Below, piece after piece: positions 1-64,000 of a stretch of 64,000 bases of DNA (positions are counted from its first letter, which is position 1; every line of letters begins with the position of its first letter). The stretch is taken from IMG/VR virus record IMGVR_UViG_3300018875_000003, positions 52,981-116,980 of that record, one strand, 5' to 3'. The notes beneath the pieces were generated by a model. That model was not told the origin of the DNA, made no database searches, and saw nothing but the letters and a program-made list of their open reading frames with translations. Source of the DNA: a virus. The translations under genes and the position numbers were made by a program.

Positions 1-1
1 G

Positions 2-139
2 TGGGCCATGCTAACCCACGATGCAATCCAGGACGCGCATATACCAGTCAGCCAGTTTGAGGAGAGGCTGTCGTCATCTGCCCAGTCGTTCGAGTCTGTG
101 GTATCGTTCGACTTGAGTTCATTCTACACTAAAATGTAA
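2..139 (+). CDS. 3' end of an unknown rightward gene (partial)
   Basis: An open frame enters from the left edge and ends at a TAA inside the palindrome at 135-148. It encodes about 45 residues, Ser-rich near the end and closing in SSFYTKM. No domain is recognisable in so short a tail. It converges on the leftward operon that follows. I call it coding because the frame stays open to an intergenic boundary, but the evidence is thin. Confidence 0.35.
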   Translation, partial: WAMLTHDAIQDAHIPVSQFEERLSSSAQSFESVVSFDLSSFYTKM

Positions 140-148
140 CGCGTTACA
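135..148. promoter_or_regulatory. Palindrome copy 1, TGTAACGCGTTACA
   Basis: This is a perfect 14-bp palindrome, identical to the copy at 2786-2799. Unlike the other copies it lies between convergent genes and overlaps the stop codon of the gene on its left. A weak TAAAAT sits just upstream on the plus strand, but no rightward gene follows. It may be a site without promoter function. Confidence 0.5.
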
Positions 149-156
149 ATACCAAA

Positions 157-342
157 CTAGAATTTTCTTTTTCTCTTTTTACTTTTGTCTTCGTATCGCT
201 GATCCTGGACGTATTTATCGTCTACAATGACCGCCTTGGCTGTCTGGAATACGTGAGGCGCTGTCATGGATACAATGACCAGCAGCATCGCTGCCAGAGC
301 CCCTTTATTCCGGCGTGTAATCCGGCGTTTGGTAAGTAGCAT
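157..342 (-). CDS. Small single-span membrane protein
   Basis: This 61-residue protein has a basic N-terminus, one hydrophobic segment at about residues 14-35, and a highly charged Lys/Arg-rich C-terminal tail ending KKRKRKF. That layout suggests a small membrane-anchored protein or a weak signal-anchor. The start was chosen at the ATG preceded by GGAGGG with 6-nt spacing. The gene is the last of the leftward operon and overlaps the end of the ATPase gene. No family is recognised. Confidence 0.6.
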   Translation of the reverse strand: MLLTKRRITRRNKGALAAMLLVIVSMTAPHVFQTAKAVIVDDKYVQDQRYEDKSKKRKRKF

Positions 343-1054
343 ACATTTCCCTCCTTCTCCTGTTAGATGCGTGCCTGCGGGCTTCTGAGAGGTCGCAGGT
401 GTACTCCATGTGGAACCGCTCTTCACTCATGCCGTAATTATCATCGCTGTATTCCTTTTTCGTTGGATGAGGAATAATGAAAGGCTGGACACATCCGTCT
501 CCGAATGCTGGCTTGAGCTTATTGTCCATGAATTTCTTAAACGCGTTATCCATCACGGTTGAATAGCTCGAAACCATGATGACTTGTGCATAGGTCATCA
601 GCTGCTCCAGCCATCCAGAATCAATAACAAAGCTGTCTGCGTCATCGAAGAGGACGAGATCGTTTTGGTATCCGTCTGGCCGGTGCGCCTGCGGATCTGT
701 TGCGAATATAACGGTGCGCTGTCTGTGCCGCGGCCCGATCGTAATCAGTGTTGCACGGCTTCGGTAATATTCCACACCACGTTCGCGCAGCATGCGCTCA
801 AACGCATTCTGGTGATAATGCAGCTGCTGGTTGAATCGGCAGAAGAACGTCACGTCCTTGCTGGATGCCAGCGCCTTCTCATACAGCGTATAGCTCTTCC
901 CTGCTCCCCTGTGTGCGACAGCGGCGATATGCTCTGCTGTGGACTCATGGAACTGCTGCCACGCCTGGTCTCGATCAGATGCGTCCACGACGATAGTTTG
1001 GACGGTTTCCTTTACTGGAACGATTCGATCCAAATATTCCTTTAACAGCTCCAT
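305..1054 (-). CDS. P-loop ATPase, terminase-ATPase-like
   Basis: The 249-residue protein has a Walker A motif GAGKS (residues 50-54, in AHRGAGKS) and a Walker B-like hydrophobic strand ending in Asp-Asp-Ala-Asp (133-140). A strand ending in SSYST (a possible sensor or coupling motif) follows. This order resembles the ATPase half of phage large terminases and related helicase-like NTPases. There is no nuclease domain, and the length is about half that of a terminase. The start overlaps the end of the upstream DUF1653-like gene by 80 nt and is supported by AAGGGAG 9 nt upstream. The P-loop call is sure; the terminase link is only suggestive. Confidence 0.72.
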   Translation of the reverse strand: MELLKEYLDRIVPVKETVQTIVVDASDRDQAWQQFHESTAEHIAAVAHRGAGKSYTLYEKALASSKDVTFFCRFNQQLHYHQNAFERMLRERGVEYYRSRATLITIGPRHRQRTVIFATDPQAHRPDGYQNDLVLFDDADSFVIDSGWLEQLMTYAQVIMVSSYSTVMDNAFKKFMDNKLKPAFGDGCVQPFIIPHPTKKEYSDDNYGMSEERFHMEYTCDLSEARRHASNRRRREMYATYQTPDYTPE

Positions 1055-1292
1055 GCGGCGTGACTCCCTTCGGCAGAATTTCCTCGAAGCGGGTGAAGGT
1101 CTCGCCTTCGTACTCTACTTCGTTGTGCCACTCCACCAGTGGTCGATGGTATTTCTGGTCTGGCTGATCCTCGTTGTAGTACCAGATCGACTTGCCGTCG
1201 TCGTGCCGGCTGGCATCGATTCCGATGTCTGCGATCACGTAGATGCCGCCTTTATAATGCTGCCAGCGGCTTCCGATTTTTGGGGTACGCAT
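975..1292 (-). CDS. DUF1653-like small protein
   Basis: The 105-residue protein has the layout of DUF1653: G-x-x-W/Y-x-H-Y-K-G-x-x-Y near the N-terminus (KIGSRWQHYKGGIYVI), a central YY strand, then RPLVEWHNEV and a final TRF element. This family is a small beta fold of unknown function found in bacteria and phages. The C-terminal 35 residues are basic and lie outside the family, in the stretch that overlaps the ATPase gene. AGGAGG lies 9 nt before the chosen ATG. Confidence 0.65.
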   Translation of the reverse strand: MRTPKIGSRWQHYKGGIYVIADIGIDASRHDDGKSIWYYNEDQPDQKYHRPLVEWHNEVEYEGETFTRFEEILPKGVTPHGAVKGIFGSNRSSKGNRPNYRRGRI

Positions 1293-1311
1293 AACCCATT
1301 GCCTCCTATTT

Positions 1312-1334
1312 GAGCCGAAGGCTCAAAGTTTTTT
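1312..1334 (+). terminator. Small hairpin with T-run
   Basis: GAGCC-gaa-GGCTC is followed on the plus strand by AAAG and six T residues. As a plus-strand terminator it could stop transcription entering the leftward operon. On the minus strand it sits between a stop codon and the ribosome-binding site of the DUF1653-like gene and has no T-run. The stem is only 5 bp. Confidence 0.35.
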
Positions 1335-1509
1335 ATGCTCCTAACTCCAGCGAGATATTGATGCGATCGATCGGTTGGTGCTTGATAACGTGCAGCTCGA
1401 TGGCTTCTTCCCCGATATACATGACGATACGGTCGTTTTCTGACACGATCGATTCAATGTCGTCCATATGCGCGTCCAGCGCGTTGCGGATTCTGTCTGT
1501 GATATTCAT
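1333..1509 (-). CDS. Small unknown acidic protein
   Basis: This is a 58-residue protein starting MNITDRIRNAL. It has an N-terminal helix, a central beta-like stretch (DRIVMYIGEEAIELHVI) and a short C-terminal strand. AAGGAG lies about 9 nt upstream. It sits between two genes of the same operon with minimal spacing. No family is recognised. Its good ribosome-binding site and position argue that it is real. Confidence 0.6.
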   Translation of the reverse strand: MNITDRIRNALDAHMDDIESIVSENDRIVMYIGEEAIELHVIKHQPIDRINISLELGA

Positions 1510-1514
1510 TTTGT

Positions 1515-1898
1515 TTAATTCTCCTTAATGACATGCCATTCTTGCGAATGCAGGTCTCCGTCTGTGAGTCGGTATGGTCTCCACTCTTCATCGTCATGCG
1601 TTCTACCTACGACAGCGCCGAGCTCCATTTTGAGATAGACATCTGAACCATCTCTTCTGGTGACAACGTGTCCAGACTTCATCATCACGATTGCGATGCT
1701 CACGTCAAACTTATGGACATACTCGAAGTCCATGTATTCTGCTGGGACGAAGATGATGGGCTTTCCTGCCCCGTATCTGTCCCTCCATGCTTTCCCGATC
1801 TCTACGAGCAGTTCCACCTTGACGTCTTGTTCGACTTTGCAGATATGCACGCCGCCGATGTTTTGAACCTTATCCAGATACTGCTGTAACAGCTCCAT
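1515..1898 (-). CDS. Unknown protein
   Basis: The 127-residue protein begins MELLQQYLDKVQ, much like the start of the downstream ATPase (MELLKEYLDRI), so the two may share an N-terminal helix or a small duplication. The middle is predicted alpha/beta (KPIIFVPAEYMDFEYV, DVSIAIVMM) and the C-terminus carries acidic DDEEW and EWHVIKEN. GAGAGG precedes the start. I recognise no catalytic motif. Confidence 0.6.
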   Translation of the reverse strand: MELLQQYLDKVQNIGGVHICKVEQDVKVELLVEIGKAWRDRYGAGKPIIFVPAEYMDFEYVHKFDVSIAIVMMKSGHVVTRRDGSDVYLKMELGAVVGRTHDDEEWRPYRLTDGDLHSQEWHVIKEN

Positions 1899-1905
1899 TT
1901 TCTCT

Positions 1906-2211
1906 TTACCTCTCTATTCTGTATAACTGCTCGTATAATTCTAACGGACGCAGTAGAACGGACTGGAATCTCTGCATGATTCTCCCCTTGTATACTTCCA
2001 TACATTTTCCCGTGTGAAGCTCAAGGTCGTTGAAGCAGTAGACCAGCTTTTCTCCTGTAGTAGCTTTACTGCATCTGATCTCAAATCTGCCATTTTCACT
2101 CAACGCAACTTCGCCTGGCTGAATGTAGTGGATCGTATCCGCGAGGTGCATCGATCGCTTTTGCCTGTCGTATTCCCTATTTTTTTCTGAATAGGCCTTC
2201 ATCAATTCCAT
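1906..2211 (-). CDS. Unknown protein
   Basis: The 101-residue protein has a charged N-terminal helix (MELMKAYSEKNREYDRQK) followed by a beta-rich middle. Its ATG overlaps the stop of the zinc-module gene upstream (TAATG), which indicates translational coupling. Two cysteines (RCSK and KCME) do not form a clear metal motif. No family is recognised. Confidence 0.6.
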   Translation of the reverse strand: MELMKAYSEKNREYDRQKRSMHLADTIHYIQPGEVALSENGRFEIRCSKATTGEKLVYCFNDLELHTGKCMEVYKGRIMQRFQSVLLRPLELYEQLYRIER

Positions 2212-2576
2212 TAGGCACCTGCCCTCTTGATGGTGCGCGGCTTACGCTTGGCACGGCAGCTGCTACATTGTTCGTAAGGCCCATCGTTCGGTGTGCCGCA
2301 GGCTACGCATTTCCCTGCTTCCAGGCGGCGTCTACGCTTGTCTGCCTGGTAGTGCTTCATACAGAAGCCTTTCGACTTATGCGGCAGCCCGCAGCCTTCT
2401 ACGGTGCATACGATGTATTCGTGTATCGGTCTTCCTGTGGAAGCCAGTGCAATGCTCGCATCGTTATGCCGCATGTATCGTCTGTAATGCTTCCAGCAGT
2501 ATCCTCTGGCCACGACTCTCGAATCGCAGTCGTCCATCTTGCAGATCGGGTTGATTGCCGGCTTTTCCTTTTTCAT
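2211..2576 (-). CDS. Triple zinc-module protein
   Basis: The 121-residue protein holds three Cys/His modules. Two are C-x4-C...GYC/GFC-x2-HY repeats, each followed by a basic helix. The third is C-x2-C...C-x2-C with a Lys/Arg tail. Such C..C..GxCxxHY knuckles are common in phage DNA-binding and HNH-associated proteins, but no HNH catalytic motif is present. The likely role is nucleic-acid binding. Its start overlaps the stop of the preceding 55-residue gene by ATGA. Confidence 0.65.
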   Translation of the reverse strand: MKKEKPAINPICKMDDCDSRVVARGYCWKHYRRYMRHNDASIALASTGRPIHEYIVCTVEGCGLPHKSKGFCMKHYQADKRRRRLEAGKCVACGTPNDGPYEQCSSCRAKRKPRTIKRAGA

Positions 2577-2740
2577 TTTTTTATTACATGAATCTTCTGA
2601 ACCTGGGCGTAGTCTCCTTCAGTGTCGATGATCGTCGCTTCGATCAGAGCTGCCGATGGATACGCTTGGCCTGCCGGTACGCTGTCGATTTTCTTCCCGC
2701 CTGTTTTATATACGTCAATGATGAATGCTTCTGCCAACAT
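2573..2740 (-). CDS. Small unknown protein, first gene of the leftward operon
   Basis: This 55-residue protein starts MLAEAFIIDVYKTGGKKID and ends HVIKK. It looks like a small all-beta domain (alternating hydrophobics, a GGKK turn). AAAGGA lies 10 nt upstream of the ATG, and the stop overlaps the next gene by ATGA. It is the first gene after the operator-bearing promoter at 2784-2812. Confidence 0.6.
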   Translation of the reverse strand: MLAEAFIIDVYKTGGKKIDSVPAGQAYPSAALIEATIIDTEGDYAQVQKIHVIKK

Positions 2741-2783
2741 GATTGATCAATCCTTTATTTTTTATTTACTTCCGTATTCTCAG

Positions 2784-2812
2784 ATTGTAACGCGTTACAA
2801 AGTAGTTGACAA
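2784..2812 (-). promoter_or_regulatory. Leftward sigma-A-like promoter with palindromic operator
   Basis: On the minus strand TTGTCA is separated by 17 bp from TACAAT. The perfect palindrome TGTAACGCGTTACA (2786-2799) covers the end of the spacer and most of the -10 box, so a bound protein would block RNA polymerase. The promoter lies 45 bp upstream of the first leftward gene. The adjacent TTGACA on the plus strand (2806-2811) has no well-spaced -10. Confidence 0.65.
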
Positions 2813-2981
2813 CAAGTAATTTTCCTATAGGGGGCATTTTCTACAAAAAAATTTTTCGGAGGGTACCTAGTTGTTTATTGTTGGTGAGTGGTAGCGTTCG
2901 GCGCCCCACCCCCTTCAATAGACAACACACATTTGGGTTGGCAGTGATCCCATCAAACTGCACAAACGAAAGGAGTCTATC

Positions 2982-3524
2982 ATGACTACACAAGCATTCA
3001 GCAAGAAAGGTCTTAACATTCTTCAAGGAGCAAGCATCCAAGGCGCACGCTTACTGGGTCAAACAGTACGTGGCATGGATAAGGTAGCTGCTGTGGTTGC
3101 CCCTGTATTGGGTACGGCATGGAGCGTTATTAAGAAGGTAGGCATCGCTGTATACGATATGGTACGTGATGACATCGTTCAGTTGGCAGGCTTTGTACGT
3201 GAGCACAAATGGCAGACAGGTGTAACAGTAGCCTCTGCTGTGGTAGGTGGCATGGCTACCTCCACTATGGTAGGGGCTTCTATACTGGCTGCTATCCTGG
3301 CTATGACTACCATTGTCACTGTACACTACCTGATTGCGAAGCGTAAGAAGCAAGCTATGGACTGGCGTACAACCATTGCAGCAGCGCTTCTTTCTGGAGC
3401 ATGGGCGTTTACTATTCCATTCGCTGTATTCACCCTGCTTGCAACGCTTATCTTTGGTGCATTCTTCGTATTCAAAGGTATGCTGCTTGTATTCGTACAA
3501 GTAGCTGCCCTGTTCGTGATCTAA
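2982..3524 (+). CDS. Multi-span membrane protein
   Basis: The 180-residue protein has an amphipathic N-terminal half (residues about 30-75, weakly hydrophobic) and a C-terminal half with three or four hydrophobic spans rich in Ala, Thr and Phe, ending in VFVQVAALFVI. A basic loop (AKRKKQ) separates two spans. AAAGGAG precedes the ATG. Codon use is biased towards frequent codons, as in the RNA polymerase gene downstream, which suggests high expression. No family is recognised; a role at the host membrane is inference. Confidence 0.7.
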   Translation: MTTQAFSKKGLNILQGASIQGARLLGQTVRGMDKVAAVVAPVLGTAWSVIKKVGIAVYDMVRDDIVQLAGFVREHKWQTGVTVASAVVGGMATSTMVGASILAAILAMTTIVTVHYLIAKRKKQAMDWRTTIAAALLSGAWAFTIPFAVFTLLATLIFGAFFVFKGMLLVFVQVAALFVI

Positions 3525-3703
3525 TAGGTCATGGACATGGCATGGCATAGGTATATAGGGAGTACACGATAACGGTGGATGATCCCCTCTATAGGCTATG
3601 CCCTCTATCTATGTCCTGCATGGTGACATAGGTAGCAGTACTGTATCATGCTATGCCTTGTATGTGGGCATATGGGCGTGTAGGTGCGCTTACTCATATA
3701 CAC

Positions 3704-3770
3704 CCCCTGCATAGTACGTATTGGTTAAGGGTCAGCCGCCCCCATACGTAGTGTGCAGGGGTTTTCTTTT
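3704..3770 (+). terminator. Strong terminator-like hairpin
   Basis: CCCCTGCA (3704-3711) pairs with TGCAGGGG (3754-3761), and inside it TACGTAT (3715-3721) pairs with ATACGTA (3744-3750). TTTTCTTTT follows directly. It should end transcripts of the membrane-protein gene. The 358-bp gap 3525-3882 holds this hairpin, the inverted repeat at 3781-3842, two TATATAGGGAG motifs, and no gene that I can support. Confidence 0.75.
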
Positions 3771-3780
3771 ATTTACTTAT

Positions 3781-3842
3781 AGCTCCCTGTATAGGTGGCC
3801 TATATAGACCCCCTCTATATGGCACCCCCTATATAGGGAGCT
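3781..3842 (+). repeat. Inverted repeat in the leader of the 57-aa gene
   Basis: AGCTCCCTGTATAGG (3781-3795) and CCTATATAGGGAGCT (3828-3842) are near-perfect reverse complements (14 of 15). The loop itself contains CCTATATAG and CTATATGG. The right arm includes TATATAGGGAG. The element lies 40 bp before the next start codon and could be an operator, a phage promoter or an RNA leader structure. Confidence 0.55.
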
Positions 3843-3882
3843 GTATGTAAGTACAGCAAATACACTACTGGAGGTTTTCTGT

Positions 3883-4056
3883 ATGACAAAGCAACTCTTA
3901 TTAAGCAAAGGTGAACACCTGGGCTTCTGCCCAATGAAAGGCGATCTGTATTCGGTAGAATCGGGCCTTTCTATTTTCGGTAAGCCGCAATACCGCATTT
4001 ATTCCCTGAAAGGAGATTCCATCAGTGAACTCATCTCATTCCAAGTCATCCGCTAA
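3883..4056 (+). CDS. Small unknown protein overlapping the RNA polymerase leader
   Basis: The 57-residue protein starts MTKQLLLSKGEHLG and ends ISFQVIR. It is preceded by GGAGG with 7-nt spacing. Its 3' end contains AAAGGAG followed 9 nt later by the GTG at 4025, so it may be translationally coupled to the polymerase gene. It could be a leader peptide or a small partner protein. No family is recognised. Confidence 0.55.
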   Translation: MTKQLLLSKGEHLGFCPMKGDLYSVESGLSIFGKPQYRIYSLKGDSISELISFQVIR

Positions 4057-4126
4057 TCTGTCGTCCCGTCTGTCGTCCGCCGCTCTGTCCAACCAAACTA
4101 AAACTAACCAAAAGGGGTTTTCCACA

Positions 4127-7100
4127 ATGACAACTACTAACAACAACAAACAAGCTCAAATCAACAAGCAACTGGCTCAAGTTAATCGTCTGTTCAACCA
4201 AGCTGTAAAAGGCAACAAAGTGAAAGCTGAAATGTCCGAACTCAAGTCTGCTTCTGTAATCCTCGATGCGATCGCTACATTCCCAGGACTGGGCGTGAAA
4301 ACGAAGAACTATGAAGCGATCACAGCAGCTATGGCAGAAGGACACAGCCTGCGCAGCATCATGCTTAATCCGGAGCTGACCGGCGTAGCGAAGAACCAAT
4401 ACCGTTACTTCCGTGCATTCATGGATGCTAAAGGTGACGACATCCCTGAGATGGTTATGGCTCCGACTCGTAAACGTGTACGTACTGTATCGGTCGATCT
4501 GCTGAAGCACTCCCGCAACGAAGCTGGTGAAGTGGTGCTCAACGCGGAGGTTAACTTCCAATCTCAGTCTCAGCTGGCTGATGCGTTTGGCTCCCTTGCT
4601 GCCGACGACAAGAGCGATCTGTACTTGGATATGGCTCACGTTGTTTACATCGACCTCAACATCGCTGATCAAGAGAATCAGGAATTGAAAGACTTGCAGG
4701 TCGAGGTTGTACGCAACGGATTCTACTACAGTGTGGATGGCGTTACACACAAAGCCAACTTCTTCATTCAGACAGCATCCCAGGCTCGTCAGCTGCAAGG
4801 TATCTACATTGCCGAAGACTTCATGACGATCCCGCAAGCATTCAAGAAGCTGGGTCATGACTTCCTCGCTTACTGCAAACTGAGCAAAGATGGCATCTAT
4901 ACACTTGACATCACGAAGTATCTGAAACGTCCAGGTCTGTCTGGTACAAGCTCGGTATCTTCGAAAGCAATCACATTCCCGAATGCTCGTATCAGCAAGC
5001 TGGCTAATATGACTACTGGTGAATACCTGGTTGAATCCGATCGTCACACGATGGCGGTTATCGAGGATCGCTTTGCAAAGATCACCAATGGCACATTCAA
5101 AGCATTCTACAACAACCGTGTGGTAACTGTGTCTGCTGTTGATGGTGTATTCACCGCTCAATGGAAAGATGGCCGTCTGACTAAACAAGAAGTGCTGCCT
5201 ATGAACTACCTGAAGCTGGGTGTAGGCGATGGCTTGGTTCTGGCATCCGAGTCGATCTACTGGGCACTCAAAGCCGAGCATGGCAATGACTCTGACGCAT
5301 GGCAAGTACGTATCACCCCATTCGTTAAAGGTCTGATGGTATTCGTCCCTGGCCTGCGCAAGTATTATGATGCAGACATCGTTGCATTCAAATCCGCTGT
5401 GAAAGGTGACTTCCGCCTGATCGCTGACGAAGAAGGACGCTTGGACTTTAACATCGAGCTGCGTATTGCTCGCTTTGCTAAACGTCCAGGTAAGAAAGCG
5501 GAGTATGTAGAGCTGCCGTATCAGTTCGCTCACGTATCCAGCATCACTGCAGAGCAAATGATCAATGTAGCTGCTCCACGTCTGGAGGAAGCAAGAAACG
5601 TACTGTCCAACCCTGCACTGATCCAGAAGTATACTGGCGTGGCTCACCTCGAAGACCTGAGCAAGCTGACGACTGCGGAAGCTGAGTTTATGCGTGATCG
5701 TTCCCTTGTATCCGTATTTGCTAACTTCATGCACTATGCCCCATTCACGTATGAGGATGCTTACATGCAAACACGCGCTCTGCAACTGATGGGACAGCAA
5801 GTAGACAAATGGGTTGCTGGTACAATCCCTGTAGAAGGCGAGTATCGCTTCATGGTTCAGGATCCGTATGCTCTGCTGCAAGCTGTGGCTGACGAAGATG
5901 GTGATATGATTGTTCCCGCTTCCGTTGGTCTGCGTCCGCATCAAACATTCATGACTGCACGCGATAACAAACACTTTGTGACTGGACCGGTTGCTTCCTT
6001 CCGTAACCCAGCGATCGCTAAAGGTGAAGGCCGCGTACTGAAAGGTGCTGCTCCGGAGAACTATGTAACCGCATCTGCGAAAGGCGCATTCAACTCGGTC
6101 TGCATCATGAGCTGCCACGATCTGGACACGTTCGCTGAAGGCGGCGCGGATAACGATGGTGACGAAACATTCGTAACGCAAGTGCCTGAGATCGTAAACA
6201 GCATCATGGGCAAAGATGGCGAATCCAAGTTCCTGGCTATGCTTGACCTGCATGTAGGCAAAGATGGTGAGTGGGCTTCCGGTTGCCCGTTCCCTATGGA
6301 ATCCGATGAGAAGCTGACATTCGGTGCAGCATGCGTGGATCACGATGGACAATTCAAAGTGAAGTTCACTGCTGATCAATACGATGATGCTTTCATCCAA
6401 GCTGTGCATGAGCTGAGTAAAGAGTATGTCATCCGCACGCTGAACCCGAACAAGATCGGACAGCAAACAAACATCGCTACACGTCTGGCGGATGCTGTGC
6501 GTAAGGTTGGCTATATGTATGCTGAGGGTGTAGACGAGTTCGGTCAAGCTGTCGATCGTACCGAAGCAGAGAAACAAGATCTGCTGCATGAGATTGTACG
6601 CATGGAAGAAATGATCGATCTGGTTCGTCTGACACAAGGATGGGAGATTGACCGTGCGAAGCATGGCGGTGCATACGAAGAAGCACTGGCTGCCGAGCTT
6701 AACTTCATCAACAACCCACCGAAGTATGCTGGCTTCCAGGAGAATCCGAAAGCGAAACGCGTATGGATCAAGCAAGCATGGTTGTCTCACCACAAAGGCA
6801 CTGAAGGTGGAATCGATACAGGTTCTGTAATGAGCCGCGTACACAACCACATGAAAGCATTCGTACAGGAGAATGTAATCGACAAGTCTGAGGAAATCAA
6901 GAACGATGTCGAGAACAACAACATCATCCATGTACTGAGAAGCGAATATGCTATCGATGCTAACAAGTATGAGGCTTTGGCTGCTGTGATCCGCTCGATC
7001 CGTGCATCCTACACTGCCGACCTGATGAATGCCCGCAATAAGAATGCAGAGTTCAACAAGCTGGCTGAAATCAAATACAACGGCAACGACCACGCTATTC

Positions 7101-7687
7101 GTATGGCGAAAGCTAAGATCGAACGTATCTATAGCGAAGATTGCGATGCGATCACATTCAAGCACCAGGCTGCACTCGCTGCACTGGAATTGTCTTACTC
7201 TGCTACAGATATCGGCTATGTATCCTATATGGTGACATATACGGAGCGTGGTAAAGATGGCAACCGCTCGATCAGCTTCCCTTGGGTTGTGGCTAAGAAA
7301 CAATTCCTGGAGCTGTGCGCGAAGATTGCTAATCGCGAGATCGTGAAGAATCCTTATCTGGTTCCCGCTTCTGAAATCAAAGCAAACTTCCGTATTGCAG
7401 AAGATCCACGCAGCACAGAAGGCAAACACTATGATGGTATGAAGATGGCTGAGGTTATCAAGCAAGCTGGTTCAATCGAGGTTATGTATACGCTGAACGA
7501 GGTAACTGGTGTGTATGGTTACGTGGCATTCGTGCCTGTAGGCAGCAGACTGGTATATGTCGGAGATTTCTATCAGGATCAGGTTGCATTCATGACCGGA
7601 GCTACCCACTTCGAACTGAATGTATCCAATGCAGAAGCAAAAGGACAAGCCATGACCCTGACAGTCTCCAGCGTAGGTCGTAAATAA
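4127..7687 (+). CDS. Single-chain RNA polymerase, YonO/QDE-1-like double-psi beta-barrel family
   Basis: The 1186-residue protein has the catalytic signature of two-barrel RNA polymerases: DNDGD at residues 675-679, in the context EGGADNDGDETFV, which matches the SGGDLDGD-x-(Y/F) core of QDE-1-type polymerases and the DxDGD core of YonO. About 50 residues earlier is RNPAIAKGEGRVLK (626-639), matching the RNP...G(D/E)-R-V-L element of eukaryotic RNA-dependent RNA polymerases. The three Asp of the motif would bind magnesium. YonO of SPbeta is a DNA-dependent RNA polymerase, so a phage transcriptase is the likeliest role. I chose the ATG after AAAGGGG; a GTG at 4025 with AAAGGAG would add 34 Ser-rich residues. 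Codon bias indicates high expression. Confidence 0.78.
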   Translation: MTTTNNNKQAQINKQLAQVNRLFNQAVKGNKVKAEMSELKSASVILDAIATFPGLGVKTKNYEAITAAMAEGHSLRSIMLNPELTGVAKNQYRYFRAFMDAKGDDIPEMVMAPTRKRVRTVSVDLLKHSRNEAGEVVLNAEVNFQSQSQLADAFGSLAADDKSDLYLDMAHVVYIDLNIADQENQELKDLQVEVVRNGFYYSVDGVTHKANFFIQTASQARQLQGIYIAEDFMTIPQAFKKLGHDFLAYCKLSKDGIYTLDITKYLKRPGLSGTSSVSSKAITFPNARISKLANMTTGEYLVESDRHTMAVIEDRFAKITNGTFKAFYNNRVVTVSAVDGVFTAQWKDGRLTKQEVLPMNYLKLGVGDGLVLASESIYWALKAEHGNDSDAWQVRITPFVKGLMVFVPGLRKYYDADIVAFKSAVKGDFRLIADEEGRLDFNIELRIARFAKRPGKKAEYVELPYQFAHVSSITAEQMINVAAPRLEEARNVLSNPALIQKYTGVAHLEDLSKLTTAEAEFMRDRSLVSVFANFMHYAPFTYEDAYMQTRALQLMGQQVDKWVAGTIPVEGEYRFMVQDPYALLQAVADEDGDMIVPASVGLRPHQTFMTARDNKHFVTGPVASFRNPAIAKGEGRVLKGAAPENYVTASAKGAFNSVCIMSCHDLDTFAEGGADNDGDETFVTQVPEIVNSIMGKDGESKFLAMLDLHVGKDGEWASGCPFPMESDEKLTFGAACVDHDGQFKVKFTADQYDDAFIQAVHELSKEYVIRTLNPNKIGQQTNIATRLADAVRKVGYMYAEGVDEFGQAVDRTEAEKQDLLHEIVRMEEMIDLVRLTQGWEIDRAKHGGAYEEALAAELNFINNPPKYAGFQENPKAKRVWIKQAWLSHHKGTEGGIDTGSVMSRVHNHMKAFVQENVIDKSEEIKNDVENNNIIHVLRSEYAIDANKYEALAAVIRSIRASYTADLMNARNKNAEFNKLAEIKYNGNDHAIRMAKAKIERIYSEDCDAITFKHQAALAALELSYSATDIGYVSYMVTYTERGKDGNRSISFPWVVAKKQFLELCAKIANREIVKNPYLVPASEIKANFRIAEDPRSTEGKHYDGMKMAEVIKQAGSIEVMYTLNEVTGVYGYVAFVPVGSRLVYVGDFYQDQVAFMTGATHFELNVSNAEAKGQAMTLTVSSVGRK

Positions 7688-7710
7688 CACGAAGCACTCA
7701 TGAGATTTAC

Positions 7711-7743
7711 TGCAGTCGGTGTGTTCTCAGCACATCGACTGCA
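7711..7743 (+). terminator. Stem-loop after the RNA polymerase gene
   Basis: TGCAGTCGGTGTG pairs with CACATCGACTGCA across a 7-nt loop, giving a 13-bp stem with one G-T wobble. It lies 24 bp after the polymerase stop. The tail CCCTTATTA is only weakly T-rich, so it may be a terminator or an mRNA-stabilising structure. Confidence 0.5.
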
Positions 7744-8412
7744 CCCTTATTATAGCACACCCTTCGGGTAGGTGCTAATGCTATCGACAGACGCCTGCAT
7801 GCTGCCCTGTGACGCCCTGCTCCTCTCGCATGACGAATCCTTCGACCGACAAGAAGGAAGCGGCAGACGAGACGACAGGCGGCTTATAGGACGCGTTCTT
7901 ATGCAGCGGCTTATATATAGGCAAACTTACGGCAACTCAGCTCGACGGCTGAATCATACGATTATTGCGACCGGTGTGTGAGGGAGCTGCTTCGCACCAC
8001 GATCGTTGCTGTTATTCGTAAGCTGAAATATAGCCTGTTTTCCTATATAGTCGATGGCATCATCACCTACCCGAAGGGTGTGCTATTCCTGGGCGTATGC
8101 GTATTTTGCGTATGTTGCTATATGTGTGTGATCGATATCATATATCGTATTTCATACGTTGTATGCTCATTTCATATTTCGTATATCATATGCTATCGAA
8201 AGAGGTGAACCCACATCCGAAAATTTCTTGCTACTTGAGTATGATTTCATATAGCCTATATAGGTATCTTATGATGAAATAGGATGCTGTAGACGAAGGT
8301 CGCTAACGCTCCTGTGGCTTTGTGAATGTGTGTCTTATGAGTATGGCTATATGCTAATCGGACATACGCGAATGACGATAGATATACTATGACTATATAG
8401 GGAGATGTATAT
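7744..8412 (+). other. Gene-poor region with inverted hairpin repeats and AT-rich repeats
   Basis: I find no supportable gene in this stretch. A hairpin unit at 7757-7779 (AGCAC-ACCC-ttc-GGGT core) recurs in reverse orientation at about 8067-8089 with roughly 21 matching bases. From 8125 to 8206 the sequence is dense in TTTCATA, CGTATTTC and ATATCATAT words, like those at 15.7, 20.6 and 53.0 kb. The 14-mer GTCGCTAACGCTCC lies at 8299-8312. Open frames here lack ribosome-binding sites. Candidates are structured RNA, an origin or a centromere-like site. Confidence 0.45.
8299..8320 (+). repeat. Intercistronic element GTCGCTRACGCTCC...GGCTT, copy 1
   Basis: This is one of four copies of the 14-mer GTCGCT(A/G)ACGCTCC, each followed 3-4 nt later by GGCT(T/A). 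The others are at 11673, 22225 and 31606. It lies in a non-coding stretch about 90 bp before the next gene. Confidence 0.5.
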
Positions 8413-8709
8413 ATGAGTTATCCTGATTGGCAACCTAAGTTTGATTTCAATGACGATCTTGTTTGTATAGAGAGATACTTCGATAATGAGAATGTCGATG
8501 ATCTGGCTCCATCTATAGAGATGGTTGTTGGTAAAGGTATTACTCTAACGTTGATTCCTTCAGCTTTATTCCCTGCATATAGGGTGAACAATGCACAAGG
8601 TGAATGTATTGGTCATATTAGTCGTGAGACATCTCTTTATCTTGTTACTCTATATCCTCGTGCTATGAGTGATGGACAGATTAAGTATCTTCGTTCATTG
8701 CGTAAATAG
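8413..8709 (+). CDS. Unknown protein
   Basis: The 98-residue acidic protein starts MSYPDWQPKFDFNDD and has a beta-rich middle (GITLTLIPSALFPAYRV) and a basic end (YLRSLRK). GGGAG, part of a TATATAGGGAG motif, lies 9 nt before the ATG. It opens the long run of small rightward genes. No family is recognised. Confidence 0.65.
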   Translation: MSYPDWQPKFDFNDDLVCIERYFDNENVDDLAPSIEMVVGKGITLTLIPSALFPAYRVNNAQGECIGHISRETSLYLVTLYPRAMSDGQIKYLRSLRK

Positions 8710-8857
8710 CATATATGATGATGGCTATATAGGTTGTTTATGCTATATAGACTTTATATCGTTAGATATATGATTAATAGGATGGCGCTTTGCCTTTTTT
8801 TCTTTTGCCAATCCTTTGGATCGGCGCTAAAACACTATGCAATGGGGGTTCCATCAC

Positions 8858-9085
8858 ATGGAAGCATTCATCAGGTTCTACGCTAAAGTCAATCCAGGAC
8901 ACTGGGCTTTGGATATTCGTCATTCGAGTATAGTCGATTGGTCTATCACCGTTGGCTATAAGGCATCGCATCCGAAGTATGGCGAAAGCATTATTCATGT
9001 ACAGGGTTGGGATGTCGATCTGGCCTTTGCGAAAGCACAGGTTCAGCTGAAAGAATGGTTGACCGAACATAACGGCGGCTATTGA
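8858..9085 (+). CDS. Unknown protein
   Basis: The 75-residue protein starts MEAFIRFYAKVNPGHWALDI and ends in an amphipathic helix (DLAFAKAQVQLKEWLTEHNGGY), suggesting a small alpha/beta domain. I chose the second ATG because GGGGG lies 9 nt upstream; an in-frame ATG at 8837 would add seven residues without a clear ribosome-binding site. Confidence 0.6.
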   Translation: MEAFIRFYAKVNPGHWALDIRHSSIVDWSITVGYKASHPKYGESIIHVQGWDVDLAFAKAQVQLKEWLTEHNGGY

Positions 9086-9110
9086 TTAACTATATAGGAG
9101 GATTCATCAT

Positions 9111-9395
9111 ATGAAGAAAACGATCGCCATGCGCCAGTCATCCGTATATGGTGCTATATCCAAGATGATTAATGCCATGTCTGGAGATTCTATTCAGTTT
9201 CAAACGGCAGTGAAGATGTATAAGCGATTTGCTACAGGCTTTGTTCTAAGAGAGAACGAGGTGGCTTTCTTTCTCCGCGAGCTGGTTGATGCTGGTCACT
9301 TGCACCTGGAGGTAAACGATCAAGGCAAAGAGATGTTGTCGCTCACTCCAGCGGGAGACGAATACCATACCATAAGCTTTGGTGATGACGAATGA
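9111..9395 (+). CDS. Probable winged-helix DNA-binding protein
   Basis: The 94-residue protein starts MKKTIAMRQSSVYGAI. The segment around residues 45-85 (RENEVAFFLRELVDAGHL then LEVNDQGKEMLSLTPAGDEY) has the helix-helix-wing pattern of winged-helix domains, as in small phage regulators. AGGAGG, adjoining a TATATAGG motif, precedes the start. Its stop overlaps the next ATG (ATGA). The DNA-binding role is inferred from pattern only. Confidence 0.6.
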   Translation: MKKTIAMRQSSVYGAISKMINAMSGDSIQFQTAVKMYKRFATGFVLRENEVAFFLRELVDAGHLHLEVNDQGKEMLSLTPAGDEYHTISFGDDE

Positions 9396-9640
9396 ACGTT
9401 TACGATATTGGCATGCACTATGATGATATACTGCTGCGTATGAAGGATGTGCGCAGCTATATTCCTGTGCTTATGTCTGGATATAAGGCTCCGTATGATA
9501 TCGAGGACATTATCCGGGAGTATGCTGCTAATCCGATGTATGATATGTCTTTGGATGAGTTCCGCAGCCGGTTGAATCTATTATCGTCTATAGTGCGATT
9601 AGATTACGATAAGCTTGCGGCTTCATATGGGATGTCGTAA
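9392..9640 (+). CDS. Unknown helical protein
   Basis: The 82-residue protein starts MNVYDIGMHYDDILLRM and is rich in helices and tyrosines. It overlaps the winged-helix gene by ATGA, so the two are probably co-translated and may act together. No family is recognised. Confidence 0.6.
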   Translation: MNVYDIGMHYDDILLRMKDVRSYIPVLMSGYKAPYDIEDIIREYAANPMYDMSLDEFRSRLNLLSSIVRLDYDKLAASYGMS

Positions 9641-9781
9641 TCGTAACGCGTTTCATTTTTTCTTTTGTCTATGTTGATCCAGCTGAATTGCCTCCTACTT
9701 TTTTCCGCACTGGTTGGCAGGCAGGATGGATGGCAGCAAAAGTGATTGATGTTGATTGATTCCAGAAAGGAGGTTCCCGCA

Positions 9782-9952
9782 ATGAGCACAAACTTTAAAG
9801 CTATATCGTTTGCTGAGTTTATGACGGATGTAATGGGTATAAGCGATAAGCAATACTATGAGATGGATGCCGATCAGCAGCGTAAGATTTTTGACCAGTG
9901 GCATTCGCTCACTCAGCTACAGTTTGATTTGTGGTCTTCTAAAGTTAATTGA
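9782..9952 (+). CDS. Small unknown helical protein
   Basis: The 56-residue protein starts MSTNFKAISFAEFMTDVMG. AAAGGAGG with about 8-nt spacing selects this ATG over one 36 nt upstream. The sequence is acidic and helical. Before it, 9641-9781 has no supportable gene but holds an imperfect palindrome half (GTAACGCGTTTC at 9643) and the tract TTTTTTCTTTTGTC. Confidence 0.6.
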   Translation: MSTNFKAISFAEFMTDVMGISDKQYYEMDADQQRKIFDQWHSLTQLQFDLWSSKVN

Positions 9953-9985
9953 TTGGCGTTACATTACGTATAGTGAGGTGGTATC

Positions 9986-10120
9986 ATGATTAAATCACTG
10001 GTTTCAATCATTCGAGGTGACAATGAGGACATAAGCACTGTCCACCTGTTCGCTTGGCATATTATTGGCGCCATGCTTGCTTCTGCTGTTGCACTTGCTG
10101 TCGGTCATACGTTTATATAG
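9986..10120 (+). CDS. Small single-span membrane protein
   Basis: This is a 44-residue protein starting MIKSLVSIIRGDNED. Its C-terminal half is one hydrophobic span (AWHIIGAMLASAVALAVGHTFI). GAGGTGG precedes the ATG at good spacing. A small membrane peptide is likely; function unknown. Confidence 0.5.
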   Translation: MIKSLVSIIRGDNEDISTVHLFAWHIIGAMLASAVALAVGHTFI

Positions 10121-10212
10121 CCGCCTGATGAGTCCCTGGCGTGGGACGAAACCAGAATGTCGTGAGATATGCTGGTCGCGGATTGCCGCAGCTTATACAA
10201 GGAGGAATGTTT

Positions 10213-10548
10213 ATGCCATTAAAGCTATATACAGCTCAGTATGCTTATCGTGGTCCGGATCGTGTGGATACCACAGTGAAAAGCAGTGATGGTATCTTTG
10301 CGCCGACCTGGGATATTGTCATGGGTGTGAAGAAAGGTCGGATCACCGAGCAGCAGTATACGGATGAGTATTATCGTATGATGCGCGATTCATATACCCA
10401 GAACTATGACAAATGGATGGAGCTTCTATCCAGAGATGAGGCGACGATCGTATGCTTCTGTGCGTATGGCCAGTTCTGTCATCGTCATCTACTGAAAGAC
10501 ATGCTTGTTAAATGTGGCGCCACTTATATGGGCGAACGTGGAAGGTGA
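10213..10548 (+). CDS. DUF488-like protein
   Basis: The 111-residue protein starts MPLKLYTAQY and carries the DUF488 pattern: a conserved Asp-Thr-Thr-Val strand (VDTTVKSS), APTWDIVMG, repeated Tyr residues, then the core TIVCFCAYGQFCHRHLL and a final GA-x-Y-x-GE. The CFC...CHRH cluster could bind metal or be catalytic, but the family's function is not established. AAGGAGG lies 7 nt before the chosen ATG. Confidence 0.7.
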   Translation: MPLKLYTAQYAYRGPDRVDTTVKSSDGIFAPTWDIVMGVKKGRITEQQYTDEYYRMMRDSYTQNYDKWMELLSRDEATIVCFCAYGQFCHRHLLKDMLVKCGATYMGERGR

Positions 10549-10552
10549 TATC

Positions 10553-10744
10553 ATGGAAATTACACACGAATATGTATCTGGAGAGATCAATAAGCTACTG
10601 TCGAAGTATGACTTCCCTATTTATGCGCTGCAGGATGTATCCAAGCGGCTGGGTGATTCTGATGACCCAAACTATGCAGCGCAGCAGCTTCGATATTTGC
10701 AGAACCTTGTTGGAGCTGGCTATGCTAAAATGAAGTCTAAATAA
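10553..10744 (+). CDS. Small unknown helical protein
   Basis: The 63-residue protein starts MEITHEYVSGEINKLL and ends AGYAKMKSK. The central part (ALQDVSKRLGDSDDPNYAAQQLRYLQNL) resembles a small helix-turn-helix bundle, but I cannot assign a family. GAAGGTG lies 5 nt upstream. Confidence 0.6.
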   Translation: MEITHEYVSGEINKLLSKYDFPIYALQDVSKRLGDSDDPNYAAQQLRYLQNLVGAGYAKMKSK

Positions 10745-10761
10745 TCTTATCGGAGGTATAT

Positions 10762-11067
10762 ATGACTAAACAATCTAAAGCATTGAATGCACTCTGCGTT
10801 TTGTATCCTCATGCGCGCCCTGCTGCAGGTGAAGGATACAATATGATCCGTGCTGAGCGTTATGACAACCCTGTTGACTTTCAGAATCTTGTTACCTGTC
10901 TTCTTGCTGCGTTCCCCTCTTCCCTATTCGATCATGCAGATTATGTGGAGGTTAGATTCTCCGCCGACACGATCACAGTGTACACTGGCCACTTCCTGGT
11001 TGAGTCTGACGTATATAACGTTCGATTCCTCTATGAAGCTTCGTACCAGACAGACACTGACTCATGA
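10762..11067 (+). CDS. Unknown protein
   Basis: The 101-residue protein starts MTKQSKALNALCVLYPHARP. The second half alternates hydrophobic residues (VEVRFSADTITVYTGHFLV), suggesting a beta sheet. CGGAGG precedes the ATG. No motif is recognised. Confidence 0.6.
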   Translation: MTKQSKALNALCVLYPHARPAAGEGYNMIRAERYDNPVDFQNLVTCLLAAFPSSLFDHADYVEVRFSADTITVYTGHFLVESDVYNVRFLYEASYQTDTDS

Positions 11068-11077
11068 GGTGTGCTTT

Positions 11078-11347
11078 ATGGAGCTGATGACTTACTATAT
11101 CGATAATGCTTATGTGACGCTGCCTGATATGATCCCTGGTGTCCGATATCAGTTCTTGTATCACCACGACGATCCAGATGCTCGCTATATTGCCGAATAT
11201 ATCGGTCGTGATGATGATAAATGGTATCATCGAATGTTGTTCCGTATTATATGGCGAGATGCTGATATACATCGTGAGCAGATGTCTCTGTTCACGAATA
11301 AAATCACTCATATCAAGCTACATGGTGGTGATGCCGCATGGAACTGA
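11078..11347 (+). CDS. Unknown protein
   Basis: The 89-residue protein starts MELMTYYIDNAYVTLPDM and is rich in Asp, His and Tyr (YHHDDPDARY). GAGGTG lies close before the ATG. It overlaps the next gene by 10 nt. The strand pattern suggests a small beta barrel. No family is recognised. Confidence 0.6.
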   Translation: MELMTYYIDNAYVTLPDMIPGVRYQFLYHHDDPDARYIAEYIGRDDDKWYHRMLFRIIWRDADIHREQMSLFTNKITHIKLHGGDAAWN

Positions 11348-11586
11348 TCAGTCGCTATTGTTTAACCAGAGGTATCGGCGGCGTAACTATCAAAGATCGA
11401 AGCTTTGGTTACGGAGATTATTTGCGCATCAGGCATGCGGATCTGACAGGCAGCTATGAAACGACAGGTACTCTTGCTCCCTCTATCGATGATCAATATA
11501 TCATTCTTATAGATGATGATGACGATGATATTCATATATGGCGTGGTGATATTAATTATGTTGAGGATCTGTGCAGCCTTTGCTGA
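11338..11586 (+). CDS. Unknown protein with a poly-Asp stretch
   Basis: The 82-residue protein starts MELISRYCLTRGIGG. It has the same small-beta character as the preceding gene product and a run of six Asp (IDDDDDDIHIW), then ends CSLC. It overlaps the previous gene by 10 nt, so co-translation is likely. The two proteins may be diverged paralogues. Confidence 0.6.
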   Translation: MELISRYCLTRGIGGVTIKDRSFGYGDYLRIRHADLTGSYETTGTLAPSIDDQYIILIDDDDDDIHIWRGDINYVEDLCSLC

Positions 11587-11672
11587 ACAGGTTCTCTTTT
11601 TCTTTTGTCTACCCTTCGGGCAGACGCGATCGGCGGATGATGCTTCATGTATTCGAATGCAGCATACGAATG

Positions 11673-11694
11673 GTCGCTAACGCTCCATCGGCTT
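11673..11694 (+). repeat. Intercistronic element GTCGCTRACGCTCC...GGCTT, copy 2
   Basis: The exact 14-mer GTCGCTAACGCTCC is followed by ATCGGCTT. It lies in the 142-bp gap 11587-11728, which also holds the tract CTTTTTCTTTTGTC and a small CCC-ttc-GGG hairpin at about 11608-11625. Confidence 0.5.
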
Positions 11695-11728
11695 GACGAT
11701 GACTATTATCCTATTGGAGGTTTTATAT

Positions 11729-12121
11729 ATGACAACTCAACAAACGCAGGTAACTGAAGAACTCGTTGCAATGATGCTGGATGTCGCTCTGACTCATTAT
11801 CCGAATGCTCGTAAGGTATCCAGAAGCTATCTGCTGGATCAGCTGGAAGAGCGTGACGATTCCGGTCCGGATGAAACGAAAGAACAAGCGGTGCAGCGCA
11901 TCTTCGATTTCCTCGATAGCGAGTATCGTTATGACTTCAATGCTGCTGGCGATCTGATCTCTCCTCCACTCGTTAAACGCTCTCCAGCCGGCTATTATAT
12001 TGGACGCGACTATTATGATTTCGAATTAGGAAGCGAGATGCACTATGAACGTGAATCTGGCTACATGACAGAAGAAGCAGCCAATCGTGCATTTGCATCA
12101 GGTGTATGGTGGAGGAGTTAA
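11729..12121 (+). CDS. Unknown protein
   Basis: The 130-residue protein starts MTTQQTQVTEELVAMM. The N-terminal half is helical and acidic; the C-terminal half is rich in Tyr and aromatic residues (YYIGRDYYDFELG). TTGGAGG selects this ATG over one 36 nt upstream. The stop lies in a GGAGGAG-TTAA-TCCTCC inverted repeat. No family is recognised. Confidence 0.65.
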   Translation: MTTQQTQVTEELVAMMLDVALTHYPNARKVSRSYLLDQLEERDDSGPDETKEQAVQRIFDFLDSEYRYDFNAAGDLISPPLVKRSPAGYYIGRDYYDFELGSEMHYERESGYMTEEAANRAFASGVWWRS

Positions 12122-12184
12122 TCCTCCTCCTTCACTTCCTTTAACACTTATCTCACTACATAAACTATTTAGGAGCTGATATTA

Positions 12185-12718
12185 ATGATTAAGTCTATTA
12201 AGAAGTATGTTTCTCAGGTGAAGATGGTTGCTCAGGGTATGATCGATATGCAGAATCCTTTCCGCACCAGCAAGATTGTGGAGATGAACCATTTTGGTGT
12301 ACAATGCAAAATGCTACATGACCCTGCCCTACTTCATAGCAAAGGATATATGGTTGCCGGCGCTATGCGTGTGATTATGGGCGACGTCGTTGAAGATATG
12401 ATTGTCGTTGATGATCACTTCTTTGAAATGGATGCTGCCCACCAGCTGGCTATATATTTTCATGAGTTTGGCCACATTCACCTGGAGCATTTGGAACGTC
12501 TCGCTTCAGGAGGAAAATACGCCAACATGAAGAATCTGTTTAAGCGTTCGGCTGCTGCTATTCATGGTGTGCAAGACATCGAACTTGAAGCGGACCAGTA
12601 TGCCGCAAGCAAGGTTGGCCCTGTCATCCTCTCTTCTGCCCTCGAAGCTGTTTCTGCCGTTGTCGGCCCTAAAAATAAGGAGCTGCAAAGACGTATTCGC
12701 ATTCTCCGCAACCAGTGA
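12185..12718 (+). CDS. HEXXH zinc metallopeptidase-like protein
   Basis: The 177-residue protein has a zinc-binding and catalytic HEFGH motif (in IYFHEFGHIHLEH, about residue 98) and a downstream ELEADQYAA element about 35 residues later that can supply the third ligand. This is the gluzincin arrangement of M48- and ImmA-like peptidases. It has no evident membrane span or HTH domain, so it is a small soluble protease candidate. In phages such proteins may cleave host factors or repressors, which is inference here. GGAG precedes the ATG. Confidence 0.7.
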   Translation: MIKSIKKYVSQVKMVAQGMIDMQNPFRTSKIVEMNHFGVQCKMLHDPALLHSKGYMVAGAMRVIMGDVVEDMIVVDDHFFEMDAAHQLAIYFHEFGHIHLEHLERLASGGKYANMKNLFKRSAAAIHGVQDIELEADQYAASKVGPVILSSALEAVSAVVGPKNKELQRRIRILRNQ

Positions 12719-12727
12719 GGTGTCCGT

Positions 12728-12970
12728 ATGGATAAGATCATTCAATCCCTGCACAATGATGCTCCCCTCCATTGCCATAAAACGATTGACTACAGCCAGG
12801 ATGAGCATGCTGATCAGGTTGATGATGCTGTCTATTGTGCCGGCGCCTTGGGATATATGGTAAAAGCGAAAGATATCAATCTCCCTATTCGTCTTGGCAT
12901 AATGTTTGATTTATTCCGTCCGGACGAGCTTCAGGATCTGGATGATCTCATCGATCCGAAAGAGGAGTGA
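12728..12970 (+). CDS. Unknown acidic protein
   Basis: The 80-residue protein starts MDKIIQSLHNDAPLHCHK and ends in a strongly acidic helix (DELQDLDDLIDPKEE). It follows the metalloprotease by 9 bp with GAGGTG upstream, so it is probably co-expressed with it. No family is recognised. Confidence 0.6.
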   Translation: MDKIIQSLHNDAPLHCHKTIDYSQDEHADQVDDAVYCAGALGYMVKAKDINLPIRLGIMFDLFRPDELQDLDDLIDPKEE

Positions 12971-12976
12971 TTTTAA

Positions 12977-13396
12977 TTGGAGATTCGCAATGGTTCCCCT
13001 GTTATTGGCCACCGTGTTGAGGTATACGTCAATCTGAATAAGAATGGGTTGTTCAGTATCCTTGACCGGCAGCCAAAGAGCCCCACGTATAACAAAGTTT
13101 TAGCGTATGCCGAGCGCGTTACATTACGAGAAGCCCGCTCCCGTATCAGTCAAAGCAAGTATGATTCTATTCAGAACAAGAAGCAGCGTGCTGTGTGTGC
13201 CATGTTTACTGGAACCCTGGTTGCTATCGATGAAGCAAAGCCTGCCGGACTTGATGTTGAGGTCCACTATAATCCTTACCGCGCCCGTGAATTTCACACG
13301 AATGACGGTCATGTCATTGAAGAAGCAGATTTGATTCATTTCGAGGATAAGCTGGGCTGGGTTTCCGATCCGGAAGCACCCATGCTGCTATTTTAA
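12977..13396 (+). CDS. Unknown protein with TTG start
   Basis: The 139-residue protein starts at a TTG 9 nt after GAGGAG (MEIRNGSPVIGHRVEVYVNL); no ATG fits. It looks like an alpha/beta domain with a long basic central helix (TLREARSRISQSKYDSIQNKKQ) and a C-terminal part rich in His and Asp. No motif is recognised. Confidence 0.6.
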   Translation: MEIRNGSPVIGHRVEVYVNLNKNGLFSILDRQPKSPTYNKVLAYAERVTLREARSRISQSKYDSIQNKKQRAVCAMFTGTLVAIDEAKPAGLDVEVHYNPYRAREFHTNDGHVIEEADLIHFEDKLGWVSDPEAPMLLF

Positions 13397-13414
13397 TTTC
13401 GGAGGTTATTTATT

Positions 13415-13648
13415 ATGCAAACAGCACTACACGAACAGGTTCGCCATGAAGAGATGGTTCCTGGTCATATGTATGAAATCGAAGATGATCGCGGCGGCAT
13501 CATCCAGGGTAATTATGATCAGCGTTCAGATTCTATGATTACGCTCAAAAATACGATGTATATTATGCCAAGCGGCTATCACATGCCTTATCCTTCTTGG
13601 TGTGTATCTATCCATCGCATTGTCAGTTGTAAGAAATTTCATTTTTAG
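13415..13648 (+). CDS. Small unknown beta protein
   Basis: The 77-residue protein starts MQTALHEQVRHEEMVPGHMYEI. The sequence (GHMYEIEDDRGGIIQGNY...MITLKNTMYIMPSG) resembles a small SH3-like beta barrel. The protein at 15757-15993 has a similar layout (KRYEITDNHGNLVYGDF) and may be a paralogue. CGGAGG precedes the start. Confidence 0.6.
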   Translation: MQTALHEQVRHEEMVPGHMYEIEDDRGGIIQGNYDQRSDSMITLKNTMYIMPSGYHMPYPSWCVSIHRIVSCKKFHF

Positions 13649-13659
13649 GAGGATGCCAT

Positions 13660-13977
13660 ATGACTCAGCGTAAAGGCTTCAATGATTTCTTCACGTTCAC
13701 CCGAGATGATAAGTTTATTCAGAATAAGACCTATCTCATTCATCTGATGCAGCTGGTCGAGTCCATGGATGAAAACTGCGATATGTCCGTTACTTCCACC
13801 GGTAGGATCCTGATGCTCTTTTTCGAAGAAGATGGCATGTCTGCACACATCGATGTTAATTTGGACCACATCCTCACCTATATTGATCGGTTACTCAAGC
13901 TGCAAGCTCACACTGATTTCTTCACTACACAAGTTGACCGCGATAAGATATACGAATGCTTCACCATTAACGAATGA
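13660..13977 (+). CDS. Unknown protein
   Basis: The 105-residue protein starts MTQRKGFNDFFTFTRDDK. It has helices rich in Leu and Asp (LIHLMQLVESMDENCDM, HILTYIDRLLKLQA). AGGAGG precedes the ATG. A strong terminator overlaps its stop, so this gene ends a transcription unit. Confidence 0.65.
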   Translation: MTQRKGFNDFFTFTRDDKFIQNKTYLIHLMQLVESMDENCDMSVTSTGRILMLFFEEDGMSAHIDVNLDHILTYIDRLLKLQAHTDFFTTQVDRDKIYECFTINE

Positions 13978-14006
13978 AGGCTACCAATCGGTGGCCTTCT
14001 TTTTTA
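13976..14006 (+). terminator. Rho-independent terminator
   Basis: GAAGGC-tAC-caatcg-GTg-GCCTTC is followed by TTTTTTATT. The stem begins within the stop codon of the gene at 13660-13977. Confidence 0.85.
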
Positions 14007-14032
14007 TTACACACACTATTGGAGGGTTTCCC

Positions 14033-14284
14033 ATGAAAATTAGATACGCCGTATTATTCTTTGTTGTCCTGTTCGCGATTGTTGCATTCAAGAACTATGA
14101 GCCAGAGCCGCGCTTTGTTGAATATGTAGTTGGATCCGGCGACACCCTGTGGTCTATCGCAAATCAAAGCGACATCGATACCGACAAACGTGCAATCATC
14201 GCATATATGATGGACAAGTCTCATATCAAGCAAGCTGCTGATCTGCAGCCGGGCATGGTTATTCAGGTGCCGATGCTCAAATGA
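14033..14284 (+). CDS. Membrane-anchored LysM protein
   Basis: The 83-residue protein has an N-terminal hydrophobic segment (residues about 5-20) and a LysM domain starting VEYVVGSGDTLWSIAN and ending PGMVIQVPML. LysM binds peptidoglycan, so the protein probably sits on the outer face of the membrane against the cell wall. GGAGGG lies before the ATG. It resembles YneA-like LysM membrane proteins of Bacillota, but it is short and that link is speculative. Its stop overlaps the next start by ATGA. Confidence 0.75.
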   Translation: MKIRYAVLFFVVLFAIVAFKNYEPEPRFVEYVVGSGDTLWSIANQSDIDTDKRAIIAYMMDKSHIKQAADLQPGMVIQVPMLK

Positions 14285-14364
14285 ATACAGCTCATGTGAT
14301 TTTCATCCTTTGCCTGGTTGCAGCCACATTTCTTGAGCATTACATAGATAGCAGCACTGATTAA
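14281..14364 (+). CDS. Tiny membrane peptide
   Basis: A 27-residue frame starts with ATGA overlap after the LysM gene. It encodes one hydrophobic stretch (AHVIFILCLVAATFLEHY) and a short acidic tail. The coupling and hydrophobicity suggest a real small membrane peptide, but length alone cannot prove it. Confidence 0.35.
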   Translation: MNTAHVIFILCLVAATFLEHYIDSSTD

Positions 14365-14494
14365 TATCTCGCTTTGTATGGCGTTACGTTTATGTTAAAA
14401 TCGGGGAGCCACGCTCCCTATTCTGTCTGCGGTTATCCAACCGTACTGATGAGCTGTCGTGCAGCGAAACAGAATAAAACTGGAGGTGTTTCTT

Positions 14495-14983
14495 ATGACA
14501 CAACTCGAACAAACTAATCGTGTATTTGATGCTGCTGATTTCCGTGAAGGCATGCAGGAAGAATATGAATTTCAATATACTAATTCCAAGATGTCCGTTT
14601 CTACTGCGTTTCAATTGTTGAATGAACAAGGATGGGAAGTCCATGACGGAGACGTGATCGATGGACTCAAGCGTGCTTTGGCGGATGCCCTTCACTCTGT
14701 CATCATGGAGCATATGCTGGATGCCTACCAAGTTGTCGATTTCGACCTTTTGTATAGTGACAGCTTTCTTGGCAATCCAGGCGGATACACCGATGAGTAT
14801 GGTGTCTTCTGGGTCGAAGCCGAATCGATGTGCCATTACAAAATCGATCATAAGGCTCGCAAATTCACATCCGGTCGCATCAAGCTCAGTGCATCTATCT
14901 ATAACGATGACGCGAAGCTGAATGAAATGCTCGGTGCAATCCGGAAGCATGTTGATGATCAAGTCAAAGCACTGAATCTTTAA
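14495..14983 (+). CDS. Unknown protein
   Basis: The 162-residue protein starts MTQLEQTNRVFDAADF. It has a helical N-terminal half and a beta-rich region (DEYGVFWVEAESMCHYKID), and ends with a helix. TGGAGG precedes the ATG. The 130-bp gap before it contains a GGGAGC-cac-GCTCCC hairpin (about 14403-14417). No family is recognised. Confidence 0.65.
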   Translation: MTQLEQTNRVFDAADFREGMQEEYEFQYTNSKMSVSTAFQLLNEQGWEVHDGDVIDGLKRALADALHSVIMEHMLDAYQVVDFDLLYSDSFLGNPGGYTDEYGVFWVEAESMCHYKIDHKARKFTSGRIKLSASIYNDDAKLNEMLGAIRKHVDDQVKALNL

Positions 14984-15032
14984 TCCTCGGCGCTCATTAC
15001 GGGCGCCCATTCCCCTATGGAGGTTGATTATC

Positions 15033-15320
15033 ATGAAGAAAATCGCATCGTTTATTTATACTCCATTCGAGACTGTGCCTGTGTTCGAAGCGACAGGCAC
15101 TCTTCTCGATACACATATGTCTGATGGCGTGCTGCTGGCACTGTTCGATATCCCAGGTGTTTCGAATTGTTATCCGGTGTTCTTTGAGCAGCCGGAAATG
15201 ATCCACTACATATCCACGTCCTGCCCTGCGGGTACAACCCTTCTTCTTTCCGGCAGGAACTACACCGACAATGAGTGCCCTCACTTGATTGCGAGCAGAT
15301 GCTTTACTCTATCGATGTAG
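15033..15320 (+). CDS. Unknown protein
   Basis: The 95-residue protein starts MKKIASFIYTPFETVPVFEATGT. It is predicted beta-rich with four scattered cysteines. TGGAGG precedes the ATG. The stop is followed by a GCAGCC-tac-GGCTGC hairpin and GGCTTTATGA, a version of the intercistronic hairpin element. Confidence 0.6.
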   Translation: MKKIASFIYTPFETVPVFEATGTLLDTHMSDGVLLALFDIPGVSNCYPVFFEQPEMIHYISTSCPAGTTLLLSGRNYTDNECPHLIASRCFTLSM

Positions 15321-15369
15321 CGCAGCCTACGGCTGCAGTGGCTTTATGATATTATATGGGAGGCGCATT

Positions 15370-15468
15370 ATGCTTAAAGAACGTTTGGCATTTGTCGGAT
15401 TGGCCCTTGGTTCAATCGCCTTGTTTATCGCCGTTGTCTTCGGCGTTATGCTTATATTGGCATCGTAG
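15370..15468 (+). CDS. Tiny single-span membrane protein
   Basis: The 32-residue product is almost entirely hydrophobic after a short charged start (MLKERLAFVG). GGGAGG lies upstream at suitable spacing. It is followed at 8 bp by another small membrane protein gene, so the two may form a unit. Confidence 0.5.
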   Translation: MLKERLAFVGLALGSIALFIAVVFGVMLILAS

Positions 15469-15476
15469 GAGGTTCT

Positions 15477-15668
15477 ATGGATTTTTTGTTTTCAACCTTG
15501 GCATTCATCTTGTTTGAATCCATCGGCGTGTGGGGGCTTATCATTTGCCTGCACGATCTGCGCAATCCTTCGATTGGATTCTGGTATAGATTCAAATATA
15601 CAGGTGTCGTTATTCTTCTGATGCTTGTTATCTTCGCTTTTTACTTGTTAGATATTCATACATCATAG
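15477..15668 (+). CDS. Two-span membrane protein
   Basis: The 63-residue protein has two hydrophobic spans (residues about 3-24 and 42-60) separated by a polar loop with HDLRNPSIGFWYR. AGGAGG precedes the ATG. No family is recognised; it could be holin-sized, but lysis genes are not otherwise evident here. Confidence 0.6.
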   Translation: MDFLFSTLAFILFESIGVWGLIICLHDLRNPSIGFWYRFKYTGVVILLMLVIFAFYLLDIHTS

Positions 15669-15741
15669 GAAGTATTTCATATTTCATACGTTATACGATA
15701 TATTTCCTACGATGTATGATGTATTTCGTATTTCATAGGAT
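15669..15741 (+). repeat. AT-rich TTTCATA/CGTAT repeat tract
   Basis: The short gap is packed with ATTTCATA, CATACGTTATACGATATA and ATTTCGTATTTCATA words. The same words occur at 8125-8206, 20555-20700 and 52998-53035. It sits between two genes without an obvious promoter or terminator. Confidence 0.5.
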
Positions 15742-15756
15742 TGGAGGACATATCAT

Positions 15757-15993
15757 ATGAATTTAATCGTAGCTTACCAGAAGTCCATCACTCCCCTCAA
15801 ACCTGATGTATGGGAAGTCGGCAAGCGATATGAGATCACTGACAACCATGGCAATCTAGTCTATGGTGATTTTTACGCTGCTCATGGTCGCCAGCTGTGC
15901 TTCACTAATTGCTTTTGCGGAGATGACTACGAACCTGGAGAGTACTTTTATTTCCCGGATGAAATCAAGGAGGCTGTTGTCGTTGACGATTAA
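15757..15993 (+). CDS. Small unknown beta protein
   Basis: The 78-residue protein starts MNLIVAYQKSITPLKPDVWEVGKRYEI. It shares a layout with the protein at 13415-13648, a GKRYEI-x4-G-x-L-x-x-G strand pair, which suggests a small SH3-like barrel. It contains FTNCFCGDDYEPG. TTGGAGG precedes the ATG. Confidence 0.6.
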   Translation: MNLIVAYQKSITPLKPDVWEVGKRYEITDNHGNLVYGDFYAAHGRQLCFTNCFCGDDYEPGEYFYFPDEIKEAVVVDD

Positions 15994-16432
15994 GATGAAT
16001 TATAACTTTCAGTTTTACAAGGAGATTAAGCTCCAGCTGATCCGCCGTGACTATACCGGCTACGATGCCAAGCGTTTTACGCTGAACGGCACCAATCAGA
16101 ATGTATGGATTCCAAATAAGCATCTGCTGGAAGACGGCACGATCAAGCAGGATGAGAACATTGATTATGTTTTCAGACGTGCCATCCGTCAGCTGGAGCT
16201 TGCTGGATACACCGGCCCGATTATCGGCATCAAGCGCACTACCAAGGTCGATCCGATCATCTATGTCCGGCAGCTTACTTGGGATGAGCAGCAGGCGCTC
16301 CTCTCCCCTCTCGAAGCCAAGCTTAAAGAAGAAGGCTTATCGAAACGCAAAATCTATAGGGCGCTTGCTGATGCCAGAGACAGCAAGATTAGTGATATCC
16401 AAGACCAATTCCCAAAGGAGAATGAATTATGA
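15983..16432 (+). CDS. Unknown basic protein with TTG start
   Basis: The 149-residue protein begins at TTG 15983, chosen because AAGGAGG (15967-15973) lies 9 nt upstream; the ATG at 15995 would be 21 nt away with no other site. It overlaps the previous gene by 11 nt. The C-terminal half has a long charged helix (SPLEAKLKEEGLSKRKIYRALADARDSK) that could bind DNA. No family is recognised. Confidence 0.6.
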   Translation: MTIKMNYNFQFYKEIKLQLIRRDYTGYDAKRFTLNGTNQNVWIPNKHLLEDGTIKQDENIDYVFRRAIRQLELAGYTGPIIGIKRTTKVDPIIYVRQLTWDEQQALLSPLEAKLKEEGLSKRKIYRALADARDSKISDIQDQFPKENEL

Positions 16433-16872
16433 CTGGACACAATGACTATTTCCGGTTGCGAAAAGTATTCTTAAAGAACTGCACCACCGATCTGCTGGGC
16501 GCCAGCAAGGAAACGATCGATGACATGATTGCTTATCTTCAGGCAACGCGTGAAATGACGCCGGATGATACTTCCCTTGAAGAGATCATCAAACGATTCT
16601 ATTGGCGGCACCAGGAGGAATACGGCAGCGGCCATATCAATTCGCGGTCGATCACTCTCATTCCCGGGCATCATCTCTATGATGATTTCGTTCTGGCTGC
16701 CGGCGATCTGCTGCCAGACGGGTTTAACTCTCCGGCGCAGCGCGAAGAACGTATCATTCAATTCATCGTTAAATATACACCTGCCTATAGCGAGTTCAAT
16801 CTGATCGGAACCGAGAACGACATCATCATGAAGCAAAGAGTCGATCACGTTCTCTGCCGGTTCAAAGTTTAA
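16429..16872 (+). CDS. Unknown helical protein
   Basis: The 147-residue protein starts MTGHNDYFRLRKVFLKN and overlaps the previous gene by ATGA. It is largely helical with a central ITLIPGHHLYDDFVLAAGDLLP segment. It closes its transcription unit at the terminator 16889-16920. No motif is recognised. Confidence 0.65.
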   Translation: MTGHNDYFRLRKVFLKNCTTDLLGASKETIDDMIAYLQATREMTPDDTSLEEIIKRFYWRHQEEYGSGHINSRSITLIPGHHLYDDFVLAAGDLLPDGFNSPAQREERIIQFIVKYTPAYSEFNLIGTENDIIMKQRVDHVLCRFKV

Positions 16873-16888
16873 TCCAATACGAAATCTC

Positions 16889-16920
16889 AGGTCTGCTCTT
16901 TCGAGGGCAGGCCTTTTTTT
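16889..16920 (+). terminator. Rho-independent terminator
   Basis: AGGTCTGC pairs with GCAGGCCT across a 10-nt loop and is followed by a run of T residues. Confidence 0.85.
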
Positions 16921-16942
16921 GTATGCAAAGGAGGAAATGAGT

Positions 16943-17089
16943 ATGTCCCAACCTACTGTTCTTGATGATCCGGAGTTCCAAACCATGCAATGGGGGTTCG
17001 ATCCCACCGGTTACGAGCAGGATGTCGATTCTTACAAATTATGCGGCTGCGAACATGACGAATTTTGTCTTGAATGTGTGCCATTTTAG
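16943..17089 (+). CDS. Small zinc-binding-type protein
   Basis: The 48-residue protein starts MSQPTVLDDPEFQTMQWGF and ends with a C-x-C-x6-C-x2-C cluster (CGCEHDEFCLEC), a likely zinc site. AAGGAGG with 8-nt spacing selects this ATG. No family is recognised. Confidence 0.55.
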   Translation: MSQPTVLDDPEFQTMQWGFDPTGYEQDVDSYKLCGCEHDEFCLECVPF

Positions 17090-17100
17090 GAGGATATGTC

Positions 17101-17340
17101 ATGGAGAAATTTATCATCATCGATCGCAATGATCGACAGATTTTGCACGGTCCGCAGCACTTGCTGGTGGACACTTTAAAGGAGCTGGGTACGCATCCAG
17201 ACTTCTTTTACGACTACTTCAGCGGCTTGGATGATCAAGACTACCAGGAGCTGTACGACAGCACGGTGTCGGAGTTGTCCGATGAATTTAAAATTGTGGA
17301 GGTTAACGATGAACATTTATACGTCTGTGAGCGGTATTGA
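17101..17340 (+). CDS. Unknown acidic protein
   Basis: The 79-residue protein starts MEKFIIIDRNDRQILHGPQHL. It is acidic, with an alternating helix and strand pattern. AGGAGG precedes the ATG. Its 3' end overlaps the next gene by 32 nt, which implies coupled translation. Confidence 0.6.
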   Translation: MEKFIIIDRNDRQILHGPQHLLVDTLKELGTHPDFFYDYFSGLDDQDYQELYDSTVSELSDEFKIVEVNDEHLYVCERY

Positions 17341-17596
17341 TCTACAGGATCGAATCTACTTTCTCCAGAAGACATTTCTACCGATTCAACTCAATGTGGA
17401 TTTGATTCGGGCGGACACCCTGCATCTGCAGGATAAGGATGACGAGGCTGCCGAGCTGGTCGGCAAGATCGAGGAAGAATGCGCAAAGCTGGGCATTAAG
17501 ATCTATCAGCCGATGCCGATCAGCATGAAGTCCGGCGAAGCTTATCGGCAGAACGCTGTCCAGTGTTACGAGGCGCAAACGAAAATTGACGCATAA
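17309..17596 (+). CDS. Unknown protein
   Basis: The 95-residue protein starts MNIYTSVSGIDLQDRIYFL. A long acidic helix (KDDEAAELVGKIEEECAKLGI) dominates the middle. GGAGG inside the preceding gene sets the start. The stop is followed by a GTCGgcttgGCGAC hairpin and a TAGGCCTTTGGCC sequence. Confidence 0.6.
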   Translation: MNIYTSVSGIDLQDRIYFLQKTFLPIQLNVDLIRADTLHLQDKDDEAAELVGKIEEECAKLGIKIYQPMPISMKSGEAYRQNAVQCYEAQTKIDA

Positions 17597-17694
17597 AGTC
17601 GGCTTGGCGACTATAAATAGGCCTTTGGCCAAGCGCGGGCTCCCGGGTCGTCGGGAGTATGGCAACACATACTATTCCAAACGAGGTGCTTACT

Positions 17695-17907
17695 ATGAAT
17701 AACAACGAAATTGTACGCTATTTTATGAAACCTATTCAGAATAACTTCGCTCTTGTCGTGGCAACCCGCAGCAAGGGCGATATCACGATCGAAGAAGGCG
17801 CGAAGCCTTTTGTGAAAGGTCGTTACACGATGTATGCCAAGAATCGTCAGGCCCTCGAATCGAGAGTCCATGAGGTGCTGTCTCAGCAAGATCCTTTCGC
17901 TTCTTGA
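17695..17907 (+). CDS. Small unknown protein
   Basis: The 70-residue protein starts MNNNEIVRYFMKPIQNNF. It has a beta-strand-rich centre and an Arg-rich helix near the end. GAGGTG precedes the ATG. It is the last gene before a 430-bp non-coding stretch. Confidence 0.55.
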   Translation: MNNNEIVRYFMKPIQNNFALVVATRSKGDITIEEGAKPFVKGRYTMYAKNRQALESRVHEVLSQQDPFAS

Positions 17908-18237
17908 TTCGTTTCCCTATGCCTGTAACCACCCCATGTATAGGGTTTTAAATGGGTTTTAATCTTTTCCAAAATTGGACAGACTCTGCCCCAAGGCTGC
18001 TGTATATGTATCTTACTTCGTAAGCTCATTCTAAAGAAGGATCAGACGATTCTGTGCGACAGTTTCCTTCTTGTTTCGGAAGCTGCCGTTTTTGCTCCTC
18101 CTTTTTATTTTATCATTCTACTTCCAAAGAAAGCTGACGATAAATACCAGCGTTACTTCTTTCGATTCCTTCGTTAGCTTTCTCTATATATAAAGATTAC
18201 CGGAAAACATGGGGTAAATACACACAGTCACAGAATG
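17908..18237 (+). other. Non-coding stretch with hairpins
   Basis: I see no supportable gene on either strand. AAGAAGGA (about 18034) can pair with TCCTTCTT (about 18067) around a 25-nt loop, probably a terminator for the unit to the left. AGAAAGCTGACGA (about 18129) pairs with TCGTTAGCTTTCT (about 18171), a second stem with a 30-nt loop. The promoter of the next operon begins at 18238. Confidence 0.45.
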
Positions 18238-18287
18238 TTCACAATTTGTTCACAATTAGCTTATAATTAACTTTGTAATGCGTTACA
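18238..18287 (+). promoter_or_regulatory. Sigma-A-like promoter with downstream palindrome
   Basis: TTCACA (18238-18243) is 18 bp from TATAAT (18262-18267). The palindrome TGTAATGCGTTACA (18274-18287) lies where the transcription start should be. The promoter serves the operon beginning at 18338. This copy shows that the palindrome can sit downstream of the -10, which favours an operator rather than a core promoter element. Confidence 0.7.
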
Positions 18288-18337
18288 TTCTACATTAGAA
18301 TCTAAATACAATCACCATTCGACAGGAGAAGATCATC

Positions 18338-18721
18338 ATGACTAATATTCCAGTAACACCAGCAGCATCCACAGGCGAAGCGCATACTTACGAAAGAAGA
18401 TGCGATGTATGCAGCCAGGTTAAAGAGCTTCACGTCCGAGCATCCAGCTGCGGCCCAATCTCGTTCGCATACTGCGTAGAATGCCTTCAGAAGGGCGCAG
18501 AGCCTTACGGGGCACTAGCAGCCTACCTATCGCAAGTCGTGGACAAGGGAAGCGATCTGGAGCCGGATAAGAACATGATTCATCCCGGATACCAGCAGCT
18601 TATCGATGTGACCCTGGAAGTTGTCGGCAAGACTCGTGAAGAGTTCTATGCAGCTGTCGATAAAGATATCCAAGACTATATCGACTTCATGAATAACCTT
18701 GATGAGGAGTCTGTGGAATAA
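18338..18721 (+). CDS. Zinc-ribbon-like protein
   Basis: The 127-residue protein starts MTNIPVTPAASTGEAHTYERRC. C-D-V-C and C-V-E-C pairs (about residues 22-25 and 47-50) make a plausible zinc ribbon, followed by a helical acidic C-terminal half. ACAGGAG precedes the ATG, and the stop overlaps the next start (TAATG). It may be a partner of the SLOG protein downstream. Confidence 0.65.
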   Translation: MTNIPVTPAASTGEAHTYERRCDVCSQVKELHVRASSCGPISFAYCVECLQKGAEPYGALAAYLSQVVDKGSDLEPDKNMIHPGYQQLIDVTLEVVGKTREEFYAAVDKDIQDYIDFMNNLDEESVE

Positions 18722-19242
18722 TGTATCTGGTGCAATATAAAGACCAGACCAGCTATGGCGAACTCAAAGTTTCTATCTGCAAAGATCAGTACGAAGTAGA
18801 ACAGATGTGGAATCTTGATGATTCCGCCCTGGACATGATCGACGTCAGAGAAGTGGATGAATACTTCCGCGTTGTTGTTGCCGGCTCTCGTCATTTCAAA
18901 GACTACGATCGCCTTTCCCGTGAACTCGATTACCTACTGCAGTTCAAAAAGAACGCGATCATCGTATCCGGAAACGCAGAAGGAGCAGACAAGCTTGGTG
19001 AGCAATATGCCAGGGATCGAGATCTGCTGATCGATACGTATATTCCAGATTGGCGCCCTCAAGGTCCAAAAGGCCCGTATGATAATGCTGCTGGTCATAA
19101 ACGCAATCGTGAGATGGCAGACAATGCCGATGCTGCCGTAATCTTCTGGGATGGTGTTAGCCGTGGATCGGAAGGCATGATCAATTATTGCAAGCGTATT
19201 GGCCTTGATCACAGAGTTATTAAATATAATCTTGCAATGTAA
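18721..19242 (+). CDS. SLOG-superfamily (DUF2493-like) protein
   Basis: The 173-residue protein has an N-terminal segment of about 45 residues, then a DUF2493/SLOG domain: FRVVVAGSRHFKDY, a nucleotide-binding VSGNAEGADKLGEQYA, then YIPDW...AGHKRNREMAD and AVIFWDGVSRGSEGMI. SLOG domains bind nucleotides or nucleotide-derived signals, and family members occur in defence and phage contexts. The ligand here is unknown. Translation is probably coupled to the zinc-ribbon gene upstream. Confidence 0.75.
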   Translation: MYLVQYKDQTSYGELKVSICKDQYEVEQMWNLDDSALDMIDVREVDEYFRVVVAGSRHFKDYDRLSRELDYLLQFKKNAIIVSGNAEGADKLGEQYARDRDLLIDTYIPDWRPQGPKGPYDNAAGHKRNREMADNADAAVIFWDGVSRGSEGMINYCKRIGLDHRVIKYNLAM

Positions 19243-19274
19243 CGTATAACATTGTCGAATAAAGGGGATTTAAC

Positions 19275-19379
19275 ATGAAACGCGAGGAATTATTAAGTCA
19301 TGTGGCGCAGGCCAATGGTCACATCTGGTTTAACAATGGCAAGACACGTAGCCGTTGTGTCACTGGGTTGGTTACATGA
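19275..19379 (+). CDS. Small ORF, possibly the 5' part of a frameshifted gene
   Basis: A 34-residue frame starts MKREELLSHVAQANGH after AAAGGGG. It ends just where a second frame (19376-19498) begins, in ATGA overlap. The second frame is open upstream to about 19352, so the two could be one gene broken by a frameshift or a sequencing error. Read together they would make about 70 residues. Confidence 0.4.
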   Translation: MKREELLSHVAQANGHIWFNNGKTRSRCVTGLVT

Positions 19380-19498
19380 TCTGCTATTACACCGCCAGTA
19401 AGCCTAATTATACCCAGTGCATACCTGTCGATGTTTTCGCCAAGTGGGCGCAGGGTGTCGGTAAAGTTGGAGAGAAGGAGGCTACTTCGAATGGATGA
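19376..19498 (+). CDS. Small ORF, possibly the 3' part of a frameshifted gene
   Basis: A 40-residue frame starts MICYYTASKPNYTQC with no ribosome-binding site of its own beyond the ATGA overlap. It ends inside the start region of the next gene. It is either a coupled small gene or the continuation of the frame at 19275. Confidence 0.35.
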   Translation: MICYYTASKPNYTQCIPVDVFAKWAQGVGKVGEKEATSNG

Positions 19499-19973
19499 GC
19501 AGTTAAAGAACTGGGCTAAACATCGCCCTCCGGGCTTCCCTAATCTTGATGCGGTAACAGTGAAGCAATATCGCGCGGGGCTGGGCTTACTTGCATTGGA
19601 GGTATGCGAAGGCTTTCTGGATATTCCGCCGCTTCCTGATAGCATAGAAGAGGCGTGCCAGACTGACGGGCTTTATTATGACATTCCATTCTTCCGCAGC
19701 GATCCGATTTGGTCTATATCTGGCGAACGCACTCTGCTGGTTGTCCATAAGGTCGAAGACAGGTCGATAACTGGCGTGTATCGATTCGACTTCAAAGCGA
19801 CACAGATCGATGGGAATCGCGTCGATTACTGGATAAAAGCGTATGACCAGCGCGGAGAAAGATCGACATCGCGCGAACTTGTTTTATACGAGAATAAAGA
19901 GTGTTGGACGATGATTCCCGATCATTCGACAATGAAGCTGTCCGATTACCTGAGAGAGGAGGTGAGAGCGTGA
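19491..19973 (+). CDS. Unknown protein
   Basis: The 160-residue protein starts MDEQLKNWAKHRPPGFPNL. The C-terminal two thirds look beta-rich with many charged residues (SITGVYRFDFKATQIDGNRVDYWIKAY). AAGGAGG precedes the ATG by 8-9 nt. It overlaps the following gene by 4 nt. No family is recognised. Confidence 0.65.
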   Translation: MDEQLKNWAKHRPPGFPNLDAVTVKQYRAGLGLLALEVCEGFLDIPPLPDSIEEACQTDGLYYDIPFFRSDPIWSISGERTLLVVHKVEDRSITGVYRFDFKATQIDGNRVDYWIKAYDQRGERSTSRELVLYENKECWTMIPDHSTMKLSDYLREEVRA

Positions 19974-20149
19974 ACGAACACTTTATCTACTTGGATACGG
20001 TCGAAAGCATCCGAAGCTATTTTAGGTCTGAAGAAGAATCGAAGCGTGAACGTCAGATGGAGGCCCGCGATCCACGTACCAATAGAGCAAACTTCCGCAA
20101 CGGTGTCCGCAGTATGCTTGAGAATCGCAAGTCTCGACGGTATTGTTAA
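19970..20149 (+). CDS. Small basic protein with GTG start
   Basis: The 59-residue protein starts at GTG (MNEHFIYLDTVESIRSYF) with AGGAGG 8 nt upstream, inside the end of the previous gene. The C-terminal half is strongly basic (RDPRTNRANFRNGVRSML), consistent with nucleic-acid binding. The next 75 bp contain a GCAGTC-taac-GACTGC hairpin followed by GGCTTCTTGA. Confidence 0.6.
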   Translation: MNEHFIYLDTVESIRSYFRSEEESKRERQMEARDPRTNRANFRNGVRSMLENRKSRRYC

Positions 20150-20157
20150 TGTCCCGC

Positions 20158-20188
20158 TTAGCAGTCTAACGACTGCACAGGCTTCTTG
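20158..20188 (+). repeat. Intercistronic hairpin-GGCTTYTTGA element
   Basis: A GCAGTC-TAAC-GACTGC stem-loop is followed by ACA and GGCTTCTTGATAAA. Related units lie after the stops at 15320 (GCAGCC-TAC-GGCTGC, GGCTTTATGA) and 49532 (GCCGTC-TGAC-GACGGC, GGCTTTTTGA). They share a short TRAC-type loop and the same 3' flank, but their stems differ with compensating changes. Confidence 0.5.
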
Positions 20189-20224
20189 ATAAAAATAAAA
20201 CATACACTTGGAGGAATACACACT

Positions 20225-20554
20225 ATGAACGCGAATATCACTATTAAAGGTCTGTCTATCCACAACATAAAGCCGGTTGAAGGTTCCGATCGTGAAGAGC
20301 AAACACATATCAAGCTGGATGAGATCACATTCAGTCTGACTCCGGATTCTCCGAAGCCACAGATTCACCCGATGGTGGATTCGCTCATGGATGATCTGAT
20401 GGATCATCTCCCTGGATTCCTCGGTAAGAAACACGGCATGGGCGATCTGCCAAGCCACATCATTGTTGGCGGTCCGTTCGGTCCGAATGACATTCCAGAC
20501 GAAATCAAGGACGCGATGTCAGAAGAACTCAAGAAAATGCTCGGCATCCACTAA
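20225..20554 (+). CDS. Unknown protein
   Basis: The 109-residue protein starts MNANITIKGLSIHNIKPVEG. An N-terminal beta region is followed by a Met/Asp-rich helix (HPMVDSLMDDLMDHLPGFLGKKHGMGD) and an amphipathic C-terminal helix. TGGAGG selects this ATG. No family is recognised. Confidence 0.65.
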   Translation: MNANITIKGLSIHNIKPVEGSDREEQTHIKLDEITFSLTPDSPKPQIHPMVDSLMDDLMDHLPGFLGKKHGMGDLPSHIIVGGPFGPNDIPDEIKDAMSEELKKMLGIH

Positions 20555-20700
20555 TTCATATATCATATGAAATATTAAATACGAAATACGATCTTGGTCT
20601 ATATCATACGATATAGGCCTTTTTCGTATGTAATTCTTCATATCATATGATATATGAAATATGTTATACGATATAGATCATATATCATACGATTTGTTGA
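20555..20700 (+). repeat. AT-rich palindromic repeat tract
   Basis: This gap carries at least eight words of the TTTCATA/ATATCATATGAAATA/CGAAATACGA type, several of them palindromic (ATATCATATGATATATGAAATAT). A terminator hairpin (20596-20624) is embedded in it. A further stem, TGATCGA-acct-TCGGTCA, follows at about 20712-20729. No gene fits. Confidence 0.55.
20596..20624 (+). terminator. Rho-independent terminator
   Basis: GGTCTATAT pairs with ATATAGGCC across a 6-nt loop and is followed by TTTTT. Confidence 0.75.
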
Positions 20701-20778
20701 TAGATGTGGGTTGATCGAACCTTCGGTCATCCACCTGTTTCAGCAAATACATTCACTTAATATAAGGAGGCATTGGCA

Positions 20779-21294
20779 ATGAGTAATGCTAATGGGAAAA
20801 GAGAGTTCGATAAGATGCGTATTGAGATGTGGGTGTCTGGCACAGCCAATGCAGACCGAGATGGCGGATACTGCGTTAAGCTGCATTCCGTCCTGGGTGG
20901 CCAACACTACACCAAGTTGATGGCCGGATATGGCAAGGACACTACCGTTACCCGAATGACACTGAAGGCGGTTCTGGAAGGTCTTCGCGAGATCAAGAAG
21001 AAGGCATTTGTTCATATTTATACGGGCATCCCGCAGGTTAGCGCTGGTCTCAACAGAGACATCCATAAATGGGCGCAAAACGATTTTAAGAAAGCCAACG
21101 GCCAGCAGCTGCAGCATGAAGATCTGTATCGCCAAATATATGCTCTGCTTCAAGAGAAAGCGATCAGCTGGAAAGTTCACTACATGTCAGATAGTCCTTC
21201 GCCGGACAGTAACATCGAAGTCATCCATACGTCCAGCGAATATGCAATGAAGGCACAGCAAAATATTTACGAAACTGCTATGGCAGTATCTTGA
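20779..21294 (+). CDS. RNase H-fold protein lacking the catalytic acids
   Basis: The 171-residue protein follows the RNase HI pattern in order: a first strand with GG (MWVSGTANADRDGGY), T-x-x-R-M-x-L-x-A-V-L-E-G-L helix (57-69), VHIYTGIPQV strand (78-86), then LNRDIHKW...LQHEDLYRQI and a last ISWKVHYM strand. The canonical acidic residues appear replaced: Ser20 where the first Asp belongs, Thr61 for Glu and Gly83 for the Asp of TDS. An inactive RNase H fold, perhaps binding RNA-DNA hybrids, is inferred. AAGGAGG selects the ATG. Confidence 0.65.
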   Translation: MSNANGKREFDKMRIEMWVSGTANADRDGGYCVKLHSVLGGQHYTKLMAGYGKDTTVTRMTLKAVLEGLREIKKKAFVHIYTGIPQVSAGLNRDIHKWAQNDFKKANGQQLQHEDLYRQIYALLQEKAISWKVHYMSDSPSPDSNIEVIHTSSEYAMKAQQNIYETAMAVS

Positions 21295-21312
21295 GGGAGG
21301 CAGATCATAATC

Positions 21313-21543
21313 ATGGTTTTACCTTACATGGCAAACAGGCCCGGATGGGTTCGCGAGGGGGCGGTCATTGAATTTATGTACCAAGGTCGCATCTATCAAG
21401 CAACGATCGAATCTCACTCGTATAGTTTTTGCATTTTTAAATCGATAATCGATGTGGAGAAGAATAGACCAGCTTTTACTATTCCAAGTGCAATACCCTA
21501 TCCTGCGGTACAAAATCCAATTGTGAAGGAGTTGCCAGAATGA
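21313..21543 (+). CDS. Small unknown protein
   Basis: The 76-residue protein starts MVLPYMANRPGWVREGAVIEF. It looks like a small beta barrel followed by a Pro-rich tail. GGGAGG lies upstream of the ATG. It overlaps the next gene by ATGA. Confidence 0.6.
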   Translation: MVLPYMANRPGWVREGAVIEFMYQGRIYQATIESHSYSFCIFKSIIDVEKNRPAFTIPSAIPYPAVQNPIVKELPE

Positions 21544-21794
21544 AACGTTTTATGGATGTTGTCGGTCCTGCTATGGACTTCATTGCAGATCGGATGTGGC
21601 TCTGCTTGTTGACCGCGGCTACCCTGGCTGTCGCCGCTTGTCTTCTGCAGATGTTTGGATTGATCCTTATACTTATCGTCGCCATGATGTTTGGTCTTTA
21701 TGTTCGATGGAGTCTTCAACGTGATTACTTAATAAGCGCAGCAATGCAGAAGGGTGAAGTGCAATGGGAAAACAAATCAAAACGACGTGCTTAA
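21540..21794 (+). CDS. Membrane protein with one or two spans
   Basis: The 84-residue protein has a hydrophobic region from about residue 20 to 52 (LCLLTAATLAVAACLLQMFGLILILIVAMMFGL), long enough for two close spans, and a basic C-terminal tail. It is coupled to the previous gene by ATGA and overlaps the next by 31 nt. Confidence 0.6.
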   Translation: MKRFMDVVGPAMDFIADRMWLCLLTAATLAVAACLLQMFGLILILIVAMMFGLYVRWSLQRDYLISAAMQKGEVQWENKSKRRA

Positions 21795-22225
21795 AATGTA
21801 AATCGGAGGTTACGCTCGATTTCGGGGATGCAAACTACTCTGAAGCGCTGAAGCTTGCTGATCAGATCGATAAGCGCCCGATGGAATGCCCTGGCTTCCA
21901 TGTTGAGGTTGGCGGCTGGAAAAAGTACTGGCAGATCGTCAACGCGATTGATTCTGCCTACAGCGAAGAAGATAAAGATGCTTGTCGGGATATTGTAAGG
22001 CGTATCATTGTCAAACTACCCGATAGTTCTACTCCTGAAAAAGAACATGAGTTCAAAACGGAACAGGAGACGCATCAATTCGTAACTGGTCTTATCGATG
22101 GCGGAATGAGCGATCTTACTTCTCTGATTGTAACGCATTTCAATGCACTGAAAGAATATATTGGCGAGTACAAAGGCTCTGCCAAGAAAATACTGACTTA
22201 TCTGGACGACAGCTATCTGTATTAG
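21764..22225 (+). CDS. Unknown protein with N-terminal Cys motif
   Basis: The 153-residue protein starts MGKQIKTTCLKCKSEVTLDF. C-x2-C plus a later Cys (MECPGFHVE) may form a zinc site. The remainder is helical and acidic. GAAGGGTG lies upstream, inside the membrane-protein gene. The stop is followed directly by an intercistronic 14-mer element. Confidence 0.6.
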   Translation: MGKQIKTTCLKCKSEVTLDFGDANYSEALKLADQIDKRPMECPGFHVEVGGWKKYWQIVNAIDSAYSEEDKDACRDIVRRIIVKLPDSSTPEKEHEFKTEQETHQFVTGLIDGGMSDLTSLIVTHFNALKEYIGEYKGSAKKILTYLDDSYLY

Positions 22226-22246
22226 TCGCTGACGCTCCCCGGGCTA
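22225..22246 (+). repeat. Intercistronic element GTCGCTRACGCTCC...GGCTA, copy 3
   Basis: GTCGCTGACGCTCC overlaps the last base of the preceding stop codon and is followed by GGGCTATATGA. Confidence 0.5.
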
Positions 22247-22276
22247 TATGAATAAACATTGCGGAGGTAATTGATT

Positions 22277-22534
22277 ATGTTAATGACAGTAGTAAACGGA
22301 ATTGTAACGTGTGGCACACTGGAAGGAATCCATGGCTTGCTTACACCGCTGGCTCCTATGCAGCGTCATGAAGTACTGCGTGCAGCTGCCGAAGTTCAGA
22401 TTGCGGAGAAAAACACGCATCATGCGCTCTGGATTATGTCCAAGCTGGCATTGATCGATGATCTGGCGCTGCAAGAAGAACGCAAAGCGCACGGCATTAT
22501 CCAGCTTGATCGATTGGAGAGAGTTGGCGTATGA
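22277..22534 (+). CDS. Unknown helical protein
   Basis: The 85-residue protein starts MLMTVVNGIVTCGTLEGIHGLL. It is mostly helical. GGAGG with 9-nt spacing selects the ATG at 22277. It overlaps the next gene by ATGA. Confidence 0.6.
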   Translation: MLMTVVNGIVTCGTLEGIHGLLTPLAPMQRHEVLRAAAEVQIAEKNTHHALWIMSKLALIDDLALQEERKAHGIIQLDRLERVGV

Positions 22535-22671
22535 TTTGGTATTTCGTATTCGCGATCGCCGTTGTCTCTGGCCAGTTCTGGCTGCTGCCGGCGATCGTTG
22601 CTTTTGCTATGATCCAGCACTTTTGGAAGAAAGAAGTTAAGCTCCCTAAACGTAAGCCGCATAGACGGTAA
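22531..22671 (+). CDS. Small single-span membrane protein
   Basis: The 46-residue protein has a hydrophobic N-terminal half (IWYFVFAIAVVSGQFWLLPAIVAFAMI) and a strongly basic tail (KKEVKLPKRKPHRR). It is coupled to the previous gene by ATGA. The positive-inside rule would place the tail in the cytoplasm. Confidence 0.55.
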   Translation: MIWYFVFAIAVVSGQFWLLPAIVAFAMIQHFWKKEVKLPKRKPHRR

Positions 22672-22701
22672 AATAAAAACTAATCATTGGAGGAATTTAC
22701 G

Positions 22702-23745
22702 ATGTTGGAAAACATTAAAAATCAGATTCAAGGTGCAATTGCAGTAGAAGTTGGGCAAACAAACGCGAACGGAAGTTTCCCGGTTATCGTGCAAGACAAC
22801 TTGGAGGGCTCTATTACTCGCGGCTGGTCGCTGACATACAATCCGAAGCTAATTACAACCAATGGCCCAGAACGACTGTATGATGGCAGAGAAGCGTTCT
22901 CTACACTTCGTATTGCCAACTTCAGCGCCTTATATGACGTCCTGATGGGTGTAGATCAGCGCTTCCTGAAAGGTGAACTCGTTGAGCTGGGCAATAACAA
23001 TACAAAACGTGCAACCTATGAAATGAACGGCGCTCGCTTTACAGCCGTCGAGTATGAATCCAGCGTTTCCATCTCGCTCACGATTACACAGGAGAAATCC
23101 CCGTTCCGCATGCTGAATATCAATTTCCGTATCGTAAACAGCGACAAGAACCCAGGCAGCCGTCACCTGATCGGCTCGGAAAACTACTGGGATCGCAACA
23201 CGAATATATTCACAGAGCAGAATGCTTCCCTGACACCGAAGAAGAGACGCATGCTTCAGGTGTACCAGGATCGTTCTAACAGCCAAGTAACGCCTTACAT
23301 TAAGACATTAACCCAACCCGGCAATACGCCGAATACGTCTTTCGTACACCCAGATCAATCGCCATTCGAATATGTTCAGGACGTGCGCAGCAAGTATAAA
23401 GCGCTGGCTTATATCCAGGAGCAGACGATCATTGAGATTGCAATGGAGCGCGCTTTGGCAATGCTGAAGCAGCATTCTTCTGCACAGCCGCAGGAGTACG
23501 GTTTCCAGCCACAACAATCGTTTGATCTCCATGCTCCATTTGGCCAGCAGCCAACATTCGCTCCACAGCAGCCTGTATTCGGCACTCAGCAGGGCTTTGC
23601 TGGTCAGCAGCCGTTTGGTCAGCCGCAGCAGCAAAGCGCGCCACAACAGCAGCAGGGTCAGCCACAAGCCTATGCGCAGCAGCAATCCTTCCAAGGTCAA
23701 CCGCAGTGGACGGCATACGGAGAGAATGGCAAGCCACTTTTTTAA
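22702..23745 (+). CDS. Unknown protein with Q/F/G-rich prion-like tail
   Basis: The 347-residue protein has a folded N-terminal part (about 1-260) of unknown family with beta-rich segments and a C-terminal low-complexity tail of about 85 residues dominated by Gln with repeated FGQQ, GFAGQQ and PQQQ. The SSB at 31667 has a comparable Q/G-rich tail, which suggests the two may share a compartment or partner. TTGGAGG precedes the ATG. It ends a transcription unit before the SNF2 promoter; a CACCTGA...TCAGGTG stem lies at about 23764-23786. Confidence 0.65.
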   Translation: MLENIKNQIQGAIAVEVGQTNANGSFPVIVQDNLEGSITRGWSLTYNPKLITTNGPERLYDGREAFSTLRIANFSALYDVLMGVDQRFLKGELVELGNNNTKRATYEMNGARFTAVEYESSVSISLTITQEKSPFRMLNINFRIVNSDKNPGSRHLIGSENYWDRNTNIFTEQNASLTPKKRRMLQVYQDRSNSQVTPYIKTLTQPGNTPNTSFVHPDQSPFEYVQDVRSKYKALAYIQEQTIIEIAMERALAMLKQHSSAQPQEYGFQPQQSFDLHAPFGQQPTFAPQQPVFGTQQGFAGQQPFGQPQQQSAPQQQQGQPQAYAQQQSFQGQPQWTAYGENGKPLF

Positions 23746-23818
23746 ATAGACACTGCTACAGCACCTGACGCTTTCATAGATCAGGTGTTGAATGAATTGC
23801 CTATTTAACACAAATAAG

Positions 23819-23847
23819 TATTGAACAATGAGTTAACGTGTTATAAT
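23819..23847 (+). promoter_or_regulatory. Extended -10 promoter with degenerate palindrome
   Basis: TATTGA is 17 bp from TATAAT (23842-23847), which is preceded by TGT to give an extended -10. The GTTAACGTGTTATA sequence overlapping it is a degenerate copy of the TGTAACGCGTTACA palindrome. The predicted start site falls near 23854, downstream of the ATG at 23850. Confidence 0.6.
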
Positions 23848-23870
23848 GTATGGAGAAAGGAGGAGTCATC

Positions 23871-25745
23871 TTGATTCAAGTTCGCAGTCAATATGAAAAT
23901 GTATACATCAAAGTCCTTGATAACCCCGATACGATCGACTACACACTTTCCAAGGTTAGAAGTCTGCCCGGGCGCGCATTTAATATGCAGACTGGCGAAT
24001 GGATGATCTCCCGTGATCAAGTCGGACCGCTTTTATTCAATTTCAGTAACCAAATTATTTGGATGACGCCGCTCAAAGAAATTGTTGCAGGTCTTGAGAT
24101 ACACGATGAGGTCGTTCAAAAGCATCTGCAATGGGAAGCGGAATCCGAATTTAAAAACTTTAAACTGTCGCTCTATCCTTATCAGAAGGTGGGAGCAAAT
24201 TTCCTGATCGATCGCGGATGCGGAGCTATATTCGATGGATGTGGTCTCGGCAAGACACCGCAGCTGATTGGCGCCTGCGAAAAGATATTCGAGCGTGTTC
24301 GCGGTGGACGTGCGCTGATCGTCACCTTGAACTCACTGAAACGTCAGTGGGCAAGAGAGATTGAGAAGTTTACCGGTAAGCCAGCAATTCCTGTAACCGG
24401 CACCGCTTCTCAAAGAGCGAAACTAATCAAAGGATTCGCCAGTCATAAGAAGACACAGTACCTGGTGATCAACTATGAGATGTTGCGCGATGATAAACTT
24501 CGTAAGATGATTACGGATATTCCATTCAGCGCTGTTGGACTCGACGAGGCTCAGAAGATTAAGAATGGTGTTACAGACACTCATCTAAAAATGTTCCCGA
24601 GCCAGATTGCCGCAGCAACCCATGAGCTGAAGTATATCCCGCATCGCTTTATTGCAACGGCTACGCCAATGCAGGGCAAGGCAGAGGAAGTGTGGAGCCT
24701 ATTTTACTTTATCGATGAAAACATCCTCGGTAATTGGTATGTCTTTCGTGATAAGTATTGCGAATACGGAACCAAGTTTGGCATCACCGGCTACAAAGAC
24801 CTGGGCGAGCTTTACTACCGAATCGCTCCGTATTTTATACGACGGACAAAAGAGAACCCAGAGGTTCAGCAGCAGCTGCCTACGGTGACGAGTGATCCGA
24901 TTTTCCTTGACATGACCGATAAGCAGCGCCAGCTCCATGACTATCTTCTGGATAAGTACATGGAGGTGAAGGAGACTGCGAAGAAGGTTACATCCAGCCC
25001 GAACCAGTATCAATTTATCGCTGGGAGGAGCATGTCCAAAGACGAAGCCAAGGAGTATTATGATTCCCTTGCGCAAGGCTATCAGATATTCATGCTCAGT
25101 GTTTGTGATTCTCCTGAGCTGCTGGTCATGTCCGATTCATCCATGGCACAGAATGTCCTTAAAGATATTCCGCTGTCAGAGAAAGACCTCAAGTCACCGA
25201 AGGTTGACCACATCGTTCAGTTCTACGAGCAGATGACGTTTGACGAACCCAATTCTAAAGTCGTTATCTTCACGCAGTTCTCGCGGATGGCAATGCTCAT
25301 CCAGAAGAAGCTGAAAAACTCGGTCATCTACCACGGCGGACTCAGTGATAATGCCAAAGAGTTTGCGAAGGATCAATTCGTAAGCAATCCCAATATTAAA
25401 GCGATCGTCTGCACAGATGCCGGAAGCACCGGTCTGAATCTGCAGGTGGCCAACTACATGATCCATGCCGACTTGCCTTGGGATCCAACCCTGGTTGAAC
25501 AGCGAAATGGCCGGATCGATCGCACCGGTAATAAGTTTAGCAACGTAAACATCTATTACACCATCATGAATGGTGGGTATGATGAACATCTGCTGGACAT
25601 CCTGGAGCGAAAATCTACCATGTCCAATATGGTTATTGATGGCGGCAGGGCAACGGCTTCATCGTCCAATATCAGCAAACTGGCCATGGATAAGATGGTC
25701 AAGGATCGTAAGAAGCAAATGAAGCCTGCAGCCGTCCTAAATTAA
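23871..25745 (+). CDS. SNF2-family helicase/ATPase
   Basis: The 624-residue protein has the SNF2 core: an N-terminal region of about 95 residues, motif I DGCGLGKT (about 122-129), motif II DEAQ (225-228), motif III TATPMQG, then the C-terminal lobe with VVIFTQFSRM, TDAGSTGLNLQVA and the arginine-finger motif QRNGRIDRTG. It should use ATP to move along duplex DNA. TTG 23871 is chosen over ATG 23850 because AAAGGAGG lies 7 nt before it and the promoter's start site falls after the ATG. A second, larger SNF2 protein is at 55439. Confidence 0.88.
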   Translation: MIQVRSQYENVYIKVLDNPDTIDYTLSKVRSLPGRAFNMQTGEWMISRDQVGPLLFNFSNQIIWMTPLKEIVAGLEIHDEVVQKHLQWEAESEFKNFKLSLYPYQKVGANFLIDRGCGAIFDGCGLGKTPQLIGACEKIFERVRGGRALIVTLNSLKRQWAREIEKFTGKPAIPVTGTASQRAKLIKGFASHKKTQYLVINYEMLRDDKLRKMITDIPFSAVGLDEAQKIKNGVTDTHLKMFPSQIAAATHELKYIPHRFIATATPMQGKAEEVWSLFYFIDENILGNWYVFRDKYCEYGTKFGITGYKDLGELYYRIAPYFIRRTKENPEVQQQLPTVTSDPIFLDMTDKQRQLHDYLLDKYMEVKETAKKVTSSPNQYQFIAGRSMSKDEAKEYYDSLAQGYQIFMLSVCDSPELLVMSDSSMAQNVLKDIPLSEKDLKSPKVDHIVQFYEQMTFDEPNSKVVIFTQFSRMAMLIQKKLKNSVIYHGGLSDNAKEFAKDQFVSNPNIKAIVCTDAGSTGLNLQVANYMIHADLPWDPTLVEQRNGRIDRTGNKFSNVNIYYTIMNGGYDEHLLDILERKSTMSNMVIDGGRATASSSNISKLAMDKMVKDRKKQMKPAAVLN

Positions 25746-25756
25746 AGGAGGCTACC

Positions 25757-26611
25757 ATGAGTAACATGCCGGTTATTATCAGGCAGACCGAAAGCTGGCG
25801 AGGGGCGGTTAAAGAAGAAGTTTGCTATGCTCATGAGCTGGTGGATTTCAAAGCCGTACATCGATCAGATTACTGGGGAGAAGAATACTTCTTTACCGGT
25901 GATTACAACATCGAGATCAAGCCCGGAGCTTTCGGAAACCTGCACACCTATGCCGGCCGGCTGGAGCACAAGCGGGTTCATCGTTACGACAAGCGCCAGA
26001 AGAAACGTGTCTGGCGCTCTCTTTTTGACTTATACCTGCAGTTTTACCAGTACGGCCATAAAAAGAACATATGTGAAGTTAAAGGCGTAACCAAGCAGCA
26101 AGCTGCCAAAATATGCGTGCGCCGAGTCCTACAGTTTGAAAAGACCAACTACTTCCGTGAAGAGGTCTGGCCAAAGGTGCTTCATAAAAATAAGGTAACA
26201 CATATCTTCAAGGATTTTGGCGAGGACGGTCTTCTATGGGTCGCATCCACTTATTGTGGCGCAAACCCAATCACCGATCGCATAAGTAATTCCTGGGGTA
26301 TCGGAACCCCGATGCTTGGCACAGGGAGGTTCTACGACTACCGACTTAACTTTCATATCCCATTCCATTTCTTCATGGATACGAAAGACCCTGATAAAGA
26401 GATCGACGATGAAAAACATGGCGTATATGAGAATCCGCATGTGCATTTTACCCATATACACGGGGATGGATATTCAGGCGGAGGCAAGGTCGATCCGGCG
26501 ATCATCGAGGAAATCGAAGCGCAACTTAACGTGAATAATTTGGTCTACCAATACCACCTGCGCGATCGGGCGCAGGCCATCTTAGATAAACATTACACTC
26601 GGAGGTACTGA
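25757..26611 (+). CDS. Unknown protein, 284 aa
   Basis: The protein starts MSNMPVIIRQTESWRGAV and is rich in Tyr, His and aromatic residues. Notable segments are a basic loop (RYDKRQKKRVWR) and a late HVHFTHIHGDGYSGGG, which could bind metal but does not match the JAB protease signature. AAAGGAGG precedes the ATG. It lies between the SNF2 helicase and the ubiquitin-like cassette. No family is recognised. Confidence 0.65.
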   Translation: MSNMPVIIRQTESWRGAVKEEVCYAHELVDFKAVHRSDYWGEEYFFTGDYNIEIKPGAFGNLHTYAGRLEHKRVHRYDKRQKKRVWRSLFDLYLQFYQYGHKKNICEVKGVTKQQAAKICVRRVLQFEKTNYFREEVWPKVLHKNKVTHIFKDFGEDGLLWVASTYCGANPITDRISNSWGIGTPMLGTGRFYDYRLNFHIPFHFFMDTKDPDKEIDDEKHGVYENPHVHFTHIHGDGYSGGGKVDPAIIEEIEAQLNVNNLVYQYHLRDRAQAILDKHYTRRY

Positions 26612-26612
26612 T

Positions 26613-26801
26613 ATGGTCCCGATTATACAAACACCTAAGAATGTACTTCAGCAATACAAGCTGACACCTGCTTCGATTAATAAAAAAGCAGCACTCTTAG
26701 GATGCACCATTAACCACCTGTACTATTCACCTGATAACAGCGATCGACCATTCTATCGCAAAATCGATGGTGACATGGTTCCGGTCGATATGAATATGTA
26801 A
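26613..26801 (+). CDS. Small unknown basic protein
   Basis: The 62-residue protein starts MVPIIQTPKNVLQQYKLTP. Part of it (TPASINKKAALLGCTINHLYYS) resembles a short helix-turn-helix. CGGAGG lies inside the end of the previous gene. Confidence 0.6.
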   Translation: MVPIIQTPKNVLQQYKLTPASINKKAALLGCTINHLYYSPDNSDRPFYRKIDGDMVPVDMNM

Positions 26802-26816
26802 CGAGGTGAACGTCAC

Positions 26817-27176
26817 ATGGAATTAATGAGTGGTTATCATTATCGTCCACCTGGCGAGTTCCAGGCACAAATCAACCGAACAAAAGCAAAAAACGGCGGC
26901 TTTCCAGGATGCTGGACAACGCAAGAAGGACTGGTTCTTCTTCCACAGAATATGCGTGATGGACATCTTTTAAACTCCATTGCCATGACAGAGCGACGCT
27001 ATATCGATAAGATGGGTATTCCTAATATCCGATCGATTGCCACGAAAGTTATCAATGGCACGTATAACAACAGTTATCAAGATCACCACATCCGAGAAGT
27101 CGTTCGCTCACTACGAAAAAGCCGAACCTATATTAATATGCTGAAAGAAGCCAGGGATCGGGGGATATTGGAATGA
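26817..27176 (+). CDS. Unknown basic protein
   Basis: The 119-residue protein starts MELMSGYHYRPPGEFQAQI and is rich in Arg, Asn and Tyr, with a basic C-terminal helix (REVVRSLRKSRTYINMLKEARDRG). GAGGTGA precedes the ATG, and the stop overlaps the next start (ATGA). A nucleic-acid-binding role is possible. Confidence 0.6.
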   Translation: MELMSGYHYRPPGEFQAQINRTKAKNGGFPGCWTTQEGLVLLPQNMRDGHLLNSIAMTERRYIDKMGIPNIRSIATKVINGTYNNSYQDHHIREVVRSLRKSRTYINMLKEARDRGILE

Positions 27177-27511
27177 AGCAGAAGTTTAACTTTGATCATA
27201 TTCATCGGATGGCCGCCGATATTCCACCGATCGGACAGACGGACGTAGAATATGCAAATCAGACGATGAAGGTTTTTAACGTCATTTTAAACCATGACGA
27301 AGCAAACGATGAGATGATCGACAACGTGGACATTGAAGGCATTCGCCGCGCTTTCGACATCGTTAACTACTCGACGACATGCGAAGATGATATCGAGGAG
27401 GGAACTTCTGATAGTCTCCGTGAAAGTCTATACCAACATGTTTACGTCCGCGGATACTTAGAGGAGCTTCTGTCTATGGCTCCCGTCCAGCCTGTCGTCA
27501 AGTTTTTCTGA
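27173..27511 (+). CDS. Unknown acidic helical protein
   Basis: The 112-residue protein starts MKQKFNFDHIHRMAADI. It is acidic and helical and is coupled to the preceding gene by ATGA. No family is recognised. Confidence 0.6.
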   Translation: MKQKFNFDHIHRMAADIPPIGQTDVEYANQTMKVFNVILNHDEANDEMIDNVDIEGIRRAFDIVNYSTTCEDDIEEGTSDSLRESLYQHVYVRGYLEELLSMAPVQPVVKFF

Positions 27512-27524
27512 AGGAGGTTTTACC

Positions 27525-28064
27525 ATGCACGAAGTCGGTTATTTGTCCGGTTATGAGGAGAAGGAGTACTGGCTGAATCAAATAGACGCCTTGGCGATCA
27601 TGAAACTATGCCGTCTTTATAACGTGGAAATCGAGGAAAACGAGTATGCTCTTTGCTCTCGCGCAGATGATGGCCATGTCATTACGTTTTTCCGGAAGAC
27701 GATGGCTAAAATCCTTGACCCTTACGCATACGTTCATCCATATGAGGACGATACACATCCCAACAGCATTCTGGATATTACATTTCATTTCAGGGATGAT
27801 CTTACGGAAGAGGAGAAGAAGATCGCTGAAGAAATGAAGAAGGGTATTCACCATGCCTTCGATGATCTATCCTACGAATATTGGGATGAATGGGAAGGCG
27901 ATCGTTTATCGATACGCGCTGATTTTTACGTAGGATACGGCGTTGCTGCTATTAAATTTATGGAAGATTTCAACAAGTTAAAGAAATACTTAAAGGAGGT
28001 GCCTTCCGATGTCTACGATAATGATCGAATTACATCCGGAGAAGCTGCCGCTTCTGATCATTGA
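27525..28064 (+). CDS. Unknown acidic protein upstream of the E2-like gene
   Basis: The 179-residue protein starts MHEVGYLSGYEEKEYWLNQ. It is acidic, with a long charged helix (TEEEKKIAEEMKKGIHHAFDDL) and a final region that overlaps the E2-like gene by 56 nt. AAGGAGG precedes its ATG, and AAGGAGG within its 3' end serves the next gene. The overlap makes it part of the same expression unit as the ubiquitin-like cassette. Confidence 0.65.
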   Translation: MHEVGYLSGYEEKEYWLNQIDALAIMKLCRLYNVEIEENEYALCSRADDGHVITFFRKTMAKILDPYAYVHPYEDDTHPNSILDITFHFRDDLTEEEKKIAEEMKKGIHHAFDDLSYEYWDEWEGDRLSIRADFYVGYGVAAIKFMEDFNKLKKYLKEVPSDVYDNDRITSGEAAASDH

Positions 28065-28686
28065 GGAGGACGGCAATAAAACCAGCAAATACGTGTACGC
28101 AGATCAAATCATTCACATGCTTACGTCTTCGGTGGATGAGAATATCGCGGCTCTCAATGATGAGGTGACGCTTTCGTCTCCGGCGCTGCCGCCTGGGACA
28201 GTAAAGTATTCGAAGTCTGCGCGAGGGAAAGATTACTTCTTCATGACTGTCGATGAAGTAACGCATGACATTCAGTATAACGAGTTTTCGTTTGAAGGCG
28301 TATCATACCCCAAAATGGTGTTTGCTTTTGCTGTTGCCGGCAAGCAGCTTGTGGGAGCTTCCTGTGCAACGTATAAGGACACCTTTCTCCGAGATAAAAC
28401 GGAGTTATTCCGCTTTCCTTATTCCAATGTCCACTCTGATGGCAAGCTCTGCTATTTCACGAATGAGCCGGTTCACGATCTCGTTCAGCTGCAGACGTTT
28501 CCTTATCAGTGGAGAGACGTAAAGAATAATGATCACATTTACTTTGCCGGACAGACCAATCAGCTCAAAGACACGCTGTTCAATGTCTACAAGCGGTTTG
28601 AAGGGCAGCCTTTCGATTACAACATCTTAACCCCGATGCAGAAGTCATTTGATACATGGGCGCAGGAATTTATTAGAGCCAACTAG
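28009..28686 (+). CDS. E2-like (PRTRC-B-like) protein
   Basis: The 225-residue protein resembles the E2-fold B protein of PRTRC cassettes. The key stretch is RFPYSNVHSDGKLCYFTNE, close to the HPNV-x-x-(D)G-x-(I/L)-C active-site signature of ubiquitin E2 enzymes, with Cys148 as the probable thioester residue. An LPP motif and an FAFAV strand precede it. The next two genes encode a ubiquitin-like candidate and an E1-like ThiF protein, the expected partners. AAGGAGG precedes the ATG. Family assignment is by motif and context. Confidence 0.7.
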   Translation: MSTIMIELHPEKLPLLIIEEDGNKTSKYVYADQIIHMLTSSVDENIAALNDEVTLSSPALPPGTVKYSKSARGKDYFFMTVDEVTHDIQYNEFSFEGVSYPKMVFAFAVAGKQLVGASCATYKDTFLRDKTELFRFPYSNVHSDGKLCYFTNEPVHDLVQLQTFPYQWRDVKNNDHIYFAGQTNQLKDTLFNVYKRFEGQPFDYNILTPMQKSFDTWAQEFIRAN

Positions 28687-28697
28687 GAGGAGATCAC

Positions 28698-29132
28698 ATG
28701 GAATTTTCACAAGAGCAAGAAAACAAAGACCTGGAGCAGCAGAAGCAAATCGATTATTTGAAGCAGGCGGTTGAGCCGGATCCCGAGGATGAAGAAGGCG
28801 GCGATGATGCTGCCGGCAATACTGCCGAGGAAGAAGATGTGGAGCTCGACTTGTTCGGGCAGCCGATTCAATCTACTCGGAAGTCTAAGCCGAAGCCAAA
28901 GGTCAACGCGGAGAAGCCAGCAAGTAAAGATGAGAAGTATGGCACCGATTGGATATGCCTGGTGTACGACCAGCGGATTCCTGTTCCGGAAGATGATATG
29001 ACTCTGGATAAGATTCGTCACTTCTTGGAAATGGACTATCCTCAGTTTTCCAAGGATCGCACCGAAATGATGGTGGACAAGGCTCAGAAGTATATCATTC
29101 CGAACGTGGCCAAAGCACCGAAGAAGGGGTGA
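28698..29132 (+). CDS. Ubiquitin-like (PRTRC-C-like) candidate with acidic extension
   Basis: The 144-residue protein has a disordered acidic and Lys-rich N-terminal part (1-80) and a small C-terminal domain (about 82-135) with a strand-turn-strand start (WICLVYDQRIPVPEDD), then LDKIRHFLEMDYPQF, which fits the short PRTRC-C beta-grasp pattern of a FxYxGxxLxDP-type strand followed by a helix and YPxL. It ends Lys-Lys-Gly, so a C-terminal glycine is exposed without processing. It sits between E2-like and E1-like genes. The ubiquitin-like call leans on this context. Confidence 0.6.
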   Translation: MEFSQEQENKDLEQQKQIDYLKQAVEPDPEDEEGGDDAAGNTAEEEDVELDLFGQPIQSTRKSKPKPKVNAEKPASKDEKYGTDWICLVYDQRIPVPEDDMTLDKIRHFLEMDYPQFSKDRTEMMVDKAQKYIIPNVAKAPKKG

Positions 29133-29136
29133 TCTT

Positions 29137-29937
29137 ATGCTCAGCATTGCGCTTGCGGACAAAAACACCAGCTTTAATATCGTGCAGATCGGTGTCGGCG
29201 GCAATGGGGGATACCTGACTCAGCGGCTCTCCAAGATGCTGTATTCATTCAAGCAAGGGGACGGCCTATTCCGGTTCAAATACACGTTGGTAGATGGCGA
29301 TCGCTTCGAGCGCAAGAATCTGCTTCGACAGCCTTGCATCGAGGATGACATGGGTATGGTGAAATCCCGTGTCCTGGCCGAGCGATACGGCATCACCTAC
29401 AACATCCCGATGTATTTCAGGGATACGTATATTGAGTCGGTCGATCATATCAAAGAAGCCTTCGGCAGCAGTTCTTCTTCCGATGAGCTGGATATCCTGA
29501 TCGGCTGCGTGGATAACCATGCGTCCAGACGAATCATGCACGAATACTTCCATCAGCACACCGGCAATATTCTTTACATCGATAGCGGCATATCAGCCTA
29601 CGATGAGAGTGATCCGATGTCTGGCTATTCCGGACAGGTCGTGTGCGGTTTGAAACTCAAAGGGAAGCTCATTTTGGAATCGGTAGGCGATCTGTTCGAG
29701 GATGTGCTGACCGAGACCGAATCGAAGCTGCCGACCGAATCCTGCGGCGATGTGGTCTTCTATGAGCCGCAGCGGATGATTACGAACGAGATGGCTGCAC
29801 TGACCATGGCAGGCCATTTAAACAGCGTAATGGGCTCCTATTCGTTGTTCGGACACGTCACGTATTTCAATGCGCTTACGATGCTGTCCAGAACGGAGTA
29901 CATCACACAAGAAGATGTCCTTTTGGCAACAAATTGA
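29137..29937 (+). CDS. E1-like ThiF-family adenylyltransferase
   Basis: The 266-residue protein has the ThiF/E1 nucleotide-binding start VQIGVGGNGG (16-25), then LVDGDRFERKNLLRQP, the D-x-x-x-x-x-N-L-x-R-Q motif of E1 enzymes, an ILIGCVDNHASR motif, and a late ESCGDVVFYEPQ with Cys203 as the likely thioester residue, as in PRTRC ThiF. It should adenylate the C-terminal glycine of the neighbouring protein and pass it to the E2. It ends the unit at the terminator 29941-29975. Confidence 0.8.
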   Translation: MLSIALADKNTSFNIVQIGVGGNGGYLTQRLSKMLYSFKQGDGLFRFKYTLVDGDRFERKNLLRQPCIEDDMGMVKSRVLAERYGITYNIPMYFRDTYIESVDHIKEAFGSSSSSDELDILIGCVDNHASRRIMHEYFHQHTGNILYIDSGISAYDESDPMSGYSGQVVCGLKLKGKLILESVGDLFEDVLTETESKLPTESCGDVVFYEPQRMITNEMAALTMAGHLNSVMGSYSLFGHVTYFNALTMLSRTEYITQEDVLLATN

Positions 29938-29940
29938 ATG

Positions 29941-29975
29941 ATAACCTGCGGAATCTTTCGTATTCTGCAGGTTAT
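29941..29975 (+). terminator. Rho-independent terminator
   Basis: ATAACCTGCgGAAT pairs with ATTCtGCAGGTTAT around a 7-nt loop and is followed by TTCTGTTTA. The stem has 13 pairs with one mismatch. Confidence 0.75.
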
Positions 29976-30006
29976 TTCTGTTTATTCGGGCCTATTCGCT
30001 CTATAA

Positions 30007-30078
30007 TGTAACGTGTTACAATATTTATAGTTTTTTATTTTGTAACGCGTTGCAAAACATAGGGTAAAATGCTATGAT
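30007..30078 (+). promoter_or_regulatory. Promoter with two palindromic operators
   Basis: Two palindromes lie 34 bp apart: TGTAACGTGTTACA (30007-30020) and TGTAACGCGTTGCA (30041-30054). The second one supplies the -35 box TTGCAA (30050-30055), which is 17 bp from TATGAT (30073-30078). The first also contains TACAAT preceded by TGT, a possible extended -10. They control the 3D-domain gene and perhaps the recombination genes downstream. Confidence 0.65.
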
Positions 30079-30115
30079 AAGCTACGACAACCGAACAAAG
30101 CGAGGTGGAAACAGA

Positions 30116-30820
30116 ATGAAAGATCGCAGATTTTATGCGACCGGCGTCATTAATGTCCTTCTTGCTGCCGCACTTGTTACTAACGCCCAAGAGGCACATA
30201 GTAGCTTGCAACAAAAGCACAACACGATACATGACTTAAACCAGACTGTCGATAAGCAGCAGCAAACGATCGACAACCAGCAGAAGGAGCTGGCCGATCA
30301 GAAAAAGCTGGCGCAGGAAAACAACGATCTGGTCTACAAACTCAATCTTCTCAAGGAGAAGAGGGAAGAGGATCAGAGCAAGTTTGATCGACAACTGGAA
30401 GCGCAAAATCGTTTGTTCACTCAGAAGATTGAGAAGCTTTCGGGCGAAAAAGAACAAGCAAAGCAAAGTACGATTGCTATGCCTACAAAGCTAGGTGAAA
30501 GCAGTCGTGCCGGTTCGTCTTATTTGGCTACGTACTATGATTTAGGCGTTGCATCAACAGGTAAGAGACCTGGAGATAACGGTTATGGAATTACCCGCAG
30601 CGGACGCTATGTAGAATCAGGCGTTACGATTGCAGTAGATCCATCCGTCATTCCTCTGGGTTCATGGGTCGAAGTCGTGTATCCAGACGGCAGAAAAGAG
30701 AGACGACGTGCTGACGATACGGGTCGTTTGATCAAAGGTCATCACATCGATATCTATGTTCCTGATGCGTCAGGGTACGGAAGAGACACTGTTAAAGTCC
30801 GGGTGCTTTCGCTCCCGTAG
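30116..30820 (+). CDS. 3D-domain (double-psi barrel) cell-wall protein
   Basis: The 234-residue protein has an N-terminal signal-anchor-like segment (about 8-25), a long Gln/Lys-rich coiled coil (about 35-115), and a C-terminal 3D domain (about 140-234): GSSYLATYYD, YGITRSGRYV, IAVDPSVIPLGS, and DDTGRLIKGHHIDIYV. The three conserved Asp give the domain its name; the family includes peptidoglycan-acting proteins related to MltA and resuscitation factors. It probably works outside the membrane on peptidoglycan. GAGGTGG precedes the chosen ATG. Confidence 0.82.
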   Translation: MKDRRFYATGVINVLLAAALVTNAQEAHSSLQQKHNTIHDLNQTVDKQQQTIDNQQKELADQKKLAQENNDLVYKLNLLKEKREEDQSKFDRQLEAQNRLFTQKIEKLSGEKEQAKQSTIAMPTKLGESSRAGSSYLATYYDLGVASTGKRPGDNGYGITRSGRYVESGVTIAVDPSVIPLGSWVEVVYPDGRKERRRADDTGRLIKGHHIDIYVPDASGYGRDTVKVRVLSLP

Positions 30821-30864
30821 TCATAAGTTTGAGGAGAAGTTATCTGTTTGAAGGAGGAAGCAAC

Positions 30865-31104
30865 ATGATGGAAGGGCAAGGAGATTTATTCAACGATCTT
30901 GTTCCACCGGCGAGAAATGAAGAGCCAGCAGCACATGCTCCGCTGGAAAGAGAAGACTTACTGCGTACTGCATTTGTACTCAGCAATGTGCTGCTTAATG
31001 TTTTGATCGAGAAAGGCATCATTACTGAGGCCGAATCGAACGATCTTTTGGGCGCAGCGCTGAAGGAATACCAAAAGAAGGTGAAGCTGAATGAAAACTC
31101 TTAA
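30865..31104 (+). CDS. Small unknown acidic helical protein
   Basis: The 79-residue protein starts MMEGQGDLFNDLVPPARN. It is helical with a Leu-rich core (LLRTAFVLSNVLLNVLIEKGI). The N-terminal QGDLF resembles QxxLF-type clamp-binding peptides. AAGGAGG selects this ATG. It overlaps the OB-fold gene by 14 nt. Confidence 0.6.
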   Translation: MMEGQGDLFNDLVPPARNEEPAAHAPLEREDLLRTAFVLSNVLLNVLIEKGIITEAESNDLLGAALKEYQKKVKLNENS

Positions 31105-31429
31105 TGATTTGCGCGAAATTGTAACGCATTTCTCTTTGCAGCTAGAAAAAAACGAGCATGCAAGTGATGTTACGATCGCCGGCAAAATCACTTCAGTTCA
31201 TCCGGCTCCGCTCCCGATTAACGAGGGCGAGTCTGCAATGTATTCGTTTATGCTTGATGATTACATAGGGGAGACCCGTGTATACATCAGCCAGGAAGGA
31301 TATGAGGAGTTCAGTTCGCTGATTCATCCCGGGCAATTCGTTCGGATCGATGGCGTGCTGAATGTCATCGATAGACTGCCGCAAAAGGAGTGCTCTGTCG
31401 TTGCTTACGATATGAGCCTATTGCAATGA
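31091..31429 (+). CDS. OB-fold-like protein
   Basis: The 112-residue protein starts MKTLNDLREIVTHFSLQL. The sequence VTIAGKITSVHPAP...YSFMLDDYIGETRVYISQEGYEEF...HPGQFVRIDGVLNV follows the strand order of OB-fold nucleic-acid-binding domains of the tRNA_anti/RecG type. It is embedded in a cluster with SSB, RecA and UDG, so single-stranded DNA binding is likely. It overlaps its neighbours on both sides. Confidence 0.65.
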   Translation: MKTLNDLREIVTHFSLQLEKNEHASDVTIAGKITSVHPAPLPINEGESAMYSFMLDDYIGETRVYISQEGYEEFSSLIHPGQFVRIDGVLNVIDRLPQKECSVVAYDMSLLQ

Positions 31430-31605
31430 GGAATGTACTGGTTTTTCCAGACGGCACCGAGCAGGATTTTATGTATCCTCCGGACCGCGATGTCACTGTC
31501 GGAGAGAAGTTGGTTTTGCAAATGACAGACAATTCGGAACACCACTTTGTTGTGGCTGAAATCGTGCATGAAGCAAAACGGATTCTCTACAAGCTGTCGT
31601 ATTAG
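31426..31605 (+). CDS. Small unknown beta protein
   Basis: The 59-residue protein starts MRNVLVFPDGTEQDFMYPP. It looks like a small beta barrel. It is coupled to the OB-fold gene by ATGA. Its stop is followed by an intercistronic 14-mer element. Confidence 0.55.
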   Translation: MRNVLVFPDGTEQDFMYPPDRDVTVGEKLVLQMTDNSEHHFVVAEIVHEAKRILYKLSY

Positions 31606-31632
31606 GTCGCTGACGCTCCGTTGGCTTCTTGA
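31606..31632 (+). repeat. Intercistronic element GTCGCTRACGCTCC...GGCTT, copy 4
   Basis: GTCGCTGACGCTCC follows the preceding stop directly and is followed by GTTGGCTTCTTGA. It precedes the SSB gene. Confidence 0.5.
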
Positions 31633-31666
31633 AAATTTATATTAAACACTATGAGGAGGACTTCAC

Positions 31667-32464
31667 ATGTCTAACTATCAAAATAACGGTCAAGGTAATG
31701 GTCAAAGTAATAACAGCGCTCCGTCCCACGTCGAAATCGAAATCATCGCCAACCTGGCAACAGTCAAAGATCCACAGAATCCTAACGGCGAACGTGTCCA
31801 TGCTTACGCGAAACAAGTCGGCCAAAGCAAGGTAGCTAACGCCAGCATCGCGGTCAACTTGCAAGGTCAAGACGAGCCGGATTACTGGAACCTGGAAATC
31901 TGGGCAAACGGCGAGCGCGATGGTAACTTCAACTTCCTGATGGATCACTGCTTCAAGGGTCGCCAGGTGTTCATCAAAGGTATTCCGATGCTCAAGAAGA
32001 ACGCAGAGGGGCGCATGTTCCCGACCATCAAAGTTAACTACATCAAAGGTCTGGGCTCCAACGCACAGGGTGGAAACGGCGGCAGCGGCGGTGGACAACA
32101 GCAAAGTGGGCAACAACAAGGCGGATACGGCCAGCAACAAGGCTATGGTCAGCAACAGCAGCAAGGCTATGGTCAGCAGCAGGGAGGATTCCAGCAGCAG
32201 CCGCCAGCTCAAGGTGGATTCCAACAACAAGCCGGATATCAGCAGTCCGCAGCTGGGCAGCAACAAGGTTTCCAACAGCAGCCGCCAGCTGGTCAACCAG
32301 CTGCAGGTCAATGGGGCAACCAACAAGGCTACCAGCAGCAGCAAAATGGCTTCGCAGGCGGTCAGGCTCCTGGCCAAGCTCCTGGACAAGGCTACGGCGC
32401 TCCACAAACCGCTGGTGCTCCGAATGGAAACTTCCAAGCTCCATTTGGCGGCCCACAACGTTAA
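31667..32464 (+). CDS. ssb: Single-stranded DNA-binding protein with Q/G-rich tail
   Basis: The 265-residue protein has an OB-fold-like N-terminal domain (about 15-125) with VEIEIIANLATVKDPQNP, ASIAVNLQGQDEPDYWNLEIWA and GRQVFIKGIPMLKKN elements typical of SSB. A long tail of about 130 residues rich in Gln, Gly and Pro follows (repeated GYGQQQ and QQGGFQQQPP). The tip is PFGGPQR and lacks the acidic DDDIPF peptide of bacterial SSB. AGGAGG precedes the ATG. RecA, an OB protein and UDG are close by. Confidence 0.75.
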   Translation: MSNYQNNGQGNGQSNNSAPSHVEIEIIANLATVKDPQNPNGERVHAYAKQVGQSKVANASIAVNLQGQDEPDYWNLEIWANGERDGNFNFLMDHCFKGRQVFIKGIPMLKKNAEGRMFPTIKVNYIKGLGSNAQGGNGGSGGGQQQSGQQQGGYGQQQGYGQQQQQGYGQQQGGFQQQPPAQGGFQQQAGYQQSAAGQQQGFQQQPPAGQPAAGQWGNQQGYQQQQNGFAGGQAPGQAPGQGYGAPQTAGAPNGNFQAPFGGPQR

Positions 32465-32485
32465 TCAGTAAGCAGGTGATGCACT

Positions 32486-32860
32486 ATGTCTCAGCATAAA
32501 CCTGCAGAAGCCTTTAAGCGCTTCCTGCACGGCATCTTCGCCTTTTATCGAGATAAGGGGATGAACGTGCAGGGAGCAAAAGGCCGAATGTATGAGGAAT
32601 CCCTCGACAGCATCTATGAAATGATGAAGTCCGAGGAAGACATCCCTGATCATTCGACCGTGATTTCTGCACAGTTCGCAGTCCGGACGCTTCAGGCTCG
32701 CGGCCAAGCGTTAACCAAACAATTAGAGTCCGCTATAGCGGCCGGAGATGAACAGTTGATCGCAACACTCCGAGTCGCTATAAGCGACTTGCATAAGACA
32801 AGAGTCGCCCTTAACGACTTCATTGTCAATTATAAAGGGGTGTTCGATCATGGCAGGTAA
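32486..32860 (+). CDS. Unknown helical protein upstream of recA
   Basis: The 124-residue protein starts MSQHKPAEAFKRFLHGIF. It is almost wholly helical, with a likely coiled coil in the last 60 residues. CAGGTGATG precedes the start. It overlaps recA by 11 nt, so the two are translationally linked. A role with SSB or RecA is suggested by position only. Confidence 0.6.
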   Translation: MSQHKPAEAFKRFLHGIFAFYRDKGMNVQGAKGRMYEESLDSIYEMMKSEEDIPDHSTVISAQFAVRTLQARGQALTKQLESAIAAGDEQLIATLRVAISDLHKTRVALNDFIVNYKGVFDHGR

Positions 32861-34040
32861 AGCAACAGCAGAGAAAAAAGCAGCCACAGAGAAAAAATCG
32901 CCAACGATGATGGATAACAAAGCCATCCAAGCGGACTTCAACAAGCGCTTTGGCGAAGGCACATTCTTCACTCTTGGCGGCAGCGATCGGGCAAAGGTTA
33001 CACCGATCCCTACCGGTATTCCGACCCTGGATTATTGCAGTGGCATCGGTGGTATTCCCTCCGGTCGAATCATTGAGATTTACGGCGCAGAGTCTTCGGG
33101 TAAAACCAGCCTGTGCCTCATGGTTGCCGCAGAGTTTCAGAAGCTTGCGAGACTTCCAGGTCCGTTCTTCGGAAAGAAAGTCGGCTTCATCGATGCAGAG
33201 CACGCACTTGATCCGCTTCACGTTCAGAATCTGGGCGTTGACGTTTCTCCGGAGACAGGTATGCTGATCAATCAGCCGGAGACCGGAGAAGGCGCATTTG
33301 ATTTGATGGAAGCCATGTGCCAATCTGGACAGTTTGGCTTGGTCATTGTCGATTCAGCTGCAGCACTCGTGCCGCTGGCGGAAGTCGAGAATGATATGGA
33401 GTATAACCCGATTGGTTTGCAAGCTCGCATGTTGGGTAAAGGTTTGCGTAAGCTAAAAGGGCCTGCGCATACAACAAATACGGCATTTATCTTTATCAAC
33501 CAGCTGCGTGAGAAGCCAGGCATGAAGGGTATGGTAGTTAATACAACACCAGGCGGTAAAGCACTGCGGTTCTACGCATCTATGCGTATGGAAGTGAAAG
33601 CAACCAAGATCGTCAAGAGCAATACCGAGTTGGGTCTTGCAACAACAGTGAAGATCGTCAAAAACAAAGTTGCCGTTCCGTTTACGACAGCCGAGTATGA
33701 TTACTACTGGATCGGAGGTGTCGATCGAGTCAAAAACATCATGGATGTTGCCGTAGACCTGGGCGTCATCCATCAGCGCGGTGCGTACTACTTCTATGGT
33801 CCGGATCCATCCGACAGCAAGAACGTCTACAAAGACGGTGCAGGCAACGAATTGAAATGGCAAGGCAAAGATGCTTTGCTGGAAGCTCTCCGTGTCAGTC
33901 CGGCATTGTATGAGTACACGAACGACCTTGTTCTGGGTAAGATTCCAAGCGACACAGTTTTTGTGGACGAGTCTGCGGATTCGGAAGAAGAACTGAAAGA
34001 CGAGGAAGGCGCAACCGAAGAAGAAATGACTTTAATCTAA
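32850..34040 (+). CDS. recA: RecA recombinase
   Basis: The 396-residue protein has Walker A GAESSGKT (79-86), Walker B LVIVDSAAAL, the FINQLREKPG loop and TTPGGKAL, all RecA hallmarks. It should form filaments on single-stranded DNA and drive strand exchange. The first 25 residues are Lys/Ala-rich and the C-terminus is acidic (DSEEELKDEEGATEEE). The ATG at 32850 is chosen because AAAGGGG lies 9 nt upstream. A replicon-encoded RecA fits a large phage. Confidence 0.93.
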   Translation: MAGKATAEKKAATEKKSPTMMDNKAIQADFNKRFGEGTFFTLGGSDRAKVTPIPTGIPTLDYCSGIGGIPSGRIIEIYGAESSGKTSLCLMVAAEFQKLARLPGPFFGKKVGFIDAEHALDPLHVQNLGVDVSPETGMLINQPETGEGAFDLMEAMCQSGQFGLVIVDSAAALVPLAEVENDMEYNPIGLQARMLGKGLRKLKGPAHTTNTAFIFINQLREKPGMKGMVVNTTPGGKALRFYASMRMEVKATKIVKSNTELGLATTVKIVKNKVAVPFTTAEYDYYWIGGVDRVKNIMDVAVDLGVIHQRGAYYFYGPDPSDSKNVYKDGAGNELKWQGKDALLEALRVSPALYEYTNDLVLGKIPSDTVFVDESADSEEELKDEEGATEEEMTLI

Positions 34041-34057
34041 AATAGGGAGTGGTTGAA

Positions 34058-34636
34058 ATGGCAGCGGCCGAAAGACCTGTCTACTTTGATGAATTACTTC
34101 ATGAAATGCCGCAGGAGTGTATGTTGCAGCAATCGCACGATATTCTGCGTCAAAGCATTCAAAACTGCAGAATGTGTCCGCTTGCTAAACTTACCAAGCC
34201 GCTGCCTCTCAGCAACTTTGATGCGTCCATCATGATCGTCGGGGAAACTCCCGGCGATGTGCTTTTTGATGGGGATCAGGGCAAAAAGCTTGGTAAGCTT
34301 TTAGTGGAGACGGGCATTGATCTGAAAGACGTTTATTTGACTTCGCTTACGAAGTGCGCAGAGTCCTCCGATACGGAGCGTTGCACACATCATCTGACGA
34401 GCGAAATCTTGACTGTCCGGCCATCGATTGTGGTCTGCTTGGGTTACAAAGCATCAACCGCTGTAATGCAGCAGCCGCAGTTTGGCCAGTATGTTCAGAT
34501 TACGCCCCACACTTACGCTCTTGCGACCTATTCATTTGCGGATGCGAAAGACGGCCAGGAATCTATGGTTTTCGACACGATTCAGGGGCAATTGAGTTAT
34601 ATATTAAATGTTTTGCGGGGGACGAAGACAGCATGA
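34058..34636 (+). CDS. Uracil-DNA glycosylase superfamily, family-4-like
   Basis: The 192-residue protein has a CRMC pair near residue 40, IMIVGETPGDVLFDGDQGKKLGKLL (motif A region, normally GEAPG-x-x-E-D-x-x-G), VYLTSLTKC, and PSIVVCLGYKAS. Cysteines in CRMC, KC and RC could ligate the 4Fe-4S cluster of family 4 enzymes. The usual E-D after GEAPG is replaced by L-F-D. It would remove uracil from DNA. AGGGAG with 8-nt spacing selects the ATG. It overlaps the MerR-like gene by ATGA. Confidence 0.78.
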   Translation: MAAAERPVYFDELLHEMPQECMLQQSHDILRQSIQNCRMCPLAKLTKPLPLSNFDASIMIVGETPGDVLFDGDQGKKLGKLLVETGIDLKDVYLTSLTKCAESSDTERCTHHLTSEILTVRPSIVVCLGYKASTAVMQQPQFGQYVQITPHTYALATYSFADAKDGQESMVFDTIQGQLSYILNVLRGTKTA

Positions 34637-34881
34637 TAAGGGATTTTACAATACACCAGGCAGCCCGGATACTTGGCGTCCATAAGGATACCATCAAGTA
34701 CTGGGAAGAAAAAAACCTCATCCCACCGGCCCGACGATCGATAAAAAAGAGTCTGCGTCACAGTTATCGCGTCTATAGCGTAGACGAGATCAAAGCCATT
34801 GCTAAGGTAAGAGGCATATACGACGTTGAAGTGGATGCGGCAGTGCAGAATCTATTGAATGACAAGGCGAAGCTTTCGTAA
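34633..34881 (+). CDS. MerR-type helix-turn-helix protein
   Basis: The 82-residue protein starts MIRDFTIHQAARILGVHKDTIKYW, the MerR-type HTH with its wing (EKNLIPPARR...YRVYSVDEIKAI). It is only a DNA-binding domain, without an effector domain, as in many phage excisionase- or regulator-like proteins. It is coupled to the UDG gene by ATGA. Confidence 0.78.
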   Translation: MIRDFTIHQAARILGVHKDTIKYWEEKNLIPPARRSIKKSLRHSYRVYSVDEIKAIAKVRGIYDVEVDAAVQNLLNDKAKLS

Positions 34882-34933
34882 GTTAATGACAGTAAGTATT
34901 TCAAATTTTTTTCAATTTCGTTCCATAATTTCG

Positions 34934-34962
34934 TTGACATGTTTTGATAGATTCTTTATAAT
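34934..34962 (+). promoter_or_regulatory. Consensus sigma-A promoter
   Basis: TTGACA is 17 bp from TATAAT, a perfect match to the vegetative promoter consensus. Unlike most promoters in this window it carries no TGTAACGCGTTACA palindrome. It drives the DUF2294-like gene and would be recognised by host RNA polymerase at once. Confidence 0.85.
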
Positions 34963-35032
34963 CGAAAAAGTAAATCGGTAATCGATGGAAACGTGAGGAT
35001 TCCAAAGAGATCGAGCAGGAGTGTGAGCTTTT

Positions 35033-35446
35033 ATGGAAATAAGACAGCTAGAGAGAAGACTTGCTGCGGATTACGCCAAGGTCATTAAAGCATCGACCGG
35101 TAGAGGTCCGTTAGATTGCAAGGTACGCATCGTGGATTCCGTAATCATCTTCCGTAGTAGGCTTGATTTCACAATGTTGGAGCAAACCATGTTTAGTCAG
35201 TTGAAGATATCTGGTGTTGTAGACGCTATGCTTGATCAATGGGCAGAGCAGTTGATGCCGATCCTCACCAAAATGGTGGAGCCTTTGCGACACGGAGTTC
35301 AAATCCAGCAAATCCAGTTGTCATCCGGCATTCCTAATTCTTATTGCGTCTGCGTATGTCACTTAAACATGGACCTTGAAAAAATGATACTTACCGAACC
35401 TTCTCTTGCTGGCGGTGTTCCCGCTCAAAGAGAAGCCTTTCATTAA
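35033..35446 (+). CDS. DUF2294-like protein
   Basis: The 137-residue protein follows the DUF2294 pattern: an N-terminal helix (YAKVIKASTGRGPLDCKV with the G-x-G-P motif), VIIFRSRLDFTMLEQTM, then a helical stretch and a final beta part. The family is widespread in Bacillota and its role is not well defined. It has its own strong promoter 70 bp upstream and its own terminator, so it is a single-gene unit, perhaps expressed early or constitutively. Confidence 0.65.
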   Translation: MEIRQLERRLAADYAKVIKASTGRGPLDCKVRIVDSVIIFRSRLDFTMLEQTMFSQLKISGVVDAMLDQWAEQLMPILTKMVEPLRHGVQIQQIQLSSGIPNSYCVCVCHLNMDLEKMILTEPSLAGGVPAQREAFH

Positions 35447-35484
35447 ACGATAAGCAATTAGCTGAAATAGTGATGTTCAGCTAG

Positions 35485-35534
35485 GGCTGGTCAGAAACCT
35501 ATTACATTTTGGGTATACTGTCCGGCCTTTTTTA
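35485..35534 (+). terminator. Rho-independent terminator
   Basis: GGCTGGTCAG pairs imperfectly with CTGTCCGGCC over a long loop and is followed by TTTTTTT. A separate TAGCTGAA...TTCAGCTA stem lies just upstream (35459-35483). Confidence 0.65.
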
Positions 35535-35640
35535 TGCCTTAATCCTTCAAAAATTCGCGCAATCGTCAGCTTTTCGGAGTAATATGCCTCTTCCGCTATT
35601 GCCGCATACTTAAAATGCGGCGCATTCTATCTTTTCGCTT

Positions 35641-35656
35641 TGTAACGTGTTATAAT
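35641..35656 (+). promoter_or_regulatory. Extended -10 promoter fused to the palindrome
   Basis: TGTAACGTGTTATAAT combines a palindrome copy (TGTAACGTGTTATA) with an extended -10 (TGTTATAAT). No good -35 is visible. It precedes the winged-helix/coiled-coil gene at 35732. A CCGCAT-acttaaa-ATGCGG stem lies just upstream. Confidence 0.6.
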
Positions 35657-35731
35657 ATCGTTAACAAGTGGAGTAGTGTGCGTTGCTTTGTGCCAAAAGG
35701 CAATGCAAAATTGCGAGGGGGATGAACAATC

Positions 35732-36364
35732 GTGTCCGAAAATTATTTAGAAAGCCGCCTAACCAAGAATGAACTATTGGTCTACGAGTATATTAAGCAG
35801 AAATCGAGTATTACGGGTTCTGTTCATGAATCGATGGTGCAAATGGCTGAAAACATTAGTGCAATGTTTAAAGACCGCATCGCCGTTCGTAATGTGCGCT
35901 CAGTAGGCGGAGGTAAGGGAAAATCGGATCCCGCCATCAGTACAGCAACCGTTTCACGCGCAGTGAATCGTTTGAAGTCTGAAGGCATAATCGATATCAA
36001 ACAATCACCAGATAGCTCACAGCCAAACGAGTATGTCTTCCTGGGACTTCCCGATGAAGAGAAGCAAGTGTCTGACATCATGGACTTGGCCGACAAATTG
36101 AACAGCCACCTGCGCAGATTCGAAACCATGCTGAAGAATCGTGACAAAGAGATTCATCAGCTGAAAACAGAGAAAAAGCAGTTGTACTTTCAACTTGACG
36201 GCAAGAATGAAGAGATTCGAAGATTGAATCAGACACTGGAATCACTGCAGAATGATCTTAAACAGATCAACACGGGTGATTTCAATCCATTCACCGAGGG
36301 ACAATTCCTTGGAATTACCGAAGTTGGCGAAGGAGTTCGAGCTTATCTTGTGAAAACTCATTAA
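35732..36364 (+). CDS. Winged-helix and coiled-coil protein
   Basis: The 210-residue protein starts at GTG (MSENYLESRLTKNELLVYEYI) after AGGGGG. The N-terminal 110 residues form a helix-turn-helix/winged-helix domain (ISTATVSRAVNRLKSEGIIDIKQSP...NEYVFLG). A coiled coil follows (about 125-185, KNRDKEIHQLKTEKKQLYFQL) and then a small C-terminal part. It could be a regulator or a replication initiator. The protein at 48534 has a similar architecture. Confidence 0.72.
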   Translation: MSENYLESRLTKNELLVYEYIKQKSSITGSVHESMVQMAENISAMFKDRIAVRNVRSVGGGKGKSDPAISTATVSRAVNRLKSEGIIDIKQSPDSSQPNEYVFLGLPDEEKQVSDIMDLADKLNSHLRRFETMLKNRDKEIHQLKTEKKQLYFQLDGKNEEIRRLNQTLESLQNDLKQINTGDFNPFTEGQFLGITEVGEGVRAYLVKTH

Positions 36365-36389
36365 GACCGCCAAGGGGGAACATGTCCAC

Positions 36390-36995
36390 ATGCTTAATAC
36401 TTTGACCAAACAATCACGCACATCTGATACTGTTGCGCGCTGGGTAGCCAGCTCCGTCATGAATGGCGGAGCTTTAGGTGGGGATGACTACCGCCAAAGC
36501 CTAGCGCTTTCTTTTGCCAATAATCCCGCATTCAGCGGCATGGTAAAAAACCTGATGGGTGACGTGCTCTGCGATAAAATGTCGAATATGTTGGATGAGT
36601 TTGACCGCCCTTCGCTGGACGAGTCGTATTACCGTATAGCAATGGTCAAAGGGAAGCTTGTACATGTTGAGGCAGACTATGAATTTTGCTGCAGAATTGG
36701 AGTAACTTCCTATCAATTTCTGGGCAAAGAGCTTTCAGAGGAATTTATGCCTGAAAAGTACGTGGACAATGCGCGGGAGTGCTATTCTCGCGCATGGAAT
36801 GGTGAGACTGTGGATTTCATCAGCAGTGGACTTACGGGAGAGTCTTACCGAGCCAAATTAAAGCCCGTCTACGACGATGACGGCATTCTACGATTTGTGG
36901 AAGTCATTTGTCGCTTTACGAACTCGATCGAGATCGATCAGAGTGTTCGGGATGAAATTGGGGAGTTTCAACCCACTCAATATGTATTAATGTAA
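36390..36995 (+). CDS. PAS-like domain protein
   Basis: The 201-residue protein has an N-terminal helical region and a C-terminal half resembling a PAS fold: FCCRIGVTSYQFLGKEL, then ARECYSRAWNGETVDFISSG and a final KLKPVYDDDGILRFVEVICRF. PAS domains sense small molecules or mediate protein contacts. It lacks an output domain and may act with the HTH protein directly upstream. AAGGGGG precedes the ATG. Confidence 0.6.
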   Translation: MLNTLTKQSRTSDTVARWVASSVMNGGALGGDDYRQSLALSFANNPAFSGMVKNLMGDVLCDKMSNMLDEFDRPSLDESYYRIAMVKGKLVHVEADYEFCCRIGVTSYQFLGKELSEEFMPEKYVDNARECYSRAWNGETVDFISSGLTGESYRAKLKPVYDDDGILRFVEVICRFTNSIEIDQSVRDEIGEFQPTQYVLM

Positions 36996-37016
36996 TTCCG
37001 CGAGGAGTGACTGTAT

Positions 37017-37484
37017 GTGGCTGTAATCGACATTCTGCTTATGGAAGATTTGATGTACTGGAATGAATTAACCTCAAATTACGAACATGAAACAAAGAAT
37101 TTAAAAGTTCCAAAAGAAAATTCAACAGTCACATTATTGGACTTCAATATGCGACTGGATGAGCTCTATACTCGCGCTGCGTATGATTATGGCCGAATAC
37201 GCAGAATGAAAGATATCATGGACGGCCTGCTTGAGAGTGTTCTGAAGGATCTATACTCGGGTGCTAATGATGCAGCGAGACGCGCTGGCGGCATCCAACA
37301 TGCCCGGAGGTTTCCTGTTGAGGGATATCCTTTTGAGGCTGTCAATCTGTATGAACTGCAAGCCAATATCTTAAACCTGTATTACTCAATGCAAGCAACA
37401 ATCAAAGCCATCGAAGGAAAGCTTGGTGCGAAAATCACCAGCAATGCCTTACTCAAGATTGAATACGAGTCGTTGTCAAAGTAG
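37017..37484 (+). CDS. Unknown helical protein with GTG start
   Basis: The 155-residue protein starts at GTG (MAVIDILLMEDLMYWNEL) after GAGGAG. It is mainly helical, with a basic middle (GRIRRMKDIMDGLLESV, DAARRAGG). It lies in the recombination cluster, and a mediator-type role is conceivable, but nothing in the sequence proves it. Confidence 0.6.
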   Translation: MAVIDILLMEDLMYWNELTSNYEHETKNLKVPKENSTVTLLDFNMRLDELYTRAAYDYGRIRRMKDIMDGLLESVLKDLYSGANDAARRAGGIQHARRFPVEGYPFEAVNLYELQANILNLYYSMQATIKAIEGKLGAKITSNALLKIEYESLSK

Positions 37485-37543
37485 ACAGAGAAAGCGGTCT
37501 GGTTCTCCAGGCCGCTATTTCATATATATTGGAGGGATCAATC

Positions 37544-38092
37544 ATGTCCGAATGCGAGCATGCTGACAACTGCGCCAACCTGGGGAAGTCCTGCCGAAAG
37601 TGTTTCGGATACAATATGTTCCGCCCCAAGAAAGAACAGCGCCGCCTGGGTCAACAATCCGGGGCCAAAAAGAGCAAGAAGGAAGGCATGGCGTTTGAGG
37701 AGCGTGGAACCAAGAAATACAACCAGGCGGTTTCTCAGGCAAAGGATGTAGCCAAGCGGCAGATCGCATCAGGAGCCTTATATTACGCGCTGGGCGATAT
37801 GATTACAGAAGAAGCCCTCACTGCAGCCCTTGCGGAATATAAGGAGCGCGGCACGTTAAGCTCGACCGGTGCCAAGCAAATTACGATTAAGAAGGAATGG
37901 CTGGATAAGCTGGAGGAGGAGGCAAAACTCATGAATCGTGAGTTTTACTTTCTCCCCTTCACCTTCAAAGATCAGGATCAAGATTATGTCGTGATGAATT
38001 ACGATCGGATGCTTGCCTATGTGCAGATCATCCAGGTACTTCAAGAACAGGTTCAGTATTACCGCAGCAAACTCGAAGACCAAGCCGACTGA
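37544..38092 (+). CDS. Unknown protein with Cys-rich start
   Basis: The 182-residue protein starts MSECEHADNCANLGKSCRKCFG, a Cys/His cluster that probably binds zinc. A Lys-rich segment with KKEGMAFEERG follows, then helical regions with KRQIASGALYYALGDMI. The KEG-x-x-x-E pattern is found in some phage nucleases and resolvase-like proteins, but no complete active site is visible. TTGGAGGG precedes the ATG. Confidence 0.6.
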   Translation: MSECEHADNCANLGKSCRKCFGYNMFRPKKEQRRLGQQSGAKKSKKEGMAFEERGTKKYNQAVSQAKDVAKRQIASGALYYALGDMITEEALTAALAEYKERGTLSSTGAKQITIKKEWLDKLEEEAKLMNREFYFLPFTFKDQDQDYVVMNYDRMLAYVQIIQVLQEQVQYYRSKLEDQAD

Positions 38093-38131
38093 CGCCGGCA
38101 AGGGCTTTACGAAAACGAAAGGGTGATTGGT

Positions 38132-38857
38132 ATGACAAACTTGCTTAATATGGCTCATATGGTTGAGCATGAAGATATGATGCTTGAGCTGGACGCCATG
38201 CTGGAAGAGTACAAGGAGAATGGCGGTGTTGTCCGAGAGTTTAACGATCTGGACATTCGTCGTATGGTTATTCGCCGTAAGTATCTGACGCAAGAAAGAG
38301 ACAGCCTCAAGGAAATGAAAGATGCCGTTGTCGATCAGTGGAATCAACGCATCAAAAGCAAAGATAATCAGATTGAGCAGATCAATGAGATCATTTACAA
38401 CTATGCTCTTCAGCGCGGCGGCAGCGTCGTTTTGGATGTTGCTACAGTCAGCACGCGGACCAATAAACATAAAGTGGAGATCACCGACCTGGATGCACTG
38501 ACTACTCTGATTGAGACTCGGGAAGACAAGGATAAATTCCTCAAGAAACCCGAGTACGACCAAACAGCAATCAAAGCGTACTTTACTGGTTTATTGGATA
38601 CTTCGATTGAAGGTATCGAGCTTAAACGCAAGGCTGAGCTGGACGCACTGGACGCGAAGTATAACGAAGAAGTAAAGGAAATCAAAAAGCCGGCTGATAA
38701 GAAGATCATCCAGGTGAAGTATGCGGAGCTCAAGAAAGAGGTCCATAAGGAAAAGGATGCGCTTATCGAGAAAACAATCGAAGAGTTCAAACAATGGATT
38801 CCAGACTGCGTATCGTATGTTCCTTCCAGCAAATCCTTGTCTATTCGCATGAACTGA
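38132..38857 (+). CDS. Gp157/Gam-like coiled-coil protein
   Basis: The 241-residue protein starts MTNLLNMAHMVEHEDMM. Its central coiled coil (KDAVVDQWNQRIKSKDNQIEQINEIIYNY) followed by VVLDVATVSTRTNKHKVEI matches the layout of phage Gp157 and Gam-type proteins. Gam proteins bind DNA ends and block nucleases; Gp157 is a replication-region protein of phages. AAAGGGTG lies before the ATG. The gene ends at a strong terminator. Confidence 0.6.
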   Translation: MTNLLNMAHMVEHEDMMLELDAMLEEYKENGGVVREFNDLDIRRMVIRRKYLTQERDSLKEMKDAVVDQWNQRIKSKDNQIEQINEIIYNYALQRGGSVVLDVATVSTRTNKHKVEITDLDALTTLIETREDKDKFLKKPEYDQTAIKAYFTGLLDTSIEGIELKRKAELDALDAKYNEEVKEIKKPADKKIIQVKYAELKKEVHKEKDALIEKTIEEFKQWIPDCVSYVPSSKSLSIRMN

Positions 38858-38863
38858 ATATAA

Positions 38864-38895
38864 AGGCGCTACGATCGATGTAGCGCCTTTTTTGT
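38864..38895 (+). terminator. Rho-independent terminator
   Basis: AAGGCGCTAC-gatcgat-GTAGCGCCTT is followed by TTTT, a 10-bp perfect stem. Confidence 0.9.
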
Positions 38896-38986
38896 TCGAA
38901 TTAAGATATAGGAAACTGTATGAATGCAACGCCGTACAGTTTCCAATGTAATAATTCTTATTGCTCAAAAATACTTTGGATTCTGC

Positions 38987-39032
38987 TTGTTTTTCCCTAT
39001 GTTATAGTTTATATTAAATGTAACGCATTACA
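38987..39032 (+). promoter_or_regulatory. Promoter with palindromic operator
   Basis: TTGTTT (38987-38992) is 17 bp from TATATT (39010-39015). The palindrome TGTAACGCATTACA (39019-39032) covers the expected start of transcription, 19 bp before the NrdG-like start codon. Confidence 0.65.
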
Positions 39033-39050
39033 ATGTGAGAAGGTGTCCTT

Positions 39051-39875
39051 ATGAAAATGAACGACGAGCTGCATCCAGATCGCGATCAAATGCGTTTTAT
39101 TGGCGTGACCAAAGATGCGACAACAGCAGGGCCAGGAAAGCGCCTGGAACTGTTTTTGAAAGGTTGTATTCGTGGCATAGTAAATCCATGCGAAGGCTGC
39201 TTCAATCCCTCTACGTGGGAATTTGGAGGTCTACGCCGGGATATGCACATCCAAGAGACAGCCGATATGATTATCCGAGATGCGTGGAATCTTCAAGTTA
39301 CATTTTGCGGCGGTGAGCCGTTGCTTCAAACGCGCAATCTTATTCGATTATGTAAAGAGTTGAAACGCCATAACAAGCGATTCCATATCGTGGTTTATAC
39401 AGCCTATACGCTTGAGAATCTGCTGAATAACGGGATTACTTATCGCATTCGTAAAGGCGATGACGAAGCCGTAAGGGAGACGCTGCTCGCCTATAGCGAA
39501 AGCTGGGACGAGAACAAAGAGCGCTTTACTATTGCCACTCCGGCACAAATCCGACAGCTGCTGGAAGTCATCGATATTCTGGTCGATGGCGACTATCAGT
39601 CGAAATACCGGATTCCGACCGAGAAATATATGAATGACGGTATGTTTATTGGTTCGAGCAACCAACGTGTATTCGATACGCAAAAGACACTTTCTAAAGA
39701 ACCGGCATTTGTTTACCTGCATGCTGACGAGTGGATGGATGAACATTCACGCCTGAAGCATTGTAAGTGCTGCGGTCATGCTTTGCAGATTCAAACGAAC
39801 ACCTATTGCGACGACCTCTGTAAAAAACTGTATCGCAAGCGAGATAAAGAGATGGCTCTGTTAGGTGGTGTCTGA
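39051..39875 (+). CDS. nrdG: NrdG-like radical SAM activase with zinc tail
   Basis: The 274-residue protein has an NrdG-like start (RFIGVTKDATTAGPGKRLELFLKGC) and a cluster-binding motif C39-x7-C47-x2-C50 followed by FNPSTWEFGG, then VTFCGGEPL (GGEP 87-90) for SAM binding. Classical NrdG has C-x3-C-x2-C, so this one has four extra residues in the loop. The C-terminus adds a probable zinc module (HCKCCG...YCDDLCKK). NrdG activates the anaerobic ribonucleotide reductase NrdD, which is not in this window. AGAAGGTG precedes the ATG. Confidence 0.72.
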   Translation: MKMNDELHPDRDQMRFIGVTKDATTAGPGKRLELFLKGCIRGIVNPCEGCFNPSTWEFGGLRRDMHIQETADMIIRDAWNLQVTFCGGEPLLQTRNLIRLCKELKRHNKRFHIVVYTAYTLENLLNNGITYRIRKGDDEAVRETLLAYSESWDENKERFTIATPAQIRQLLEVIDILVDGDYQSKYRIPTEKYMNDGMFIGSSNQRVFDTQKTLSKEPAFVYLHADEWMDEHSRLKHCKCCGHALQIQTNTYCDDLCKKLYRKRDKEMALLGGV

Positions 39876-41110
39876 TGGACGACTTTGATTTCGATGACTT
39901 GGCAGATGTCGTGCCATATGAAGATGATGCACCTGTGATTGATCTGACGCCTGCTCTTGAAGCGGCCGCTGCTGCCGAGATGTCCAGACGCGATCCAAAC
40001 AATACCTTTCTGGCGCTGCGGTCTATTGCGCTGAATCCGCCTGAACTGGGAGCTGAGCTGCCTGATCTTTTCCGTCAGCCCATGCCAGACCTTATACAAA
40101 GCTTTTCTGCTGCTCTTGATGATTTCAACGACATTTATCTGCAGCAGCGCATTACGCCTTATGAGCATACGCAAAACGTACTTGCTCACCGACATTACAA
40201 AGAATTATTGGAGGTTCTTCACATGCCAATCCCTAACCCGAACAAACCTGGTGAAATGGATTACGTGGATTATTCTATCGTCCACAAGACGGTCATGAAT
40301 CCAGATCACATTTATTCTTTTGAGAATATGTCCACACAAAAGGTCGATTTTTCCCTGGCTATTCTGCCGGATGACGATCGCCACATTTACTTCGTGTCGA
40401 AGTTGCCGGAGGAAATCAAAACACCGGTTGAGCGAGATGTGTTCGAGAAGTTAATGTCGGACATCGTTCATGCCGACGCAAACAAGAATTTGCGCATCGA
40501 GCAGACACCCCTATTCAGAGAAATGACCGGACGATCCATTTCCGAATACATTCTTCAGCAGAAACAACAAGGTCGCTTGTTCCTGAAAACCGGAATCCAT
40601 GATTACGACAAAGGGCTGGGCCTGATCCGAGATACTTTATCCGGAGAAGAAGTTGGCGTATTCGAATCCATGCAGATCATTGTCGAGAAGAATCGTGATT
40701 CTAATTATTACTATATCCACGATGTCACGATGTCGATCGGCAATGAAAGCACCATTCTGGATAATATCGATCGGTATGTGTTCGTCTTTTACAACACCGA
40801 TGATAACATCGCCTATTCTCTGACCAATGTTAAGGCTGCCGCACCTGAATCTTCCGTTCTGGCTTCCTTCTCCTTGCGTCTGGAGCCGACCAAGGTATCC
40901 ATTCAGAAGGATATGGATATGACGCAATCGGATATGATCAAGGAGGCATCCAGCTCCCGTGAGAAGCTGAAGAACCTGACTGCCGATGATGTGTTCTATC
41001 CGGAGTACAAAGAGAAGTTCGTTTCCGACCGAAGTGCTATTCTTCGTTCCAGTCAGAAGCGCGCGGAGCAAAACAAACTGGAAGACCTATTTACTGATAT
41101 CGAATTTTAA
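39875..41110 (+). CDS. Unknown 411-aa protein
   Basis: The protein starts MDDFDFDDLADVVPYEDD, overlapping the stop of the NrdG-like gene. The N-terminal 60 residues are acidic and Ala-rich; the remainder looks alpha/beta, with several Asp-rich strands and a charged C-terminal helix (ILRSSQKRAEQNKLEDLF). It does not resemble NrdD. Coupling to the radical SAM gene suggests a shared role. No family is recognised. Confidence 0.65.
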   Translation: MDDFDFDDLADVVPYEDDAPVIDLTPALEAAAAAEMSRRDPNNTFLALRSIALNPPELGAELPDLFRQPMPDLIQSFSAALDDFNDIYLQQRITPYEHTQNVLAHRHYKELLEVLHMPIPNPNKPGEMDYVDYSIVHKTVMNPDHIYSFENMSTQKVDFSLAILPDDDRHIYFVSKLPEEIKTPVERDVFEKLMSDIVHADANKNLRIEQTPLFREMTGRSISEYILQQKQQGRLFLKTGIHDYDKGLGLIRDTLSGEEVGVFESMQIIVEKNRDSNYYYIHDVTMSIGNESTILDNIDRYVFVFYNTDDNIAYSLTNVKAAAPESSVLASFSLRLEPTKVSIQKDMDMTQSDMIKEASSSREKLKNLTADDVFYPEYKEKFVSDRSAILRSSQKRAEQNKLEDLFTDIEF

Positions 41111-41136
41111 TTTAACCGTCTTGAGGAGGACTATAC

Positions 41137-42780
41137 ATGTCAACTGCTATTCAACAATCATCTGTGGACGAACTTTCTGTGCTGCTTAATTCGCGGCACA
41201 GAGCCATTCTGGTTAAAACTTACGAGGAATCCCGCTTTATCGAAAACTTGAAACACATCGCCCAGGAGAAGGGCTACCAAAACGTATACTTCTGGTCTGT
41301 CACTTCGGGGCTGGTGGATGCCATCACCGGCAAAACAAGAGAGAAAGCGGACAATCCGATTCAGCTTTTCGATGCAATCGCCAAAGACGACAAGCAGAAC
41401 ATGTATGTCATCCGCGACTTCCACGATGTCTGGCCAAATGCGCAGGCGAAGCGTAAAATGCGTGACTGGCTGGAAACGCCAAGCAATGTATACAAACCTA
41501 TCATCCTGACTGCACCGGAAGCATCCATTCCACTGGAGCTGGAAAAACTGATCTCCGTGATCAACTTTGACCTGCCGGATCGTGACCGTGTAACATCACT
41601 GCTCGAAGCCAGCTTGAAGATGCTTCAGAAACAAGAACTGCCTGTTCCCAAAGGGCGCGAATATGATGCGATCGTGCATGCACTGGTGGGAATGACGCAA
41701 AACGAAATCACCAACATCCTGCGCAAATCGATTTCCAAACACAAAGCTATCGTGTTGTCGGAGATCGTGGCTGAGAAAGAACAAGTTATCCGTAAAACCG
41801 GTCTGCTGGAGTATATCACCAAGCTCGGCAACATGGATAATGTCGGCGCAATGGATCGATTTAAAGAATGGGCGGACGATGCGTATTATGCGTTTCATCC
41901 CGAAGCCCGTAACTATAATGTCGATCCGGTTCGTGGCGTGGTTATGGCGGGTGTACCGGGTACCGGTAAATCTCTGACAGCGAAATCCATCGCTCATCAG
42001 TGGAACCTTCCGCTTCTGAAGATGAATATGTCCGACATCATGGACTCCAAAGTCGGCCAATCCGAGAAGAATATCTCTCGTGCATTGAAGCTTGCTGAAC
42101 AGGTGTCTCCGTGTGTTCTCTGGATGGACGAGTTCGAGAAGGGTCTTTCTGGTATGTCCAGCTCTGATAAGTCGGACTCTGGTACCCTCTCCCGCGTGGT
42201 TCAGGAAATCCTGACGTGGCTGTCTGAGAAAGAGAAGCCCGTATTCGTTATTGCCACAGCGAACGATATCACCAAGCTGCCGCCCGAACTGACTCGCGCC
42301 GGTCGTTTCGATGAAATCATGTTCGTCAGTTTGCCGCACACGCAGGAACGCGCGGAGATCCTGGGCATTCACCTAAAGAAGCGCGGATACAAAATCATTG
42401 AAGGCGAGTCGGAGGAACTGGATACATTTAATCAGATCGACCTTCAAGACCTGGCTTCCAAGATGGAAGAGTTCACCGGTGCTGAAATTGAGCAAGCAGT
42501 GTCCGAAGCCGGCCGACGTGCTTATGCTGCTTTCCGCAAGGCACAGCGCAAGTCTCACTATATTGCGCTGGCAGACCTTGAGGAGCAGGCTGAGAAGATC
42601 GTTCCGATCGCTAAGCGAAATCCATCGCTGGTCAATGACCTGCGCGAGTGGGCCAAGCATTCTGCGGTCTGCGTATCCAGTGCAGAGCACAATTATCTGC
42701 ACAATGGACAGGCGTCTACGCCGGAATCGTCTAAAGCAAGCCCGCTTCGCATCCTTGGTGATGAGATCGAATTTAGCTGA
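41137..42780 (+). CDS. Ycf46-type AAA+ ATPase
   Basis: The 547-residue protein has an N-terminal alpha/beta domain (1-200) without a P-loop and a C-terminal AAA+ module: Walker A GVPGTGKS (272-279), Walker [11 protein letters not shown] (D331, E332), [21 protein letters not shown] with sensor 1 and arginine finger, then a helical lid and an acidic tail. This two-domain layout with one dead and one live module is that of Ycf46. DUF1257 (Ycf35) and DUF2997 genes follow at 43257 and 43731. AGGAGG precedes the ATG. Confidence 0.82.
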
Positions 42781-42795
42781 TAAGGAAGTGAATAT

Positions 42796-43158
42796 ATGGC
42801 TTACTGTCGTGAAGAAGCCCGCCGTAAAGCGCTGGAGATGATCCAGCCGCTGCGGCCAGACACACAATCTCAGCTCAGCCGAGCGATTAATTTCGCCTTG
42901 GAAGAGCTTCGTGATCTGGAAAGACAGATGAAAGAGATTAACGAAAAGCTTCAAGATAACGTCATCTATTCTGAATTGAAGCCGCCGTTCATGGAATCCT
43001 TCAATGTGTTCGCAGCAAATGCTTCTTACCTTATTCAAAGGACGTATACGGAGGAAGAGCTGACTCAGCTGCCAACAGACGTTTATAACGAAGTCGTCGA
43101 GTCACAAAAAAAGCGCGCAGGTCTGCTGCGTGCTATAGCCGGAAAATATAATCTGTAA
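42796..43158 (+). CDS. Coiled-coil protein in the Ycf46 cluster
   Basis: The 120-residue protein starts MAYCREEARRKALEMI. A coiled coil (about 30-60, LEELRDLERQMKEINEKL) is followed by a helical end with basic residues. AAGGAAG precedes the ATG 15 bp after the ATPase stop. It may be a structural partner of the ATPase. Confidence 0.62.
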   Translation: MAYCREEARRKALEMIQPLRPDTQSQLSRAINFALEELRDLERQMKEINEKLQDNVIYSELKPPFMESFNVFAANASYLIQRTYTEEELTQLPTDVYNEVVESQKKRAGLLRAIAGKYNL

Positions 43159-43256
43159 CAACCTGGGGAACCACACGGCACGTTTTGGGTGCCGCCGCGG
43201 CAGGCGCATGACGGTGGGGTTAGGGCGCAACCACTATATTTCGGGAGGAATTATCC
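43159..43256 (+). other. GC-rich structured leader before the DUF1257 gene
   Basis: This 98-bp gap is unusually GC-rich for an intergenic stretch here. It contains CGGCAC-gttttgg-GTGCCG (43178-43196) and further GCCGCGGC and GCGC elements, ending at GGGAGG before the DUF1257 start. It could be an RNA regulator, a processing site or an internal attenuator. I cannot match it to a known riboswitch. Confidence 0.4.
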
Positions 43257-43655
43257 ATGTCTCACTTTCAAGCTTACAAATGTGAAGTCAACAACGTCGA
43301 ATTTTTGAAGAAGGCTCTGCAAGAAATGGGCCTCGGCTTCAAAGAAAATACAACTGTTACGGACTACTACAAACAAACGCGCAACGTTCGTCTGGCTGTC
43401 CTCAACAAAGAAGGTAAACTGGTTCCAATCGGTTTCCAAGAGAACGTCGTGGACGGCAAAGCCAAACTGGAATGTGTAGCGGACTGGTTCATGACTGGCT
43501 TTTCCGAAAAGCAATTCACTAATCAAGTAGCGCAGCTGCACGATAAGTACATGGTTATCGACATGTGTGAAAGCAATGGTTTCTCGATCGACTATGACAC
43601 GATCGCCCGCAACGATAAAGGCGAGCTGGAACTGGTCGCTTCGACCTGGATGTAA
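43257..43655 (+). CDS. DUF1257/Ycf35-like protein
   Basis: The 132-residue protein starts MSHFQAYKCEVNNVEFLKKALQEMG, the hallmark start of DUF1257 (Ycf35). NVRLAVLNKEGKLVPIGFQENVVDG, ADWFMTGFSEKQF and GFSIDYDTIARNDKGELEL follow as in the family. It is a small alpha/beta protein of unknown function found next to Ycf46-type ATPases and DUF2997 in many bacteria. GGGAGG precedes the ATG. The conserved neighbours strengthen the call. Confidence 0.82.
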   Translation: MSHFQAYKCEVNNVEFLKKALQEMGLGFKENTTVTDYYKQTRNVRLAVLNKEGKLVPIGFQENVVDGKAKLECVADWFMTGFSEKQFTNQVAQLHDKYMVIDMCESNGFSIDYDTIARNDKGELELVASTWM

Positions 43656-43730
43656 TCTGCCCGGCTCCGGTAACGGGGCCAACCCTTTTCATCTAAATCA
43701 TCATACTTAAATTTACGGAGGTAGCTTAAC

Positions 43731-43937
43731 ATGGAAGAGAAAAAAGTGAAATTTACAATCGGTAAAAGCGGCGGCGTCGCTTTCGAAGTACTCAACGGAC
43801 AAGGTGAAGATTGCACCAAGGTTACAGAGAACATCGAACTGCACCTGAATAACGTCGGTACGCAAATCGATGAAGGCAAGAAGCCTGAGTATTATGATGG
43901 CGGCGGATTTACCGACGTCTTCAACGACATGAATTAA
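43731..43937 (+). CDS. DUF2997-like protein
   Basis: The 68-residue protein starts MEEKKVKFTIGKSGGVAFEV, then NGQGEDCTKVTENIELHLNNVG and PEYYDGG, matching the short DUF2997 pattern (beta strands, G-x-G-x-x-C-x-x-x-T, helix). DUF2997 is typically adjacent to DUF1257. The single conserved Cys may be functional. CGGAGG precedes the ATG. Confidence 0.75.
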   Translation: MEEKKVKFTIGKSGGVAFEVLNGQGEDCTKVTENIELHLNNVGTQIDEGKKPEYYDGGGFTDVFNDMN

Positions 43938-43938
43938 C

Positions 43939-44214
43939 ATGCAGGATCTCGAAACTCAGCTGCAGATTGTTAAGCATGCTGCTCAAATCCAGGATGACCG
44001 CAGAAAAGATGAGATTGATATTCAATCGAGTATCATCGAAGACCAGAAAGCGGAAATCGAGCGACTTCGTGGCGCATTGAGCGAATGTATTGAGGATTTC
44101 TATATCGTTGCTTCTGCTGGCTATCATGAAGCGATGATCGAAGAAGCCAACAGTGCAGCGGTTAGAGTCCGAGAAGTCTTGCAAAAAGGAAGTGTGACAG
44201 ATGCAAGTAAATGA
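43939..44214 (+). CDS. Coiled-coil protein
   Basis: The 91-residue protein starts MQDLETQLQIVKHAAQIQD one base after the DUF2997 stop, so reinitiation is likely. It is a near-continuous coiled coil (about 1-55) with a helical end. It overlaps the following membrane-protein gene by 14 nt. Confidence 0.6.
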   Translation: MQDLETQLQIVKHAAQIQDDRRKDEIDIQSSIIEDQKAEIERLRGALSECIEDFYIVASAGYHEAMIEEANSAAVRVREVLQKGSVTDASK

Positions 44215-44530
44215 TTTTGTTACCTATGCTTCGCTGTCTCTTCTTTTTAGCATACTCATTGCGGTCGCGAAGATACTTCCTCGCGATCCGCAGTATGATA
44301 AAAAGCATAAACGCGGAACATTCATCACTGTAATTATGTTCATTTCAAATATCGTGTATACCGCAGCATTCGGTTGGAACGAGGTAGCTCAATCTGCTAC
44401 GGAATGGACACTGGATATTATCAATGCCATTGGCATAATGATCGGTCTACGTTTGATGTTCGCCGGCGTTATGCTTAAAGGCAAAACGAAGGAGAACAAT
44501 CGTGACCGAACAACAGAAGAAAACGACTAG
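44201..44530 (+). CDS. Three-span membrane protein
   Basis: The 109-residue protein has hydrophobic spans at about residues 8-26, 42-60 and 78-94, a basic loop (DPQYDKKHKRG) and a charged tail. AAGGAAG precedes the ATG. It overlaps the ThyX-like gene by 29 nt. No family is recognised. Confidence 0.62.
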   Translation: MQVNDFVTYASLSLLFSILIAVAKILPRDPQYDKKHKRGTFITVIMFISNIVYTAAFGWNEVAQSATEWTLDIINAIGIMIGLRLMFAGVMLKGKTKENNRDRTTEEND

Positions 44531-46085
44531 ACGTACTACAAAGAAAGTTGCCGAGCAGCCGGAGTTTCAGCTGACCGCGCCTGATCTGTCTCCATTCGTA
44601 ACGAATCCGGACGGAAATGTATATGCAATCACCAATCTGCCGGAAGAGTTTATCGCCGTGCTGTTTGCCTGGGTGAGTCGTTCACCGAAGTCATTCAAGG
44701 AGCATCTGCAGCAAGCGATTCAAGATGGGTTAATCGATGCGGCGGACGTGAATGCCGCTGGTTTTGAAAAGCTGTCAGAGAAAGCCAAAGCATTCCATGA
44801 GAAATGGACGGTTGCCTATGGCCATTCCTCTGTCGCTGAGCATGCTGTATCGCATGTCGGTATCGAGAAGGTGTCCAGATTGGCCTCTGCGGAGCTGGAG
44901 CTGTCCAACACCTTCTACTCCATTACCGAGTACTCGCAGCGCTACCAGAAGCCGCAGCGCGGTGACTGGCACAATCCATTGCCACAGTCGATCCCGAATC
45001 CGAATGGTATCACTCGTGATATGGTTCCGAATCCGCTTTGGCAGGAGTACGAAGACTTTATGAACGAATGCTATGATGTATTCGAGCAGCTGATCGACGG
45101 CGTATACAAACACCTGAAGGAAAAGGATAAAGACTTATTCCATCCTTCATCTGGTTTGTCGGAAGCGAAGCGCGAGAGCGATCTGATGAAGCTTGCCTTC
45201 GAAGATGCTCGCTACGTGCTGCCGATGGCTATGTATACGCAGCTTGGCATGACTGCAAACGGTCGCAGTTGGCGCGATGGCATTGCCGAGATGGGCGCAA
45301 GCCGTTATCCGGAAGTGAAGCAGCTGGCTGATGACCTGAAAACGGAGATCACCAAGATTCTGCCGACTCTGCTCAAGCATGCGACACCTTCTCAATATAA
45401 GGTGAACAGCAAGCAGCGCACGGAATGGTTGATGGCGGATCAGCCCGTTGCAGACTACGCGGTGAATAGCCAGGTTGTCCTGCTGGATGGGCCAGACCCA
45501 ACGCATGCGATCAATTCGGTTATTGCCGGCGCAATCTCTGAAGTAACAGGTATTCCTTATACGGAAGCTTACAGTCGCGCCCGTGTCATGGAAGACAAAA
45601 CGGGTTTCCTGCAGGAGATCCTGTTCGAAATAGGCAACCATGACGCGCCGCCCGAATATTTCCGTCAGGTAGATTTCAAATTCGACCTGCTGGTTTCCGA
45701 AGCCAACTGGCATCAGTTGCTGCGTCATAATCGGAAGACCGACTTTGTATTCAGTCAGCCTTCTCCTGATCATGGCGTGACCGTGCCGCCGCGCATTATC
45801 GAAGCTGGGCTGCAGGGGCTGCTGTTCGATCTGGCTGAGAAAGCAGAGCAGCTGTTCAAGAAGCTGGCTTCTGAGAAGGAGACCGAAGCTGCGGCGCCGT
45901 ACATCATTCTGAATGCGTTCAGGCGCCGCGTTATTGCTCACTTCGATCTGTGGGAGGCTTACCATCTGATTAACCTCAGAACGAGCGAGGAAGCCCAGTG
46001 GGATATTCGCCAAACGTTCGAGGAAGTATATCGCCAGCTGTTCCAGCTGTATCCGTTTTTAATCGGTTCAGCAAAAAGACGATAG
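44502..46085 (+). CDS. Tandem ThyX-like protein with altered active sites
   Basis: The 527-residue protein starts at GTG after AAGGAG. Two ThyX-like halves can be seen. In the first, GHSSVAEHAVSHVGIEKVSR is followed by YSITEYSQRYQ, which aligns with ThyX S-x-N-E-x-S-x-R-Y but with Ser135-Asn136-Thr137 where RHR belongs; VLPMAMYTQLGMTANGRSWRD follows. In the second, LLRHNRKTDFVFSQPSP keeps RH but not RHR, and AFRRRVIAHFDLWEAYHLINLR follows. ThyX makes dTMP with FAD; canonical activity is doubtful here. Length is about twice that of ThyX. Confidence 0.68.
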   Translation: MTEQQKKTTRRTTKKVAEQPEFQLTAPDLSPFVTNPDGNVYAITNLPEEFIAVLFAWVSRSPKSFKEHLQQAIQDGLIDAADVNAAGFEKLSEKAKAFHEKWTVAYGHSSVAEHAVSHVGIEKVSRLASAELELSNTFYSITEYSQRYQKPQRGDWHNPLPQSIPNPNGITRDMVPNPLWQEYEDFMNECYDVFEQLIDGVYKHLKEKDKDLFHPSSGLSEAKRESDLMKLAFEDARYVLPMAMYTQLGMTANGRSWRDGIAEMGASRYPEVKQLADDLKTEITKILPTLLKHATPSQYKVNSKQRTEWLMADQPVADYAVNSQVVLLDGPDPTHAINSVIAGAISEVTGIPYTEAYSRARVMEDKTGFLQEILFEIGNHDAPPEYFRQVDFKFDLLVSEANWHQLLRHNRKTDFVFSQPSPDHGVTVPPRIIEAGLQGLLFDLAEKAEQLFKKLASEKETEAAAPYIILNAFRRRVIAHFDLWEAYHLINLRTSEEAQWDIRQTFEEVYRQLFQLYPFLIGSAKRR

Positions 46086-46102
46086 CATGTAAACATCCTT
46101 TA

Positions 46103-46125
46103 TGCTAAAATAGTAATGCGTTACA
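46103..46125 (+). promoter_or_regulatory. Extended -10 promoter with palindrome
   Basis: TGCTAAAAT is an extended -10. AGTAATGCGTTACA (46112-46125), a one-mismatch palindrome copy, follows directly. It precedes the 69-residue gene at 46153. Confidence 0.55.
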
Positions 46126-46152
46126 TTTTCGTAAAAAGGATGTGAAACAACA

Positions 46153-46362
46153 ATGGCAAATACGAAAAAGATGGCTGAAGTTTTCGAGGAAGTTCTGAAA
46201 AAGTATGTCGGTGCAGAGAAGAGCTATGTAGGCACTATCGCTGGTGGCGGTAATGATTATAAACGCAATCTTCAAATCACGGATGAACATGCAAACACGT
46301 TCCGCAGACGCTTCAACGAAGCGATGGCAGAAGGCGAACCAGCAGTGGAGCCGACTCCATAA
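46153..46362 (+). CDS. Small unknown protein
   Basis: The 69-residue protein starts MANTKKMAEVFEEVLKKYVG. A charged helical start is followed by GTIAGGGNDYKRNLQI and an acidic Pro-rich end. It has its own promoter with operator and a terminator, so it is a regulated single-gene unit. AAGGATG precedes the start. Confidence 0.62.
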   Translation: MANTKKMAEVFEEVLKKYVGAEKSYVGTIAGGGNDYKRNLQITDEHANTFRRRFNEAMAEGEPAVEPTP

Positions 46363-46382
46363 TTCAGCATACGATCGATCTG

Positions 46383-46406
46383 GAAAGCCGCATAATTGCG
46401 GCTTTC
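46383..46406 (+). terminator. Rho-independent terminator
   Basis: GAAAGCCGC-ataatt-GCGGCTTTC is a 9-bp perfect stem followed by TTACATAA, a modest T-run. Confidence 0.65.
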
Positions 46407-46457
46407 TTACATAAAGGGAATCTTTATGATTTTATATTCACAACAGGAGGGTCATAG

Positions 46458-48446
46458 ATGGCTATTGAGGAGAGAGAAATTAAAAACGTGGTATCGATGG
46501 AAAAGGTAAGGGAGCTGCTTGACGAGTTGAATCCGGAGCAGCGTGTTGCAGCAGAGGCTATCTATGGCCCCGTCCTGGTTCTCGCAGGTGCCGGCAGCGG
46601 TAAAACTAAAACGCTGACGTATCGAATCGCTAACATGTTGGCGCAGGGTGCGAAGCCATCCGAAATCTTTGTGGCCACGTTTACGAACAAAGCCGCCAAG
46701 GAAATGAAAGAGCGTATCGCGAAGGCAGTCGGTGAAGAGACCGTTCGTGATCTCTGGATGGGGACGTTTCACTCCCTGTGCGTTCGCATTCTGCGCAAGC
46801 ATGGGCATCTGCTCGGTTATGAGAGCAACTTTACGATCATGGATGCCGGCGACTCGCTGGACCTGATCAAGCGTATTTATAAAATGCACAATGTCGAGGA
46901 AGGAACAAAGCCAGGTTTAGCTATGCACTATATGGACAATGCTAAGAATAACCTGTTTACGCCGGACTACTGCATGCACGAAGAAGCAGAGACAGCTAGT
47001 GACCGGATGTGTTCTCTGGTTTACCGCGACTTTCAGATGATGGCGAAGGAAATGAATGCCATGGACTTCGGTGATCTCATTATGAATGTCGTTACATTGT
47101 TGGAAGAACATCCAGATGCTCGTGAGTACTGGCAGACCCGGTTTAAATTCGTTTTGTCGGACGAATATCAGGATGCCAACCATGCTCAGTATCACCTGCT
47201 TCGGCTGCTGGCATTCCCACATAATAATATCTTTGTCGTGGGTGATCCCCAGCAATCCATTTATAAATTCCGGGGTGCTGTAGTAAACCTGATTCTCAGC
47301 TTCGAATCACAGTATTTCCCTTGCACAACGGTCCGGCTGTTTAAAAATTATCGATCGAACCATGTTATCGTTCGGGCTGGCAATGAGCTGATGAAGCAGA
47401 ACAGTCATGTTCGACTGGAACTGCAGGCGCACAACCCAGAGATGAACGTGCATCCGATCTTGATTATGAAAACGCAGAATGAGCAAACGGAAGCTGCATT
47501 TATCTCGTATCAGATTCAGAAAATGGTCAAAGCCGGTACGCATTCTTACGGCGACTTTGCGATCTTGTATCGCACCAATGATCAGTCTGCCCCGTTCGAG
47601 CAAATGTTTATGCACAACATGATTCCGTACAAGGTAGTGGGCGGCACCGGCTTTTTCCAGCGGGAAGAAATCAAGGATGTTGTCGCTTATCTGAAGTCGA
47701 TCGTCAATCGTAAAGACGATGGAGCCATCACTCGAATTATCAATAAGCCATCTCGCGGCATCGGTGACACAACCGTAAACCATATCGTAGAATACGCCAA
47801 CAACAATAAAGTTAGCGTAGCCCGCGCGATGAAGAACGTCGATGATATCCCAACGATCAAGAAGGGTCCACGCGGCAGAGTACGCGATTTCCTTGGTATG
47901 CTGGATCACTTCGATTCCATGACTCATCTGGATATCCGCAGGTATGTCCATTATGTGCTGGAGCAAAGCGGCTACATGGCGATGTGGGCCGGAAAGAAAG
48001 ATAAAGAAGCCGAGGAGAGAGTAGACAATATCAACGAGTTTCTTCGTCTTGTCGAGCGATATAAAGAAGAAAATCCAGATAAAACGTTGACGGATTTTAT
48101 GCAAGAAATCTCCCTGCTTATGGACTTTGATAACAACGAAAAGGATAACGCTGTCCGGATGATGTCCATCCACGGCAGTAAAGGATTGGAGTTCCCGGTA
48201 GTCTTCGGTGTTGGGATGAACGAAGGGTTGTTTCCTTCCTGGAGAAGCTTTAATCCAGAGGACGTTGAAGAAGAAAGACGTCTGGCTTACGTTCTTGTTA
48301 CACGAGCGGAAAATCAGATTATTTTAACGACAACCCGCGAACGAACCAACTTCAAAGGAGGCAAGACGGCACAGGATCCGTCCCGCTTCCTGGATGAGCT
48401 GCCAGAAGAATTAATTTTCCATTCCGAAATTAAACCAAAAAGTTAG
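46458..48446 (+). CDS. UvrD/PcrA-family helicase
   Basis: The 662-residue protein has the superfamily 1A set: a Q-motif LNPEQRVAAEA, Walker A GAGSGKT (44-50), FTNKAAKEM (Ia), LSDEYQDAN (II), VGDPQQSIYKFRGA (III), LFKNYRS (IV), VRMMSIHGSKGLEFPVVF (V) and EERRLAYVLVTRA (VI). It should unwind DNA 3' to 5' in repair or replication. It is slightly shorter than PcrA (about 730) at the C-terminus. GGAGGG precedes the ATG. Confidence 0.92.
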   Translation: MAIEEREIKNVVSMEKVRELLDELNPEQRVAAEAIYGPVLVLAGAGSGKTKTLTYRIANMLAQGAKPSEIFVATFTNKAAKEMKERIAKAVGEETVRDLWMGTFHSLCVRILRKHGHLLGYESNFTIMDAGDSLDLIKRIYKMHNVEEGTKPGLAMHYMDNAKNNLFTPDYCMHEEAETASDRMCSLVYRDFQMMAKEMNAMDFGDLIMNVVTLLEEHPDAREYWQTRFKFVLSDEYQDANHAQYHLLRLLAFPHNNIFVVGDPQQSIYKFRGAVVNLILSFESQYFPCTTVRLFKNYRSNHVIVRAGNELMKQNSHVRLELQAHNPEMNVHPILIMKTQNEQTEAAFISYQIQKMVKAGTHSYGDFAILYRTNDQSAPFEQMFMHNMIPYKVVGGTGFFQREEIKDVVAYLKSIVNRKDDGAITRIINKPSRGIGDTTVNHIVEYANNNKVSVARAMKNVDDIPTIKKGPRGRVRDFLGMLDHFDSMTHLDIRRYVHYVLEQSGYMAMWAGKKDKEAEERVDNINEFLRLVERYKEENPDKTLTDFMQEISLLMDFDNNEKDNAVRMMSIHGSKGLEFPVVFGVGMNEGLFPSWRSFNPEDVEEERRLAYVLVTRAENQIILTTTRERTNFKGGKTAQDPSRFLDELPEELIFHSEIKPKS

Positions 48447-48533
48447 CATCCGTTGATACTTTTCGTTTATAATGCAAGTGGGGGAAAGCCCTCTACGGGG
48501 CTCACAATAAACGAAACGGGAAGGAAGAACAAT

Positions 48534-49532
48534 ATGAGCGCTGCTCCACAACGAAAGGTCGATCGCGACGAACTGTTCGAATATATTAAAACCCATATGG
48601 ATGAAGTCGGAAATATTGCGATTTCACCATCTGCATTAGCAAAGGAGTTCAATGTCGCCACGGCAACTATGACTCATCATTTGGGGGTATTAACCAACCA
48701 AGGAAAATTGGTGCTTACCGATATGGTTGGTCCTCAAAAGAAGAAGGTTTACCGGCTTGGCGCAGCGGGTCTTCCTAAGCAGGCGAAGTTGATTAATCCA
48801 GAAGAAAACCAAGATTTGATTGCTCAACTCAGACAGAATCTTCGCAATTATCTGCCATCTGGAACAGGGCAATCTGCTCAAAATAACGAGATAAAGAAAG
48901 AGCCTGATGTTGTTGAAGAGCCGCCTGCACCGCAGCCAGAGCAAGAAAAGGATCATACGGCAGATACTCAGCAGCAGGAAGCTCCGCAGCAAGAAGAGGT
49001 TCAGGAGCAATCGTCATCTTCTCCGCTGGATGATAAAGAGTTTCAACAGGCGATCATCGAAAGAGAAAAGTCGCTTGACGACGAAATACGTGATTATGAA
49101 GCCAGAAGAAAGTCATCTTCAGCTGAGACGATCTTGACGAAAGATGACCGGGAGATTCTATCAATTGCCTCTGAAAGCTTGCTTCAGTTTCAAATCTTCT
49201 TCAAGGATTTGACGGATCAGCTTTCTACTGTGGAGGATAAGAGGTTTATCCAGTCCCTCTTGGATGAAAGAAATAGGAATCTTGAGGAAATCCAAAACTT
49301 ACAGAGCCAGGTGACAACGCTGAGTCAAGCGGTCAATCAAATTACCGATCAAAAAGGTAAAGATAAAGAATCCGAACAGCGTGCGAAAGATATTTACCAG
49401 GCTCTGCTCTATACCATTGATACATTTGTCGAACAGCCTGCTCATGCGATGTACCTGAATCGAACAGAGTTCCGCAAGGACATAGGCGATAAAATAAAAG
49501 AGCTTTTTCTTTTATCCATGCGACAGAATTAG
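48534..49532 (+). CDS. HTH protein with Gln/Glu-rich linker and coiled coil
   Basis: The 332-residue protein starts MSAAPQRKVDRDELFEYIKTH. A winged-helix domain (about 10-80, ISPSALAKEFNVATATMTHHLGVL) is followed by a disordered Gln/Glu/Pro-rich stretch (about 115-165) and a long coiled coil (about 215-300). It resembles the protein at 35732 in overall plan. AAGGAAG precedes the ATG. A TATAAT at 48468-48473 with weak -35 could be its promoter. It sits directly before the primase gene. Confidence 0.7.
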   Translation: MSAAPQRKVDRDELFEYIKTHMDEVGNIAISPSALAKEFNVATATMTHHLGVLTNQGKLVLTDMVGPQKKKVYRLGAAGLPKQAKLINPEENQDLIAQLRQNLRNYLPSGTGQSAQNNEIKKEPDVVEEPPAPQPEQEKDHTADTQQQEAPQQEEVQEQSSSSPLDDKEFQQAIIEREKSLDDEIRDYEARRKSSSAETILTKDDREILSIASESLLQFQIFFKDLTDQLSTVEDKRFIQSLLDERNRNLEEIQNLQSQVTTLSQAVNQITDQKGKDKESEQRAKDIYQALLYTIDTFVEQPAHAMYLNRTEFRKDIGDKIKELFLLSMRQN

Positions 49533-49557
49533 GCCGTCTGACGACGGCAAAGGCTTT
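49533..49557 (+). repeat. Intercistronic hairpin-GGCTTYTTGA element
   Basis: GCCGTC-TGAC-GACGGC is followed by AAA and GGCTTTTTGAAATAAAC. It lies between the HTH gene and the primase gene, 30 bp before the primase start, in a place where termination would separate them. Confidence 0.5.
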
Positions 49558-49584
49558 TTGAAATAAACGAAGGAGGTGCGCTCT

Positions 49585-50952
49585 GTGGCCGCATTCTATC
49601 CAGACGATTATAAAGCAGACTTGAAAGCCAAGGCTGATATCGTCCAAGTCATCAGTCAATTTACTCAACTTAATACAATGGGGAACAATGTGTTTGGAGT
49701 CTGTCCGTTTCATAATGATCATTCGCCTTCAATGCAGATCCGCTCCGATACACAAACGTTTTACTGTCACGCCTGCGGCGCTGGTTCCAGGAATCACAGC
49801 AGCGTCCAGGCTTCCGATGTGTATGGCTTTCTCAAAGGCATCTTAAATGCAAACATGGCGGGGGCTATTGAATGGCTCTCCGCTTTTCTTAATATCCCTC
49901 TTCCACCGATGAATCCGCAAGAAGCCCAGCGAGATAGGCTTCGCACAAGCTGGGTGCAGCACTGTGAACAGTCCGGCAGACGTTTTCATGAGCGTCTGCT
50001 GGCTCATCCAGACGCGATCAATTATCTGTACCAGCGTGGATTTAACATGAACGATATTAAACTTTGGAATTTAGGTATTGGTGACGATGAAGTTCTGGAT
50101 TTCCGGAACACCAAAGACCGCCTTGTATTCTCTCTTTACGACTTCTGGGGCAATCTGATCAGCTTTACCGGTCGGGTGCTGCTGCCGGATGGCGTGTTGA
50201 AAGAAAAGAACGAGCAGCTTAAAGCAGACAATAAGCCGCCGATCGTTAAGTATCTGGACCGCATCGGTCTGAAGAAAGACGACCCGAACTATGCGAATCA
50301 TCCGTATCCAGAGTTCGTCAAAGGCGATAATCTGTATGGCATCCATATCGCTAAGGATTATATTCGTCGCTTAGGTTCTGCGATCATTGTAGAAGGCTGG
50401 ACGGACGTTATGAAGCTCCACAAATACGGCGCACAGCATTCCGTGGCTACCATGGGTACCGCGCTGACTGCCAACCAAGTGAAACTTCTGAAGCGGGCTG
50501 GTGCAAAGACAGCCATTATTATGAGAGATGGGGATGAAGCCGGTGAATCCGCAACGATGCGTGATGCCAAAATCCTCAAGGAACATGACATTGAGCCGTT
50601 TGTTTTAGCACTGATGCCTGGTCTTGATCCATGCACAGCCTGTGACCAGTTTAATATGGTAGATGATTCGTTTGCCCGCTTTGTCGAGCATTATACGATG
50701 CCGGTTAATCAGTATCGCCTGAAGAAGATTTATCAGGATACACATGAAGGCATCGTATACCATCAGTCCAAGATCAGCCAGCTGCAGAACGAGCGGATGA
50801 AGAAAGTCATCCAGGTTCTCAGCAGTATTGAGGACCCGATTGAGAAGGATATCTATATCCGCCAAGCATCCGAGCTATTTGGAATCAACTACGAGTCTAT
50901 ACGCGGACATGTAACGCATTACCAAGAGAAAGGTATCTACATGGTGAAGTGA
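49585..50952 (+). CDS. dnaG: DnaG-type primase
   Basis: The 455-residue protein has a CHC2 zinc site (C40, H43, C61, C64), a primase core, and a TOPRIM domain with VEGWTD (269-274) and DGDEAG (315-320). It should make RNA primers for replication. The C-terminal part is short and helical, with no hexameric helicase domain, so it depends on a separate helicase not seen here. AGGAGG with 8-nt spacing selects GTG 49585 over GTG 49576. Confidence 0.9.
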   Translation: MAAFYPDDYKADLKAKADIVQVISQFTQLNTMGNNVFGVCPFHNDHSPSMQIRSDTQTFYCHACGAGSRNHSSVQASDVYGFLKGILNANMAGAIEWLSAFLNIPLPPMNPQEAQRDRLRTSWVQHCEQSGRRFHERLLAHPDAINYLYQRGFNMNDIKLWNLGIGDDEVLDFRNTKDRLVFSLYDFWGNLISFTGRVLLPDGVLKEKNEQLKADNKPPIVKYLDRIGLKKDDPNYANHPYPEFVKGDNLYGIHIAKDYIRRLGSAIIVEGWTDVMKLHKYGAQHSVATMGTALTANQVKLLKRAGAKTAIIMRDGDEAGESATMRDAKILKEHDIEPFVLALMPGLDPCTACDQFNMVDDSFARFVEHYTMPVNQYRLKKIYQDTHEGIVYHQSKISQLQNERMKKVIQVLSSIEDPIEKDIYIRQASELFGINYESIRGHVTHYQEKGIYMVK

Positions 50953-50953
50953 T

Positions 50954-51106
50954 ATGACAAGGCACTTTTTAAAAGGCATCCTGGATGAAATTTGGGATAA
51001 AGCGCTGGAAGAAGTAACATGCAGCTGCGGAAGCGATGACCATTGGGAGCAGACCATCAGAGGCGCTATTCGCTGCGCCGGCTGCAACCAAACGATTGTA
51101 TCTTAG
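50954..51106 (+). CDS. Small zinc-ribbon-like protein
   Basis: The 50-residue protein starts MTRHFLKGILDEIWDKAL and carries C-x-C and C-x2-C pairs (TCSCGS, RCAGCN) 17 residues apart, a likely zinc ribbon. It starts one base after the primase stop, which suggests reinitiation and possible cooperation with the primase. Confidence 0.55.
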   Translation: MTRHFLKGILDEIWDKALEEVTCSCGSDDHWEQTIRGAIRCAGCNQTIVS

Positions 51107-51121
51107 GAAGAGGTGAATGGA

Positions 51122-51460
51122 ATGAAAGTCCCAGTAAAGATTACCAGCAAAGTAACCGGCAGGGTTATAGAATCTTTAGTCTCGGCCCGCGAGCTGCTGG
51201 ATACGTATGAAGAAGTTATCGTACAGGATCTGACGAATTGCGAATGCCAGCCCGTTGGTGAAACCAATGTTGTCGATTGCAGTTGTGGCGACGAATGGGA
51301 TGATTATGAGCTGTTGATCGGAGATGAGGCCAACGTAGGCAGCGATTTGTTATCTGCTTCCGCTTTGTCTGTTCTACAGTCTGGACTGGTTACAACTTTG
51401 AATCATGGCCGCGAAAGGTACCGTGTCACACGAGCGCTTATTGACGTCGAAAAAATATAA
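51122..51460 (+). CDS. Unknown Cys-containing protein
   Basis: The 112-residue protein starts MKVPVKITSKVTGRVIES. C-x-C and C-x-C pairs (NCECQ, DCSCGDEWDD) in an acidic context could bind metal. GAAGAGGTG precedes the ATG. No family is recognised. Confidence 0.6.
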   Translation: MKVPVKITSKVTGRVIESLVSARELLDTYEEVIVQDLTNCECQPVGETNVVDCSCGDEWDDYELLIGDEANVGSDLLSASALSVLQSGLVTTLNHGRERYRVTRALIDVEKI

Positions 51461-51473
51461 AGGAGGAAGCCTT

Positions 51474-51869
51474 ATGGGAGATCCATGGATGAAATCTGCT
51501 GATGAAAACTGGAAGCCTGGCGATATTCTGATTGCCAACACAAGTGACTTTGATTTGACCGAGGGAAAGGAATACCCTGTAGTTAATACAAACTTCTCAG
51601 GCATGGGGCTTGTTGGTATTATGGATGACAGAGGCATTATAGAGGACTACACCTCTGAATACTTCGATCGCAAAACCGAAGCCAAAGGGCGCATCGAAAT
51701 GACCGATGATGAGCTGCGCATTTATGATCAGAATGACCAAGAAATTGTCATTTGGACTCAGGATCAGTGGATAGATGACCCTTCCTTAGTTCTATCGATG
51801 GTCAATGCTGTTCACATCCTGCACACCCAGGGGCCAGAGTTTTTGAAAACAATTCTAAACGAAGTATAG
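51474..51869 (+). CDS. Unknown acidic protein
   Basis: The 131-residue protein starts MGDPWMKSADENWKPGDI. It looks like a beta-barrel N-terminal domain (GDILIANTSDFDLTEGKEYPVV) followed by a helical end. AAGGAGG selects this ATG. No family is recognised. Confidence 0.62.
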   Translation: MGDPWMKSADENWKPGDILIANTSDFDLTEGKEYPVVNTNFSGMGLVGIMDDRGIIEDYTSEYFDRKTEAKGRIEMTDDELRIYDQNDQEIVIWTQDQWIDDPSLVLSMVNAVHILHTQGPEFLKTILNEV

Positions 51870-51879
51870 GAGGATTCAC

Positions 51880-52290
51880 ATGCAAGCAAAATTGACTTTT
51901 AGAAGCGAGCAGCCGCTTAGCGTTAAACCCGAGGTGTTTACCTGCGGCGGTTATTCTGTAGTAGACAAAAACGGCAATACAATCCCTTTTGATTGGGATC
52001 AGTTGACTGGCAATTCAGACATTGACGGAGAAGGATACTGGGTTGTTGAAGTTGACCATCAATTTTTTGCATCCGCTCATGATGATGAGTATCTTGAAAT
52101 TGGCCTTGATCCAAAAGATGTTACAGCTGAGCTTTTAACCAAGCTGCAACTTACCGAGGTTAACTACCAATGTTATCTGGATCCTGAAGAGACAACATTC
52201 GTCCCCGTAATCCTCACTTCGTTTGAAATCGATGGATGCGCATTCAGTCCCGAGCAGATTGCGGAGTATTACGAACATCTTGAGCAATAA
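51880..52290 (+). CDS. Unknown acidic protein
   Basis: The 136-residue protein starts MQAKLTFRSEQPLSVKPEVF. It is beta-rich and acidic. AGGAGG precedes the ATG. It lies directly before the annealing-protein gene. Confidence 0.62.
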   Translation: MQAKLTFRSEQPLSVKPEVFTCGGYSVVDKNGNTIPFDWDQLTGNSDIDGEGYWVVEVDHQFFASAHDDEYLEIGLDPKDVTAELLTKLQLTEVNYQCYLDPEETTFVPVILTSFEIDGCAFSPEQIAEYYEHLEQ

Positions 52291-52316
52291 ATAAATAATA
52301 GGAAGGAAGAAGTATC

Positions 52317-52997
52317 ATGGCAGCAGGCAACTATAACAACAATGGCGGAGGTAAGCGCGGCAGCTTTGACCCATCCAAATACGAAACGGTAAAACGGAGA
52401 AAGGAGCGTCTTCGCAACGACTACCCCGATTCGGTTATTTATCCGATGCAGGTCTCCGGCGTATCCTACGCAAACCACTTTGTCGTGTTTATGACACTTA
52501 TCTGGAAAGATAAGAAGGATCGTGTGTCGAGTCCGGAAGTGATTGCTGCGGTTGCAGAGATGGCCAGAACAGTAACGGCTGACAATGCGGCAGTCGTTGC
52601 TGCTTCGATCGGTCTTCTGATGAATGCTGACTCTATCGGTTATTCACTGTCGATCGCAGGCGGTCGCCAGGCGGATCAATACGCTTGGGTCGAGAACTGC
52701 GAAGAGTCCGCCACCGGTCGCGCCCTGGATAACCTGGGTTATCATAGTGGCAGTGCAAGCCAGGAGGAAATGCAGAAAGTCATCGACACTGAAACGATTA
52801 CGAAACAGCGTATCCAGGTGGAAGGACAGATCAACACCTATCTGCAGCAGCTTGGCCAGATGGGAATCAACCTCCAGACCGTTCATGCGCAATGCGTAAA
52901 TAACGTTGGTAAGCAGTTCACGTATTTGACTGAACTCAATATTGACGAGCTTCAATCCGTGTTAACCGTTGTCCAAGCCGCAATGCCTGCCGCCTAA
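52317..52997 (+). CDS. Erf-like single-strand annealing protein
   Basis: The 226-residue protein has SIGYSLSIAGGRQADQYAWVENCEESATGRALDNLGYHSGSASQEEM (key residues E-x-x-A/S-x-G-R-A-L, about 127-139), which matches the ETxAxGRAL-x-x-x-G signature of Erf/DdrA-type phage annealing proteins, followed by the usual S-x-E-E. Such proteins pair complementary single strands during recombination. The N-terminal start is Asn/Gly-rich. GGAAGGAAG precedes the ATG. SSB and RecA are encoded elsewhere in the window. Confidence 0.65.
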   Translation: MAAGNYNNNGGGKRGSFDPSKYETVKRRKERLRNDYPDSVIYPMQVSGVSYANHFVVFMTLIWKDKKDRVSSPEVIAAVAEMARTVTADNAAVVAASIGLLMNADSIGYSLSIAGGRQADQYAWVENCEESATGRALDNLGYHSGSASQEEMQKVIDTETITKQRIQVEGQINTYLQQLGQMGINLQTVHAQCVNNVGKQFTYLTELNIDELQSVLTVVQAAMPAA

Positions 52998-53035
52998 TTC
53001 ATACTTCCTATTTCCTATTTCATATGATATATTGA
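52998..53035 (+). repeat. Short AT-rich TTTCATA repeat
   Basis: TTCATACTTCCTATTTCCTATTTCATATGATATATT is a short version of the AT-rich tracts at 8.1, 15.7 and 20.6 kb. TTGACC follows at once, so it may overlap a promoter for the next gene. Confidence 0.4.
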
Positions 53036-53083
53036 CCTCGGCTATGGTTATTGCGTATAATCAAAGCCGAGGGAGGTGTACAT

Positions 53084-53611
53084 ATGGGTATTGATGATCT
53101 GTTTAGAAACGCAGCCGCTGGCGGGCAGAACCGGGTTTCCACTATGAAGCCGAAAATGCAACCCGTAAGCCAAGGAAGCGCGCCTGATCCAGTCAAGGAA
53201 GTTATGCAGGAGACAGCAGCAACGCGAGAGGAACAACCTGCACCTGCAGCAAGCGTGCCAATCCAACAACAACCGGCTCCGCGCCAAGAACGCACCGTGC
53301 CGCGTGTAAGATTGCCACAAGTTGTAACAGGGGCAGCAAAGTATCGCTTCATTAAACGACCTGATTTACCGGACGAGCTGTATCGGGAAGTTCCGGCAAC
53401 CAGCACGTATCAGATTTACAATGATCAGATCGAGGACTTTGTTAAGAAATTCTCTTCTAATAACGCACGATTCCGTGGCGGTGCGAAAATCACCCCATCG
53501 ATGCTAATTGAAGCCCTTTTGGATGTCGCTTATTACGACATGGAACTTCGACCTGAAGGTTTTGTTGATGTAGAAGACCTTCGTGACCATATCCGCAGTA
53601 AACTAAAGTAA
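53084..53611 (+). CDS. Unknown protein with disordered N-terminus
   Basis: The 175-residue protein starts MGIDDLFRNAAAGGQNRVS. The first 85 residues are Gln/Pro/Ala-rich and probably disordered; the C-terminal 75 residues form a compact helical domain (IEDFVKKFSSNNARFRGGAKITPSMLIEALLDVAY). GGGAGG precedes the ATG. The layout is like that of small DNA-binding replicon proteins, but no family is recognised. Confidence 0.62.
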   Translation: MGIDDLFRNAAAGGQNRVSTMKPKMQPVSQGSAPDPVKEVMQETAATREEQPAPAASVPIQQQPAPRQERTVPRVRLPQVVTGAAKYRFIKRPDLPDELYREVPATSTYQIYNDQIEDFVKKFSSNNARFRGGAKITPSMLIEALLDVAYYDMELRPEGFVDVEDLRDHIRSKLK

Positions 53612-53617
53612 ATAGCA

Positions 53618-53667
53618 GCATAATGTAAGACGTTACAATTTTCTGCCTGTAACGTCTTTTATTATGC
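53618..53667 (+). terminator. Long inverted repeat carrying palindrome half-sites
   Basis: GCATAATGTAAGACGTTACA (53618-53637) and its reverse complement (17 of 20) at 53648-53667 flank a 10-bp loop. The left arm contains TGTAAGACGTTACA, a variant of the palindrome. TTTTATTATG in the right arm gives only a weak T-run. It may be both a terminator and a regulator-binding site between two genes. Confidence 0.5.
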
Positions 53668-53675
53668 CTAAAACA

Positions 53676-53684
53676 TGATATAAT
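53676..53684 (+). promoter_or_regulatory. Extended -10 promoter
   Basis: TGATATAAT is an extended -10 with no clear -35. Its start site would be near 53691, before the GTG at 53715. This explains why the ATG at 53700, which has no ribosome-binding site, is unlikely to be the start. Confidence 0.55.
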
Positions 53685-53714
53685 AGCTTATGCTACAGAA
53701 TGGAGGCCCATATT

Positions 53715-54167
53715 GTGGAGCTTATTAGTGCTTATATGTATAATCAAATCCCTTTTCAAACCATCGGTATTGCGCCTATAACGATCAACAATCTGATCTC
53801 TATGGGTTGGGTTGAAGACGAACGAAAGTCGGCAGCATATGCCATTATACACCGCCGCCTGAAAATTCAGGAGCAGTATTATAAGATGACCCTGCGCTTC
53901 AAGCGGATGCCGGACAACACCCTCGAACTGGATACTCCAGCGCCATTTATGATCGTACTCAGCGATCTGAAGGAGATTGAGCCACGTCCGCGTTTTGTTG
54001 ACACCGCCGTTTATCACAGCAAGAACGTCAAAACGGTGTCTGGCTATTTTGAGCAAGGCATCCCAACCGAATTGATCGAATCGCTGCACCTTGAACTGAA
54101 ATCGTGCCTGTCATATAAAAAAGAAGAGCCGTGGGTTATCGGCGTTGACTGGGGGAATAAGAAATGA
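53715..54167 (+). CDS. Unknown protein before the DUF6094-like gene
   Basis: The 150-residue protein starts at GTG (MELISAYMYNQIPFQTIG) with GGAGG 8 nt upstream. The middle has basic helices (IHRRLKIQEQYYKMTLRFKRM) and the end VIGVDWGNKK. It overlaps the next gene by 4 nt (ATGA). It probably works with the methyltransferase-like protein and the large helicase that follow. Confidence 0.65.
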   Translation: MELISAYMYNQIPFQTIGIAPITINNLISMGWVEDERKSAAYAIIHRRLKIQEQYYKMTLRFKRMPDNTLELDTPAPFMIVLSDLKEIEPRPRFVDTAVYHSKNVKTVSGYFEQGIPTELIESLHLELKSCLSYKKEEPWVIGVDWGNKK

Positions 54168-55426
54168 GTTTTGCACCAACACAAATGAACGCGGCACTTT
54201 CAAAGCGAACCGCACGGATCCTACGCACCTATCTTGATTTTCCATATAACAAACCTATTACTGCTCTCGATTTTAAAGCATTCGATGGACAACCGCTCAA
54301 CGAGCTGACTTTATGCGCCAGTGAGCGGTTTTTGTATGGCGCCGAGCCCGCACAGTTTATGGCCAAGCAGGCTAGTGAGTTTTTCGAACGTGTTGCAATT
54401 GCGACCTATAAGAGCGAATCCAAGATCAGTAACGATGTGTTCTCTCTGGCTCTCGTCAATCCGGTAGTTAGCCCTTACTTTATCAATGACATCTTTTCTT
54501 CTTACGATCCATTTCAGATTCCTGACTTTGAGGAAGAAGAGCGCCAGCGTCAGAAAAGCCTGGAGTCTACAAAGGATCATCTCGATCTCAACCAACTGGA
54601 GATGACTGCTGAAGAAATCGAACAGCGCAAAGCCGACATGGAAGAGCGTATTCAGAAAGCCATCGAAGAACGTAACATTGCGTATCGCCGCGCGCTGCGT
54701 GAGCAAGAGAAACGCACAGCTGCGTATCGTGATGATAAGCTGATGCTAGTGAATGCTACCCGCTATTTGAAGCCGGGCGGCATCCTGGTCATGATTACGC
54801 CGAAGGAGTTTATCGACGGACAGATCGCATTCAAACTGGCTAACAGTTATGAGGATATTCAAATCCTGCGACTGGAAGACGAAGAATATGAAGATCAGCG
54901 CAAGTGTGTGATTCTGGCCAAGAGACGGGCGAGGAACGTTCGTCAAGATACACTGCCTTATGAAATCATGCAGACGAAATACAAGTCGTATAAAGATATT
55001 CCAGTCATCTCATTTCAAGAGACACCAGCATACAAAGTGCCGGAGTCGCACAAGGATCAGGTCGTCAACTTCCGTATTGGACCGGTTACGCCTGATGAGG
55101 TCATGCACATGTTTAAGAAATCGGCTGTCGTTGAAAATTTTGCGATTCAGCACGGCATCACACTCGACAATCAAATACCAAAGCCGCCGACGCAGCTGCA
55201 TAAGGGTCACGTTTCCCTGACGCTGGCGAGCGGGCTGCTGAATGGATATATCGGAACAGGTCACGATCGACACCTGGTAAAAGGTTCTGTCGTGAAGAAG
55301 TCTACGGAAGTCACAGAGGAAGAAGACACAGAAGCTGGCACCGAAGTTAAAACAGTGGAGCGTGAGTATTTCCACATTGGAATTAAATATCTCGATCGTA
55401 ACGGGAATTTTCATAAATTGCTATAA
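54164..55426 (+). CDS. DUF6094-like methyltransferase fold, catalytically degenerate
   Basis: The 420-residue protein has the outline of DUF6094 proteins. ITALDFKAFDG (32-42) stands where the SAM-binding LDPxxGxG motif belongs, and FSLALVNPVV (93-102) where NPPY belongs. A charged coiled insert (120-190) follows, then YLKPGGILVMITPKEF (201-216) and RLEDEEYEDQRKCVIL, both as in the family. Loss of the glycines and of NPPY argues against methylation. A DNA-binding or scaffold role with the helicase is inferred. Confidence 0.62.
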   Translation: MSFAPTQMNAALSKRTARILRTYLDFPYNKPITALDFKAFDGQPLNELTLCASERFLYGAEPAQFMAKQASEFFERVAIATYKSESKISNDVFSLALVNPVVSPYFINDIFSSYDPFQIPDFEEEERQRQKSLESTKDHLDLNQLEMTAEEIEQRKADMEERIQKAIEERNIAYRRALREQEKRTAAYRDDKLMLVNATRYLKPGGILVMITPKEFIDGQIAFKLANSYEDIQILRLEDEEYEDQRKCVILAKRRARNVRQDTLPYEIMQTKYKSYKDIPVISFQETPAYKVPESHKDQVVNFRIGPVTPDEVMHMFKKSAVVENFAIQHGITLDNQIPKPPTQLHKGHVSLTLASGLLNGYIGTGHDRHLVKGSVVKKSTEVTEEEDTEAGTEVKTVEREYFHIGIKYLDRNGNFHKLL

Positions 55427-55438
55427 GGAGGAAATAGC

Positions 55439-58400
55439 GTGGCTATACGAGTATCTGATGAGCTTTTTAGGCTCCATTTTCATGCGCGCGGTCCTGGGGC
55501 GCTGACTCAGACCTATGTTGACTTGCTTGTTATGGAAGAAATCCGGGCGAACTCATTCAATCTATATCTGGCGAATACAATGAATATCGATTCGAAGCAA
55601 AAGATATTTGCTTATGACATGGCTGAAGTCAAAACCGGTGTGATTCAACCTGCAGGTGATGAACAAGTCCAAAGATCGGAGTCCGTTAACATCTTCATTG
55701 AGGAGAAGGATTCCTTTGATAAATACGAGCAGCGCATTGATGATATGACGAACATCTTGTTTGTCTCGAAGAGAGCCAAGAATGATGTAAAAAAGAAAGA
55801 GATGCGCCGCATCGAAAACATTGCTCGCATCGAAAATGGCATGCGTTCGCTGCCGCCAGAACCTGAATTAATCTTGGCCTGGAATGGTGACACGCATTCG
55901 GAAATCTACCGCGTTCTGAACGACCGGTATAATACACCGATGCTGCCGGAATGGAAAGACGATATCGTTCAGACATGTATCGATCTCGGCTATTACAGAC
56001 CGCTTGTGGTAAAAAGCTACGGCCGTGATTATGATCTGGAGGCTGGACTGCTGCGCATCACAGAAGAAGATCTCGAAGAGATTATTTCCGAAGGCATTCG
56101 CTCCTATTCGATGCCGTTTGCGATTCTCGATGACGGCCCAACGGAAGAAGAATCCGTGCTAAAAGACTGCACAACACTGGATGTGTATCTGGAGAACTTC
56201 GCCGGCGAACTTGGCCAGCGTGTACAGGAGAACTCACAGCTCCGCTTTGATCCTATGACGCAGGAGCATCACCGTTCACTCTGGCATGCGAATATGCACG
56301 CCAATACCAAAGGCGTAACCGGCCTGTTCCCGCCGCAAGCAGACGTTGTAATGGGCTGTGCGAATACGTTGGCCGAGGACAAATATGTCTTCCTGATCGG
56401 GGAGATGGGTAGCGGGAAGACACCAATGGGTCTGACGATTCCATATGTGACCCATGCCGTTCGTTCCGGTACCGATAAACCGAAGCCGTTCCGGACGCTG
56501 GTTTTTGTTCCGGCGATCATGGTAGACAAATGGCAGCGTGAGATCGAAGAACGCGTTCCTGATGCAAAGGTATACCGCATCAACACCTGGAAGGATGTTC
56601 ATGCTCTTCGTAACAAACCGTATCGTCCGACCGAGATCGAGTATTACGTAATGAGTTCCGATGCTGCGAAGCAGACGTATCCGCTTGAGCCAGTTATGGA
56701 TTTCCGTCATGGCTGCGACGACAACAATGACTATGATGAGGTCATCGCCAAGAAGCGCGCCGGAAATCAAGTCCGCATTCGCCCAACAGTATCGACAACT
56801 TTCTTCAACGGCAATCCGGTCGATACGGTAATCCCTGGTCCGGAAGCGATGTATTGCCCGCAGTGCGGATCGCCAATCAAGAAGACCAAGACGAAGTATT
56901 CCGACGAGCATTACTTCCAGCTGCGCCGCGGCAAGGACAAGTGGTCGTGGAATATGAACCGTGAGAATTATCGCTGCCGCAGCATGGTCAGTGTGGAGAA
57001 TCTGCCGAAGAACCAGCGTCAGCCAGGAGCTACCGAGAAACAAGAATGCGGATACGTGTTCTGGAGCGCCAAGAAGCTGCCTCAGCGTTCGCTGGAGCGT
57101 AAGGTGTCTCCGGCATGGTATCTGAATAAACACCTTCGTCGTGGGTTCTTCGAGTACCTGATTGCCGATGAAGTACATGAGTACAAGTCCGGTGACTCCG
57201 ATCGTGCGAATGCGTTCGGACAACTGATCAATCACACGAATAAACAAATCCTGCTGACCGGTACGCTGCTGGGCGGTATGGCGCGCGATATCTTCTATCT
57301 GATCGCACGTCTGGACTCCAAGAAGCTCAAGATCGAAGGCATCAGCTATGACGATGAAAGCCTATTTGTGGAGCGCTACGGCGTTTATGAGCGTTCTCAA
57401 ACCGAGTTCTCCGATGACCGTAAAGGCAAGAAGCGGAAGAAGCAGCTTCCAGGCGTTTCACCGCAGGTATTCCCGCGTTTCCTGATGAGCAACTGCGCAT
57501 TCATCGAGCTGGGTGATCTGGGCTACGCGCTGCCGCCGTATCGAGAGATTCCGATGTTCGTCGATATGGAAGAGGAGCATCGTCAGAAATATGATGAGCT
57601 GGAAGGCAACATCCAGCGAGCCATGGGGCAAGGCGGAATGAAACATCTGTCTACCTACATCACCAAGCTGTATCAGTATGCCGACATGCCATTCCGTCAG
57701 GATCCGGTAACGTATCTGGATGAGCGGGATGTCGAAAAAGTGTTGTGCCAGCCGTACAGTTTCCCGGAAGAGTATACGCCGAACAAGTACTACAACTTGC
57801 AGGGGCTGCTTGAGGAGCAGGTGGAGCAGCGTGGCCGCAAGGTTCTGATCTATGCGCGATTCACTGGCGGCGACAACGGGGTGGATACCTGGTTGTATGA
57901 GCGCCTTAAACAAGACGGCTATAACGTAGGCATCCTGCGTTCGTCCGGCACGTATGACGGCATGAAGATGCCGAAGCAAGAGGACCGTGAATCTTGGCTG
58001 CGCAAGAAGATGGAGCAGCATGATTGGGATGTCCTCGTGACAAACTCCCGTCTCGTAGCTGTCGGTCTCGACTTGTTGATGTTCCCGCACATTCACTTCT
58101 ACCAAATGGATTACAGTGCCTACAACTACATGCAGGCTTCCCGCCGATCCTGGCGGATTAAGCAAACGCAGGAAGTTGAGGTTAGTACGTCCGTGTATCG
58201 CAATACAATCCAAGCAGACGTTCTGGAAAGCATTGCGAAGAAGATTGATGCAGCAATGGCGCTCCAAGGTAAATTCTCTGAAGAAGGTCTGCGAGCAATG
58301 GCCGATACTGGCGATGGCATCAACGCAATAGCCAAGAAGCTGATGAATGAAGGTCGTCTGGACAATATCAACTCTATCGAAGATCGCTGGAAGCGGATCA

Positions 58401-58681
58401 ACGCATCCTACGAGCAGCTGCAGAACAGTCAGTACGAAGGATACGACTCTTACGAGATGAACCCACTGGGTATCGAGAAAGTCCGCGAGATTCAGAAGGG
58501 GCTCGTCTCCAAGATGCGAATCGATGTGGCTGCCGGCAGAATCACGCAAGAGACGCTGGAAGACTACATGGATCATATCGAGAGTGTCTTCCGCGTGGTC
58601 GAAGATGTGCGTGAATATAACAAAGGCCTGCGCAAAGCTGACCGGATCGTTGAGGGTCAGGGCGAGCTGGCGTTGTTCTAA
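55439..58681 (+). CDS. Large SNF2-like helicase with zinc insertion
   Basis: The 1080-residue protein starts at GTG after AAGGAGG. The N-terminal 310 residues are of unknown fold. The helicase core has GEMGSGKT (about 321-328), VFVPAIMVDKWQREIE, DEVH (about 577), LLTGTLLGG, then VLIYARFTGG and QASRRSWRIKQ. Between motifs Ia and II lies an insertion with C-x2-C and later Cys residues (MYCPQCGSPIKK...YRCRSM...QECGYVFW), a probable zinc ribbon. It follows the DUF6094-like gene by 12 bp, an association that suggests one DNA-processing complex. Confidence 0.82.
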   Translation: MAIRVSDELFRLHFHARGPGALTQTYVDLLVMEEIRANSFNLYLANTMNIDSKQKIFAYDMAEVKTGVIQPAGDEQVQRSESVNIFIEEKDSFDKYEQRIDDMTNILFVSKRAKNDVKKKEMRRIENIARIENGMRSLPPEPELILAWNGDTHSEIYRVLNDRYNTPMLPEWKDDIVQTCIDLGYYRPLVVKSYGRDYDLEAGLLRITEEDLEEIISEGIRSYSMPFAILDDGPTEEESVLKDCTTLDVYLENFAGELGQRVQENSQLRFDPMTQEHHRSLWHANMHANTKGVTGLFPPQADVVMGCANTLAEDKYVFLIGEMGSGKTPMGLTIPYVTHAVRSGTDKPKPFRTLVFVPAIMVDKWQREIEERVPDAKVYRINTWKDVHALRNKPYRPTEIEYYVMSSDAAKQTYPLEPVMDFRHGCDDNNDYDEVIAKKRAGNQVRIRPTVSTTFFNGNPVDTVIPGPEAMYCPQCGSPIKKTKTKYSDEHYFQLRRGKDKWSWNMNRENYRCRSMVSVENLPKNQRQPGATEKQECGYVFWSAKKLPQRSLERKVSPAWYLNKHLRRGFFEYLIADEVHEYKSGDSDRANAFGQLINHTNKQILLTGTLLGGMARDIFYLIARLDSKKLKIEGISYDDESLFVERYGVYERSQTEFSDDRKGKKRKKQLPGVSPQVFPRFLMSNCAFIELGDLGYALPPYREIPMFVDMEEEHRQKYDELEGNIQRAMGQGGMKHLSTYITKLYQYADMPFRQDPVTYLDERDVEKVLCQPYSFPEEYTPNKYYNLQGLLEEQVEQRGRKVLIYARFTGGDNGVDTWLYERLKQDGYNVGILRSSGTYDGMKMPKQEDRESWLRKKMEQHDWDVLVTNSRLVAVGLDLLMFPHIHFYQMDYSAYNYMQASRRSWRIKQTQEVEVSTSVYRNTIQADVLESIAKKIDAAMALQGKFSEEGLRAMADTGDGINAIAKKLMNEGRLDNINSIEDRWKRINASYEQLQNSQYEGYDSYEMNPLGIEKVREIQKGLVSKMRIDVAAGRITQETLEDYMDHIESVFRVVEDVREYNKGLRKADRIVEGQGELALF

Positions 58682-58684
58682 GCT

Positions 58685-58870
58685 ATGGAATTAATGCACC
58701 ACTATCAAATCAACCGGGCGTCACTTATTGGCCGAGGACATAATGGGGCGGATAATCTTTATTCGCTCCTCTACCCTCAATGCGGCCATCGCCATTATAT
58801 GACCGATTTTCTTCCAAACGAACTCTGTTTCTTTTGTCATCATTATCAAAAACAAAATCAGAAAGGCTGA
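58685..58870 (+). CDS. Small Cys/His protein
   Basis: The 61-residue protein starts MELMHHYQINRASLIGRG three bases after the helicase stop, without its own ribosome-binding site. PQCGHRHYMTDFLPNELCFFCHHY gives a C-x2-H...C-x2-C-type zinc pattern. Reinitiation after the helicase is likely. Confidence 0.5.
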   Translation: MELMHHYQINRASLIGRGHNGADNLYSLLYPQCGHRHYMTDFLPNELCFFCHHYQKQNQKG

Positions 58871-58875
58871 TACAC

Positions 58876-59334
58876 ATGGCATCAATCACAATTCCAGAAA
58901 ACGCAGTCCCCTGCACCGCGCAGCAGGCTTTTAAATACCTCTGGGGCGAGGATCGCAAAATTATGGCCACACTTGCTGGCGAAGACGGTAAGCTGTTTGC
59001 AGCCCATGTTCTTATGTCGAGCATGATTAACACAGGTTATGAGCTCGACCTATCCGAATTTGGAGAGTATCTGGCATATGGCCAGTGGTATCTGCTTGAT
59101 CCGGACGAAGAATCGATCGGCAAGGTTACAGACTTCATCAATATCTATATTTCCGAAGGACTTGTCCGGCACGTTATCCCCTTCAGCACTCAGAAGGAAG
59201 CGGAGGCGCATATGGAAGAATACTATACGAATCCGCCTTTCGATCCGGAAGATGAGCATGCGTATATTTGGAAACGTCAGCCGGACGGCTCATATGAAAG
59301 TCACTTTATTAAAGACTTTGAGGAGGAAGGCTGA
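58876..59334 (+). CDS. Unknown acidic protein
   Basis: The 152-residue protein starts MASITIPENAVPCTAQQAFKY. It is acidic and helical, with Tyr- and Glu-rich regions (EAEAHMEEYYTNPPFDPEDEH). AAAGGCTG lies before the ATG. It overlaps the next gene by 1 nt. No family is recognised. Confidence 0.62.
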   Translation: MASITIPENAVPCTAQQAFKYLWGEDRKIMATLAGEDGKLFAAHVLMSSMINTGYELDLSEFGEYLAYGQWYLLDPDEESIGKVTDFINIYISEGLVRHVIPFSTQKEAEAHMEEYYTNPPFDPEDEHAYIWKRQPDGSYESHFIKDFEEEG

Positions 59335-59549
59335 TGCTGGACTCCTTTCAGATTACTTTGACTGGCGGCGTTGCCGTATTCTATTCACTGATCACACTGC
59401 TCGTGCTGTGGTACGCTACCCGTATGATTTACCACTGCATTTTTGGCGGCAAAATGGACATCAGCTTTGAAGCTGAAGGTCTGATTCCAAAAATGAAGCG
59501 CTGGAGAAAGAAAGGCTATGATCGACGTAATGATAAGCATTTCCCTTAA
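59334..59549 (+). CDS. Small single-span membrane protein
   Basis: The 71-residue protein has one span (about 12-36) and a basic C-terminal half (PKMKRWRKKGYDRRNDK). AGGAGG lies in the end of the previous gene. The tail would face the cytoplasm and could bind nucleic acid or lipid head groups. Confidence 0.58.
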   Translation: MLDSFQITLTGGVAVFYSLITLLVLWYATRMIYHCIFGGKMDISFEAEGLIPKMKRWRKKGYDRRNDKHFP

Positions 59550-59682
59550 AATCTGCCCTCATTGTGAGGATGAAACAACCGATACGAAGTATGGCTATTT
59601 TTGCTCTGCTTCGTGCCGGTATTTATATGTTGGAGAATCATTAGAGGAGGGCGGGCATGGACAATCCAAACGAGTATACTAA
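59518..59682 (+). CDS. Small zinc-ribbon protein
   Basis: The 54-residue protein starts MIDVMISISLKICPHC and has C13-x2-C16 and C29-x3-C33 (CPHCEDET...FCSASCRY), a treble-clef-like zinc module. It overlaps both neighbours. AAAGAAAGG precedes the ATG. No further domain is present. Confidence 0.5.
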   Translation: MIDVMISISLKICPHCEDETTDTKYGYFCSASCRYLYVGESLEEGGHGQSKRVY

Positions 59683-59833
59683 TTGGATGTACGATCTGGG
59701 TGTAAACGAAAATGGCAATGTTGTTGGAATCATCGGCAACCAGAAAATCGAAATCACTGAGAAAGATGTTCGCCGTATTTCTCATTTGTTTGAAATGGAA
59801 AGATTGAAAAAGGGAGCGACACACAATGACTGA
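59657..59833 (+). CDS. Small unknown protein
   Basis: The 58-residue protein starts MDNPNEYTNWMYDLGVNENG. A short beta region is followed by a basic helix (KDVRRISHLFEMERLKKG). GAGGAGG precedes the ATG. It overlaps the nucleotidyltransferase gene by 8 nt. Confidence 0.55.
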   Translation: MDNPNEYTNWMYDLGVNENGNVVGIIGNQKIEITEKDVRRISHLFEMERLKKGATHND

Positions 59834-60563
59834 ACAACAGCCTTTCTGGGAAAAGAATCTAATCCTAAAAGTCGTCACCGGCAGCCAGGCCTATGGCACG
59901 AATAACGAGGATAGCGATCTGGATACAAGAGGTATCTGTATCCCGCCAATCGATCATCTTGTTGGGCTTCATACCTTCGAGCAGCATGATTACAAGGATG
60001 AAGACCCAAACCGGGATGAGGTCGTATATGGTTTGGCTAAGTTCGTAAAGCTGGCCCTGGATAACAATCCAAACATTATGGAAATTCTGTACTCCCATGA
60101 CTCCGATGTGCTTTTCTGCAATCAGTACGGCGCGCTTCTTCGCAGTATTCGTCATCGGTTTTTGAGTCAACGCATCGCCAAAACATATGGCGGGTATGCG
60201 CGGTCGAGACTTCAGAAGCTTCAAAATCCTGATCGCCAGGCGCCGACCGGCAAGCGCAAGGAGCTATACGACAAGTTCGGCTTCGATACCAAGGATGCCT
60301 CCCATCTGATTCGACTGGTTAACGGCGCAACCGTGGCGCTGCAGACCGGCGAGATTCAAGTCCGCAGTGGTATCGCTTCCTATCTGAAAGATATCCGCAA
60401 CGGCGTATATACACTGGATGAGGTCATCGATCGTTATCATTATGAGGACCGTCAGATGCGGCTCGCACTGGAAAACACGTCCCTTCCGAAAAAGCCGGAT
60501 TTTAAAGCTGTCAACGAGTGGCTGACTGGCATTCATTTGAAATTCATAGTTGATGAAGGGTGA
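59826..60563 (+). CDS. RlaP/YcgL-type nucleotidyltransferase
   Basis: The 245-residue protein has the polymerase-beta-type start VVTGSQAYGTNNEDSDLDTRGICIPP, with the GS and D-x-D residues that bind metal and nucleotide, followed by DEVVYGLAKFVKLALDNNPNIMEILY typical of the RlaP family (PF10127). These enzymes are predicted to transfer nucleotides to RNA or protein and are sometimes linked to RNA ligases. No ligase is seen here. GGGAG precedes the ATG. Confidence 0.8.
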   Translation: MTEQQPFWEKNLILKVVTGSQAYGTNNEDSDLDTRGICIPPIDHLVGLHTFEQHDYKDEDPNRDEVVYGLAKFVKLALDNNPNIMEILYSHDSDVLFCNQYGALLRSIRHRFLSQRIAKTYGGYARSRLQKLQNPDRQAPTGKRKELYDKFGFDTKDASHLIRLVNGATVALQTGEIQVRSGIASYLKDIRNGVYTLDEVIDRYHYEDRQMRLALENTSLPKKPDFKAVNEWLTGIHLKFIVDEG

Positions 60564-60570
60564 GTCTGTT

Positions 60571-60744
60571 ATGAAAAAGGAACATCGCTGGAGAAAGACG
60601 CATAACGCATCTACGATCGGCAGCGGAAAACATCTACACCAGATCGTAAAGTGTCTGGACTGCGGCGCGACCGGCGCGCGAAAAGATGACGATGCACCGG
60701 TGCAGCATCATGAAAGATATAGCAGTTGCAAAAAGGAGCTTTGA
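60571..60744 (+). CDS. Small zinc-binding-type protein
   Basis: The 57-residue basic protein starts MKKEHRWRKTHNAST and has C-x2-C (KCLDCGATG) and a late Cys (YSSCKK), a possible zinc ribbon. AAGGGTGAG selects the ATG. It follows the nucleotidyltransferase gene by 7 bp. Confidence 0.55.
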   Translation: MKKEHRWRKTHNASTIGSGKHLHQIVKCLDCGATGARKDDDAPVQHHERYSSCKKEL

Positions 60745-60749
60745 TTATA

Positions 60750-61058
60750 ATGAACCTAAATAAAACGATTATCGCTTGGTTGTATATGGTTCCTGCTGAT
60801 GAAGGATTGTCTGCGGAAAAGATTAGAAAATTGCTGGATCAGTTACCCGTCGATGTCGATGTCATCCCCTTCTCCAACGACGTCGGTGGACAGCTGGAGG
60901 CCAACTCTGTCGCTTATGGATTCTATGACGGGGAATACGACCACTTGCTTCCGCACATTCATAGCGTAACAGCAGAAGTCTGCAACGACTGGGATAAGGA
61001 AACCGAAGATCATTTATATGAAGTCTATCCTGAGCATTTCATCGCAATGTATTCATAG
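60750..61058 (+). CDS. Unknown acidic protein
   Basis: The 102-residue protein starts MNLNKTIIAWLYMVPADEG. It looks alpha/beta (EKIRKLLDQLPVDVDVIPF). AAAGGAGC lies upstream with slightly long spacing. No family is recognised. Confidence 0.6.
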   Translation: MNLNKTIIAWLYMVPADEGLSAEKIRKLLDQLPVDVDVIPFSNDVGGQLEANSVAYGFYDGEYDHLLPHIHSVTAEVCNDWDKETEDHLYEVYPEHFIAMYS

Positions 61059-61072
61059 AATCGAGGGTGAAT

Positions 61073-61327
61073 ATGGAACAAATATTACAGAGTAATGACA
61101 CCTTTCGTTATATGATGCTCGGCAGATTTAAAGCGGACTGCGATGGCTACATCGACCCTTTGGATTGTCGCTACCAGTGGACTGAACGCCTTTGGGCGCG
61201 AGACGAAAAGAATCATATCCAAAACATGAAAGATCTCTACAACACCTTTTCGGAAGATAAAAAGCCACAGTGGCTTACATGGGATCAGATATTGGAATAT
61301 GAACGACAAATGTTGACGATTAAATAA
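61073..61327 (+). CDS. Unknown protein
   Basis: The 84-residue protein starts MEQILQSNDTFRYMMLGRF and is rich in Asp, Trp and Lys. GAGGGTG precedes the ATG. No family is recognised. Confidence 0.58.
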   Translation: MEQILQSNDTFRYMMLGRFKADCDGYIDPLDCRYQWTERLWARDEKNHIQNMKDLYNTFSEDKKPQWLTWDQILEYERQMLTIK

Positions 61328-61350
61328 AACCGAAAGTAGGAAACTATATC

Positions 61351-61734
61351 ATGAAGAAAATTTCACTTGTATCCATTTTGCTAGGCCTGGTAATTACCCT
61401 GACCGCTTGCTCGGATGCTGACGTTGCTTCACAAAATCTGTCGAAAGCAGCAGATAACTTTGAAGTCAATCGTAGGGTCGTGTTCTACAACGGAATCACG
61501 GACACCTACCTATTGTCTATCGAAGGACGCTGCTCACTCAAGGATGAAGGCACACAGGTAGAAGTCACCTGCAAAGTAGGAGATGATCAGTACAAGAAGC
61601 ATTTCTTGGGACTGTCTGATAATGTGACGTACTTCGCGGAGCAATTGGAAGCAGTCAAAGCAGACGCATACCACTATCGCGTTACGTTCAAGCCGCAAGC
61701 TATCCTGCCTGATATCGACCTGCGTACTAAATAA
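61351..61734 (+). CDS. Phage-type lipoprotein
   Basis: The 127-residue protein has a lipoprotein signal peptide (MKKISLVSILLGLVITLTAC, lipobox LTAC, Cys20), then ASQNLSKAADNFEVNRRVVFYNG and a beta-rich domain with two cysteines that could form a disulphide (RCSLKDEG, VTCKVGD). Close relatives are familiar as small lipoproteins of phages, described as beta-sandwich lipoproteins. It would be anchored on the outer face of the membrane; superinfection exclusion is one possible role (inference). Confidence 0.72.
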   Translation: MKKISLVSILLGLVITLTACSDADVASQNLSKAADNFEVNRRVVFYNGITDTYLLSIEGRCSLKDEGTQVEVTCKVGDDQYKKHFLGLSDNVTYFAEQLEAVKADAYHYRVTFKPQAILPDIDLRTK

Positions 61735-61768
61735 AACAATTAAGTTGCTTTAAGGAGATGAGAATACA

Positions 61769-62830
61769 ATGGCAGATCCTCAACAGGGAGAGCTTTTCAA
61801 AATGCAGGACTATCAACAACATAAAAAGTATCTTGACGGTGTATTTAAGACAAAGGCCGAGCTGGTCGAGGATCTGCACAAAGAAGGACGGACCAAGGTG
61901 TACCATGTCTTGTCCTTCGGAGGCGGAACGCAGTCTTCACATCTCCTTGAAATGCACTTTCGCGGTGAGATTCACTATGATTACATTATCTTTGCCGACA
62001 CCGGGGCGGAGCCCGACTTTATCCACGATCAGGTATGGTGGTGGCAGCATCGGCAGCTCCAGGTAGGGAATACGACGCCTTTCCTTATTGCGCGCCATAA
62101 CTCGATGGAGCGCGGCCTTGAAGAAATGCTGATGCGATACATCTACACCGACTACCAGCGGTTTCAGATGCCAGTCTACTGCAACTCGGTCAATGAAGAC
62201 GGAGAGATCAAAGCGGGTGGCATGCTGCCAAGACAATGCACCGTGGATTTTAAAATCGTGCCGGTTAAGCAGATGGCTCGCCAGATGATACTTAAAGAAC
62301 ACCGGCTTGGCCCAAATCAAATGATACCTTCCAACGTTGGAATCATTATGGATCTTGGATTCAGCTACGATGAAATACGACGAATCAACACGTATCAGTC
62401 CCCTCAGTATGATTACATCAAGCTGGCTTACCCGCTCGTGGAAGCCAATGAGGGCACCGAAGACAGCATCAAGTTCCTGAATTACAATGGATTCCCTACA
62501 CGGCGCAGTCGCTGTTATCTTTGCCCCTTTAACTGCGCGGCAGATCGGGACATCGGTATGGACTGGGAAGAGATTATCGACTCAGAACCATTCAGTTTTA
62601 TAAAAGCCTGCTGGTTTGACGCTAAGCTTCGCGAAGTGCAAGCCACCGGAACCAAGATGATGCGAAGCATCCCGTATCTCCATTACAGCCGAAAACCATT
62701 AGCAGAGGTGTTTGATCAGCAATACCAGCTCCTGAGCGAATTGTTTGAAGCAGACCTTGCATCCTGGCTGGAGGAATGGCATGAGTATATCTATTCTAAG
62801 TATAAGGTTCAATCCGAAATAAGCGCGTAA
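61769..62830 (+). CDS. PP-loop ATPase, PAPS-reductase-like
   Basis: The 353-residue protein has the PP-loop SFGGGTQSS (about residue 49), DYIIFADTGAEPDF, LPRQCTVDFKIVPV and a late RRSRCYLCPFNC motif. The fold is the adenine-nucleotide alpha-hydrolase type seen in PAPS reductases, DndC and many phage proteins. The three clustered Cys could bind a metal or an iron-sulphur cluster. It probably activates a substrate with ATP for sulphur or other transfer. AAGGAG precedes the ATG. The next gene resembles an N6-methyltransferase. Confidence 0.78.
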   Translation: MADPQQGELFKMQDYQQHKKYLDGVFKTKAELVEDLHKEGRTKVYHVLSFGGGTQSSHLLEMHFRGEIHYDYIIFADTGAEPDFIHDQVWWWQHRQLQVGNTTPFLIARHNSMERGLEEMLMRYIYTDYQRFQMPVYCNSVNEDGEIKAGGMLPRQCTVDFKIVPVKQMARQMILKEHRLGPNQMIPSNVGIIMDLGFSYDEIRRINTYQSPQYDYIKLAYPLVEANEGTEDSIKFLNYNGFPTRRSRCYLCPFNCAADRDIGMDWEEIIDSEPFSFIKACWFDAKLREVQATGTKMMRSIPYLHYSRKPLAEVFDQQYQLLSELFEADLASWLEEWHEYIYSKYKVQSEISA

Positions 62831-62858
62831 GTCAAAACTAAATAAGGGGGAATCCTCG

Positions 62859-63743
62859 ATGGCAAAAGTAAAGAAGAAAAAAGACCTATACCGGATCGAT
62901 CGTTTTTCTCCGCAGCAGCTCATGAAGATGCAGGATAGCGTTCAAGACTATGCTGCCGCGGTAAATGGTCTTCCAAGAAACCATTCGGAGGTGTTTGAAA
63001 AGAGAGGGTGGCTTTTGCCATTCCTTTTTTCGTATGACGACCTTCTCTGGGGGCGCTGGGACTACTGGCATGAGATTCTGCAGAAGAAAACGATCGCCGG
63101 AAGCGGCCCGATTCCCCAGATTGAGTGGGCGGAGCGCGGCAAGACCGGCGTCGAAGAAACGCAGAAGATGCTGCGATCTTGCCTGAGCCACCATGATTCC
63201 AATATGGATCACTTTGCCGATTGGCTGCTGTGGGGTCTGGGCGCTTCTCCAGAAGGGGAACAGCTGAAGATATCTCCTGAGCTGAACGAACACTACTACC
63301 GGGAGTTTGATATCTTCCTGATTCAAAGCTATCCTACCGACTACATGTCTACGGCGCTTTCAGAGGAAACCGGTAAAGGTTATAAGTCAGGGCTTGGTTA
63401 TTTCCCGACACCGATGAGTATCTGTAATTTAATGACGGAGATTACTTTCGGTGGCGTGGATCCTGAAGTCGCAAAGAAACAAACGTTGAGTGACAGCTGT
63501 GTGGGCTGTGGCGCTCTGCCTTTACCGGCATCCAACTATACGCTTCGCTTGTATGCCCAGGATATCAGCATGATCGCCGTCAAACTCTGCAGGATACAAA
63601 TGTATTGGTATGCACCCTGGTTTGCTTTCTGTCCAGACTGGCTGGAAGGATTCGACGAAGCAGCGCCTATCGAGCTGGTACCGGCACAAATGGGCAGAGG
63701 TATCGTTGATGGACAGATGGCACTCAATATCAATTGGGAGTAG
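62859..63743 (+). CDS. N6-DNA methyltransferase-like protein lacking NPPY
   Basis: The 294-residue protein has GYFPTPMSICNLMTEI, the G-x-(Y/F)-x-T-P start of type I restriction M-subunit-like methyltransferases, then LSDSCVGCGALPLPASN in place of DPxxGxGxFL, and LYAQDISMIAVKLCRIQMYWY as in the family. The chain ends soon after, with no (N/D)PP(Y/F) catalytic motif. It may be inactive or need a partner. AAGGGGG lies upstream of the ATG, 29 bp after the PP-loop gene. Confidence 0.65.
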   Translation: MAKVKKKKDLYRIDRFSPQQLMKMQDSVQDYAAAVNGLPRNHSEVFEKRGWLLPFLFSYDDLLWGRWDYWHEILQKKTIAGSGPIPQIEWAERGKTGVEETQKMLRSCLSHHDSNMDHFADWLLWGLGASPEGEQLKISPELNEHYYREFDIFLIQSYPTDYMSTALSEETGKGYKSGLGYFPTPMSICNLMTEITFGGVDPEVAKKQTLSDSCVGCGALPLPASNYTLRLYAQDISMIAVKLCRIQMYWYAPWFAFCPDWLEGFDEAAPIELVPAQMGRGIVDGQMALNINWE

Positions 63744-63778
63744 TCAGTAAAGAAATAAAGAAAAATCATTTAATATAA

Positions 63779-63817
63779 TGTAACGCGTTGCAAAATCGTG
63801 AAATAATAGCGTATACT
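63779..63817 (+). promoter_or_regulatory. Promoter with palindromic operator
   Basis: The palindrome copy TGTAACGCGTTGCA (63779-63792) supplies the -35 TTGCAA (63788-63793), 18 bp from TATACT (63812-63817). The same variant and arrangement occurs at 30041. A second TATAAT overlaps the left half of the palindrome. A GCCC-tatttac-GGGC stem follows in the leader. Confidence 0.68.
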
Positions 63818-63889
63818 GATTATATCGCCCTATTTACGGGCTACATCATCGTTAAACAAAATTAACTTATTATTTGGAGGTAGACACAC

Positions 63890-64000
63890 ATGTCGAATAA
63901 ACCTGAACTCGTAGTACAAAAACTCAATGGTACACCAGCCATCACACAAGAGCAGCTGCAGACTCTGATTGACAGCTTCCCATATGGCGAGACAACCGCA
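63890..64000 (+). CDS. Unknown gene, 5' part only
   Basis: The first 37 residues (MSNKPELVVQKLNGTPAITQ...) are in the window and the frame is still open at the edge. TTGGAGG precedes the ATG. It is the first gene after the operator-bearing promoter at 63779-63817. No family can be named from this fragment. Confidence 0.65.
   Translation, partial: MSNKPELVVQKLNGTPAITQEQLQTLIDSFPYGETTA

What the first reader, a model, noticed from the sequence alone, without database searches (positions are those of the whole stretch)
28009..29937. E2 / ubiquitin-like / E1 conjugation cassette
Three adjacent genes encode an E2-like protein with an SNVHSDGKLC active-site motif (Cys148), a 144-aa protein ending in Lys-Lys-Gly with a small C-terminal domain, and a ThiF/E1-like enzyme with GVGGNGG, the DxFxxxNLxRQ motif and a candidate thioester Cys203. 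The order and features resemble PRTRC cassettes. No JAB protease is seen nearby, which fits a modifier that already ends in Gly. The acidic N-terminal extension on the modifier is unusual. A phage-like replicon carrying a full conjugation set could modify host or replication proteins.
Basis: partly seen in the sequence, partly recalled or inferred. Interest (0 to 1): 0.85.

Follow-up and report, generated by a model that had tools for sequence, protein, structure and literature searches.

The report
Protease-free ubiquitin-like tagging system in phage-plasmid
A large virus-like plasmid of Paenibacillus-type bacteria carries what looks like a complete ubiquitin-style protein-tagging operon whose tag is encoded ready-made and which has lost the protease that its relatives use to trim the tag, so tagging may be permanent; the enzyme kit is of a known bacterial kind, but this protease-free variant on a virus appears not to have been described.

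Summary
Three adjacent, tightly spaced genes encode an E2 (Prok-E2_D, Cys148), a beta-grasp modifier ending exactly in Lys-Lys-Gly, and a ThiF/E1 (Cys203). Two further conserved genes (27173-28064) belong to the cassette. Comparison with about 80 relatives gives the key evidence. In most relatives the modifier is fused to a JAB protease, and the junction is the same "KKG|". In four relatives with an adjacent, separate JAB, the modifier keeps 2-5 residues after the Gly. In JAB-less cassettes (18 of 18 loci scored, about 4 lineages) it stops exactly at the Gly. No JAB of this family occurs anywhere in the 117-kb record or in five whole related records of 200-215 kb. Hence the tag is most likely encoded mature, with no dedicated deconjugase. 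The closest whole relative is a 215-kb phage-plasmid.

It is PRTRC-like (the Iyer 2006 type-6d operon) but fails all PRTRC cut-offs tested and lacks PRTRC_A and ParB. AlphaFold supports a ββαββ modifier core. The E2 model is confident but Foldseek finds no E2 in the PDB, so the E2 call rests on Pfam and an HPN-like N140-x7-C148 motif. Conjugation, targets and role are untested. New variant of a known kind.

The parts
27173..27511 (+). up2: 112-aa conserved accessory protein, ends ...VVKFF-COOH
   Evidence: Same gene order in relatives; small protein ending F[F/I/L] upstream of the E2 in 49 of 72 loci against 22 of 1,412 other ORFs of that size
27525..28064 (+). up1: 179-aa conserved accessory protein, overlaps the E2 start by 56 bases
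   Evidence: 27-member alignment, K27 invariant; profile finds it directly upstream of the E2 in over 30 loci; no Pfam/NCBIfam family
28009..28686 (+). E2-like conjugating enzyme (Prok-E2_D), Cys148
   Evidence: Prok-E2_D E=6.8e-4 for this protein, below its cut-off, but all 62 homologues hit the family, best 2.3e-37; AF2 mean pLDDT 91
28417..28452 (+). E2 active-site segment P137-YSN140-VHSDGKL-C148, matching the eukaryotic HPN...C spacing (N77/C85 in UBE2D)
   Evidence: A6 conservation; hhalign of A6 with three eukaryotic E2s pairs N140 with N77 and C148 with C85, E=0.0012, probability 19.6%
28698..29132 (+). Ubiquitin-like modifier with acidic, disordered N-terminal extension; ends KKG-COOH
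   Evidence: PRTRC_C/Prok_Ub only weakly and through relatives
28938..29108 (+). beta-grasp core of the modifier (residues 81-137): strand-strand-helix-strand-strand
   Evidence: AF2 model, pLDDT about 90 over this part; E86-89 E92-95 H103-113 E122-127 E132-137
29121..29132 (+). KKG-stop: mature C-terminus, equal to the Ubl|JAB junction of relatives; the same bases serve as the E1 Shine-Dalgarno
29137..29937 (+). ThiF/E1-like activating enzyme
   Evidence: PF00899 1.7e-9 over cut-off; PRTRC_ThiF 2.7e-18, 66 bits, below cut-off
29191..29211 (+). E1 nucleotide-binding loop GVGGNGG (residues 19-25)
29743..29745 (+). E1 candidate thioester cysteine Cys203
   Evidence: invariant in alignment A1

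Best explanation
A five-gene operon (up2-up1-E2-Ubl-E1) on a large phage-plasmid of Bacillales encodes a ubiquitin-like protein-conjugation pathway. Proposed order of events: the E1 (GVGGNGG loop) adenylates Gly144 of the modifier with ATP; the modifier passes to Cys203 of the E1, then to Cys148 of the E2, and from there to an amino group on target proteins. Relatives make the modifier as a precursor (fused to a JAB protease, with a short tail, or as tandem repeats) and need the JAB to expose the Gly. Here the Ubl gene ends exactly at that Gly, so no maturation step is needed, and the element carries no dedicated protease to take the tag off. Modification would then be constitutively enabled and, unless a host enzyme acts, irreversible. 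up1 and up2 are conserved partners, perhaps target or E2 adaptors. Shown by sequence: the genes, families, invariant catalytic residues, KG junction rule, JAB absence, purifying selection and phage-plasmid setting. Inferred: activity, thioester order, target, irreversibility and role. The genes sit inside the replication/recombination module, so replication or host-takeover proteins are the likeliest targets (weak inference).
For: E1: ThiF over cut-off, PRTRC_ThiF 2.7e-18; invariant motifs and C203. E2: 62/62 homologues hit Prok-E2_D; C148 invariant, P137/N140 at least 90%; N140-x7-C148 aligns with N77-x7-C85 of eukaryotic E2s. Modifier: strand-strand-helix-strand-strand core at pLDDT about 90; G144 invariant in 42 sequences; relatives in the same position hit PRTRC_C/Prok_Ub, one far above cut-off. 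Processing rule: KG is the fusion junction with JAB; separate-JAB loci keep 2-7 residues after the last KG; JAB-less loci keep none, 18/18. JAB absent from the own record and from whole related records NZ_CP118109, NZ_CP021670, NZ_CP114067, NZ_AP025341 and NZ_CP014843. JAB state needs 5 changes on the E1 tree, at least 3 forced by well-supported branches; window clade 99/98. dN/dS 0.07-0.17 for all five genes. Phage-plasmid: capsid, terminase, tail, ParM, DnaN, PolIII in NZ_CP118109; terminase in the own record.
Against: No biochemical evidence. Foldseek found no significant PDB match for either model. The hhalign E2 match is weak (probability 19.6%). The own modifier hits Prok_Ub only at E=0.095. 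The KKG codons double as the Shine-Dalgarno of the E1 gene, although KKG-stop is kept in B. licheniformis-type plasmids where the modifier is not followed by the E1 gene. Two members of the window clade (pAD3, pN497) carry a JAB about 20-25 kb away in a second Ubl system, so a trans-acting JAB is possible there. A PAPS-reductase-family gene directly follows the E1 in pN497, which would also suit sulfur transfer. The own record is linear and possibly incomplete.
Confidence: 0.7

Rival explanations
1. A sulfur-transfer system of the ThiS-ThiF / MoaD-MoeB kind: the E1 activates the modifier to a C-terminal thiocarboxylate that delivers sulfur to a tRNA or metabolite, and no protein is tagged.
For: Single-domain ThiF-type E1 and a modifier ending in one Gly; the modifier in plasmid pAD3 is annotated MoaD/ThiS family; PAPS-reductase-family genes lie near the E1 in pN497 and pTHECO01.
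Against: An E2-family protein with an invariant Cys in all 62 homologues aligned has no role in sulfur transfer; most relatives have a JAB with an intact HSHx7SxxD motif; none of the annotated neighbours read here was a rhodanese or a thiamine/molybdopterin gene; the PAPS-reductase gene is not seen in the annotated neighbourhoods of the nearest relatives.
Confidence: 0.15
2. The chemistry is conjugation, but the role is defence of the lysogen: the phage-plasmid tags virion or replication proteins of competing phages, as Bil systems tag tail proteins.
For: Known bacterial Ubl systems (Bil, type II CBASS) are anti-phage (PMC11354881, PMC10097602); the E1 has weak matches to PADLOC E1-E2 models, best 2.9e-5.
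Against: The neighbourhood is a replication/recombination module (SNF2 helicase, OB-fold protein, RecA, UDG, primase, UvrD), not a defence cluster; phage KLEB27-3 carries a relative; no effector gene and no PADLOC match for the other four genes.
Confidence: 0.3
3. A decaying remnant: a PRTRC-like cassette that has lost its JAB and is no longer functional.
For: JAB loss and low HMM scores.
Against: All catalytic residues kept; dN/dS 0.07-0.17; JAB-less cassettes conserved in 7 E1 rows across Paenibacillus and Bacillus elements; tight spacing and good Shine-Dalgarno sequences.
Confidence: 0.04
4. A host or second-system JAB acts in trans, so tagging is still reversible.
For: pAD3 and pN497 carry a JAB in a second cassette; some bacteria holding such cassettes have other Prok-JAB proteins.
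Against: No JAB of this family in five whole 200-215 kb elements or in the own record; the generic host JABs do not match this family's JAB profile.
Confidence: 0.25

Closest known systems
Type 6d operon of Iyer, Burroughs and Aravind 2006 (PMC1779556): Ubl + JAB + E1 + E2 + helical protein
   Same: Same E1, E2 and Ubl kinds, separate small Ubl with conserved C-terminal Gly, sporadic distribution including Bacillus
   Different: That survey states a JAB was fused to the E1 or in the adjacent gene in every case; here none. The absolutely conserved downstream His it describes is not invariant here. up1/up2 could not be equated with its helical protein
PRTRC cassette (TIGR03735-TIGR03738; A=JAB, B=E2, C=Ubl, ThiF)
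   Same: E1 and E2 are recognisable by the PRTRC models; gene content overlaps
   Different: All scores below curated cut-offs; no PRTRC_A, no ParB; modifier carries an N-terminal extension
BilABCD (ISG15-like; anti-phage)
   Same: Separate Ubl, E2 and E1 proteins
   Different: BilA has two Ubl domains and is processed by the JAB BilC; BilB has a CEHH motif (PMC11354881). Here one Ubl domain, no JAB, no CEHH
Type II CBASS Cap2/Cap3
   Same: E1/E2 chemistry, JAB as deconjugase
   Different: E1-E2 fusion that conjugates the cGAS-like enzyme itself (PMC10097602); no separate Ubl there, no nucleotidyltransferase here
Bacillus phage KLEB27-3 gp194-gp196 and the second system of plasmids pAD3/pN497
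   Same: Same E2 and E1 families; a Ubl gene and an F[I]-ended small protein nearby
   Different: These have JAB and a tandem poly-Ubl precursor; E1 only about 30% identical

Membership tests
PRTRC cassette | PRTRC_ThiF model TIGR03736 over cut-off (144.75 bits) | tested here: not met
   66.2 bits, E 2.7e-18
PRTRC cassette | PRTRC_B model TIGR03737 over cut-off (131.45 bits) | tested here: not met
   16.2 bits
PRTRC cassette | PRTRC_C model TIGR03738 over cut-off | tested here: not met
   No match for the window protein; relatives 14-16 bits against 45.95; KLEB27-3 poly-Ubl 61 bits
PRTRC cassette | PRTRC_A JAB protein present | tested here: not met
   No JAB by PF14464 or family profile A8 in the record
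PRTRC cassette | ParB-related gene | tested here: not met
   PF02195 no match at E<=0.01 in the 117-kb record; other ParB-related models not tried
Prok-E2_D (PF14460) E2 family | Sequence membership | tested here: met
   Own protein 19.8 bits, below the 25-bit cut-off, but 62/62 homologues match, best 2.3e-37: met through the family
Prok-E2_D (PF14460) E2 family | Catalytic Cys in E2 active-site context | tested here: met
   C148 invariant, N140 at least 90%; aligned with C85/N77
E2 (UBC) fold | Structural match to a solved E2 | tested here: inconclusive
   AF2 pLDDT 91 with helix, beta-meander, helices, but no significant PDB match; four significant matches among viral models, none with an informative name
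Ubiquitin-like beta-grasp modifier | strand-strand-helix-strand-strand core | tested here: met
   AF2 residues 81-137 at about 90 pLDDT; Foldseek best hits protein G/L, not significant
Ubiquitin-like beta-grasp modifier | C-terminal Gly exposed | tested here: met
   G144 invariant and terminal
ThiF/E1 superfamily | GxGGxG, DxD...NLxRQ, catalytic Cys | tested here: met
   PF00899 over cut-off, invariants
Iyer 2006 type 6d operon | JAB in the operon | tested here: not met
   rule stated in PMC1779556
Bil system | JAB BilC and E2 CEHH motif | tested here: not met
   No JAB; only C148 and His156 (+8) of CEHH fit in the window E2 and neither E nor H is invariant
Bub system | Bub operon gene content | not tested
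   Defining papers (Gong 2025, Ye 2026) not held
Functional conjugation pathway | ATP-dependent thioester and target conjugates | not testable with these tools
   Needs bench work

The most novel reading that the evidence does not exclude
A virus-encoded ubiquitin-like pathway that has dispensed with its protease several times independently, so that a ready-made tag is attached irreversibly to host or replication proteins. Targeting would be by up2, whose C-terminal F[F/I/L] tip (often acidic in relatives) resembles the SSB C-terminal peptide and would bring the machinery to the replisome.
Probability: 0.2. Interest if true: 0.85.

Novelty: new variant of a known kind. Interest (0 to 1): 0.6.

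Why it matters
Bacterial ubiquitin-like pathways studied so far (Bil, CBASS) are known as host defences and use a JAB to mature or remove the tag. A phage-plasmid that carries E1, E2 and a pre-matured modifier without a protease offers a minimal three-protein system, easy to rebuild in vitro. It would test whether phages use protein tagging for their own ends and whether deconjugation is dispensable. The relatives (Ubl-JAB fusions, tailed Ubls, phage poly-Ubl) form a natural series of precursor types that parallels eukaryotic polyubiquitin and ubiquitin fusions.

Tried and rejected
(1) Membership in PRTRC: rejected on curated cut-offs and on missing PRTRC_A and ParB. (2) PHROGs: no family for the E2, only chance-level hits for the modifier and E1. 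(3) PADLOC: only weak E1-E2 hits to the E1. (4) Single-sequence scans of viral contigs with the E1 and E2 found nothing; an alignment was needed. (5) Sequence search of the PDB with the E2 profile: nothing of note; with the Ubl/Ubl-JAB profile only AMSH-type JABs and chance hits at E 0.04-0.8. (6) KKG as an artefact of the E1 Shine-Dalgarno: considered because the bases overlap; rejected as the sole cause because KG is also the in-frame junction with JAB and is kept where the next gene is not the E1. (7) A simple rule that a JAB means a Ubl with extra residues: perhaps not universal. In PRTRC-like phage locus L081 a 69-aa ORF that may be the Ubl ends NKG-stop although a JAB gene is present, but that ORF has no family match. 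(8) L032 was first scored as JAB-less; it is an orphan E1 without E2 or Ubl and was dropped. (9) Functions of up1/up2: no Pfam, NCBIfam or PADLOC match; relatives gave nothing in NCBIfam. (10) The Gong 2025 Bub paper is not held; no paper linking phage-plasmids with ThiF was found.
Full report
Observation. The window is part of a 116,980-base IMG/VR virus record. ORFs at 28009-28686, 28698-29132 and 29137-29937 are as described, each with a Shine-Dalgarno-like sequence. The E1 matches ThiF (1.7e-9, over cut-off) and PRTRC_ThiF (2.7e-18, below cut-off). The E2 matches Prok-E2_D (6.8e-4) and PRTRC_B (0.005). The modifier matches Prok_Ub only at 0.095.

Setting. The nearest relative with a whole sequence is Paenibacillus urinalis plasmid NZ_CP118109 (214,846 bases, circular), with the same gene order. 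It encodes a major capsid protein, terminase, virion structural proteins, holin, ParM, DnaN, PolIII alpha and ribonucleotide reductase, so it is a phage-plasmid of jumbo size. The own record has a terminase too, outside the window. In the window the cassette sits in a replication/recombination module: SNF2 helicases, OB-fold protein, RecA, UDG, ThyX, UvrD and primase. The B. licheniformis-type plasmids (about 205 kb) carry the same set with the E1 moved to the front.

The cassette has five genes. Two genes upstream, here up2 (27173-27511) and up1 (27525-28064), keep their order in relatives. The two diverge fast (42% identity to P. urinalis, against 64-70% for E2, Ubl and E1), yet dN/dS is 0.15-0.17 between B. 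halotolerans and B. paralicheniformis plasmids, against 0.07-0.11 for E2, Ubl and E1. up2 has one striking constant: a small protein ending in F[F/I/L] lies upstream of the E2 in 49 of 72 loci, against 22 of 1,412 other ORFs of that size (71 of 1,461 in all; the subtraction treats each of the 49 loci as one such ORF). In many relatives the tip is acidic (EDDFI, DDDFI, EDVDFF); in the window it is VVKFF. Codons and stop codons vary, so the selection appears to be on the protein. This recalls the acidic-hydrophobic SSB C-terminus (own knowledge; untested).

Relatives. An E1 alignment retrieved 63 loci from genomes and 14 from viral contigs. Iterated profiles on all ORFs located E2, Ubl, JAB, up1 and up2. 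All 62 aligned E2s match Prok-E2_D, with C148 and P101 invariant and P137, N140 and L207 nearly so.

Precursor logic. In most cassettes the Ubl is fused to JAB, and the in-frame junction is KKG or a variant (PILQARKKG|AGM, PIVTGGKKG|SYL, AVPKAKKKG|LNQ; gut Clostridia likewise). The JABs keep the HSHx7SxxD metal-binding signature. Where JAB is a separate adjacent gene, the Ubl has 2-5 residues after the Gly (L013, L017, L038, L039). The tandem Ubl of Bacillus phage KLEB27-3 keeps a C-terminal tail (7 residues after the last KG). Where JAB is absent, the Ubl stops at the Gly in 18 of 18 loci (this count includes near-identical pairs, so the number of lineages matters more). On the E1 tree, JAB absence needs 5 changes, at least 3 forced by well-supported branches. 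The window clade (window, L007 = the P. urinalis type, L073, L003, L071, pAD3, pN497) has support 99/98. Caveat: fused Ubls have residues after the Gly by construction; the informative parts are the identical junction, the tailed separate Ubls and the absence of tails in several JAB-less lineages.

JAB really absent. PF14464 and a profile of 41 family JABs find nothing in the own record, in NZ_CP118109 or in NZ_CP021670; the family profile also finds nothing in NZ_CP114067, NZ_AP025341 or NZ_CP014843. The family profile finds its targets in control genomes. In pAD3 and pN497 a JAB does occur 20-25 kb away, inside a second Ubl system with its own E2, E1 and poly-Ubl. Those two elements thus hold both types side by side: system 1 Ubl ends GAKKG* or GAKNG*; system 2 is a 4-fold or 2-fold Ubl precursor with residues after the last TKG.

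Structure. AlphaFold2 (42-sequence alignment) gives residues 81-137 of the modifier as strand-strand-helix-strand-strand at about 90 pLDDT, with a low-confidence N-terminus apart from one helix. Foldseek's best, non-significant hits are the small beta-grasp proteins G and L. The E2 model is confident (pLDDT 91), but no solved E2 is retrieved. Four significant matches appear among predicted viral proteins, best 1.6e-12. The E2 fold is therefore supported by family and motif, not by a structural match.

Mechanism. Established family chemistry predicts adenylation of Gly144 by the E1, then thioesters on C203 and C148, then transfer to a target amine. With the Gly already exposed, the maturation cut that JABs perform (for example BilC on BilA, PMC11354881) is unnecessary; with no JAB, removal would need a host enzyme. 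Activity, target and irreversibility are inference. Role: a replication-linked or host-takeover function is slightly favoured by gene neighbourhood; defence of the lysogen is a live alternative.

Comparison. The kit belongs to the operon kind predicted by Iyer et al. 2006 as type 6d (PMC1779556), where a JAB was always fused to the E1 or in the adjacent gene. It is related to, but outside, the curated PRTRC families. It differs from Bil (two Ubl domains, JAB, CEHH E2; PMC11354881) and type II CBASS (E1-E2 fusion, no Ubl gene; PMC10097602). I found no paper describing a JAB-less member or one on a phage-plasmid, but the library lacks most subscription journals and the defining Bub papers. Verdict: real, intact by all sequence criteria, a new variant of a known kind.

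Noticed in passing
L006:772-1479 (Bacillus phage vB_BauM_KLEB27-3, OM634661): A phage-encoded polyubiquitin-like precursor: four near-identical 57-aa Ubl repeats joined at VKG|M with a short C-terminal tail; matches PRTRC_C (61 bits) and Prok_Ub (93.9 bits) over cut-off; protein repeats far more alike than their DNA (4.0 copies of 171 bp, 81% match), near a JAB, E2 and E1.
   Followed up: partly
L097:1259-1996 (pAD3) and L098:1792-2133 (pN497): Second Ubl systems with 4-fold and 2-fold Ubl precursors (KAGTKG junctions), JAB, E2 and E1 on the same plasmids that carry the JAB-less cassette.
   Followed up: partly
27173-27511 and relatives: The up2 family diverges quickly but keeps a C-terminal F[F/I/L], often after an acidic run, like the SSB C-terminal tip.
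   Followed up: partly
L010:5771-7630, L015:2964-5623, L021:4380-6989, L035:4389-7010: Group II introns interrupt the Ubl-JAB gene (L010, L015; in L010 within the JAB domain) or sit between E2 and Ubl genes (L021, L035).
   Followed up: partly
29121-29132: The codons for KKG-stop of the modifier are also the Shine-Dalgarno sequence of the E1 gene, coupling the two.
   Followed up: partly
L093:4746-5669 and L004:15009-15851: PAPS-reductase-family genes directly after, or a few kb from, the E1; possible link to sulfur chemistry or DNA/tRNA thiolation.
   Followed up: no
L065/L074, L067/L075, L068/L082, L078-L080, L083: A second JAB-less lineage in gut Erysipelotrichaceae and viral contigs: Ubl (ends HKKG, YKKG, HAKG or HSKG) - E1 - 270-306 aa protein - E2, in L065 followed by an SSB-like gene.
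   Followed up: partly
L032:7956-8822 (Lysinibacillus halotolerans): Orphan E1 of this family with no E2, Ubl or JAB within 8 kb.
   Followed up: no
L088:33050-34349 (NZ_CP118109 121049-122348): The P. urinalis phage-plasmid carries flagellin and carbon storage regulator (CsrA-like) genes side by side, which may change host motility.
   Followed up: no
54164-55426 and 55439-58681: DUF6094 methyltransferase next to a 1080-aa SNF2-type helicase; the same pair is annotated in the P. urinalis phage-plasmid.
   Followed up: no
59826-60563: RlaP-like RNA repair nucleotidyltransferase (PF10127, 1.9e-20).
   Followed up: no

What the first reader, a model, noticed from the sequence alone, without database searches (positions are those of the whole stretch)
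41137..43937. Ycf46 AAA+ ATPase with DUF1257 (Ycf35) and DUF2997 partners
An AAA+ protein with one dead and one live module is followed by a coiled-coil protein, a DUF1257 protein and a DUF2997 protein, then another coiled coil and a membrane protein. The ATPase-DUF1257-DUF2997 association is known from cyanobacteria and plastids and occurs in other bacteria, yet its function is unresolved. Its presence on a mobile replicon suggests a portable remodelling machine.
Basis: partly seen in the sequence, partly recalled or inferred. Interest (0 to 1): 0.75.

Follow-up and report, generated by a model that had tools for sequence, protein, structure and literature searches.

The report
Phage-borne AAA+ machine with iron-sulfur partner
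A phage-plasmid of Bacillales-type bacteria carries, in one operon, a ring-type ATPase, two small proteins of unknown function also kept by cyanobacteria and plastids, and a radical-SAM iron-sulfur protein; the same parts recur across distant bacteria, which points to a portable protein-remodelling machine tied to iron-sulfur chemistry whose target is still unknown.

Summary
Window 41137-42780 encodes a two-module AAA+ ATPase (degenerate first module, p97-like live second one), 43257-43655 a DUF1257 protein and 43731-43937 a DUF2997 protein. The gene set recurs in unrelated phages, Bacillales phage-plasmids, plasmids and chromosomes of many phyla; one viral gene fuses DUF1257 to DUF2997.

The operon appears to start at 39051 (terminator-like stem-loop at 38862-38890) with a radical SAM protein of the glycyl-radical-activase type. 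Such genes lie beside the ATPase in 24 of 80 cellular loci (about 1.2 expected), often 2-40 bp away, from at least two radical SAM subfamilies; no other neighbour family exceeded 5 of 118 proteins. Cyanobacteria instead have DUF2997-DUF1257-[4Fe-4S] ferredoxin. No anaerobic ribonucleotide reductase or glycyl radical enzyme was found in 12 mobile records, including the window's.

Best reading: an ATP-driven remodelling machine with a DUF1257/DUF2997 adaptor, coupled to an iron-sulfur redox or radical partner. The parts list is well supported; mechanism and client are inferred. The partner is optional: six trio phages lack it. The window's radical SAM groups with true NrdG, so a separate NrdG-like role remains possible.

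The parts
38862..38890 (+). terminator-like stem-loop (12 bp stem, T tail) that seems to bound the operon upstream
   Evidence: consensus scan only, total number of hits not above shuffles, but this is the longest stem in the region
39051..39875 (+). radical SAM / 4Fe-4S single-cluster protein of the glycyl-radical-activase (NrdG/PFL-AE) type; unusual Cx7CxxC cluster motif (residues 39-50), GGEP at 87, C-terminal cysteine cluster (238-257)
   Evidence: Pfam Fer4_12 E 7.9e-23; NrdG model 82 bits against cut-off 126; motifs; cysteines invariant in 20 relatives
39875..41110 (+). 411-aa protein of unknown family, conserved in the Bacillales phage-plasmid clade
   Evidence: no Pfam/PHROG/NCBIfam match; family F21 in 8 loci; overlaps the radical SAM gene by 1 base
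41137..42780 (+). two-module AAA+ ATPase, Ycf46-like: degenerate module 1-222, live p97-D2-like module from 223
42796..43158 (+). 120-aa protein of unknown family found beside the ATPase in the phage-plasmid clade
   Evidence: family F22 in 8 loci; 42% and 35% identity in relatives
43257..43655 (+). DUF1257 (Ycf35) protein
   Evidence: PF06868 E 1.1e-9; AlphaFold model pLDDT 79
43731..43937 (+). DUF2997 protein with the family's invariant Gly14 and Cys28
   Evidence: PF11211 E 6.8e-10; 42-sequence alignment
43939..44214 (+). 91-aa ORF, no family match; membership of the machine not supported
   Evidence: its counterpart was not among the genes found in the three closest relatives
44201..44530 (+). 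109-aa putative membrane protein, in some relatives placed between DUF1257 and DUF2997
   Evidence: L010; similar family F30 in 5 loci
44502..46085 (+). flavin-dependent thymidylate synthase ThyX, co-transcribed by position, probably a neighbour and not a part
   Evidence: PF02511 E 3.6e-45; overlaps the previous gene

Best explanation
It is a phage-borne copy of a widespread protein-remodelling machine. A p97-like AAA+ ring (live second module) does the ATP-driven work. Its degenerate first module probably receives an adaptor made of DUF1257 and DUF2997, which selects the client. An iron-sulfur partner works with it: a radical SAM activase-type protein here and in many anaerobes, plasmids and phage-plasmids, a [4Fe-4S] ferredoxin in cyanobacteria. 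I think the ring opens or reseats a client so that the iron-sulfur partner can reduce or radical-activate a buried site, as dedicated activases do. On the phage the client is most likely an enzyme of nucleotide or DNA metabolism. Shown here by computation: the parts, their conserved linkage, a natural DUF1257-DUF2997 fusion, the recurrent iron-sulfur neighbour. Inferred: hexamer, adaptor role, opening of a client, the client itself.
For: Trio families and recurrence: of 80 cellular loci with this ATPase type 44 have DUF1257, 30 DUF2997 and 25 both within 3.5 kb; of 91 viral and plasmid loci 38, 66 and 34, where 66 includes about 29 divergent DUF2997-like proteins. Natural DUF1257-DUF2997 fusion L037:4185-4766. 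All 20 genomes tested first carry DUF2997, including cyanobacteria where it is not adjacent; control 1 of 14. Radical SAM next to the ATPase in 24 of 80 cellular loci against 1.2 expected, mostly same strand with gaps of 2-40 bp, and in 17 of 91 mobile loci; the label needs 17 changes on the ATPase tree; two distinct subfamilies. No other neighbour family exceeds 5 of 118 proteins. DUF1257-ATPase-DUF2997-radical SAM lie in a row in Sporomusa (L181). Cyanobacterial DUF2997-DUF1257-ferredoxin cluster in 6 genomes. No NrdD and no glycyl radical domain in 12 mobile records; the phage-plasmid relative has its own aerobic class Ib reductase. Chaperone link: GrpE-Hsp70 beside the set on a Pseudanabaena plasmid; published two-hybrid contact of the linked ferredoxin Fed7 with a DnaJ-like protein (PMC4284462).
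Against: The iron-sulfur partner is optional: six well-sequenced trio phages have no radical SAM gene. The ATPase family also exists without DUF2997: 15 of 20 genomes whose ATPase lacks adjacent DUFs have none (draft genomes). The window's radical SAM groups with true NrdG in the tree (97 support), so it may simply serve a host reductase. No physical interaction was tested; only single chains could be folded; DUF2997 did not fold with confidence (pLDDT 51). The chance expectation treats loci as independent although they are related.
Confidence: 0.45

Rival explanations
1. Operon of two unrelated things: an ATPase-DUF1257-DUF2997 remodeller plus a NrdG-derived activase that serves anaerobic dNTP synthesis of the host, grouped with ThyX because all are early nucleotide-metabolism genes.
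For: The window's radical SAM clade groups with true NrdG; ThyX, UvrD and primase follow; the gene is 1.26 kb from the ATPase with one gene between.
Against: Below the NrdG cut-off and with a Cx7CxxC motif; no NrdD in the record or 11 other mobile records; the phage-plasmid relative has an aerobic class Ib reductase; the same pairing recurs in distant lineages with other radical SAM subfamilies.
Confidence: 0.25
2. The radical SAM enzyme post-translationally modifies DUF2997 (or DUF1257), for example at the invariant Cys28 or Gly25 region, and the AAA+ protein loads or unloads the modified protein.
For: Small partner with invariant Cys and Gly in 42 sequences; DUF2997-radical SAM neighbours in L181, L146, L170, L101.
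Against: Cys28 is also kept in sets without a radical SAM gene; cyanobacteria have a ferredoxin instead.
Confidence: 0.15
3. A clamp-loader-like or DNA-remodelling complex for phage replication.
For: First module weakly resembles RFC5; PHROG clamp-loader hits; replication genes nearby.
Against: PHROG hits are to the general AAA core; DUF1257-PCNA matches are at chance (E 0.25); the family's presence in cyanobacteria and plastids and its iron-sulfur neighbours are not explained.
Confidence: 0.08
4. An anti-phage or anti-competitor defence module.
For: IetA models hit the AAA core (E 4e-33).
Against: Only the general AAA domain matches; no IetS protease in the cassette; no PADLOC hit for the DUFs or the radical SAM protein; found in plastids and cyanobacterial genomes.
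Confidence: 0.05

Closest known systems
Ycf46 (Slr0374) of cyanobacteria and plastids
   Same: two-module AAA+ protein, degenerate first half, beside a DUF1257 gene in the 18 cyanobacterial loci of one clade
   Different: about 35% identity; in cyanobacteria DUF2997 lies elsewhere with a ferredoxin; reported role in CO2 use (PMC7496141) has no obvious counterpart on a phage
cyanobacterial cluster DUF2997-Ycf35-Fed7
   Same: DUF2997 and DUF1257 next to a [4Fe-4S] protein (PMC4284462)
   Different: ferredoxin instead of radical SAM protein; no ATPase in the cluster
p97/Cdc48 type AAA+ unfoldases
   Same: live module closest to the D2 ring of VCP-like ATPases among solved structures
   Different: one live ring only, no p97 N domain, basic residue in pore loop 1 (SKVG at 304) in this clade
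NrdG / pyruvate formate-lyase activases
   Same: radical SAM core, GGEP motif, Fer4_12
   Different: below the NrdG cut-off, Cx7CxxC in this clade, no glycyl radical enzyme or NrdD on the replicon

Membership tests
DUF1257 (Ycf35, PF06868) | match over Pfam gathering score | tested here: met
   38.9 bits, cut-off 22.2
DUF2997 (PF11211) | match over Pfam gathering score | tested here: met
   39.1 bits, cut-off 24.1; invariant Gly and Cys present
Ycf46-type AAA+ | live C-terminal AAA+ with Walker A, Walker B, sensor 1 and arginine finger | tested here: met
Ycf46-type AAA+ | N-terminal half is a degenerate AAA module without P-loop | tested here: inconclusive
   no P-loop; remote AAA likeness E 1.4e-4 but probability 53% and RFC5 E 0.001; no structure model made
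Ycf46-type AAA+ | falls with cyanobacterial Ycf46 in a tree | tested here: inconclusive
   same family by full-length alignment, but the window clade is separate from the cyanobacterial clade (FastTree only)
Radical SAM superfamily | three-cysteine cluster motif and GGE motif | tested here: met
   Cx7CxxC at 39-50, GGEP at 87; spacing is not the canonical Cx3CxxC
NrdG (anaerobic RNR activase) | score over the curated NrdG cut-off | tested here: not met
   82.3 bits against 126.1
NrdG (anaerobic RNR activase) | NrdD partner on the same replicon | tested here: not met
   none in the 117-kb record or 11 related mobile records; some records may be fragments and a host NrdD is not excluded
Remodelling ATPase complex | ATPase, DUF1257 and DUF2997 bind each other | not testable with these tools
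   only indirect: natural DUF1257-DUF2997 fusion
IetAS defence | IetA-type ATPase with an IetS subtilisin-type partner in the cassette | tested here: not met
   AAA core matches IetA, but no protease among the cassette genes

The most novel reading that the evidence does not exclude
The four genes form a radical-coupled chaperone: the radical SAM protein installs a radical or a cross-link on DUF2997 (or on a client held by DUF1257/DUF2997), and the AAA+ ring opens the client to deliver it. This would be a new way to activate enzymes, with the cyanobacterial ferredoxin version as its non-radical variant and a common function for the orphan plastid genes ycf46 and ycf35.
Probability: 0.15. Interest if true: 0.88.

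Novelty: new variant of a known kind. Interest (0 to 1): 0.62.

Why it matters
ycf46 and ycf35 have been kept in many plastid genomes without a known function. Finding their relatives as a compact operon on phages, repeatedly beside radical SAM or ferredoxin genes, gives a concrete testable idea (an AAA+ machine tied to iron-sulfur chemistry) and small genetic systems to test it in. In my literature searches DUF1257 or DUF2997 appeared in only three papers of the held open-access library; I read passages of one of them (PMC4284462), which describes the ferredoxin cluster and no radical SAM link; the other two I saw by title and start of abstract only.

Tried and rejected
DUF1257 profile against solved structures: only chance-level hits (PCNA E 0.25). 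Fold search of the DUF1257 model: no Foldseek match under E 0.001; best VIA-align Z 6.2 to KA1 domains, below what the tool calls meaningful, so no fold assigned. DUF2997 profile: nothing; its model was too poor to search. Mixed alignment for folding the natural fusion was misaligned, so the fusion was not folded. tblastn of DUF1257 against phage records found nothing although HMM searches of the same phages did: BLAST is too insensitive here. Third radical-SAM-like neighbour family (L031, L032, L057; CxxxCxxC) has no Pfam match and only E 0.003 to one NCBIfam radical SAM model, so it is not counted. The 113-aa actinophage 'DUF2997' proteins come from an iterated HMM and do not reach Pfam, so counts that include them are marked. 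L113's radical SAM call is an overlapping ORF and L163's is on the opposite strand; without them 22 of 80, the figure used for the chance estimate. For L158 the script picked a wrong ATPase ORF; its radical SAM, ATPase, a weak DUF1257 and DUF2997 are contiguous.

Full report
WHAT IS THERE. The window is bases 52981-116980 of a 117-kb virus record. At the stated place lie an AAA+ gene (41137-42780), a 120-aa gene (42796-43158), a DUF1257 gene (43257-43655) and a DUF2997 gene (43731-43937), all on the + strand with small gaps. Pfam assigns AAA (E 1e-30), DUF1257 (E 1.1e-9) and DUF2997 (E 6.8e-10), all above their cut-offs. The live AAA+ module has all catalytic motifs and is closest to the p97/Cdc48 D2 ring among solved structures. 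The first half carries no P-loop; it resembles the last part of the live module (E 1.4e-4, probability 53%) and RFC5, an AAA+ clamp-loader subunit (E 0.001). So 'one dead, one live module' is likely but the dead half rests on remote similarity.

THE OPERON IS LARGER. Two genes upstream belong to the same run: a radical SAM / 4Fe-4S protein (39051-39875) whose stop overlaps the start of a 411-aa gene (39875-41110), which ends 26 bases before the ATPase. A 12-bp terminator-like hairpin with a T tail stands just before the radical SAM gene (38862-38890). The nine nearest ATPases (the window and eight viral contigs) all have this radical SAM gene upstream; in the four I compared gene by gene (L009-L011 and the P. 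urinalis plasmid) it is separated by the 411-aa gene or its homologue. The radical SAM protein is of the glycyl-radical-activase type, but scores 82 bits against a NrdG cut-off of 126, has the spacing Cx7CxxC and a C-terminal cysteine cluster. No NrdD or glycyl radical domain was found in 12 mobile records, and the closest complete relative, a 215-kb Paenibacillus urinalis replicon with capsid, terminase and ParM, has an aerobic class Ib reductase. It is thus a phage-plasmid, and the radical SAM gene has no known client on it.

RECURRENCE. In phages the order ATPase - middle gene - DUF1257 - DUF2997 is seen in Aeromonas, Rhodobacter and Rhizobium phages, and with an extra small gene in Agrobacterium and Pseudomonas phages. 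A profile scan of viral contigs and of one genome per species gave 80 loci each. Within 3.5 kb of the ATPase, 44 of 80 cellular loci have DUF1257, 30 DUF2997, 25 both; of 91 viral and plasmid loci 38, 66 and 34 (the 66 include about 29 divergent DUF2997-like proteins of actinophages, of which the one tested is not recognised by Pfam). One viral gene is a DUF1257-DUF2997 fusion (L037:4185-4766), the best sequence evidence that the two proteins touch. All 20 genomes of a first set carry DUF2997 somewhere, including six cyanobacteria where it is not next to the ATPase; among 14 control genomes only Synechococcus has it. That set was chosen mostly from loci with the DUFs. In a second set, chosen because the DUFs were not adjacent, only 5 of 20 have DUF2997. 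So the ATPase family is modular and the trio is one common form of it.

THE IRON-SULFUR PARTNER. A radical SAM gene lies beside the ATPase in 24 of 80 cellular and 17 of 91 mobile loci. Two cellular cases are doubtful (one overlapping ORF, one opposite strand). From 172 Fer4_12 hits in about 96.5 Mb of 20 of these genomes one expects 1.2 in 80 loci; 22 or more would have a probability of about 1e-21 if loci were independent, which they are not. On the ATPase tree the label needs 17 changes, so the association arose or was lost many times (FastTree). The gaps are typically 2-40 bp on the same strand. Two subfamilies take the place: NrdG/PFL-AE-like (15 cellular loci) and, in Planctomycetota and Verrucomicrobiota, a longer activase-like one (9 loci). 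A scan of 118 other neighbours found no family in more than 5. Unasked, a radical SAM gene fetched as an outgroup in a Chloroflexi genome proved to lie 13 bases before another ATPase of this kind (L222). In cyanobacteria, six genomes show DUF2997 - DUF1257 - [4Fe-4S] ferredoxin as a separate cluster, as published for fed7 (PMC4284462), with the ATPase next to another DUF1257 copy. In Synechocystis ssl1263, fed7 and ycf35 are co-regulated by SigD (PMC8875361), and Fed7 binds a DnaJ-like protein in a two-hybrid assay (PMC4284462). A Pseudanabaena plasmid carries GrpE and Hsp70 beside DUF1257, DUF2997 and the ATPase, and a cyanobacterial chromosome has DUF2997 shortly before an Hsp70 gene (L202).

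LIMITS OF THAT LINK. Six sequenced trio phages contain no radical SAM gene at all (for one of them, Firecracker, only a remote DUF2997-like gene and no DUF1257 was found), so the partner is optional or supplied by the host. The window's radical SAM protein groups with true NrdG genes, one of which stands beside what reads by eye as a NrdD ATP-cone (L215), in a quick tree (support 97). A separate NrdG-like role in the window is therefore a serious rival, even though the wider pattern speaks for a functional tie.

STRUCTURES. DUF1257 (window copy) folds as an alpha/beta domain with a long C-terminal helix, pLDDT 79, pTM 0.66, without a convincing match in the PDB. DUF2997 gave only a beta-hairpin plus helix at pLDDT 51. 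Its Gly14 and Cys28 are invariant in 42 sequences. Complexes could not be predicted with the tools.

HOW IT PROBABLY WORKS. From family knowledge, classical AAA+ proteins form hexamers and pull on or remodel protein clients. I infer that DUF1257 and DUF2997 form the adaptor on the degenerate ring, and that the iron-sulfur protein acts on the exposed client, either as reductant (ferredoxin) or by radical chemistry (radical SAM). For the phage, a client in nucleotide or DNA metabolism is suggested only by the neighbours ThyX, UvrD-type helicase and primase. Each of these steps is inference; the shown part is the parts list and its linkage.

NOVELTY. The families and the ATPase-DUF1257 pairing are known, and the cyanobacterial ferredoxin cluster is published. 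The recurrent radical SAM partner, the phage-plasmid operon and the DUF1257-DUF2997 fusion I did not find described; only three papers in the held open-access library mention DUF1257 or DUF2997. I rate it a new variant of a known kind (AAA+ remodelling machine), with function open.

Noticed in passing
L037:4185-4766: Natural fusion of DUF1257 and DUF2997 in one 193-aa viral protein, upstream of a Ycf46-like ATPase.
   Followed up: partly
window 39051-39875: Radical SAM protein with Cx7CxxC instead of Cx3CxxC and five cysteines in its C-terminal tail (238-257), a possible treble-clef zinc finger; the longer spacing is shared by the phage-plasmid relatives in the alignment.
   Followed up: partly
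L031:6740-7687, L032:6641-7531, L057:8658-9773: A further protein family with a CxxxCxxCYV motif lies downstream of the ATPase in one viral clade; possibly a third radical SAM type, but no Pfam match.
   Followed up: partly
window 42046-42066 (residues 304-310 of the ATPase): Pore loop 1 reads SKVG or SRVG in the Bacillales phage-plasmid clade where other relatives have an aliphatic or aromatic residue (LVG, YVG, WVG).
   Followed up: no
window 54164-58681: A DUF6094 methyltransferase gene followed by a 1080-aa SNF2-type helicase, plus another SNF2 helicase at 23850-25745; the pair resembles parts of defence or antirestriction systems.
   Followed up: no
window 4025-7687 and 4046-7465 (opposite strand): A 1220-aa ORF without any Pfam match is covered by a 1139-aa open frame on the other strand.
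   Followed up: no
L003, L059 and related actinophage loci: ATPase followed by a 270-aa protein and a roughly 113-aa protein only remotely like DUF2997 in 25-29 phage loci; may be a DUF1257-free version of the machine.
   Followed up: partly
L218:1933-2556: In a Richelia genome a NrdG-like radical SAM gene lies next to a gene that reads like Rubisco activase, another AAA+ protein (by eye only).
   Followed up: no
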